Shown: positions 1 through 25,946 of the stretch, piece by piece
Position numbering within the stretch: position 1 is the stretch's first letter
Layout: each line of letters begins with the position of its first letter
IMG/VR virus record: IMGVR_UViG_3300025138_000304
Coordinates: 1-25,946 of that record
Origin: a virus
DNA: 25,946 bases
Reading direction: 5' to 3' (one strand)
Translations under genes and position numbers: made by a program
The notes under the pieces: model-generated
Databases searched by the model: none
Seen by the model: only the letters and a program-made list of their open reading frames with translations
What the model was told of the DNA's origin: nothing

Positions 1-2
1 GA

Positions 3-131
3 TTAGAAAATGCTATGGGAGATTCAGTAGATGCTGATCCTATAAAAAAATTAACTAGTACTTTTACATCAAATAAAGACTTTAAACCTGTTACTTATTA
101 TAAAATGATAATGTTTCCTAAAAAACAATAA
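3..131 (+). CDS. C-terminal end of an unidentified protein (portal gp20 position)
   Basis: An open frame enters from the left edge and ends at the TAA at 129-131, which directly abuts the ATG of the prohead protease gene. The visible 42 residues end in FKPVTYYKMIMFPKKQ and carry no motif I recognise. In T4 and its relatives the gene before gp21 is usually the portal protein gp20 or a small prohead core protein, so portal C-terminus is a guess from position only. Confidence 0.55.
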   Translation, partial: LENAMGDSVDADPIKKLTSTFTSNKDFKPVTYYKMIMFPKKQ

Positions 132-737
132 ATGAGCAAAAAGCTATTAATAGAAACTCATGCTATAAAGATATCTCCTTCCCAACTAACTGAAAACGTT
201 AGTAAGGAGAGTGGAAATCTTTTAGTTGAAGGTATTTTAGCTACGGCTGAGGTAAAAAATGGAAATGGTCGTTACTATTCAAAAGGACTATGGGACAGAG
301 AAATGGATAAGTACTCTGAACTAATTGAACAGAGACGTTCAATGGGGGAACTTGACCACCCAGAATCAACAGTTATTAACTTAAAAAACGTATCACATCT
401 TATATCAGAATATTGGTGGGATGGTGATAACTGTATGGGTAAGATAGAAATTTTACCTACCCCTTCGGGAAATATCCTTAAGGAACTAATTAAAAGTGGA
501 GTTACAGTAGGTGTATCATCTCGTGGTATGGGTTCATTAGAAGATAAAGGTGGAGTAATGGAAGTACAAGATGATTTTGAATTATTATGTTGGGATTTTG
601 TTTCAACACCATCAAACCCTGGTTCTTATATGCATACCTTAAATGAAGGTAAAAATATAGTTACATATGATTACACCAATGTAAATAAAGTAATCCACGA
701 AATCCTTTGTTCTAAAGGAAATTGTACTATTTTTTAA
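132..737 (+). CDS. 21: Prohead core maturation protease, T4 gp21-like
   Basis: This is a serine protease that cleaves scaffold and capsid proteins inside the prohead during head maturation. The 201-residue length fits the T4 family (about 210). Visible family features are GNGRYY (residues 44-49), GELDHP (72-77) with the likely catalytic His76, VGVSSRG (126-132) with the likely nucleophile Ser129 or Ser130, and WDFVSTPSNPGS (154-165), a conserved stretch near the active site. The ATG follows the upstream stop without a gap and has no Shine-Dalgarno sequence. Scaffold gp22 and capsid gp23 follow in the canonical T4 order, which strongly supports the call. Confidence 0.93.
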   Translation: MSKKLLIETHAIKISPSQLTENVSKESGNLLVEGILATAEVKNGNGRYYSKGLWDREMDKYSELIEQRRSMGELDHPESTVINLKNVSHLISEYWWDGDNCMGKIEILPTPSGNILKELIKSGVTVGVSSRGMGSLEDKGGVMEVQDDFELLCWDFVSTPSNPGSYMHTLNEGKNIVTYDYTNVNKVIHEILCSKGNCTIF

Positions 738-862
738 TTTTTACTTAATCTACATATACGTATAATCGCAATGTGTCATGAGTATCTAGATATGACACTA
801 AAATATATTATTCCCTATTACGATTTCTAATAATCGTATTTCACAAAAAAAATTTTGAGATT
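738..862 (+). promoter_or_regulatory. Structured leader between protease and scaffold genes
   Basis: This 125-nt gap holds a promoter-like box (752-766) and two inverted repeats. GTGTCAT at 773-779 pairs with ATGACAC at 792-798 (7 bp, loop 12). TACGATT at 819-825 pairs with AATCGTA at 832-838 (7 bp, loop 6). Neither is followed by a T-run, so they do not look like terminators. They would lie in the 5' leader of the scaffold/capsid transcript and could influence stability or translation; function is inferred only. Confidence 0.4.
752..766 (+). promoter_or_regulatory. Putative late promoter upstream of gp22-gp23
   Basis: The sequence acatatacgtataat contains TATAAT at 761-766 and resembles the recurring CATAT-N-TATAAT motif of this window, with two extra bases between the halves and without the trailing A-run. 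It lies 96 nt before the scaffold ATG. It is the most divergent of the twelve copies. Confidence 0.45.
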
Positions 863-1951
863 ATGGCAAACAATGATTTGTTAAAAGAAGCAATCGCTGA
901 TGCTAAAGCTGTTAAAGAAACTGCTATTGCAAACGCAAAACTTGCTCTTGAAGAAGCATTCACACCACATTTGAAATCTATGCTTTCAGCAAAATTAGAA
1001 GAAATGGACAAAGAAGACGTTGACGAAGGATACGATAAGTATGAAGAAGATGACGTTAAAGCAGAAATGTATTCTAAAGATGATATGAAAGAAGAGAGAG
1101 AAGATATGGATGAAGCTAAAGAAGAGCTTGATGAAATTGACCTTGACGAACTACTTGCAGAACTTGAATTGGATGAAGACAAACGTACAGATGCTGAAGA
1201 AGAAGGCTACTTGGACGGTATGAGAGACGAAAAAGCGGACTTGAAAGAGGACGAACGTACTGATGCTGAAGAAGAAGGCTACAAAGATGGCATGAAAGAC
1301 GAGAAAGAAGACATGGAAGACAAAGACGACGAGGAAATTGACCTTGAAGATATGTCAGAAGATGACTTAAAAGGATTCATTGAGGATGTTATTAAAGATT
1401 TAGTAGCAGACGGAACAATTGAAGCAGGTGATGAAGCAATGGAAGATGAAGAAGATGTTGTAGATGTTGAAGACGTTGAAGATGTGGATGTTGATGTAGA
1501 AATCGACGAAGAAAAAGACATGGACAAAGGTGAAACAGGTGTTGGAAACGAGGATGGAGACAGAGATGACTCTAGAATTGAAAAAGAAACCGAAAAAATG
1601 AGATTCAAAGAAGCAATTGATGAAATCAATGAGCTTAAAAAAGAATTAAATGAAGTTAACCTTTTAAATGCTAAACTTCTTTACACTAACAAAGTTTTTA
1701 AATCTAAAAACTTATCTGAAGACAAAAAAGTTAGAGTGCTTAAAGCATTTGACAAAGCGTCAACAGTAAAAGAAGCTAAAGTTATTTTTGAAACATTAAA
1801 CGAAGGTTTAGTATCAAAAACAGAAGCTATTGCAAGACCAAAAGGTGCTGCATCTAAAGCAACTGGAACAATAACTGAAGCTAAAAAACAACCAATAATT
1901 GAATCAAACGATGTTTACAACAGAATGCGTAAACTAGCTGGTTTAATTTAA
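863..1951 (+). CDS. 22: Prohead scaffolding core protein, T4 gp22-like
   Basis: This protein forms the internal scaffold on which the capsid assembles and is later degraded by the gp21 protease. It has 362 residues, longer than T4 gp22 (about 270). The N-terminus is helical and charged (residues 1-50). Residues 50-240 are extremely acidic and include a 24-residue tandem duplication beginning RTDAEEEGY at 108 and again at 132. The C-terminal third (about 245-362) is helical with NLSEDKKVRVLKAFDKAST, as in marine T4-like gp22 homologues, and ends RMRKLAGLI. It lies between protease and capsid genes. Its only nearby promoter box is far upstream, and the capsid gene 37 nt downstream is probably cotranscribed. 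Confidence 0.88.
   Translation: MANNDLLKEAIADAKAVKETAIANAKLALEEAFTPHLKSMLSAKLEEMDKEDVDEGYDKYEEDDVKAEMYSKDDMKEEREDMDEAKEELDEIDLDELLAELELDEDKRTDAEEEGYLDGMRDEKADLKEDERTDAEEEGYKDGMKDEKEDMEDKDDEEIDLEDMSEDDLKGFIEDVIKDLVADGTIEAGDEAMEDEEDVVDVEDVEDVDVDVEIDEEKDMDKGETGVGNEDGDRDDSRIEKETEKMRFKEAIDEINELKKELNEVNLLNAKLLYTNKVFKSKNLSEDKKVRVLKAFDKASTVKEAKVIFETLNEGLVSKTEAIARPKGAASKATGTITEAKKQPIIESNDVYNRMRKLAGLI
1184..1327 (+). repeat. 72-bp in-frame tandem duplication in the scaffold gene
   Basis: Two adjacent 72-bp copies start at 1184 and 1256. Each encodes the 24-residue pattern RTDAEEEGYxDGMxDEKxDxxE. The first part of the unit is nearly identical at the DNA level and the rest has diverged, so this is not a very recent duplication. 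Confidence 0.8.
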
Positions 1952-1988
1952 AACTTAAAAATTAATTAACCTTAAAAAACTTAAAAAA

Positions 1989-3683
1989 ATGAGCTTAAAT
2001 ACTCTTTTAGAAAGCGCAAACCCTTATCAGTCTTTACAGTCTGACGCGGCTAGATTAGCTAGCAAATGGGAAAAAACAGGTTTATTGGAAGGAATGAATG
2101 GTGCCCACAAAAATAATATGGGTCTTATTCTTGAAAACCAAGCTAAACAACTTGTAGTAGAATCATCACAAACTAGTGGTGGTGTAGGAAATGGTGGAAC
2201 ATTCTCTTCACAAACTGGCGTAAACGTTGGTGGACAGTGGGCAGGTGTTGCTTTACCATTAGTACGTAAAGTATTTGGACAAATTGCTGCACAGGAATTT
2301 GTATCAGTACAACCAATGAATTTACCTTCTGGTCTTGTATTCTTTTTAGATTTCCAATATGGATCTTCTAAGACTCCATTCGCAGCAGGTTCTTCATTAT
2401 ATGGTGACAAAGGTGCAGGTGATAATCCTTTTGGAAACACTAACACAGGTGGACTTTATGGATCAGGTAGATTTGGATATTCAATCCAAAATACTCAATC
2501 TTTAAATGTAGTATCAACTGCCGCTAATACAACTTGGGATGAAGTAAACTTTAATAGTGATTTTTCTGCTTCTGTAGCAGCTGGTGACTATACAACTATT
2601 TCAGTACCAACTTCATCTTTAAAATTTGGTGATTTTGATGGTGTAAAAGGATTTAATATTTTCTCTGGATCTGCAACTGCAGCTGTAATTACAGGATCTA
2701 ATGGTCAAGTACCTGGTTCACAAGTAGCTGAATTCACATCTTATGATGGTGGAGCAAATGTAAAATTCGTTGTACTAGATACAGCATTTACAAATGATTT
2801 ATTAGTAGCTGTAAACTACCAAATACAACCACAAGATAATAACAGAGGTGATTTTGAAGCTGGTAACCCACATCCAAACTCATTTAACGATGAATCAGGA
2901 GCTAACTGTTGCCCAGACCAAGTAATTCCAGAAATCAACATTCAGATGCAATCATCTGCAATAGTTGCTAAAACTAGAAAACTTAAAGCTGTATGGACAC
3001 CAGAATTTGCACAGGATTTAAATGCATACCATGCATTAGATGCTGAAGCTGAATTAACTTCAATCCTTAGTGAGTACATTTCATTAGAAATCGATTTAGA
3101 AATTCTTTCTATGTTGATCGATGGTGCTGCTGCAGGAACTGAAACTTGGTCGGCTGTAAACAACATCTCTATCACAGGTACAGGTGCTACTATCGCAGAA
3201 ACTAATTTAGGATTCTATAATAGTCAAGGACAATGGTTCCAAACATTAGGAACTAAAATTCAGAAATTAAGTAACATCATTCACCAGAAAACTCTACGTG
3301 GTGGTGCTAACTTTATGGTTGTTTCTCCAACTGTAGCAACTGTTTTGGAATCAATTCCAGGATTTGCTGCTGACACAGATGGTGATGCTGCTAAAATGAG
3401 CTATGCATTTGGTGTACAAAAAGTTGGTGCTTTAAATAGCCGCCAAAAAGTATACAAAAACCCTTACATGACTGCTAACACAATCCTATTAGGATACCGT
3501 GGTACTCAGTTTTTAGAAAGTGGTGCTGTATTTGCTCCTTACATTCCGTTAATCATGACTCCACTTGTATACGATCCAGATACGTTCGTACCAAGAAAAG
3601 GTCTATTAACTAGATATGCTAAGAAAATGGTTCGTCCAGAATTTTATGGAACAATCAACGTAGCTGGTTTAGATACTTTATAG
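1989..3683 (+). CDS. 23: Major capsid protein, T4 gp23-like
   Basis: This protein builds the hexameric shell of the head. At 564 residues it is somewhat longer than T4 gp23 (521). Segments that match the T4 family are VQPMNLPSGLVFFLDFQYG (about 106-124), then AKTRKLKAVWTPEFAQDL followed by a DAEAELTSILS stretch, and near the C-terminus APYIPLIMTPLVYDPDTF plus GLLTRYAKKMVRPEFYGTI. The N-terminal prosegment has two possible gp21 cleavage sites of the (I/L/V)-x-E type, after Glu49 (ILE) and after Glu58 (VVE). The latter lies at the position of the known T4 site, before the QTSGG stretch. The gene has no promoter motif of its own, so it probably shares the gp22 transcript, and it is closed by a strong terminator. 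Confidence 0.96.
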   Translation: MSLNTLLESANPYQSLQSDAARLASKWEKTGLLEGMNGAHKNNMGLILENQAKQLVVESSQTSGGVGNGGTFSSQTGVNVGGQWAGVALPLVRKVFGQIAAQEFVSVQPMNLPSGLVFFLDFQYGSSKTPFAAGSSLYGDKGAGDNPFGNTNTGGLYGSGRFGYSIQNTQSLNVVSTAANTTWDEVNFNSDFSASVAAGDYTTISVPTSSLKFGDFDGVKGFNIFSGSATAAVITGSNGQVPGSQVAEFTSYDGGANVKFVVLDTAFTNDLLVAVNYQIQPQDNNRGDFEAGNPHPNSFNDESGANCCPDQVIPEINIQMQSSAIVAKTRKLKAVWTPEFAQDLNAYHALDAEAELTSILSEYISLEIDLEILSMLIDGAAAGTETWSAVNNISITGTGATIAETNLGFYNSQGQWFQTLGTKIQKLSNIIHQKTLRGGANFMVVSPTVATVLESIPGFAADTDGDAAKMSYAFGVQKVGALNSRQKVYKNPYMTANTILLGYRGTQFLESGAVFAPYIPLIMTPLVYDPDTFVPRKGLLTRYAKKMVRPEFYGTINVAGLDTL

Positions 3684-3711
3684 TATTTAGATTAATACAC
3701 TTTAATAAAAT

Positions 3712-3741
3712 TAACCCGGTCTTTGACCGGGTTTTTTTTTT
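3712..3741 (+). terminator. Intrinsic terminator after the capsid gene
   Basis: AACCCGGTC (3713-3721), loop TTT and GACCGGGTT (3725-3733) form a perfect GC-rich 9-bp hairpin followed by an uninterrupted T-run to 3741. It ends the head transcript. Confidence 0.93.
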
Positions 3742-3747
3742 ACTTTT

Positions 3748-3763
3748 CATATGTATAATAAAA
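3748..3763 (+). promoter_or_regulatory. Putative late promoter upstream of phoH
   Basis: catatgtataataaaa matches the window's recurring motif. It sits directly after the capsid terminator, so it would restart transcription. TATAAT is at 3754-3759, 122 nt before the phoH ATG, leaving an unusually long leader. Confidence 0.7.
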
Positions 3764-3881
3764 TGCGTTATACCCAAACTATATTTATCTCATTATATAG
3801 CTATATCAATAATTTACTGTCTTTTAACGTATTTACAACGGTTACATTCACGGATAACATAACCCTTAATTTCAAGAATTT

Positions 3882-4619
3882 ATGGCAAGTAAGCACCATA
3901 CGGACGATGTATATCGACCTAAGAGAATTCCTAAAAACCCAATTAAGTTCAAACTCCAACTTAATGATGAACAAAAAGAAGCAAAATCAATTATACTTGA
4001 AAACACAGTCACTCTTTTAGGTGGTAGTGCAGGTAGTGGAAAAACATTATTAGCATGTAATGTTGCTTTAGATGGATTATTACGAAGACAATACGATAAA
4101 ATAATAATAACCAGACCTACGGTATCAAAAGAAGAAATAGGATTTTTACCTGGTGATTTAAGAGAAAAAATGGATCCCTGGGTTCAACCTATTTATCAAA
4201 ATTTTTTTCAATTATATGATAAGGTTAAAATAGAAAAACTTATTGAAGATGGTAAAATAGAAATAGTACCAGTATCTTTTATGAGAGGTAGAACATTTTT
4301 AGATTCTATGATAATAGTAGATGAAGCACAAAATGTTACTCATGAACAAATGGAAATGATAACTTCCCGTTTAGGATTAAGAAGTAAAATGATGGTATGT
4401 GGTGATGCCCAGCAAACAGATCTAAAAAAGAAATCAGATTCTGGTTTTAAGTTTTTATATTCTGCAGCTAGAAAAATTAAAAATTTAGAAGCAATTACTT
4501 TAATTACTAACCATAGAAATGAAATTGTTGAAGATTTATTAGAATATTACCAAGAAGCAATTGATAATGGAATATCTATTATAACTTCTGGTTCTAACAA
4601 TTATAATAATAGAAATTAG
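3882..4619 (+). CDS. phoH: PhoH-like P-loop ATPase
   Basis: The 245-residue protein is a PhoH-family ATPase, related to the ATPase part of RNA helicases and common in marine phages. Its precise role in phage is unsettled. Walker A is GGSAGSGKT (residues 47-55) and Walker B is IIVDEAQ (144-150, Asp147/Glu148). Further family motifs are TRPT near 78-80, GFLPGD near 87-92, RGRTF near 135-139 and GDAQQTD (174-180). The start chosen is ATG 3882, with the basic leader MASKHHTDDVYRPKRIP. It lies inside the virion block between capsid and neck genes, with its own promoter-like box at 3748, so it may be expressed late. It is complete, with no missing key residue. Confidence 0.93.
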   Translation: MASKHHTDDVYRPKRIPKNPIKFKLQLNDEQKEAKSIILENTVTLLGGSAGSGKTLLACNVALDGLLRRQYDKIIITRPTVSKEEIGFLPGDLREKMDPWVQPIYQNFFQLYDKVKIEKLIEDGKIEIVPVSFMRGRTFLDSMIIVDEAQNVTHEQMEMITSRLGLRSKMMVCGDAQQTDLKKKSDSGFKFLYSAARKIKNLEAITLITNHRNEIVEDLLEYYQEAIDNGISIITSGSNNYNNRN

Positions 4620-4622
4620 TAC

Positions 4623-4638
4623 CATATTTATAATAAAA
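4623..4638 (+). promoter_or_regulatory. Putative late promoter
   Basis: catatttataataaaa is a perfect consensus copy. TATAAT at 4629-4634 ends 11 nt before the ATG at 4646. A conventional -10 spacing would put transcription start within a few bases of the start codon. Confidence 0.75.
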
Positions 4639-4645
4639 TAAAACA

Positions 4646-5188
4646 ATGGCAATATGTAATCCAACAGGATCATTATCTGTAACTATTAGAGAAGAAATAA
4701 GATTACCTAATGGTAATATGGAGCAATCTATTAATACCGAGGTTATTACTAATGTTAATCAAATAATGAAAAGGACTGATACTATAGCTCCTACATTTAG
4801 TGGAAGTGGAATTGAAATATTAAAATTTGTAGATTCTGAAGAACAGCAAACTGCTGGTTCTTTTGTTAGGGATACAGTTAAATATATGAGATTTACAAAT
4901 TTATGTAAAACAAATTTTGTATCTTTATATTTAATCCAAGATAGCCCAGAAGCACAAAATCCTAATGTTGGTAATGTAGGATCAGGAGATGAATCTTTAT
5001 TTAAACTAGATGCAGGAAAATCTATGGTATTTTCAAATGCTCAATTTCAAGGAACTGACTATTATGATTATGTAGTAGAAGGATATGTTGATATTCAGTA
5101 TTTCTCATCCTTTGCTTCTTTATCTTCAATTAAGGCAAAAGCAGATACAGCAAATGTACAAATAGAGTATTTTGTAGCATCTTCATAA
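4646..5188 (+). CDS. Unknown protein, probable virion structural protein
   Basis: I do not recognise this 180-residue protein. It has no signal peptide or membrane segment. Composition suggests mostly beta structure, with hydrophobic-alternating stretches such as VSLYLIQDS and YVVEGYVDIQYFSS and an acidic, Gly/Asn-rich loop around residues 105-120. It has its own consensus promoter box and a further box directly after it, so it is a single-gene unit between phoH and a fibre-like gene. A head decoration or other accessory virion protein is possible from context alone. Confidence 0.8.
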   Translation: MAICNPTGSLSVTIREEIRLPNGNMEQSINTEVITNVNQIMKRTDTIAPTFSGSGIEILKFVDSEEQQTAGSFVRDTVKYMRFTNLCKTNFVSLYLIQDSPEAQNPNVGNVGSGDESLFKLDAGKSMVFSNAQFQGTDYYDYVVEGYVDIQYFSSFASLSSIKAKADTANVQIEYFVASS

Positions 5189-5202
5189 TATTTATAACAA
5201 AA
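5187..5202 (+). promoter_or_regulatory. Putative late promoter
   Basis: aatatttataacaaaa is a near-consensus copy (TATAAC at 5193-5198) immediately after the stop of the preceding gene and 19 nt before the ATG at 5218. Confidence 0.62.
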
Positions 5203-5217
5203 TTAAATTAATAAAAA

Positions 5218-5688
5218 ATGGCATTAACATACAGAACAGGCTCAGACGGTAAAGGATCAGCTTTAACAATAAACGAGTTAGATAATAACTTTAGATATTT
5301 TACGGGATCACATCCTATAAATGGTGATTTAATAATTACTGGTTCAATAACAGTTTCTGGATCAAAAAATTCAGTATTTGATATTGACACTTTCGATTTA
5401 CAAATTACAGGTGGGTTAGATGTTTCAAGAGATGTAGCAGTTCGAGACGATTTAACAGTATATGATGATACTAATTTAAGAAAAGATGTTAATATAGGGT
5501 ATCAAGATTCTGCCCCAGGTTTTGGGTATACTTTAGCAGTAACTCAATCAAACAATACTTCAGGTTCAGCTAGGTTTATAGGTGGTATAACAATGGAAAG
5601 TTTACCTACAGTAGAACCTGCCGTATCCGGTCAATTATGGTTATCAGGTAGTTTTAGTAATTCAAAATATTTAATGGTAAGAGATTAA
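5218..5688 (+). CDS. Small tail-fibre-like virion protein
   Basis: The 156-residue protein starts MALTYRTGSDGKGSALTINELDNNF. This resembles the N-terminal pattern (GSPLT-x-x-E-[LM]-D-x-NF) seen in many phage tail-fibre and structural proteins. The middle has a beta-repeat signature, GDLIITGSITVSGS (about 40-53) and LQITGGLDVSRDVAVRDDLTV, like trimeric fibre shafts. The C-terminus, LPTVEPAVSGQLWLSGSF, resembles the closing motif of marine phage fibre proteins. A similar VIITRDLTVQG module occurs in the protein at 8921. The gene has its own promoter box and a terminator 30 nt downstream. Confidence 0.78.
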   Translation: MALTYRTGSDGKGSALTINELDNNFRYFTGSHPINGDLIITGSITVSGSKNSVFDIDTFDLQITGGLDVSRDVAVRDDLTVYDDTNLRKDVNIGYQDSAPGFGYTLAVTQSNNTSGSARFIGGITMESLPTVEPAVSGQLWLSGSFSNSKYLMVRD

Positions 5689-5718
5689 CGTATACTTAAA
5701 CATATAAATAAAATTATG

Positions 5719-5745
5719 GAGGACTCAATTTGAGTCCTCTTTTTT
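5719..5745 (+). terminator. Intrinsic terminator before the neck module
   Basis: GAGGACTC (5719-5726) pairs with GAGTCCTC (5732-5739) across an AATTT loop, followed by TTTTTT at 5740-5745. The inverted repeat is perfect and could extend into the loop. The next promoter box starts one base after the T-run. Confidence 0.9.
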
Positions 5746-5761
5746 CATATTTATAATAAAA
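5746..5761 (+). promoter_or_regulatory. Putative late promoter of the neck module
   Basis: catatttataataaaa is a perfect consensus copy placed back-to-back with the preceding terminator. TATAAT (5752-5757) ends 15 nt before the gp13-like ATG at 5773. Confidence 0.75.
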
Positions 5762-5772
5762 CTAATTATATT

Positions 5773-6957
5773 ATGAATGTACCTATATATGATGGTAACC
5801 CTTTATGGAACCCAGATGCAGTACCTTTTGGATTTTACAATAATAGTATTGAGTTTCAAGTTGACTGTGTAAAAGTTGCTGAGTTTTGTGCTATTAGATT
5901 AGGTTATCCCTTAGTTGACATTGAATTACAATCAAGTTCATTTTTTACTGCTTTTGAAGAAGCAATTACAGTATATGGGAATGAATTATATGCCTATTTA
6001 GTTAGAGATAATATGCTAACATTAGAAGGATTTGAAATTGAAGATTTTATCTTTTTAAATAATAGTATAGTTACCCCTAATTTAGGAGCAGTAATTAGAA
6101 TGTCAGAACAATATGGGGCAGAAGCAGGTACTGGTGGTAATGTACCTTGGTATAAAGGAAGTATCCCCTTAACATCAAGTGTCCAAGACTATGATTTAAA
6201 GGCGTGGGCTAAAAAAGAAAATATAACAGGTAGTATAGAAATTAAACGAGTATTTTACCAAGAACCTGTCCCAGCTTCTGCAAGATATTTAGACCCATTT
6301 GATGGTTTTGGATTTGGAGGCGTAGCGGCCGCAGGACTAATGGAAGTAGGAGGTTTTGGTGGTGGAATGGGTTATTTAATGATGCCACTTAGTTATGACA
6401 TGCAAGTAATCCAAGCTATTGAAATGAACACTCAGGTTAGATTATCTAATTATAGTTTTGAAATGCATGATAATGTATTAAGAGTATTTCCAATCCCATC
6501 AAGCAACAACCATCTTGAAGTAGAAGGTTCTAGTTCTTGTGCTGGGAATATGTGGTTTGAATATATTAAAGTAAATGATAGAACAAGTGGAAGTGTAGAT
6601 CCCTCATGCGGACAAGTAACAAATGCTTCTAATATGCCTTATACTAATCCTAATTATGATTTAATAAATTCAATTGGTAGACAATGGATTTTTGAGTATA
6701 CATTAGCATTAGTAAAAGAAATTTTAGGATATGTAAGAGGAAAATATAGTACTATTCCAATACCTAATGCTGATTTAACTTTAAATCAAGCTGATTTATT
6801 AGCAGCAGCAACAGCAGAAAAAACAGCATTATTAGAGAGATTAAGAGCATATTTTGATGAAATGTCTCGTGCTTCTTTATTAGAAAGAAGAGCAAGTGAA
6901 AAAGAAAGTAGAGATAAAGAATTAGAAGGTGTCCCAACCTTTATTTATATAGGATAA
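5773..6957 (+). CDS. 13: Neck protein, T4 gp13-like
   Basis: This is probably the head-completion/neck protein that joins the portal vertex to the tail. It has 394 residues, longer than T4 gp13 (about 310). The N-terminal half contains VAEFCAIRLGYPLVDIEL (about 36-53) and FEEAITVYGNELY, as in marine T4-like neck proteins. A Gly-rich loop, GFGFGGVAAAGLMEVGGFGG (about 178-197), looks like an insertion. The C-terminal part, IGRQWIFEYTLALVKEILG followed by RGKYSTIPIP and a long charged helix, is the most family-like segment. The next gene starts 1 nt after this stop, and gp14- and gp15-like genes follow in T4 order. Confidence 0.82.
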   Translation: MNVPIYDGNPLWNPDAVPFGFYNNSIEFQVDCVKVAEFCAIRLGYPLVDIELQSSSFFTAFEEAITVYGNELYAYLVRDNMLTLEGFEIEDFIFLNNSIVTPNLGAVIRMSEQYGAEAGTGGNVPWYKGSIPLTSSVQDYDLKAWAKKENITGSIEIKRVFYQEPVPASARYLDPFDGFGFGGVAAAGLMEVGGFGGGMGYLMMPLSYDMQVIQAIEMNTQVRLSNYSFEMHDNVLRVFPIPSSNNHLEVEGSSSCAGNMWFEYIKVNDRTSGSVDPSCGQVTNASNMPYTNPNYDLINSIGRQWIFEYTLALVKEILGYVRGKYSTIPIPNADLTLNQADLLAAATAEKTALLERLRAYFDEMSRASLLERRASEKESRDKELEGVPTFIYIG

Positions 6958-6958
6958 T

Positions 6959-7489
6959 ATGGCAATGTATACAGGACTCAGGGATGTTTCACTCTTGAGA
7001 AAATTAAATAGAGAATTAATGGGTAATATTATTACTCAACAATGTGCTATATATCAATTTAAACTAGAAGAAACTAAAGTTAATATATATGGTGAAGCAG
7101 CTGGTGAAAAATTTTATAATGGTCCTTTCTTATTTAATGTTTTAATAAATAGAGAAGACCAACAATATGGTGAAGATGAAGAAGGTATACAATTTAACCA
7201 AGCTATTAATTTTTACTTTTTACGAGATGATTTAAAAGTAGCTAATATTGTACCTGAAGTAGGTGATATTATATTATATCAAGAAGGTTATTATGGAGTA
7301 CAAAGTACTGTAGGAAACCAATATTGGGGAGGAAAAAATCCTGCATATCCTAATAATAATTCTGATGGTACTCTCAACCCTTTAAACCCTGGTTTAGATA
7401 AATTTGGAGAAAGTGTATCTATACTAGTATCAACATATTACATACCAGCAGATAAAGTTGCTATTTCACCATATAAAGAAAGATTTTAA
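6959..7489 (+). CDS. 14: Neck protein, T4 gp14-like
   Basis: This 176-residue head-tail connector protein is shorter than T4 gp14 (about 256). Family features are KVNIYGEAAGEKFYNGP (about 40-56), INFYFLRDDL (about 83-92), VPEVGDIILYQEGYYGV (about 98-114), and a C-terminal SVSILVSTYYIPADKV segment. AGGA lies just before the ATG, but those bases also encode the end of the previous gene. The last base of the TAA stop at 7487-7489 is the A of the next ATG, so translation is probably coupled through gp13-gp14-gp15. Confidence 0.83.
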   Translation: MAMYTGLRDVSLLRKLNRELMGNIITQQCAIYQFKLEETKVNIYGEAAGEKFYNGPFLFNVLINREDQQYGEDEEGIQFNQAINFYFLRDDLKVANIVPEVGDIILYQEGYYGVQSTVGNQYWGGKNPAYPNNNSDGTLNPLNPGLDKFGESVSILVSTYYIPADKVAISPYKERF

Positions 7490-8472
7490 TGGCTATAAGA
7501 AAACCCATACCAAAAACCCAAAAAGAACTAAATATAGCTCAACAAACACCATCTAGTGAAAGATATGGAAACCCCAATATGCCTGTCTCTTCAAACACAG
7601 TTGAAACTGGTATAGATTTTAATAGATCCGAAAAATTATCATGGACAGGTGATACTACAAAACCTTTTTCTATTGGATTAAAAGATTTAGATGAAGCTGT
7701 ATTTTTTTACTTTCAAAACGTAATAAAACCTTTTGTTTATCAAAATGGTGAAAGAAGAGAAGTACCAGTAATATATGGTTCTCCTGAAAGATGGAAATCA
7801 TTTCAAAAAGATAATTATTATAGAGATAAAAATGGTGCTATTATGTTACCTATTATAGTACTTAAAAGAAATTCTATAACTAAAGATAGAACAGTATATA
7901 ATAAATTGGATGCTAATAGTCCTAATTTATATGGAAGTTTTCAACGTTCATATAATCCTAAAAATTTCTATAGTAATTTTGCTGCAATAAATAACTCAAT
8001 ACCCGCCCAACAATTTTATGCTGTGGCTGTACCTGATTTTGTTAATATAGAATATAGTTGTTTAATACAAACTTACTATATGGAACAATTAAATAAAATA
8101 ATTGAATCATGTGAATATGCTTCTGATGCTTATTGGGGTAATCCTGAAAGATTTAAATTTAGAGCATTTATTGATAGTTTTTCAACTGAAACACAATTAA
8201 CAAATGGAAAAGATAGATTAGTAAAAGGAACATTTAATATTAGATTAAGAGGATATATTATACCAGATACTATCCAAAAAGATTTAAATTCTATATCAAA
8301 ATACAATACTAAATCTAAATTTATTATTTCAATGGAAACTACATCTAATCCTGAAATATTTAAAGAAGGAGTTACTAAAACAAAAGATGGTAGAACAAGA
8401 AGACAAAGAGAAGATCAAGGGGAAATATCAAACATATCTGATATCACCCCAGGAACAGAATTAAAAAATTAG
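7489..8472 (+). CDS. 15: Tail sheath stabiliser/completion protein, T4 gp15-like
   Basis: This protein caps the top of the tail tube and sheath and joins the tail to the head. At 327 residues it is close in size to T4 gp15 (about 270) with an extended tail. Typical features are REVPVIYGSPERWKS (about 85-99), IMLPIIVLKRNSITKDR (about 118-134), then VAVPDFVNIEYSCLIQTYYM and MEQLNKIIESCEYASDAYWG in the middle, and RFKFRAFIDSFSTETQL before a final domain. The last 50 residues are charged and probably flexible. It overlaps the gp14-like gene by one base. Confidence 0.85.
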   Translation: MAIRKPIPKTQKELNIAQQTPSSERYGNPNMPVSSNTVETGIDFNRSEKLSWTGDTTKPFSIGLKDLDEAVFFYFQNVIKPFVYQNGERREVPVIYGSPERWKSFQKDNYYRDKNGAIMLPIIVLKRNSITKDRTVYNKLDANSPNLYGSFQRSYNPKNFYSNFAAINNSIPAQQFYAVAVPDFVNIEYSCLIQTYYMEQLNKIIESCEYASDAYWGNPERFKFRAFIDSFSTETQLTNGKDRLVKGTFNIRLRGYIIPDTIQKDLNSISKYNTKSKFIISMETTSNPEIFKEGVTKTKDGRTRRQREDQGEISNISDITPGTELKN

Positions 8473-8477
8473 AATAT

Positions 8478-8858
8478 ATGGCTAGTAATATTAGATTTGT
8501 AGATGACTTAAAAGTAGGAGCATACACAGTTTCTGGTGGTGCTGGTGGTGGTACTGTAATAGATAATAATTTTAATAATTATGTATTAACTGCAACTGGT
8601 AATGATAATATTAAAGGTAACACTTTATTACAATTTGATGGTGTAAATTTAGGAATAGGAGGCCCATCATCAGGTGCTAGATTTGAAATTAATGATAACA
8701 CAGGTCGTGATTTATTATTAATAAAAAATGCAAGTAACCAAGGTATAAAAGTAGATAGTGATGGTGTATTCCAATTAATTAAATTTAATACCCTTCCAGG
8801 AACGGCACCAGAAGGTGGATTAGCTATATCTGCTAATAATTTTTATGTAGGTTTATAA
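8478..8858 (+). CDS. Small fibre-like structural protein
   Basis: This 126-residue Gly/Asn-rich, beta-type protein has no cysteine. The segment NYVLTATGNDNIKGNTLLQF plus DGVNLGIG (about 34-61) resembles the NRVITATG-to-LSIDG module just after the second Gly-X-Y block of the long fibre protein at 10650. The C-terminal FNTLPGTAPEGGLAIS resembles closing motifs of other phage fibre proteins. It follows gp15 by 5 nt and shares its transcript. It may be a fibre tip, fibre chaperone or baseplate-attached protein; the exact role is unknown. Confidence 0.72.
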   Translation: MASNIRFVDDLKVGAYTVSGGAGGGTVIDNNFNNYVLTATGNDNIKGNTLLQFDGVNLGIGGPSSGARFEINDNTGRDLLLIKNASNQGIKVDSDGVFQLIKFNTLPGTAPEGGLAISANNFYVGL

Positions 8859-8875
8859 TTAATAAACTTATTTTT

Positions 8876-8892
8876 AATATGTATAATAAATT
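8876..8892 (+). promoter_or_regulatory. Putative late promoter of the first fibre gene
   Basis: aatatgtataataaatt is a G-variant of the recurring motif. TATAAT is at 8882-8887, 33 nt before the ATG at 8921. Confidence 0.65.
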
Positions 8893-8920
8893 GAATATTA
8901 CAAAACTAAAATAATATATA

Positions 8921-10117
8921 ATGGCAAATTGGAAAAAGGTAATAGTTAGTGGATCTAATGCCGAGTTAGCACAATTATCCTTAACGGACTTATCAACACA
9001 AGCAACAGAAGACACAGTATTAACTATTAACACAGCCGGTGTTATTGGTACAAGAGAAAATGCTGCTAGTTCAGGAACATCAGGAACTTCAGGTTCAAAT
9101 GGATCAAGTGGTTCATCGGGTACATCAGGAGCAGATGGAACAAGTGGCTCATCAGGTGCTTCAGGAACTTCAGGTTCTTCAGGTTCTTCAGGAACTTCAG
9201 GAGCAGATGGTACTTCAGGAACTTCAGGTTCATCAGGTTCTTCAGGAACTTCGGGTTCAAGTGGTTCTTCAGGAACTTCAGGAGCAGACGGTTCATCAGG
9301 AACATCAGGATCTTCAGGTGCATCAGGTACAAGTGGTACTTCAGGTTCAAGTGGTTCATCAGGAACTTCAGGAGCAGATGGCTCTTCAGGAACTTCTGGA
9401 GCAGATGGTTCTTCAGGAACTTCAGGTTCATCAGGTTCTTCAGGAACTTCAGGAGCAGATGGTACTTCTGGTTCATCAGGTTCAAGTGGTTCATCAGGTA
9501 CTAGTGGATCAAGTGGTAGTTCTGGTACATCGGGTTCTTCAGGAGCAGATGGAACAAGTGGTAGTTCAGGCTCATCAGGTACATCAGGTAGTTCAGGCTC
9601 AAGTGGAACAAGTGGTGTAATTAATATTACCAATTCAGGAGTTAGAAGAGTAATAACTGATATTGATGGTGATAGTGCTAGAGCTAATACAAATCTTACA
9701 TTTAATGATGCTGGAAGCCCAGAGGGTGATGGATTATTAAATGTTATTGGTGATGTAATTATCACACGTGATTTAACAGTGCAAGGTACAGCATCTTTCC
9801 AAAATTCCGAAAATTTATTAATAAAAGATAGATTTATATTACTTGCTTCAGGTTCAAATTCAGCCGGAGATGGGGGTATTGTAATACAACAAGGAACACA
9901 AGATTATGGTGATGCTTTTGCTTATGATGGTCTTTCATCATTACGTTGGGGTATAACAAGTTCATTCCATGCAAGTGGTTCAGGATTTACACCAGATGCC
10001 TTTATGGCAACAGTAGTTGTTGGAACAACTAATGACCCAGATGATGCACCTACAAGGTATGATCAAGAAGGAAATATATTTGTAGCCAATAACCAGGATA
10101 TTTATATTTATTCTTAA
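8921..10117 (+). CDS. Collagen-like (Gly-X-Y) fibre protein, shorter paralogue
   Basis: A 398-residue probable tail-fibre protein. Residues 1-51 form an N-terminal domain starting MANWKKVIVSGSNAEL, shared with the protein at 10650, and probably the virion attachment part. Residues 52-231 are 60 uninterrupted Gly-X-Y triplets made mainly of GTS, GSS and GAD, with no proline. Residues 232-398 are a C-terminal domain with VRRVITDIDGD, VIITRDLTVQGTASFQN (a shaft-like module also seen at 5218), LLIKDRFILLASGS and DGGIVIQQG, as in phage fibre tips. Host-receptor contact is inferred. It has its own promoter box and precedes two small unknown ORFs. Confidence 0.85.
   Translation: MANWKKVIVSGSNAELAQLSLTDLSTQATEDTVLTINTAGVIGTRENAASSGTSGTSGSNGSSGSSGTSGADGTSGSSGASGTSGSSGSSGTSGADGTSGTSGSSGSSGTSGSSGSSGTSGADGSSGTSGSSGASGTSGTSGSSGSSGTSGADGSSGTSGADGSSGTSGSSGSSGTSGADGTSGSSGSSGSSGTSGSSGSSGTSGSSGADGTSGSSGSSGTSGSSGSSGTSGVINITNSGVRRVITDIDGDSARANTNLTFNDAGSPEGDGLLNVIGDVIITRDLTVQGTASFQNSENLLIKDRFILLASGSNSAGDGGIVIQQGTQDYGDAFAYDGLSSLRWGITSSFHASGSGFTPDAFMATVVVGTTNDPDDAPTRYDQEGNIFVANNQDIYIYS
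9074..9613 (+). repeat. Gly-X-Y array, 60 triplets
   Basis: This is a 540-bp in-frame array of 9-nt triplets (GTS, GSS, GAD, GAS, GTS), with no interruption of phase and no proline codon. Serine codons are mixed (TCA, TCT, AGT, TCG), so DNA identity between units is moderate while the protein pattern is strict. The low complexity keeps other frames open, including a spurious long minus-strand frame. Confidence 0.93.
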
Positions 10118-10129
10118 GATATAAAAAAA

Positions 10130-10369
10130 TTGTTTTTAGAAAAAATAAAAGGTTTTATGGGATTTAAATCTAACAAAGTTGAAATAAAAGGAGTATCTAC
10201 TGATAAAGTGGGTACTCCTTTAACTCATAATGTTGAGTTAACAGAAAATGAAATTGAATTAATTTTACTTACTATTAAAAATAGTTTATTTAAAGGAGAA
10301 TATGTAGAAACACTTTACAATCTAACTTTAAAGATGCAAGAAAAATATAAAAAAATTAAAAAAATATAG
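10130..10369 (+). CDS. Small unknown protein between fibre genes
   Basis: The open frame gives 79 residues from a TTG at 10130, or 70 from the in-frame ATG at 10157 (MGFKSNKVEIKG). I favour the ATG but cannot decide. The TTG version adds a basic, amphipathic leader, LEKIKGF. The core NVELTENEIELILLTIKNS, followed by YVETLYNLTLKMQEKYKKIKK, is mostly helical with a very basic end. No function is recognised. It lies 12 nt (TTG) or 39 nt (ATG) after the first fibre gene and 2 nt before the next small gene, so the two form a cotranscribed pair. Confidence 0.65.
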   Translation: MFLEKIKGFMGFKSNKVEIKGVSTDKVGTPLTHNVELTENEIELILLTIKNSLFKGEYVETLYNLTLKMQEKYKKIKKI

Positions 10370-10371
10370 TT

Positions 10372-10560
10372 ATGTCTTATAATTTAACAAATTTATCTTT
10401 AAGAGAATTACGTGCTCTTAGGAAATCTACTGATTTTATTCCTATTACAGGTATTGATGCTATTTTTATAGGTACCATACAAGTAAAACTAAATCAAAAA
10501 ATTGAAACTATTGAGCAACAATTAGAGGATAAAAAAATTATCCCTTCATCTCCTAGTTAA
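10372..10560 (+). CDS. Small unknown protein between fibre genes
   Basis: The 62-residue protein has a short amphipathic N-terminus (LSLRELRALRKSTDF), a hydrophobic central stretch (IPITGIDAIFIGTIQV) that is too interrupted to call a membrane segment, and a helical, charged end (KLNQKIETIEQQLEDKK). No family is recognised. It starts 2 nt after the preceding small ORF. A fibre-assembly or accessory role is possible from position only. Confidence 0.6.
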   Translation: MSYNLTNLSLRELRALRKSTDFIPITGIDAIFIGTIQVKLNQKIETIEQQLEDKKIIPSSPS

Positions 10561-10649
10561 TAGGGAAAATTTAAAACATATTTATAATGGATATTACGGC
10601 CCTTCGGGGAAGTGGGCACTTTGTGTAACCAACCTAATAATAAATTGAT
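10561..10649 (+). promoter_or_regulatory. Structured, locally GC-rich leader of the long fibre gene
   Basis: After the promoter box this gap contains a GC-rich segment (about 10597-10618) unlike its surroundings. CCC (10600-10602), TTCG and GGG (10607-10609) can form a UUCG-tetraloop hairpin. AAGT (10610-10613) pairs with ACTT (10618-10621) across GGGC. Alternatively GCCC (10599-10602) could pair with GGGC (10614-10617). These structures overlap and may compete. No T-run follows, so it is not a normal terminator. It would lie in the 5' leader about 30 nt before the ATG. Confidence 0.5.
10576..10593 (+). promoter_or_regulatory. Putative late promoter of the long fibre gene
   Basis: acatatttataatggata matches the motif through TATAAT (10583-10588) but lacks the trailing A-run. 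It lies 61 nt before the ATG at 10650, giving a longer leader than most genes here. Confidence 0.6.
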
Positions 10650-13600
10650 ATGCCAAATTGGAAAAAAGTAATCACCAGTGGTAGTAACGCTGAGCTGAAT
10701 GAAATAAAATTAACAGGTCTTTCAACCCAAGGATCTGAAGAAACAACCCTAGTAATAAATAGTGATGGTACTGTAGGTACTAGAGAAAATGCTGCATCTA
10801 GTGGTACATCAGGTTCTTCTGGAAGTTCAGGTACTTCTGGATCAAGTGGTTCATCAGGTACTAGTGGCTCATCAGGTTCTTCAGGTACTAGTGGCTCATC
10901 AGGTTCTTCAGGTACTTCAGGTTCATCAGGTTCTTCAGGAACTTCAGGAGCAGATGGTTCATCAGGAACAAGTGGTACTTCAGGTTCCAGTGGATCAAGT
11001 GGTACTTCAGGTACTTCGGGAGAAGATGGTACTTCAGGAACATCAGGAACATCTGGTAACTCAGGTAGTTCAGGATCTTCAGGAACTTCAGGTTTAAGTG
11101 GTTCATCAGGTACATCAGGAACCTCAGGTTCATCTGGATCAAGTGGTACTTCAGGCTCAAGTGGTTCATCTGGAACATCTGGAAATTCAGGAACAAGCGG
11201 AACTTCAGGTTCATCCGGAACTTCAGGAGCAGATGGTTCATCAGGTACATCAGGAACTTCGGGCTCAAGTGGTTCATCAGGTACATCCGGTAATTCAGGT
11301 TCTTCAGGTTCATCAGGAACATCTGGGACTTCGGGAGCAGATGGCTCTTCAGGCTCTTCAGGAACTTCAGGAGCAGACGGTTCATCAGGAACATCAGGAA
11401 CTTCAGGTTCCAGTGGATCAAGTGGTACTTCAGGTAATTCAGGAACATCAGGCTCAAGTGGTTCATCTGGAATATCTGGTTCAAGTGGTTCATCAGGAAC
11501 TTCTGGAGCAGATGGTTCTTCAGGAACTTCAGGTACATCAGGATCAAGTGGTTCATCAGGTACATCAGGTAATTCAGGAACAAGCGGAACTTCAGGTTCA
11601 TCCGGAACTTCAGGTTCAAGTGGTTCATCAGGAACTTCAGGAGCAGATGGTTCATCAGGGACTTCAGGTACATCAGGCTCAAGTGGTTCATCTGGAACAT
11701 CTGGAAATTCAGGAACTAGTGGTTCATCAGGTACCTCAGGTTCAAGTGGTTCATCAGGTACATCAGGTAATTCAGGTTCTTCAGGTTCTTCAGGAACTTC
11801 AGGAACATCAGGATCAAGTGGTTCATCGGGTACATCGGGTAATTCAGGGACCAGTGGAACTTCAGGTTCATCAGGTACTAGTGGTTCATCAGGAACTTCA
11901 GGATCATCAGGATCTAGTGGAACTTCAGGACAAGATGGTAACTTTGGTGGTGCTACATTTGATTATACTTTTAGTGTATCCACTGTAATTTCAAATCCTG
12001 GAGGAGGAAATATAAGATTAAATAACTCAACCCAAACATCAGCTACAATATCATCAATTAGTGAAACTGATGATGATGGAAATTCTGTTCAATCATTTTT
12101 TGAAACAATAGATTCATCAACATCAGCTATAAAAGGTCATATGCGATTATCAGATAAAGATGATCCTTCTGATTTTATATTATTTGCTATTGACGAATTA
12201 GTTGATCAAGGAGCTTGGTGGCAATTTACAATAATATTTGAATCCCAAGGGGGTAATGCTTTAACAAATGGTGAAGATATTATAGCATCATTTGTAACAA
12301 CAGGTGATAGAGGTGATGATGGTACATCAGGTTCAAGTGGTTCATCAGGAACTAGTGGTTCATCAGGAACTAGTGGTTCATCTGGAACTTCAGGTTCAAG
12401 TGGATCTTCAGGAACTTCGGGTTCATCTGGTTCTTCAGGAACAAGCGGTACTTCTGGTAATTCAGGTAGTTCAGGTTCATCAGGAACTTCGGGTTCTTCG
12501 GGTTCCTCAGGAACATCTGGAAATTCAGGAACTAGTGGTTCATCAGGTACCTCAGGTTCAAGTGGTTCATCAGGTGTTTCAGGTTCAAGTGGTTCATCTG
12601 GAACCAGTGGTACTTCAGGTAATTCTGGTTCATCGGGATCAAGTGGTGTATCAGGTTCATCTGGTTCATCAGGAACTAGCGGTAATTCGGGAACAAGCGG
12701 AACTTCAGGTTCTTCAGGAACTTCAGGTTCATCTGGTTCATCAGGAACTAGCGGTAATTCGGGAACAAGCGGAACTTCAGGTTCATCAGGAACTTCAGGT
12801 TCATCAGGTTCAAGTGGTACATCCGGTAACTCAGGTTCTTCAGGTTCTTCAGGAACATCAGGAAGTTCAGGCTCAAGTGGTACATCGGGGAATTCAGGTA
12901 CATCTGGTACTTCTGGATCCTCGGGAACATCTGGTAATTCAGGTTCATCTGGATCAAGTGGTAATTCAGGTTCAAGTGGTTCTTCAGGAACATCAGGTTC
13001 AAGTGGTTCTTCAGGAACATCAGGAAATTCAGGTTCAAGTGGTTCATCAGGTACATCAGGAGCAAATGGAACAAGTGGTACTTCAGGTTCATCAGGTACA
13101 TCAGGATCCAGTGGGTCAAGTGGCGTATCAGGTTCTTCAGGTTCTTCAGGAACATCAGGAACATCTGGTAACTCAGGTAGTTCAGGATCTTCAGGAACTT
13201 CAGGTTCATCTGGTTCTTCAGGAACTTCAGGAACATCTGGTAACTCAGGTAGTTCAGGTTCATCAGGAACTTCGGGTTCTTCGGGTTCCTCAGGAACATC
13301 TGGAAACTCAGGTAGTTCAGGTTCATCAGGAACCTCTGGTAATTCAGGTTCATCTGGTTCTTCAGGAACAAGTGGTGCTGCTACTATTGGAAATAATGGT
13401 GATAATAGAGTAATAACAGCTACTGGTAATCCTGGATCAGTAAATGGTGAAGCAAATTTATTATTTGATGGTAGTATATTAAGTATTGATGGTTATATTG
13501 AGTACGAAGAACCAACAAGTGCTTCTGAAAGTGTTGGAGAAATAGTAACTTTTGGTAGCTTTAGTACTATTAATGGTAATATTTCAGCGGGATCTCTTCT

Positions 13601-13910
13601 TGTTAGTTTTAGTTCAATTTCTGCTCTTAATTGGAAATTAGCAGAAAATGATTTTGAAAGTAATTCATCAGGAATGTTAGGAATAGCTTTAGGTACTAGT
13701 ATTAGTAGTGGGGTTTTAATTAGAGGAATAGCTAAATTTTCTGCTTTTCCCAACTCATATGGTGCTCCTTTATATATTTCATCTACTGCAGGAGAAGTAA
13801 CTACTAGTGCTCCTGCTGGTTCTGGAGATATAGCTAGGGTAATAGGTTATAGTATTGAAAATGGGAAGATTTATTTCCACCCAGATAATACTTGGGTTCA
13901 AAGAGCTTAA
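10650..13910 (+). CDS. Giant collagen-like (Gly-X-Y) fibre protein
   Basis: A 1086-residue probable tail fibre. Residues 1-51 (MPNWKKVITSGSNAEL...) are paralogous to the start of the protein at 8921. Residues 52-429 are 126 Gly-X-Y triplets. Residues 430-551 are a non-repeat beta domain with FDYTFSVSTVI, IKGHMRLSDKDDPSDF and GEDIIASFVTTGDRGDDG, a type I recall between collagen blocks of other phage and prophage fibres. Residues 552-908 are 119 further triplets. Residues 909-1086 are a C-terminal domain with NRVITATG, LLFDGSILSIDG and VIGYSIENGKIYFHPDNTWV. X is mostly Ser/Thr/Asn/Ala and Y almost always Ser; proline is absent. The Ser/Thr-rich arrays are possible substrates for the glycosyltransferases encoded downstream. 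No transmembrane or signal sequence is present. Confidence 0.88.
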   Translation: MPNWKKVITSGSNAELNEIKLTGLSTQGSEETTLVINSDGTVGTRENAASSGTSGSSGSSGTSGSSGSSGTSGSSGSSGTSGSSGSSGTSGSSGSSGTSGADGSSGTSGTSGSSGSSGTSGTSGEDGTSGTSGTSGNSGSSGSSGTSGLSGSSGTSGTSGSSGSSGTSGSSGSSGTSGNSGTSGTSGSSGTSGADGSSGTSGTSGSSGSSGTSGNSGSSGSSGTSGTSGADGSSGSSGTSGADGSSGTSGTSGSSGSSGTSGNSGTSGSSGSSGISGSSGSSGTSGADGSSGTSGTSGSSGSSGTSGNSGTSGTSGSSGTSGSSGSSGTSGADGSSGTSGTSGSSGSSGTSGNSGTSGSSGTSGSSGSSGTSGNSGSSGSSGTSGTSGSSGSSGTSGNSGTSGTSGSSGTSGSSGTSGSSGSSGTSGQDGNFGGATFDYTFSVSTVISNPGGGNIRLNNSTQTSATISSISETDDDGNSVQSFFETIDSSTSAIKGHMRLSDKDDPSDFILFAIDELVDQGAWWQFTIIFESQGGNALTNGEDIIASFVTTGDRGDDGTSGSSGSSGTSGSSGTSGSSGTSGSSGSSGTSGSSGSSGTSGTSGNSGSSGSSGTSGSSGSSGTSGNSGTSGSSGTSGSSGSSGVSGSSGSSGTSGTSGNSGSSGSSGVSGSSGSSGTSGNSGTSGTSGSSGTSGSSGSSGTSGNSGTSGTSGSSGTSGSSGSSGTSGNSGSSGSSGTSGSSGSSGTSGNSGTSGTSGSSGTSGNSGSSGSSGNSGSSGSSGTSGSSGSSGTSGNSGSSGSSGTSGANGTSGTSGSSGTSGSSGSSGVSGSSGSSGTSGTSGNSGSSGSSGTSGSSGSSGTSGTSGNSGSSGSSGTSGSSGSSGTSGNSGSSGSSGTSGNSGSSGSSGTSGAATIGNNGDNRVITATGNPGSVNGEANLLFDGSILSIDGYIEYEEPTSASESVGEIVTFGSFSTINGNISAGSLLVSFSSISALNWKLAENDFESNSSGMLGIALGTSISSGVLIRGIAKFSAFPNSYGAPLYISSTAGEVTTSAPAGSGDIARVIGYSIENGKIYFHPDNTWVQRA
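10803..11936 (+). repeat. Gly-X-Y array block 1, 126 triplets
   Basis: A continuous in-frame array from Gly52 to Asp429 with frequent GTS-GSS-GSS nine-residue super-units and occasional GAD, GNS, GED, GLS, GIS and a final GQD. The exact multiple of three residues shows there is no phase break. Confidence 0.92.
12303..13373 (+). repeat. Gly-X-Y array block 2, 119 triplets
   Basis: A continuous array starting GDR-GDD-GTS and ending GTS before GAATIG. It is rich in GNS and includes GVS and GAN. It contains segmental DNA duplications described separately. Confidence 0.92.
12651..12794 (+). repeat. Near-perfect 72-bp tandem duplication inside array block 2
   Basis: Copies at 12651-12722 and 12723-12794 differ at a single base (TCT versus TCA, both serine). 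Neighbouring triplets differ far more, so this looks like a recent slippage or unequal recombination event adding eight triplets. Confidence 0.85.
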
Positions 13911-13925
13911 AAATTATTTTAAAAT

Positions 13926-14636
13926 ATGTCTACAACAACTATAAATGCAAGTAAACAAACATGGGCTCGAGGAGGTAATCAAGCTAGTTGGTCGGCAGCT
14001 AGAGATGCTACTTCATCTTCAACCCATACTAATTTTACAACCACCCAAGGAATCATACCCTCAGCTATTAGTGAAGTATATATCTCAGACAGAAAAGGAG
14101 ATTTTTACCAAGTCCAGAGAGCTTTTTTCTTTTTTGATACTTCAACAATAACTGATAACATTACTGCCATAGATTTAAAAATATATGGGGCTACAAATTC
14201 AGGTAATAATGTTAGAGTTGCAAAAAGTACAGCTTATGGTGGAGATGGTGGAACTGCATTTGCTAATTCAGACTTTGACAGTTGGACTTCTACGAATGGT
14301 CTTCTTCCAACTCCTTATACAAGTGCAAACCAAGCATGGGTTACAACAACTAACACCCTTTCTCTAAACTCATCAGCAATTTCAGATGCTAATAATGATG
14401 GTTATCTTATTTTAGTAGTTGTAGGTGGTGGTTTTGATTATCCTGATAATGAAATGCTTCTACCCCAAACTTTAAATTCAGGAATTGCATTTGCTAGTAC
14501 AACAGTATTCCCACAATTATTTATAACACACTCTGCTCCTTCATATGGCAATGACATAATTGGTATACCTAATAGTAAATATGATAAAGTAATTTCAATA
14601 GATAAATCTGTTATAGATGAAATAATAGGAGTGTAA
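13926..14636 (+). CDS. Putative virion adhesin / jelly-roll protein
   Basis: The 236-residue, Ser/Thr/Asn-rich beta protein starts 15 nt after the giant fibre gene and has no promoter box, so it is likely cotranscribed with it. The stretch QRAFFFFDTSTITDNITAIDLKIYG (about 64-88, quoted in part as FFFFDTSTI and IDLKIYG) resembles the core of DNRLRE/CBM96-type jelly-roll domains (R-x-[FY]-x-x-FDTS...A-x-L-x-[IL]-x). YLILVVVGGGFDY and FPQLFITH give further strands. The C-terminal 25 residues look like a separate short helix. A fibre tip or carbohydrate-binding accessory is plausible; I am not certain of the fold. Confidence 0.7.
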   Translation: MSTTTINASKQTWARGGNQASWSAARDATSSSTHTNFTTTQGIIPSAISEVYISDRKGDFYQVQRAFFFFDTSTITDNITAIDLKIYGATNSGNNVRVAKSTAYGGDGGTAFANSDFDSWTSTNGLLPTPYTSANQAWVTTTNTLSLNSSAISDANNDGYLILVVVGGGFDYPDNEMLLPQTLNSGIAFASTTVFPQLFITHSAPSYGNDIIGIPNSKYDKVISIDKSVIDEIIGV

Positions 14637-14694
14637 TATAATGTGGAGTAGATAAATAGTTTACGTATATTGGTTTTAAATAAAAAAGTTATAA

Positions 14695-15570
14695 ATGAAT
14701 ATTATTTTCCAAATAGATGGTGGTTTAGGTAAAAGTATTATGGCAACGGCCATGGTAAAAGTAATAAAAAAACACTATAAAAATTCTAATTTAATAGTAG
14801 TAACATCTTATACAGATGTATTTTTAAACAATCCTTATGTATTTGCAGTACATCAAATTGGTCAACTAAATGGTTTATATCTTAAATATATTAAAGATAA
14901 AGATTGTAAAGTTTTTGCTACTGAACCTTATAAAGATACAGATTTTATAACAGAAAAACCTATAAATTTACTTAAAACTTGGTGTAAAATTTTAGGGTTA
15001 AGTTATAATAATGAACAACCCCAAATATATTTAACTCAACCTGAGATAGATTATTTTTCTCCTTATTATCTTAAAGATAAACCTATTTTAACCATTCACC
15101 CACATGGTGGTCCAGAAGGACTTGGGTATCAGTATACATGGACAAGGGATATACCAACTCCAATTGTAAAACAAGTAATAGAATATTATAAAGATTCCCA
15201 TTTAATAATCCATATTAAGAGGAAAGACCAAATAACATATGAAAATACTCTTCAAGCCCTAGATGGGTATAGAAGTATAGCAATATTATTACAAATGTCT
15301 GATAAAAGATTACTTATAGATTCTTTTACGCAACATATGGCTACAGCCTTAAATTTAAAATCAACTGTATGTTGGGTTACAACATCCCCTAAAATATTTG
15401 GTTATGAAATGCATGATAATGTATTAGCAGAACCCTTTACTAAAGAACTAGATTATACTTCTAAAATATATAATGCTTTTTCTTTATCTGAAGATATACA
15501 CTCTATTCCTTATAATGATTTGAATGAAGTATTTAATATAGACAAAATAATCTCCACTTTAAACCTATAA
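14695..15570 (+). CDS. GT9-like (heptosyltransferase-like) glycosyltransferase
   Basis: The 291-residue protein resembles GT-B enzymes of the ADP-heptose:LPS heptosyltransferase family (GT9). It begins IIFQIDGGLGKSIMATAMVK, the Gly-rich opening loop of that family, followed by NLIVVTSYTDVFLNNP. A second family feature is DSFTQHMATALNLKSTVCW (residues 209-227), matching the D-S-x-x-x-H-x-A-A-x-L motif. HPHGGPEGLGYQYTW lies near the domain junction. It is the first gene of a four-gene cassette; the next gene begins 2 nt after its stop. No motif copy precedes it; the 58-nt gap has only an A/T-rich TTTACGTATATTGG stretch. Sugar donor and acceptor are unknown. Confidence 0.75.
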   Translation: MNIIFQIDGGLGKSIMATAMVKVIKKHYKNSNLIVVTSYTDVFLNNPYVFAVHQIGQLNGLYLKYIKDKDCKVFATEPYKDTDFITEKPINLLKTWCKILGLSYNNEQPQIYLTQPEIDYFSPYYLKDKPILTIHPHGGPEGLGYQYTWTRDIPTPIVKQVIEYYKDSHLIIHIKRKDQITYENTLQALDGYRSIAILLQMSDKRLLIDSFTQHMATALNLKSTVCWVTTSPKIFGYEMHDNVLAEPFTKELDYTSKIYNAFSLSEDIHSIPYNDLNEVFNIDKIISTLNL

Positions 15571-15572
15571 AA

Positions 15573-17861
15573 ATGTTAGATAAAAAACCAAAATTATATC
15601 TCCATAGTTGTTATATAGGAACAACAGGATTTAATAATCATACTAGAGATTTTTTTAGAGAAATATCTAAAACATATAAAATAAAAGTTAGAAATTTTAC
15701 TGTTGGTAAACATTGGAAAGGTTTAGAAGACGAACCCTTTAATAAAGAAGAATATTTAACAACTTCTGATAAAATTTTTCTAGATCAACAAACATATTTT
15801 AATAATGAACATCAATTAAATGATTTTCCAATTTATCAAAATTACCCAAATGTTTTTACCCCTGATCTTAATATAATTTTAGCTGAAGTAAATCACCATT
15901 ATTTTTATCAAAACTATAAAGGTCCAAAAATAGGATACACAGTATGGGAAACAACACGATACCCTGATTATTTCTTTGATAAATTAAAAGAATATGACCA
16001 ATTATGGGTACCATCAGAATGGCAAAAACAATGCAATATAGAGCAAGGAATGCCTGAAGATAAAATAAAAGTAATACCAGAAGCAGTTGATTCAAATATT
16101 TTTCACCCGAACCCTGATGTAACTTTATCTGAATATGATGATGGTAGGTTTAAATTTGTCCATTTTGGTAGATGGGATTATAGAAAATCTACTAAAGAAA
16201 TAATAGAGGCGTTTTTAGAAGAATTTGGAGAAGATGAACCCATAGATTTAGTTTTATCTATAGACAATAGATTTGCAAAGGATAAATTAGAGACTACTGA
16301 AAATAGATTAAAACATTATAAACTTTTAGATCCTAGATTAAAAATCAAACATTTTCCCTCTAGAGAAGACTATGTAAAATATTTACAAAAGGGTCATGTG
16401 TTTTTATCATGTGCACGTTCTGAGGGTTGGAATTTACCCTTAATAGAAGCAATGGCATGTGGTACACCTTCTATTTATTCTAACTGTAGTGCTCAATTAC
16501 AATTTGCAGAAGGTAAAGGGTTACCCGTTAAAATAACAGGTAAAAAACCTGCTATAATGGGTGAATATAGTACATTCTCTCAATCTGATATGACAGGTGA
16601 ATTTTATACTCCTGATTATGAAGACTTAAAAAAAGTAATGAGGGATGCTTATAAAAATTATGATAAACATAAAAAACAAGCATTAAAAGAATCTAAAGAA
16701 ATAAGAGATAAATTTACTTGGGAAAGAGCTGCAAAACTAGCGAGTATAGAAATTGATAAATTATATAATAATCTTCCTGAAAGTAAAGTAGAAATAAGTT
16801 TTAATGAAGGACCTAAAGTTCAAACTTATGGTTCTAAAAATAAAAAATATTTTGTAGAGTTTATTGATTCACGAAATAATAAAGTTATTCATTCTTCTAC
16901 TATTACAAATAATATGTGGATTACGTGTAATAAACAATATTATGTCCCTTGGATTATTAAAATTAATGGGGAAATAGTACATAAATTAAATTTAAAAAAT
17001 AACGTTGTTAAAATATCATTAGACTCAAAATCAGTAGGTGATACTTTAGCATGGGTACCCCAAATTTTAGAATTTCAAAAAAAACATAAATGTAAAATAA
17101 TAGCTTCAACTTTTCACAATGAGTGGTTTGAAAATTTGGAAGCATATAAAAGTATTAGGTTTATACAACCCAATAGCCCCTTTGAAGCTTATGCTCATTA
17201 TACGATAGGATGGTTTAAAAACAATGAAAAATGGGATGAAGGTTTTAAAAACCCAAACTCACCTAATACTATCCCCTTAATTCAGACTATTACAGATATA
17301 TTAGGTTTACCATATAAAGAAATTAACAAAGGTGTTAATTTTACCCCAGGTAAAAGACCTATAAAAGGAAAATATATTTGTATAGGACCTAAATCAACAG
17401 CAGGTTTAAAAGAATGGCCTTACCAAAATTGGAGAGAACTAGCAAAAAAATTACACAAAAAAGGATATAAAATAGTTAATTTATCTTATGAAGGATTTAA
17501 AGGAACTAATATAATTAATAAACAAAAATTAAATTGGGATAAAACATTTAATTATTTACATCATGCAGATTTATTTATAGGATTAGGATCAGGTTTATCT
17601 TGGGTTAATTGGGCTTTAAATAAAGAAACAGTAATGATTAATAATTTTATCCCCTATGGTTATGAATTTACTAGTTATTTAACTAAAATCGAAAATAATT
17701 CTGTATGTAATAATTGTTGGGTAAGTAAAGATTATACTTTTGATGCTGGTGATTGGGATTGGTGTCCTAAAAATAAAGGAACCAAAGACCAACATATTTG
17801 TCAGAAATCAATAACAGTAGATCAAGTATATAATAAAGTTTTAAATTTATTAAATGAATAA
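15573..17861 (+). CDS. Fused GT4 glycosyltransferase + TibC/BAHT-like heptosyltransferase
   Basis: A 762-residue two-enzyme fusion. The N-terminal part (about 1-390) is a GT4-type GT-B enzyme: IGYTVWETTRYPDYFFDKL, DQLWVPSEWQK, FVHFGRWDYRKS, and the E-x7-E motif SEGWNLPLIEAMACGTPSI with Glu284 and Glu292. The C-terminal part (about 395-762) resembles bacterial autotransporter heptosyltransferases (TibC, Aah): a beta domain (KYFVEFIDSRNNKVIHSS, YYVPWIIKING), VGDTLAWVPQILEFQKKH, GPKSTAGLKEWPYQNW, LFIGLGSGLSWVNWAL, and a four-cysteine cluster Cys712-x2-Cys715-x15-Cys731-x11-Cys743 with DWDWCP. In TibC such cysteines bind iron. That family O-glycosylates serines of repetitive adhesins, usually from ADP-heptose. 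Here fibre Ser-rich arrays are the obvious candidate acceptor; that is inference. It overlaps the next gene by 8 nt. Confidence 0.85.
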   Translation: MLDKKPKLYLHSCYIGTTGFNNHTRDFFREISKTYKIKVRNFTVGKHWKGLEDEPFNKEEYLTTSDKIFLDQQTYFNNEHQLNDFPIYQNYPNVFTPDLNIILAEVNHHYFYQNYKGPKIGYTVWETTRYPDYFFDKLKEYDQLWVPSEWQKQCNIEQGMPEDKIKVIPEAVDSNIFHPNPDVTLSEYDDGRFKFVHFGRWDYRKSTKEIIEAFLEEFGEDEPIDLVLSIDNRFAKDKLETTENRLKHYKLLDPRLKIKHFPSREDYVKYLQKGHVFLSCARSEGWNLPLIEAMACGTPSIYSNCSAQLQFAEGKGLPVKITGKKPAIMGEYSTFSQSDMTGEFYTPDYEDLKKVMRDAYKNYDKHKKQALKESKEIRDKFTWERAAKLASIEIDKLYNNLPESKVEISFNEGPKVQTYGSKNKKYFVEFIDSRNNKVIHSSTITNNMWITCNKQYYVPWIIKINGEIVHKLNLKNNVVKISLDSKSVGDTLAWVPQILEFQKKHKCKIIASTFHNEWFENLEAYKSIRFIQPNSPFEAYAHYTIGWFKNNEKWDEGFKNPNSPNTIPLIQTITDILGLPYKEINKGVNFTPGKRPIKGKYICIGPKSTAGLKEWPYQNWRELAKKLHKKGYKIVNLSYEGFKGTNIINKQKLNWDKTFNYLHHADLFIGLGSGLSWVNWALNKETVMINNFIPYGYEFTSYLTKIENNSVCNNCWVSKDYTFDAGDWDWCPKNKGTKDQHICQKSITVDQVYNKVLNLLNE

Positions 17862-19296
17862 AAAGAATAAATTTACATGGATAACAGGTGGAAATGAAAG
17901 CTACTTATCTATGGTAAAAATATTAGCTAAAAGTTTACTAAAGTATTCTAAATACAATCTTATAGTGTATAGTTTTAATTGTGATTCTACAATTGATTTA
18001 CCTAATGTAACTAATAAAAGAATTGATTATATACCTAAACCTACGTCAAAATCTACACATGAACCAGACCTATTTAGTAAAGATTATTCTATTTACTTTG
18101 CTAAATACTTAGCAAGTTTAGATTCATTAAATGAAAACTTTAGTAATTTTGCTTGGATAGATGGGGATGCCTTTGCAACTGAAAATATAGATTCTTCACT
18201 ACATTATTTACCTTTTTTAAAAGATTATCCTTTATTTATGCGATATTTTAACCCGGATATAGCTCAATGGAGACAACATAATGGTGTAAGGTTAGAGGGT
18301 AGATATGGTAATGAATTAGCTTCAATAAAAGGTATAAACAGAAACCCTAATAATAAATTAATAGCAACTGGGTTTTATTTTTACAATAAAGATAGTAAAT
18401 CATTTTTTGAAAAATGTTTAGAATGGAACAAAGAATTAAACCAATACTCAGTTAAAATCTTTACAGATGATAATGCTTTCTCAGAAGAAAGAGTAGCTAA
18501 TAATATATTATGGGAAGAAAATAAAAAAGAAAACTTACCTGTTACTTGGAATAATTATTATACCCCGGAGGAAGATACTGTAGTTAACTCTTATTTTTTA
18601 AAAAAAGGATTTGATGTAATGTATAATACAGTTACATTAGAACCTTATTTTATCCATGGGCCTGACCCATCAGTTACACCTAAAAATGCCAATATGTTAA
18701 ACAAAGCATTCCAGGATTATCAACTAAAAAAATTAATGATAGTTGCCCATCCAGATGATGAATTAATATTTGGTGGTGCCGAATTGATAAAACATGGTCC
18801 AGAATATAAAGTTATTTGTCTTACTAATAAATCCAATAATATTAGAAATAAAGAATTTGAACAGGTAATGAAAAAATTAAATGTAGGTTCTTGGGAGATG
18901 TTTGATTATGAAGATACATTATATCCTACTCAACAATTTGATTTAGAAAATATTTTAATGAGTAGAAAATGGGAAAAAATAGTTACTCATAATCCTATAG
19001 GTGAATATGGTCACCCACAACACAAACAAGTATTTGATACTGTACTTAATATTACTAATGATTTTTATGTGTTTGGTAAATCCCAACAAAAATTAGACCA
19101 AAATATTTTGGATACTAAAAATAGTTTACTTACATTGTACACGTCGGAAATACCTATTATTGATCAGTTACTAACTAATAATGGTGACTGGTTTAAAAGT
19201 AGTGATAGTACTATTAATTACATAGAACATGAATATATAGAGAAGTACAATAAAAAAAAAGACAAAAATAATTATATAAAATGTTATGAAAAATAA
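17854..19296 (+). CDS. Fused GT-A glycosyltransferase + PIG-L/LmbE-type deacetylase
   Basis: A 480-residue bifunctional protein. Residues 1 to about 285 look like a nucleotide-sugar transferase of GT-A type: KFTWITGGNESYLSMVK, FAWIDGDAF with the metal-binding DGD at 103-105, KLIATGFYFYN and a late FIHGPDPS. Residues about 290-420 are a PIG-L/LmbE deacetylase: MIVAHPDDELIFGGAEL with AHPDDE at 298-303 and GEYGHPQHKQVF (383-394, His387 and His390), the zinc-binding and catalytic motifs. PIG-L enzymes remove acetyl from N-acetyl-hexosamines, so one chain might transfer a HexNAc and deacetylate it to leave a free amine; the sugar is inferred. The start overlaps the previous gene by 8 nt, and the end overlaps the next by 11 nt. 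Confidence 0.85.
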   Translation: MNKKNKFTWITGGNESYLSMVKILAKSLLKYSKYNLIVYSFNCDSTIDLPNVTNKRIDYIPKPTSKSTHEPDLFSKDYSIYFAKYLASLDSLNENFSNFAWIDGDAFATENIDSSLHYLPFLKDYPLFMRYFNPDIAQWRQHNGVRLEGRYGNELASIKGINRNPNNKLIATGFYFYNKDSKSFFEKCLEWNKELNQYSVKIFTDDNAFSEERVANNILWEENKKENLPVTWNNYYTPEEDTVVNSYFLKKGFDVMYNTVTLEPYFIHGPDPSVTPKNANMLNKAFQDYQLKKLMIVAHPDDELIFGGAELIKHGPEYKVICLTNKSNNIRNKEFEQVMKKLNVGSWEMFDYEDTLYPTQQFDLENILMSRKWEKIVTHNPIGEYGHPQHKQVFDTVLNITNDFYVFGKSQQKLDQNILDTKNSLLTLYTSEIPIIDQLLTNNGDWFKSSDSTINYIEHEYIEKYNKKKDKNNYIKCYEK

Positions 19297-20245
19297 TTTA
19301 GTACTAATTCTTTCTCATTGTGATACTAAAGAAAAAAAGGAAATATTAGAAGACAATATTAAAAAATTAAAATTTAATAACTTTGATATTTTATTATTAT
19401 CCCATATACCTACCCCTTTACACATACAGGAATCAGTAGAATATTTTATATATGATAAAAGTAATCCCATAATTAATTGGCCTGAAAGGGGAATGGTTTT
19501 TTGGAAAAAAATATTGGGTGGTATTAATTATCGTTTACAAACTATATATCCTGACTATGGTTGGACTGCCTTTAATCAAATATTACTAGGTGGTAATTTA
19601 GGTTTATCTTTAGATTATGATTACTTCAGTTTTATAAATTATGATATTCAATTAACAGATTCAATAATTGAAATGTTAAATAATCCTGTTCCATTTTTAA
19701 CTTCTACGGTTCAACCTGCTTATGAGTCTAAACCTAGATACCCAAGCTTTATGCTTAATATTTTAAATAGAAAAAACCTTAAATCTCTATTACCTATAAT
19801 TAATAAAAAACATTATATGTGTGATACCCTTCCATGGAAAAAAGAAGGCAAATTCAAATCAGCTGAAAATTATTGGGAACATTTAATAACTAACTTTTCC
19901 CATACTATTTACCCAGAGGCTGTAGGGGATTTAATTAATTTTGATAATTTTAGTACTATGTTTAATTATAGTAATACTGATAAATTTAAAATATTTTTTC
20001 AAAATAATAACACTCATAATACTATTATAAATAATGGGGTTCCTGGGGTTTTAGTTTATGATATTAATATTTCAAATTTAAAGTTGGTGGTTAATGATGA
20101 GTATACTTTTATAGAAAAAGGAAAAAATGAACTAATAGATTTGCCTGAAGTTAAAAAAATAGGATTTATGATAGATAATGAATACATAGATTTTACAGAA
20201 AAATATAAAAAATCAATTTATCAAAAAATAGATTTAGTGGAGTAA
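19286..20245 (+). CDS. Putative glycosyltransferase, last gene of the cassette
   Basis: The 319-residue protein starts LVLILSHCDTKEKKEILEDN and continues FDILLLSHIPTPLHIQESV. This opening (strand, then helix, then strand plus SH-[IT]P) is like that of GT-A type transferases of phages and some bacteria. DYFSFINYDIQL (about 111-122) could supply a DxD-like acidic loop, here reduced to N-Y-D. The C-terminal part is AT-rich, Asn/Lys-rich and unassigned. Assignment rests on weak fold resemblance plus cassette membership. No membrane segment is present. A promoter box lies just downstream, so this gene ends the unit. Confidence 0.6.
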   Translation: MKNNLVLILSHCDTKEKKEILEDNIKKLKFNNFDILLLSHIPTPLHIQESVEYFIYDKSNPIINWPERGMVFWKKILGGINYRLQTIYPDYGWTAFNQILLGGNLGLSLDYDYFSFINYDIQLTDSIIEMLNNPVPFLTSTVQPAYESKPRYPSFMLNILNRKNLKSLLPIINKKHYMCDTLPWKKEGKFKSAENYWEHLITNFSHTIYPEAVGDLINFDNFSTMFNYSNTDKFKIFFQNNNTHNTIINNGVPGVLVYDINISNLKLVVNDEYTFIEKGKNELIDLPEVKKIGFMIDNEYIDFTEKYKKSIYQKIDLVE

Positions 20246-20253
20246 AAATTAAT

Positions 20254-20270
20254 TAATATTTATAAATAAC
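20254..20270 (+). promoter_or_regulatory. Putative late promoter; only sense-strand TATAAATA copy
   Basis: taatatttataaataac fits the window motif but carries TATAAATA (20261-20268), the classic T4 late-promoter octamer, in the sense direction. TATAAA ends 11 nt before the ATG at 20278. Confidence 0.65.
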
Positions 20271-20277
20271 AAATACA

Positions 20278-20532
20278 ATGAGTAAAAAAATTAAATTATC
20301 AGAAGAAGAATTAACAATTCTTAGAGAATATCAAAAAAACCAAAATGCAATTACTTTTGACTTAGGACAAGTTGATATCCAAAAAGCATTTTTAGAAGGT
20401 CAAAGAGCTTCAATTTTGGATGGTTTAGCAGATTTACAAGAAAAATCAAATAAAACAGCTAAAGAACTTCAAAAAAAGTATGGAGAAGGAAATATAGATT
20501 TAGAAACAGGGGAATTTATTACCCCAGAATAA
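20278..20532 (+). CDS. Small coiled-coil protein of the tail module
   Basis: The 84-residue, highly charged, helical protein has ELTILREYQKNQNAITFDLG, VDIQKAFLEGQRASILDGL and EKSNKTAKELQKKYGEGNID. I recall close relatives of this pattern (ITFDLGQ, KYG-x-GNID) as uncharacterised small proteins in marine T4-like phages. It has promoter boxes immediately before and after it and sits just before the sheath gene. A tail-assembly or chaperone role is possible, but nothing in the sequence proves it. Confidence 0.75.
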   Translation: MSKKIKLSEEELTILREYQKNQNAITFDLGQVDIQKAFLEGQRASILDGLADLQEKSNKTAKELQKKYGEGNIDLETGEFITPE

Positions 20533-20549
20533 GTTTTTGAGTCCTTCTT

Positions 20550-20566
20550 TAATATTTATAATAAAA
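20550..20566 (+). promoter_or_regulatory. Putative late promoter of the tail sheath gene
   Basis: taatatttataataaaa is a near-perfect motif copy. TATAAT (20557-20562) ends 29 nt before the sheath ATG at 20592. Confidence 0.72.
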
Positions 20567-20591
20567 CAATTATTAAAATAATAAAAATAAG

Positions 20592-22940
20592 ATGGCAGAA
20601 ACATTAATATCTCCAGGAGTATTAGCAAGAGAAAACGATCAATCACTTGTTACGGCTCAACCATTAGTAAGAGGTGCGGCTATAATAGGCCCAACCGTAA
20701 AAGGTCCGGTTGAAAAACCAACCTATGTTAGTTCATTTAGTTCATTTAATGCTCTTTTTGGAGGAGCATTAGAAAGTGGATCTACAGATTATACTTATTT
20801 AACTTCAATAGCAGCAGATAACTATTTTTCAAGTGGAGGTAGTTCTTTATTAGTAACAAGAGTAACAAGCGGTTCTTTTTCACCTGCTCTATCAACCAAT
20901 ATTGAAAACAATGTTGAAACAGGAGATGGTGGGTTAGTAGGAGGTTTAACTCCTTGGACTGGTGGTACAAATACTGGTGATACAATAAGTACATATGCTA
21001 ACGTTGCTTTAAACGGTGTAGGCTCAGGTGCAAAAGCAACTGTAACAACAGTAGCAAGTGGTTTGTTAGTAGTTTCAACAACAGCAGTACCAACAGGTGC
21101 TGGAGTTGCATCCGGTGCATATGCAAATAGTGTATCTTCAAATCCTATTACAATAACTGCAGGTATGGTTGATACAGCTGGTGCTTCAGGTGGTACAGCT
21201 GTAATTACTACAGATGCAGCAGGTGGAGTAGTAGTAGGTGTTACTTTAGCAGTAGGTGCAAGTACAGGATACGCTGTTGATTCAATCATTACAATACCAG
21301 GAGCAACTTTACAAGCTGATCCTCAATTAGGTTCTGGAGGAACAGGGGGAGATATAGTTATTCAACTAGCAGGAATTAATGTAGGTTCAAAAGTAGGAAC
21401 AGTTTCAGTTACAACAGAAGGATCAGGATATGTAGCAGGTGGTGCAATTACAATAACTGCAGGAGACTTAGGTGCTGGATCGCTAGAAGCATCTCACACT
21501 TTATTAGACTCAGAAATAGAAAATGCAAATACTTTTATATTAGAAACACTTTCCGAAGGAATAATCATGAATAATACAACCCCTGCAGGAGCAGATTCAG
21601 CGGGGACAGAATTATCAGGTGGAGCACTTGCATTAGGTTCAGCAGACAATATTAGATGGGAAATTGCAAGTGTAAATACAGCTTCAGGTGTGTTTTCACT
21701 ACTTATTAGACGTGGTAATGATAATAATAATCAAAAAGTAATATTAGAATCATTTAATAACATTTCATTAGATCCTTTTTCTCCAAATTATATTTCAAGA
21801 GCAATTGGTGATATTACTTCTAACGTAGTAGTTGCAGCAGATGGTTCTGGAACATATTTACAAGAATCTGGTTCTTATCCAAATGTTTCTAATTACGTAA
21901 GAGTAAAAGAAGTAAAATTTAATACTCCTAAATATTTCCAAAATAATGGAGTAGCAAAAAATGAATTTACATCATCTTTACCACAAATAACTTCAGGTTC
22001 TTTTGATCAAGCAGTAGGTTCAAATCTTAATTCTACATCATTTAACCGTTTCTATGATAAAATCGATGGAACAAATACTCAAGGTTTAATTGGAACAGAT
22101 TATACAAATGCTATTAATTTATTAGCTAATCAAGATGATTTCCAATATAATGTAATTTCGGCACCAGGTTTATATTTTTCAAATTATGCTACTCAGTGTA
22201 ATTTAATTAAAAACAATACTATTTCAAGAGGTGATGCTATTTATATAATGGATTTAGTTCCTTATAATACAGCAATTAACACTGTATTACAAAATGCAGC
22301 ATCACTAGATTCTAGTTATGCAGCGGCATATTGGCCTTGGTTACAAACTGTTGATCCAAGTACTGGATTACTAGTTTATGTTCCAGCTTCAACAATGATC
22401 CCAGGAGTATATGCATTTACAGATGCTTCAAGTGATCCATGGTTTGCACCAGCAGGTATTACAAGAGGTGGAATGGGTTCAGTAGTAAGAGCTGAAAGAA
22501 AATTAACATCGGCAAATAGAGATACTTTATATGAAGGTAATGTTAACCCAATTGCTACATTCCCACAACAAGGAGTTGTAGTATTCGGACAGAAAACATT
22601 ACAAAAAGCAGCAACTGCTTTAGATAGAGTAAATGTGCGTAGATTGTTAATAACACTTAAAGATTATATTTCTCAAATTGCTGATAACTTAGTATTTGAA
22701 GCAAATACAATTGCTACAAGAAATAATTTCTTAACACAAGTAAATCCATATTTAGAAAGTGTTCAACAAAGACAAGGATTGTATGCCTTTAAAGTAGTAA
22801 TGGATGAAACAAATAATACACCGGATGTAATAGATAGAAATGAGTTAATCGGTCAGATTTTCTTACAACCAACTAAAACAGCTGAATTTATTATACTTGA
22901 TTTCAATGTATTACCAACTGGAGCAACATTCCCAGCATAA
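20592..22940 (+). CDS. 18: Tail sheath protein, T4 gp18-like
   Basis: This protein forms the contractile sheath around the tail tube. At 782 residues it is longer than T4 gp18 (659). The N-terminus, LISPGVLARENDQSLV then RGAAIIGPTVKGPVEKP, and the C-terminus, with DYISQIADNLVFEANT, LESVQQRQGLYAFKVVMDE and LIGQIFLQPTKTAEFIILDF, are typical of the sheath family and carry the inter-subunit contacts. Residues about 106-300 are a Gly/Ala/Thr/Val-rich insertion with repeated NPITITAG / GAITITAG and GYxxxxxITI elements, likely a surface-exposed beta domain. It has its own promoter box and no Shine-Dalgarno sequence. Confidence 0.94.
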   Translation: MAETLISPGVLARENDQSLVTAQPLVRGAAIIGPTVKGPVEKPTYVSSFSSFNALFGGALESGSTDYTYLTSIAADNYFSSGGSSLLVTRVTSGSFSPALSTNIENNVETGDGGLVGGLTPWTGGTNTGDTISTYANVALNGVGSGAKATVTTVASGLLVVSTTAVPTGAGVASGAYANSVSSNPITITAGMVDTAGASGGTAVITTDAAGGVVVGVTLAVGASTGYAVDSIITIPGATLQADPQLGSGGTGGDIVIQLAGINVGSKVGTVSVTTEGSGYVAGGAITITAGDLGAGSLEASHTLLDSEIENANTFILETLSEGIIMNNTTPAGADSAGTELSGGALALGSADNIRWEIASVNTASGVFSLLIRRGNDNNNQKVILESFNNISLDPFSPNYISRAIGDITSNVVVAADGSGTYLQESGSYPNVSNYVRVKEVKFNTPKYFQNNGVAKNEFTSSLPQITSGSFDQAVGSNLNSTSFNRFYDKIDGTNTQGLIGTDYTNAINLLANQDDFQYNVISAPGLYFSNYATQCNLIKNNTISRGDAIYIMDLVPYNTAINTVLQNAASLDSSYAAAYWPWLQTVDPSTGLLVYVPASTMIPGVYAFTDASSDPWFAPAGITRGGMGSVVRAERKLTSANRDTLYEGNVNPIATFPQQGVVVFGQKTLQKAATALDRVNVRRLLITLKDYISQIADNLVFEANTIATRNNFLTQVNPYLESVQQRQGLYAFKVVMDETNNTPDVIDRNELIGQIFLQPTKTAEFIILDFNVLPTGATFPA

Positions 22941-22953
22941 AAAAAAGAAAACC

Positions 22954-22970
22954 GAATATTTATAATAAAA
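22954..22970 (+). promoter_or_regulatory. Putative late promoter of the tail tube gene
   Basis: gaatatttataataaaa matches the consensus. TATAAT (22961-22966) ends 16 nt before the ATG at 22983. Confidence 0.75.
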
Positions 22971-22982
22971 TAAACATATAAA

Positions 22983-23471
22983 ATGGCAGTATTAAACCCA
23001 AACGAAATATTTTTCACAGCTTTCGAGCCAAAACAAAAGAACAGATTTATAGCTTTTGTAGATGGATTCCCAGCATACATCATGAAAGGTGTAGGAGCCG
23101 TAACTGTATCTCAAGGAACAGTACCTTTAAACCATATTAACGTTCAACGTTTTGTGAAAGGTAAAACAACTTGGGGAACAATTCAATTTACATTATTTGA
23201 TCCAATTACTCCATCTGGTGCACAATCAGTAATGGAATGGGTTAGATTACACCATGAATCAGTAACTGGTAGAGATGGTTATAGTGATTTCTATAAGAAA
23301 GATCTTACAATCAATGTACTAGGACCTGTAGGTGATATCGTTTCAGAATGGATTATCAAAGGAGCAATGATTACAGAAGCTTCATTTGGAGATTATAACT
23401 GGGATACTGAAAATGCTGCTCAAGAAATTACAATGACAGTCCAACCAGATTACTGTGTATTAAATTTCTAA
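22983..23471 (+). CDS. 19: Tail tube protein, T4 gp19-like
   Basis: This protein polymerises into the inner tail tube through which DNA passes. Its 162 residues match T4 gp19 (163). Family features include KQKNRFIAFVDGFPAYIMKG (about 18-37), then GTIQFTLFDPITPSGAQSV, VMEWVRLHHESVTGRDGYS and VSEWIIKGAMITEASFGDY. It directly follows the sheath gene, as in T4, has its own promoter box and is closed by a terminator 30 nt downstream. Codon usage includes more C-ending codons than neighbours, like the capsid gene, consistent with high expression. Confidence 0.96.
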   Translation: MAVLNPNEIFFTAFEPKQKNRFIAFVDGFPAYIMKGVGAVTVSQGTVPLNHINVQRFVKGKTTWGTIQFTLFDPITPSGAQSVMEWVRLHHESVTGRDGYSDFYKKDLTINVLGPVGDIVSEWIIKGAMITEASFGDYNWDTENAAQEITMTVQPDYCVLNF

Positions 23472-23500
23472 AAATTTTACTCACCCCTAATTTGCAAAAT

Positions 23501-23525
23501 AGCTTGGCTTCGGTCAAGCTTTTTT
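23501..23525 (+). terminator. Intrinsic terminator after the tail tube gene
   Basis: AGCTTGGC (23501-23508) pairs with GGTCAAGCT (23513-23520, one G-T pair) around a TTCG tetraloop, followed by a T-run to 23525. This gives a stable UUCG-capped hairpin. Confidence 0.92.
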
Positions 23526-23532
23526 GTATTTT

Positions 23533-23550
23533 ACATATGTATAACTGATA
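23533..23550 (+). promoter_or_regulatory. Putative late promoter of the gp26-like gene
   Basis: acatatgtataactgata is a G-variant with TATAAC at 23540-23545, 30 nt before the ATG at 23576 and just after the tube terminator. Confidence 0.6.
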
Positions 23551-23575
23551 AAAACGTTTTAACCAAATAAAGATT

Positions 23576-24319
23576 ATGGCTGAATTTAAATTCCCAACAG
23601 AAGAAATAGAACTACCATCAAAAGGTTTAGTATACCCAAAAGACAATCCCCTATCAAGCGGTAAAGTAGAAATTAAATATATGACAGCGAAGGAAGAAGA
23701 TATTCTTTCAAACCAAGCATATATTGAAAAAGGTAATGTACTTGATAAATTATTAGAATCTGTAATTATTTCTAAAATAGATTTAAAAGATCTAATTGTG
23801 GGTGATAAAAACGCAATTTTAATTGCTACTCGTATTTTAGGATATGGATCTGATTATAAAACAACAGTTAACGGAAGAACAGAAACAATTGACCTTTCAG
23901 AGTTAGAAAATAAAGAATTTGACAGTTCTACTATGATTGAAGGTAAAAATGAATTTGCTTTTACTCTACCCCATAGTGATACAAAGATTACATATAAATT
24001 GTTAACGGGTCATGATGAAATTAAAATTGAAAGAGAACTAAAGGGGCTTAAAAAACTTAATAAAAACTCATCTCCTGATGCTTCTACTAGATTAAAGTAT
24101 GTATTAACCTCTGTTAATGGAGAAACTGAAATTAAAGATATTAGAGAATTTGTAGACACCTATTTTTTAGCACGTGATGCTAGAGCCTTTAGAAAACATA
24201 TAGTTGAAACATCACCTGATGTAGATCTTAATGTTATTCTAGATGGAGGAGAGGAGGTAACAGTCCCTATTGGACTAAACTTTTTTTGGCCTGACTTTGG
24301 AGACAGCTCCTCAAGTTAG
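23576..24319 (+). CDS. T4_baseplate-family (gp26/gp51-like) tail assembly protein
   Basis: The 247-residue protein begins FKFPTEEIELPSKGLVYPKD and continues GKVEIKYMTAKEEDILSNQ, the hallmark opening of T4 gp26-type baseplate hub assembly proteins (T4_baseplate family). TFLA-like helices around AYFLARDARAFRKHI-type sequence (here FVDTYFLARDARAFRKHI) precede the closing VTVPIGLNFFWPDF, a common family ending. In T4 these proteins act catalytically in hub assembly. Here the gene lies exactly between tail tube and tape measure, the place where other tailed phages encode tail-assembly chaperones. Its 3' end overlaps a second ORF in the +1 frame. Confidence 0.82.
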   Translation: MAEFKFPTEEIELPSKGLVYPKDNPLSSGKVEIKYMTAKEEDILSNQAYIEKGNVLDKLLESVIISKIDLKDLIVGDKNAILIATRILGYGSDYKTTVNGRTETIDLSELENKEFDSSTMIEGKNEFAFTLPHSDTKITYKLLTGHDEIKIERELKGLKKLNKNSSPDASTRLKYVLTSVNGETEIKDIREFVDTYFLARDARAFRKHIVETSPDVDLNVILDGGEEVTVPIGLNFFWPDFGDSSSS

Positions 24320-24581
24320 ATTAAATATATTTAAACAAATTCATGAAATAATATTTCATGGTAAAGGTGGATACGATTATATTACCATTTACAATATGCC
24401 TATATGGTTGCGTAAATTTACTTTTAAAGAAATAAATGATTTTTATACTGCAAAAGCAGCAGCAGAAAAAAATGAAATGTCTGCTGGTAAAACTTCATTA
24501 GTAAATTCAGAAGGTAAAGTAAATGCCCCCCAATTTAAACAAGCTTCTAAAGCATATGAAGGAAAGAGTAGCTACAAATAG
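24279..24581 (+). CDS. Overlapping +1-frame ORF: chaperone extension or separate small protein
   Basis: This frame opens after a TAA at 24276-24278 and runs to the TAG at 24579-24581. It has no ATG before its conserved-looking core. The best ordinary start is TTG 24297 (94 residues), inside the upstream gene, with no Shine-Dalgarno. The protein reads LNIFKQIHEIIFHGKGGYDY, NMPIWLRKFTFKEINDFY, then a Lys/Ala-rich tail ending GKSSYK. I recall similar small proteins next to gp26-like genes in marine phages. A +1 slip at the T7 run (24281-24287, codons TTT TTT TGG) would fuse it to the upstream protein. Either mechanism is possible. The stop codon lies inside a terminator stem. Confidence 0.7.
   Translation, partial: TFFGLTLETAPQVRLNIFKQIHEIIFHGKGGYDYITIYNMPIWLRKFTFKEINDFYTAKAAAEKNEMSAGKTSLVNSEGKVNAPQFKQASKAYEGKSSYK
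24281..24287 (+). other. Candidate +1 frameshift site (T7 run)
   Basis: Seven T residues read as AAC TTT TTT TGG in the upstream frame. A P-site Phe-tRNA on TTT can re-pair after moving one base forward, giving TTT TTT (T) GGC and entering the downstream frame. The upstream frame stops only 30 nt later (TAG 24317-24319). The slip is inferred, not shown. Confidence 0.45.
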
Positions 24582-24592
24582 TTACTCTTTTT
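24563..24592 (+). terminator. Intrinsic terminator before the tape measure gene
   Basis: AGAGTAGCT (24565-24573) pairs with AGTTACTCT (24580-24588, one G-T pair) around a six-base ACAAAT loop, extended by A-T pairs, followed by T24588-24592. It overlaps the stop codon of the preceding ORF. The next promoter box begins one base after the T-run, the same back-to-back layout seen at 5719-5761. Confidence 0.85.
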
Positions 24593-24609
24593 CATATTTA
24601 TAATAAAAT
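24593..24609 (+). promoter_or_regulatory. Putative late promoter of the tape measure gene
   Basis: catatttataataaaat is a perfect consensus copy. TATAAT (24599-24604) ends 14 nt before the ATG at 24619. Confidence 0.75.
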
Positions 24610-24618
24610 CTAATTATA

Positions 24619-25946
24619 ATGGCGAGTCTTAAGGAAATTGAAGAAGCAAAATTATCAGCTAAAGCCCTCAATGAAGAATTAGGGTATTTAGAAGATGCCT
24701 TTCTTTCAATAGGTCAAAAAATAAAAAATGAAGTTACAGGTCAATTAGAAGGTGCTAGTAAACAAACTAAAGAATTAAGTAATAAATTTTCTACAAACCT
24801 TAATAATGCTATAATTCAAAATGCTAATTCTTTAAAAGAGATAACAAAACTCCAAGATCAAATAAGTAAAGGTGTTAATGTTGAAGTAAAAATACAAAAA
24901 GAATTAGAAAAAATTGCAACTAGGAAAAAAACAATTGCACGCCAAGCAAATATTCTTACAGCAAATGGTATAAAAATAAATAAAGAGAATATTATTCAAC
25001 TTCAATCTCAATTTTCTGTACAAGAAGACACTCTTAATACCCTATCTCTATCAAATATAGAAAAACAAAAACAAAAATCTTTATTAACTTTACTTGGAGA
25101 AGGAGGTGCTAACCTATTAGATAAACTTGATAAATCGGGCACAGCATCAAAACTACTGAAATTAAATCTAAAAGATACAGTAACCCCAATGAGGTTAATG
25201 GAACTTGCTATAGGTTTTGTAGTTGATGCCTTTCTATCCTTAGATGCCACAACAGAAAAAGTTGCAAAAAACTTAGGAATAAGCTTCCATGAAGCTGCTG
25301 GGATGAATCAACAGTTCTCTCAAATTGCACAAGATTCAAATAATATATTTGTTACTACTGAAGGTATTGCAAACTCTCAAATACAATTATCAGCAGCCCT
25401 TGGAACTAATGCAATGTTTACTGCTGAAATGCTCCAAACTCAAACGGAGTTAACTAATCAACTAGGATTAAGCGCCGAAACAAGTGGAGAAATTGCTAAA
25501 CTTGGTTTACTAACAGGTAAAACATCAAAGGAAATAGCCGCTAATGTAATGGGTCAATCTGTAGCTATGAATGCTGCTAATAAAACAGCAATTACAGAAA
25601 AATCAATTTTACAAGAAGTAGCAAAATTATCTAGTAGTATACAATTAAGCATGGGTAATAATCCTGTTGAATTAGCAAAAGCAGTACAAACTGCTAAGCA
25701 ATTTGGTATGGAACTATCAAAGGTAGATGGTATAGCAGGTAGTTTAATGAATTTTGAACAGTCTATAGGGGCTGAGTTAGAAGCTGAATTATTATTAGGT
25801 AAAAATATTAATTTAGAAAAAGCAAGACAAGCAGCTTTAAATAATGACTTAGCAACCGTAGCAGAGGAAATTGCAAAACAAGCAGGATCCGCAGCTGAAT
25901 TTACGGCTATGAACAGACTTCAACAAGAAGCATTAGCTAAAGCTGT
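24619..25946 (+). CDS. Probable tail tape measure protein (5' part)
   Basis: The frame is open from ATG 24619 to the right edge, giving 442 complete codons of an incomplete protein that starts MASLKEIEEAKLSAKALNEE. Residues 1 to about 160 are predicted coiled coil (LEDAFLSIGQKIKNEV, LQDQISKGVNVEVKIQKELE). Later residues are Ala/Gln/Asn-rich helices (for example NQLGLSAETSGEIAKLGLLT), typical of tape measures, which set tail length and are ejected with the DNA. It sits immediately after the gp26-like pair and two genes after the tube. T4 itself uses gp29; I see no specific gp29 motif. Another long tail protein is possible but less likely. Confidence 0.75.
   Translation, partial: MASLKEIEEAKLSAKALNEELGYLEDAFLSIGQKIKNEVTGQLEGASKQTKELSNKFSTNLNNAIIQNANSLKEITKLQDQISKGVNVEVKIQKELEKIATRKKTIARQANILTANGIKINKENIIQLQSQFSVQEDTLNTLSLSNIEKQKQKSLLTLLGEGGANLLDKLDKSGTASKLLKLNLKDTVTPMRLMELAIGFVVDAFLSLDATTEKVAKNLGISFHEAAGMNQQFSQIAQDSNNIFVTTEGIANSQIQLSAALGTNAMFTAEMLQTQTELTNQLGLSAETSGEIAKLGLLTGKTSKEIAANVMGQSVAMNAANKTAITEKSILQEVAKLSSSIQLSMGNNPVELAKAVQTAKQFGMELSKVDGIAGSLMNFEQSIGAELEAELLLGKNINLEKARQAALNNDLATVAEEIAKQAGSAAEFTAMNRLQQEALAKA

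Follow-up and report, generated by a model that had tools for sequence, protein, structure and literature searches.

Why would a T4-like phage keep a row of sugar-handling genes in its virion block, between the fibre genes and the sheath gene? The window analysed here, a 25,946-base IMG/VR virus record, comes from a marine, T4-like phage and covers a myovirus morphogenesis block with the gene order protease, major head protein, PhoH, neck genes, two Gly-X-Y fibres, the cassette, an 84-aa gene, sheath and tube. The long protein starting at 24619, after the tube gene, is probably the tape-measure protein. The features discussed are as follows.

8921..10117, + strand: fibre 1, 398 aa with 61 Gly-X-Y triplets; predicted acceptor
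10579..10586, + strand: TATTTATA motif, 64 nt upstream of the start of the long-fibre gene; may serve as late promoter of fibre 2 and, through read-through transcription, of the cassette
10650..13910, + strand: fibre 2 (long fibre), 1086 aa with 247 triplets; predicted main acceptor
13926..14636, + strand: 236-aa protein with a faint CBM96-like match under the cut-off; optional among relatives
14695..15570, + strand: GT-B glycosyltransferase of GT9 (heptosyltransferase-like) fold by predicted structure, 291 aa; optional member
15573..17861, + strand: GT4 + TibC-like bifunctional glycosyltransferase, 762 aa; core enzyme, predicted to start/extend the O-glycan
17854..19296, + strand: 480-aa protein with a GT-A-like region (residues ~1-240) and a PIG-L de-N-acetylase domain (294-399)
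19286..20245, + strand: predicted GT-A-fold glycosyltransferase, 319 aa; weak, partial fold match
20257..20264, + strand: TATTTATA motif upstream of the 20278 gene, past the end of the fibre-cassette unit
20278..20532: 84-aa gene, between the cassette and the sheath gene
20592..22940: sheath gene, after the 84-aa gene

The cassette and its close relatives

The four cassette ORFs are packed as the initial annotation described, all on the + strand, with a 2-nt gap followed by overlaps of 8 and 11 nt. Their position between the fibre genes and the sheath gene also stands, with the small gene at 13926-14636 and the 84-aa gene intervening. The arrangement is not chance, since it recurs in 26 close relatives with the GT4-TibC gene as the invariant member, located upstream of the 84-aa gene and the sheath gene. 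The other three cassette genes are optional in these relatives, and in many of them a fusion of about 1241-1248 aa joins the PIG-L protein to GT4-TibC. Extra sugar enzymes are found in some, namely GT25, PhyH, a methyltransferase and NDP-sugar enzymes (C-methyltransferase, Polysacc_synt_2 and RmlD). In one sub-clade (L017-L022 and L024-L026), the GT4-TibC gene lies directly 3' of a fibre gene encoding up to several hundred triplets.

Relatives in which the cassette is common without any array had been named at the outset as evidence against a link to the fibres. Five records (L010-L014) have no array beside the cassette. They were set aside as a disproof of the enzyme-array pairing because longer relatives (~120 kb) with the same cassette type, L107 and L110, have arrays elsewhere in the genome (214 and 71 pattern matches, respectively). 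A few array-less cases are left, notably a 636-kb megaphage record.

Composition of the Gly-X-Y arrays

Fibre 2 carries its triplets in two blocks of 127 and 120 that flank a globular domain, with Ser or Thr at 207 of the 247 X positions and Ser at 234 of the 247 Y positions. In fibre 1, X is Ser, Thr or Ala and Y is for the most part Ser. The two fibres together hold 61 + 247 = 308 triplets, close to the ~305 first claimed. Collagen (PF01391) matches in the window's fibres score 337.6 and 93.7 bits, with Gly at every third residue. No Pro was counted in either array, in line with the initial description of the arrays as proline-free. The G-(S/T)-S array was not classed as collagen because the Pro-rich X and Y positions that stabilise the triple helix are absent. 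Known bacterial collagens most often have Pro at X and Thr at Y (PMC8968730). The arrays linked to TibC in phages and bacteria share one common signature (X = Thr/Ser at 83-87%, Y = Ser at 75-86%, little Pro); in the proline/charged collagen set, X is mainly Pro, Asp or Ala and Y is Gln, Thr or Lys. Ser is written with TCN as well as AGY codons in the window's arrays, which points to selection on the amino acid, the residue itself being kept.

The GT4-TibC core enzyme

The 762-aa protein encoded at 15573-17861 consists of a GT4 domain of approximately residues 90-390 (PF00534 at residues 189-306, 39.9 bits vs a cut-off of 26.4) and a C-terminal region that exceeds the curated cut-off of the Aah/TibC equivalog TIGR04414 (residues 405-756, 206.8 bits vs 200). 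This region also contains a GT9 match (PF01075 at residues 597-688, 35.6 bits vs 22). A phmmer comparison aligned TibC (4RAP) nearly end to end (E=3e-35). The roles of TibC Asp110, Thr226, Lys230, Trp305, Arg286 and the four iron-finger cysteines have been described (PMC4358343). The catalytic Asp110 and the sugar-site residues Thr226, Lys230 and Trp305 correspond to Asp490, Thr609, Lys613 and Trp677, and the four-Cys iron finger to Cys712, Cys715, Cys731 and Cys743. Asp110, Trp305 and the four cysteines (TibC numbering) are invariant across 150 homologues. The sugar-site Arg286 is not kept; it is Thr658 in the pairwise alignment and Arg in just 52 of the 150 homologues. The stretch from Thr226 to Trp305, which contains the region of the beta-hairpin thumb that builds the dodecamer ring of TibC, has 69 residues in the window's clade vs 80 in TibC and 69-88 in other homologues. 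The change of Arg286 to Thr and the shorter hairpin-thumb region suggest that donor and assembly may differ from those of TibC.

No autotransporter acceptor was recognised in the window, where the neighbours of the cassette are phage virion genes. Given this neighbourhood and the lack of Arg286, the protein was not filed as a strict bacterial autotransporter heptosyltransferase (BAHT), a family whose members transfer heptose from ADP-heptose to an acceptor protein. The best reading of its sequence is that it would work as a BAHT does, acting on the collagen-looking repeat. In the phylogeny, the array-associated TibC-like sequences are placed separately from both TibC and the Schwartzia relative of TibC. 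The array labels are spread over several clades and many fragments are unlabelled, so that the tree does not fix the number of independent origins.

Other cassette enzymes

Among the enzyme domains initially listed, GT4, TibC-like and PIG-L were recovered by profile, the last by PF02585 at residues 294-399 of the 480-aa protein (46 bits vs a cut-off of 28.2). The GT9-like assignment of the 14695 protein stood by fold only: the protein has no sequence-family match above cut-off, and its AlphaFold model (pLDDT 83) gave Foldseek matches to GT9, WaaF, WaaC and TibC with E-values of 2e-10 to 1e-5 and TM-scores of about 0.5-0.6. The proposed GT-A N-terminus of the 480-aa protein did not match any Pfam family above cut-off; its homology (E=4e-9) is with a domain that separates GT4 from TibC in a 1603-aa fusion protein of a phage. 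For the fourth glycosyltransferase (the 19286 protein), which likewise has no sequence-family match above cut-off, the GT-A assignment comes from a weak match of its model (pLDDT 90) to GT-A enzymes over part of the length at low TM-scores (0.3-0.4). In another phage group, a single protein combines domains of the cassette type and adjoins an array.

The search for a dedicated ADP-heptose pathway was negative, with HldE-domain-II-like genes in 8 of 38 records, all under the cut-off, and a phage-encoded supply of ADP-heptose was rejected as lacking convincing support. A cytidylyltransferase-like neighbour in the Microcystis phage Mel-JY01 (PP395634.1), an isolate with both TibC and an array whose recorded host is Microcystis elabens, was also rejected as HldE, having a borderline CTP_transf_like match only.

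Co-occurrence of enzyme and array in viral records

The search of related phage genomes suggested in the initial annotation showed co-occurrence in both directions across unrelated phages. A TibC-only query of IMG/VR returned at least 578 homologous stretches, and a strict S/T Gly-X-Y array was present in 28 of 31 records picked by TibC among the matches listed (~50-322 kb). Conversely, records picked by an S/T array alone contained TibC in 18 of 35 cases, including 9 of the 10 that are 100 kb or longer; the 17 without a TibC gene are mostly 40-100 kb in length and may be fragments or have other enzymes. Among the 23 records picked by a proline/charged collagen array, TibC was not detected (Fisher p = 1.8e-5 against the 18/35). 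Random records picked by an arbitrary 14-mer had neither TibC (0/24) nor an S/T array (0/24). The records in all of these comparisons are fragments, with near-duplicates collapsed by hand and habitats unmatched.

Enzyme and array are also close to each other. In 20 distinct long records, the sequence within 10 kb of TibC makes up a mean of 16% of the length and holds a mean of 68% of the array matches, and the majority of array matches lies within this distance in 13 records vs 3.2 expected (P about 4e-7). Loci around TibC were array-positive in 40 of 80 cases, compared with 0 of 120 random loci; GT9 control loci, with a median of 3.4 kb, are too short to weigh. Three records (L112-L114) have only 5 array matches, none near TibC, and in the 636-kb megaphage record LR756504.1, which encodes a TibC homologue, no strict S/T array match was found.

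TibC-array pairs in bacterial genomes

The TibC-only query of GTDB genome contigs yielded 17 TibC-like loci, with an S/T array, often as the immediate neighbour, in 14. The pairs occur in Methylobacter, Methylomicrobium, Methylococcaceae, a Polaromonas MAG, Arenicellales, Acidiferrobacterales and others, plus a Nitrosotalea MAG, and TIGR04414 is above cut-off in all 16 bacterial genomes with TibC-like loci. Several of the contigs in which the TibC-like gene lies beside a gene for a small secreted array protein are long and apparently chromosomal. One such array protein (L558) has 102 aa, a lipoprotein-type start and a GTSGTSG tract. The three strict array negatives include a locus with an interrupted array (L562) and the Schwartzia locus (L566), whose enzyme groups with E. 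coli TibC on the tree. One locus (L563) belongs to a phage from the same clade as the window, contained in a MAG, and L551 and L555 may be phage contigs. A survey of BAHT in Gammaproteobacteria gave scores above cut-off in only 2 of 369 genomes, neither of them new to the analysis, and thus yielded no classical comparison set.

A late-promoter-like motif

On the coding strand, TATTTATA is present upstream of the genes for tube (104/105), sheath (74/88), the 24619 protein (54/65), neck (15/18) and long fibre (8/9), mostly 20-75 nt from the gene start, against a background of 3% of random 80-nt windows. It is absent upstream of GT4-TibC (0/47) and PIG-L (0/9). This distribution, before the fibre and tail genes and not before the core genes of the cassette, suggests read-through from the long fibre gene. 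Most simply, the long fibre gene and the cassette of the window would form a putative late virion transcription unit. Scans for consensus sigma-70 promoters and terminators gave results at chance level.

Proposed function and alternatives

The initial proposal that the cassette adds sugars to the fibres of its own phage is supported by the two-way co-occurrence, by the lack of TibC in the proline/charged records and by the bacterial TibC-array pairs. Judging from these sequence data, we consider it very probable that the G-(S/T)-S arrays are O-glycosylated, the TibC-like enzyme starting the glycan and the neighbouring glycosyltransferases extending it. The cassette would then be a virion-protein O-glycosylation module, for which we infer what the enzymes act on, which sugar is used, in what order the reactions run and how the phage benefits. 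A first sugar, possibly heptose, would be placed onto Ser/Thr of the fibre repeats by the TibC-like domain of the 15573 protein before or during fibre assembly; the GT4 domain fused to it, together with the GT9-fold, GT-A/PIG-L and GT-A-like proteins encoded alongside, would extend and trim the glycan; and each fibre would end up with a dense mucin-like coat. As the initial annotation suggested, such a coat may give stiffness, shield against proteases or adjust receptor binding. Because a TibC-type enzyme travels with the same repeat in many unrelated phages and some bacterial genomes, the Ser/Thr-Gly repeats most likely form a surface coated with sugars, not ordinary collagen. The wider view that S/T-rich Gly-X-Y arrays are O-glycan acceptor tracts partnered by separate TibC-like branches, as a widespread mucin-like system of tailed phages, Gammaproteobacteria and other prokaryotes, is held with less assurance and seems somewhat favoured.

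The cassette might instead change the lipopolysaccharide or capsule of the host, thereby blocking superinfection or reducing the loss of progeny on debris. GT4, GT9 and PIG-L families serve surface glycan synthesis too, and the NDP-sugar enzymes and GT25 of some relatives fit such a role. This explanation is disfavoured, and we regard it as improbable: the core enzyme is of a protein-glycosylating type (TIGR04414), its gene lies in the late virion block without a late-promoter motif of its own, and it tracks S/T arrays in unrelated phages and bacteria and was not found in the proline/charged-array records.

It is equally improbable, in our judgement, that the enzymes glycosylate another virion protein, such as the sheath, the head protein or globular fibre tips, with the arrays as passengers of the tail module. 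In the T4-like clade, the GT4-TibC gene does lie a short way upstream of the 20278 gene and the sheath gene, also in members whose array is elsewhere, and known mycobacteriophage glycans, in the account quoted in PMC12619734, are on capsid and tail tube. Against this, bacterial contigs pair the TibC-like gene with small secreted array proteins, and T4-like relatives with the same tail genes mostly lack arrays when TibC is missing (arrays in 1/20 TibC-negative vs 17/30 TibC-positive records of the sheath/tube set, the latter including three unrelated phages and records first found via TibC). Less probable still is a by-product of habitat or genome size, in which large aquatic phages gather glycosyltransferases and low-complexity fibres alike. 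Most matches are metagenome records, many of them aquatic, and TibC detection climbs with record length; since both genes lie in structural or tail regions and many of the phages are aquatic, some of the association could reflect shared lifestyle. The proximity of array and TibC inside genomes and the adjacent pairs in bacteria argue for a direct link, as does a split by size, in which TibC was found in 9/10 S/T-array vs 0/4 other collagen-array records and in 9/25 vs 0/19.

Comparison with known systems and implications

To our knowledge, phage virion glycosylation has been demonstrated in few systems. No earlier report pairing TibC-like enzymes with phage Gly-X-Y arrays was found in the open-access literature. 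The window enzyme resembles TibC/Aah (TIGR04414; PMC4358343) in its full-length homology, the catalytic Asp, the sugar-site Thr, Lys and Trp, the four-Cys iron finger and a repetitive Ser/Thr-containing acceptor, which is predicted here. It differs in its fusion to GT4, in Arg286, in a thumb region 11 residues shorter in the window's clade and in its predicted acceptor, a G-(S/T)-S array instead of a beta-helix autotransporter. Mycobacteriophages (Freeman et al. 2023, as quoted in PMC12619734) likewise carry glycans on their own structural proteins, which the quoted account places on the C-terminal ends of capsid and tail tube subunits, whereas fibre repeat arrays and a TibC-like enzyme would be involved here. 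According to PMC9614988, the Mimivirus collagen lysyl hydroxylase/glucosyltransferase L230 is a viral enzyme that glycosylates a Gly-X-Y protein of its own virus, as predicted here; L230 glucosylates hydroxylysine, whereas Ser/Thr would be modified here by an unrelated enzyme family. Bacillus spore BclA is a bacterial Gly-X-Y glycoprotein with oligosaccharides on its collagen-like region (PMC8968730, PMC9614988). The present arrays differ from known bacterial collagens in having Thr/Ser at X and Ser at Y, in their near lack of Pro and in their association with a TibC-like enzyme.

If S/T arrays are acceptor tracts, such tracts have so far been filed as collagen-like or missed in annotation. 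Should the proposed module be real, the pair of enzyme and acceptor, with an array protein of down to 102 aa, would be compact enough for protein glycoengineering, and many orphan phage glycosyltransferases would gain a testable role. Hundreds of phages would then have fibres coated with glycans, for which both the acceptor repeat and the enzyme that starts the glycan could be recognised, and views of phage adsorption, host recognition and antibody recognition would change.

Candidate late promoter motif and adjacent genes

Most virion genes in the phage clade of the window are preceded, 10–75 nt upstream, by a conserved TATTTATA, a candidate late promoter. The motif precedes the tube gene in 104 of 105 loci of this clade. 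The window's PhoH-like gene is common to several relatives.

Window positions of the motif and the PhoH-like gene
4625, 5189, 5748, 6942, 10579, 20257, 20553, 22957, 24595 (+ strand): TATTTATA motif
3882-4619: PhoH-like gene, flanked by the major head gene on one side and the neck genes on the other

Arrays and cassettes in other genomes

In Microcystis phage Mel-JY01 (PP395634.1), an open frame on the + strand within positions 1-3052 encodes approximately 203 Gly-X-Y triplets. The published annotation of this stretch places hypothetical genes at 1-651 and 739-2298 on the opposite strand, and the array appears to have been overlooked. The contig JAAEPJ010000383.1, assigned to a bacterial MAG (Cli_8), comes from a phage of the same clade as the window; it carries arrays, genes of cassette size and one the size of a sheath gene. 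Another contig, assigned to an archaeon (Candidatus Nitrosotalea MAG), encodes both an S/T array and a TibC-like fusion protein and could be archaeal, viral or misbinned. The cassette site of two relatives (L012, 10841-13703; L008, 638-3732) carries added genes for a sugar C-methyltransferase, Polysacc_synt_2, RmlD-like and GT25 proteins, and a PhyH dioxygenase, which suggests that some cassette variants involve unusual sugars.

Follow-up and report, generated by a model that had tools for sequence, protein, structure and literature searches.

Described systems closest to the locus

The closest described enzymes are the autotransporter heptosyltransferases TibC and AAH (BAHT; NCBIfam TIGR04414), in which a beta-barrel, a GT-B core and a four-cysteine finger are combined. 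In the crystal structure of TibC the iron ligands are Cys339, Cys342, Cys358 and Cys370 (eLife 2014, PMC4358343). D110 is the catalytic base and T226, K230 and W305 are donor residues (these and the following positions in TibC numbering). R286 hydrogen-bonds adenine N1, and replacing it by Ala removes most or all of the activity (PMC4358343). The beta-hairpin thumb of TibC joins dimers into a dodecamer, and the thumb and F368 are the dodecamer-assembly features.

Two further systems are relevant to the substrate. In Clostridioides difficile, sgtA adjoins bclA3, and the SgtA enzyme attaches O-GlcNAc to threonine or serine within collagen repeats (PMC7157674). This glycosyltransferase gene beside that of a collagen-like G-X-Y repeat protein is a precedent for both the layout and the chemistry proposed here, but the donor of SgtA is UDP-GlcNAc and no likeness to TibC is on record for it. 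Glycosylation of phage particle proteins, our proposed outcome, is known from mycobacteriophages, where, as PMC12619734 relates from Freeman 2023, the glycans sit on capsid and tail-tube C-termini, whereas collagen-like fibre shafts are proposed here. The papers found contain no description of glycans on phage collagen-like shafts.

The window, i.e. the whole stretch of 25,946 nucleotides that was analysed (viral record IMGVR_UViG_3300025138_000304), encodes a protein that shares the barrel, core, finger, catalytic base and donor residues of TibC/AAH. It differs from them in being fused to a GT4 glycosyltransferase, in having lost R286 and F368, in its shorter thumb, and in having collagen-like repeat proteins as neighbours with no autotransporter seen. 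Because the domain has the TibC fold, and because its phage and bacterial relatives occur beside Ser/Thr-rich Gly-Ser-Ser/Gly-Thr-Ser repeat proteins, it probably serves to glycosylate the tail-fibre shafts of the phage itself. We consider it fairly probable that the protein is a bifunctional protein O-glycosyltransferase which acts on these collagen-like shafts and then extends the glycan. If this is true, glycosylated collagen-like shafts are a feature of the fibres of many aquatic T4-like phages, with consequences for receptor binding, stability and host-range evolution, and GTSGSS-type bacterial lipoproteins gain a modifying enzyme.

Organisation of the gene and predicted fold

The gene at 15573-17861 (+) is an uninterrupted ORF of 762 amino acids from ATG to stop, with the following parts:

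15573-16742 (+): GT4-type glycosyltransferase domain, residues ~1-390 of 762; EX7E motif E284...E292; Pfam PF00534 4e-10, PF13692 8e-9
16755-17858 (+): TibC/BAHT-like domain, residues 395-762, with N-terminal beta-barrel, GT-B catalytic core and four-cysteine finger
17706-17801 (+): four-cysteine (iron-finger) segment with Cys712, 715, 731 and 743, aligned with TibC Cys339, 342, 358 and 370

The N-terminal half gave the PF00534 (Glycos_transf_1) match at 4e-10, and the columns of its EX7E motif were invariant in an alignment with 11 relatives. Residues 405-756 matched TIGR04414 (hepto_Aah_TibC) with an E-value of 4.7e-61 and 206.8 bits, just above the curated cut-off of 200 bits; the close phage relatives L050 and L012 scored 189 against the same cut-off. 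TibC (4rap) was also matched by phmmer (E 8e-35), and the motifs DWDWCP, LGSGLSWVNWAL and GDTLAWVPQ were found in the protein. A frameshift artefact or a chance fusion was rejected because the fused ORF is intact in 61 distinct viral loci. With the intact ORF and the two profile matches, the preliminary description of a GT4 fused to a TibC-like domain was borne out, as was the likeness to TibC that it had proposed for a profile search with residues 395-762; an intact GT4 joined to a complete TibC-like domain is confirmed.

AlphaFold2 modelled the full-length chain from 11 sequences with a moderate pLDDT of 72.8, the GT4 half likewise being only moderate. When this model was searched with Foldseek, 21 TibC chains came top and GT4 enzymes next, and the N-terminal half thus shows both the EX7E motif and the GT-B fold of GT4 retaining glycosyltransferases. 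The TibC-like domain alone, modelled with 97 sequences, reached a pLDDT of 95.9 (90-95 in the finger segment) and a pTM of 0.92. VIA-align placed this model (residues 10-368) on TibC 4rb4 with Z 39.8 and an rmsd of 1.7 Å for 346 of 368 residues, the runners-up being a GT9 enzyme (Z 21.1), WaaF (20.0) and WaaC (18.7). Since the match extends over 346 residues, barrel, core and finger segment are all covered, and the beta-barrel, GT-B catalytic domain and finger that characterise BAHT are found in a single fold. Comparison of a predicted structure with TibC had been set beforehand as the test that could refute the assignment, and the model agreed, cysteine-bearing segment included.

The four cysteines have exactly the spacing C-x2-C-x15-C-x11-C that had been read from the sequence as TibC-like, at aligned positions. 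In the printed TibC chain the family cysteines are at 339, 342, 358 and 370, the same numbers as the published iron ligands. They were kept in 79/80 phage relatives and in 45/45 bacterial homologues, and we infer that the finger of the 762-aa protein binds iron.

Departures of the phage branch from TibC

Residues were compared in an alignment of 78 phage-branch and 45 bacterial TibC-like domains. D110, K230 and W305 were universal across both sets, and D110, T226, K230 and W305 were all invariant in the 78 relatives of the window's branch. At position 286, Arg was present in 0/78 phage-branch domains compared with 41/45 bacterial homologues, the window protein having Thr. The thumb segment (252-284) comprised 23 residues in 77/78 phage-branch domains against 33 in TibC, i.e. 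ten fewer; a shortened segment, of 24 residues, also occurs in eight of the bacterial homologues. F368 was replaced by His in 74/78, including the window protein. With R286 lost, the thumb shortened and F368 changed to His, this branch may depart from TibC both in its donor sugar and in its assembly. ADP-heptose is not to be assumed as the donor, because R286 is lost, and judged by the defining features that were examined, the window protein is TibC-like but no BAHT strictly speaking, and is better not classed as one.

The profile TIGR04414 is named for autotransporter heptosyltransferases, but the phage branch is without the residues that define activity and assembly, and its neighbours point to collagen-like repeats. 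The earlier reading of the protein as an autotransporter heptosyltransferase thus stood as far as fold and family are concerned, and fell short where R286, the full thumb and F368 are missing and the linked proteins are Ser/Thr-rich collagen-like repeats. Among the annotated ORFs of the window (head, neck, collagen-like fibre, sheath, tube and glycosyltransferases; the contig is a fragment) there was no partner autotransporter gene, and an autotransporter-type substrate in the window was rejected for this reason.

These residues also bear on the view that the protein is an ADP-heptose-dependent O-heptosyltransferase for structural proteins of the phage, with the substrate as its sole difference from TibC. 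Such a view accommodates the TIGR04414 score above cut-off and the conservation of D110, T226, K230, W305 and the four cysteines, but not the absence of R286 in 78/78 members of the window's branch, a change that as an Ala mutant costs TibC all or most of its activity (PMC4358343), nor the thumb ten residues shorter in 77/78 and the missing F368. R286 was kept in other phage branches (L177 type and LR756501), and one related contig encodes a nucleotidyltransferase that resembles RfaE2, with a score of 115 bits that stays below the cut-off, both of which speak in its favour; on balance we regard it as a possible but unlikely account. A search for ADP-heptose genes of the phages' own gave RfaE2-like matches, sub-threshold only, in two longer relatives. 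RfaE2 itself was found in a single MAG in which an 80% relative is encoded, where it must be considered that phage contigs in MAGs do not name their hosts.

Distribution and architecture of the relatives

The preliminary description knew of no well-studied phage example; the window protein is not, however, a lone one, since at least 598 viral stretches in a viral-contig scan encode relatives of the TibC-like protein. The present reading makes a testable system of what had been a large family of phage genes from aquatic settings without a name. Three architectures were found in viruses: stand-alone proteins of ~362 aa, GT4-TibC proteins of ~762 aa and GT4-TibC-(PIG-L ORF) proteins of 1241-1248 aa. 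A GT4 partner was present in 84/84 distinct viral loci, 61 of which have it fused in one ORF and 23 directly upstream, which supports the earlier idea that one chain could carry out two sugar steps. A quick tree requires the label to switch between phage and bacterium three times or more, and the bacterial homologues form two clades, one of them the TibC/Acetobacter clade and the other closer to the phages.

Some contigs are filed under cellular organisms. L101 and L105, from Winogradskyella and Flavobacteriales MAGs, are phage-like, the former with tail sheath and tube and the latter with the same phage-type gene order; their filing hints at Bacteroidota hosts for their branch. A contig of a Candidatus Pacearchaeota MAG (L108) encodes at 997-3345 a 783-aa protein whose C-terminal TibC-like domain has R286, and no repeats were seen near this gene.

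Gene neighbourhood in the window

The window is a T4-like structural block with protease, capsid, neck, fibres, glycan cassette, sheath and tube. Its closest cultured phage is Flavobacterium phage immuto (NC_055915; major capsid 55%, sheath 54%). Besides the fused gene, the following features were considered:

8921-10117 (+): putative substrate, fibre/structural protein of 398 aa; 183 residues in G-X-Y runs (27 GSS, 23 GTS); Pfam Collagen 6e-27
10650-13910 (+): putative substrate, fibre protein of 1086 aa; 741 residues in G-X-Y runs (112 GSS, 95 GTS, 22 GNS); Pfam Collagen 4e-103
14695-15570 (+): upstream cassette ORF of 291 aa, GT9-like look at its N-terminus; weak phrog_8954; often precedes the GT4-BAHT gene
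17854-19296 (+): N-terminal domain plus PIG-L de-N-acetylase; Pfam PF02585 9e-12
19286-20245 (+): cassette ORF of 319 aa; weak tblastn match (1e-6) to L002 5944-6297, inside the Mel-JY01 GT4-BAHT polyprotein
20278-20532 (+): small conserved protein of 84 aa between cassette and sheath; homologue in immuto just upstream of the sheath, and in other loci

Together the two fibre ORFs contain 924 residues of G-X-Y repeats, mainly GSS and GTS. The ends of ORF 10650-13910 are homologous to the immuto tail-fibre proteins gp052/gp047, and the C-terminus of ORF 8921-10117 to the immuto virion structural protein gp055 and a structural protein of Microcystis phage Mel-JY01. Immuto is a matched negative: it shares the homologous fibre ends with the window phage, but neither G-X-Y repeats nor a GT4-TibC-like gene was found in it.

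For ORF 14695-15570 there was no Pfam match and the PDB sequence search was empty; it is a conserved neighbour in L009 and L028, and a similar-looking ORF also occurs in the enzyme-less loci L188 and L234. A PDB sequence search with ORF 17854-19296 gave no match either. The whole ORF of this type is fused to the GT4-TibC gene in L009, L012, L028 and L033 (1241-1248 aa). Between the collagen-like fibre and the GT4-TibC gene of L028 (4979-8695) are encoded a GT4-like protein, a GT25 (PF01755 2e-24), a methyltransferase and a 2OG oxygenase of PhyH type. In other settings, collagen is modified by GT25 enzymes and by hydroxylases.

Linkage to repeat proteins in bacteria

Outside the TibC/Acetobacter clade, an ORF for a secreted or lipoprotein (G-S/T-X)n repeat protein (short, GTSGSSG type) lay beside the TibC-like gene in 11/12 loci, compared with 0/~40 loci within that clade (Fisher 2e-10); the phage-like L101 and L105 as well as L115 were left out of this bacterial count. 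Strict 7-triplet repeat matches were rare genome-wide, and in seven of the eight bacterial genomes that had them all of them, among the matches listed, adjoined the gene. The exception was Methylobacter BlB1, where they were ~16 kb off and a degenerate repeat was adjacent to the gene. Within one order of 109 genomes the enzyme was encoded in 6, of which 5 had the repeat, as against 0/103 enzyme-less genomes, with one Cys-coding microsatellite set aside. Genomes so related are no independent samples, but the pairing was also seen in Methylobacter, Polaromonas, Arenicellales and Schekmanbacteria. In L102, L104, L107, L111 and L114 the lipoproteins or secreted proteins beside the TibC-like gene carry tails composed solely of (GTS/GSS)n, in some cases with an acidic run at the end, and are otherwise without annotation. 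A literature search for the repeat motif together with a TibC-like enzyme found nothing relevant.

That the sister genes in bacteria have repeat proteins as partners, and not LPS operons, weighs against a role of the cassette in modifying the host surface glycan during infection, e.g. as a superinfection block, as has been proposed for pelagimyophage glycosyltransferases. This role has been published for glycosyltransferase-rich tail regions of T4-like marine phages (PMC7029224), and PIG-L, GT25 and methyltransferase genes lie nearby in the relatives. However, TibC-type domains are protein transferases and the gene sits within the virion structural block, and we consider the proposal improbable here.

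Linkage to repeat proteins in phages

Enzyme and Ser/Thr repeats were paired in at least four phage branches: that of the window, L177/L186/L203/L215, Mel-JY01 and the 735-kb phage LR756501. In a viral sample anchored on tail tube, sheath or fibre, and partly fetched with a fibre query, repeats occurred in 11/20 loci with the enzyme versus 3/24 without it (p 0.004). No Ser/Thr repeat was found within the stretch available in the other 9/20 enzyme-positive loci, which are fragments, and three loci had repeats and no enzyme. An ancestry-aware test of enzyme against repeats on the sheath tree found too few independent pairs and had no power, and the phage-side association does not survive it. With few independent pairs and repeat-free enzyme-positive fragments, the phage association by itself is therefore suggestive, and it is the bacterial linkage that carries the substrate argument. 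Collagen as a universal partner within the available stretch was rejected, as 18/20 selected enzyme-positive contigs (up to 53.7 kb, all fragments) had no collagen match. Repeats were also not found near the enzyme gene of LR756504, a fourth huge-phage relative.

A different substrate among the virion proteins (sheath, tube or capsid) would resemble the mycobacteriophages with glycans on capsid and tail tube. In the window's branch the 84-aa protein and the sheath follow directly on the cassette, even where no collagen-like fibre is visible, and glycosylation of phage virions exists according to PMC12619734, citing Freeman 2023. In Mel-JY01, on the other hand, the GT4-TibC-like gene is ~24 kb from the sheath and next to a repeat fibre, and the bacterial relatives have repeats without a phage tail; the probability of such a substrate appears low to us. 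In the GenBank record PP395634.1 (L002), minus-strand ORFs are annotated at 1-651 and 739-2298, antisense to a GSSGTSG repeat ORF at 635-3052 (+). They are probably misannotated, and the record misses the fibre for this reason.

Proposed mechanism and donor supply

For the reading that we prefer, O-glycosylation of the phage's own fibre shafts, the TibC-like domain would use a nucleotide sugar to glycosylate Ser/Thr side chains of the (Gly-Ser/Thr-Ser)n shafts encoded by ORFs 8921-10117 and 10650-13910. O-glycosylation would be initiated in the cytoplasm, before virion assembly. The fused GT4, probably together with the downstream PIG-L-containing ORF, would then extend or trim (de-N-acetylate) the glycan. 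We infer both the G-S/T-S repeats as substrate and the order of the two sugar steps. A glycosyltransferase for DNA hypermodification is very hard to believe, since, many phage glycosyltransferases that target DNA notwithstanding (discussed in PMC12619734), the protein has the full TibC architecture including beta-barrel and finger, its gene lies in a structural block, and no modified-base synthesis gene was seen among the window ORFs.

On a wider scale, the fibre-shaft glycosyltransferase may belong to a separate, non-autotransporter TibC-like branch dedicated to (Gly-Ser/Thr-X)n repeats, for and against which we see even chances. This branch would include the bacterial enzyme-lipoprotein pairs, would have been acquired at least three times by tailed phages and fused to GT4, and would have abandoned the adenine-reading donor site in the window's branch; it would constitute a previously undescribed O-glycosylation system.

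On a related 48-kb contig (L158), positions 700-1788 encode the RfaE2/TagD-like nucleotidyltransferase (115 bits, below cut-off) in a trio with a HAD phosphatase-like protein and a mannose isomerase-like cupin. A sugar-nucleotide supply is a possible role for this trio.
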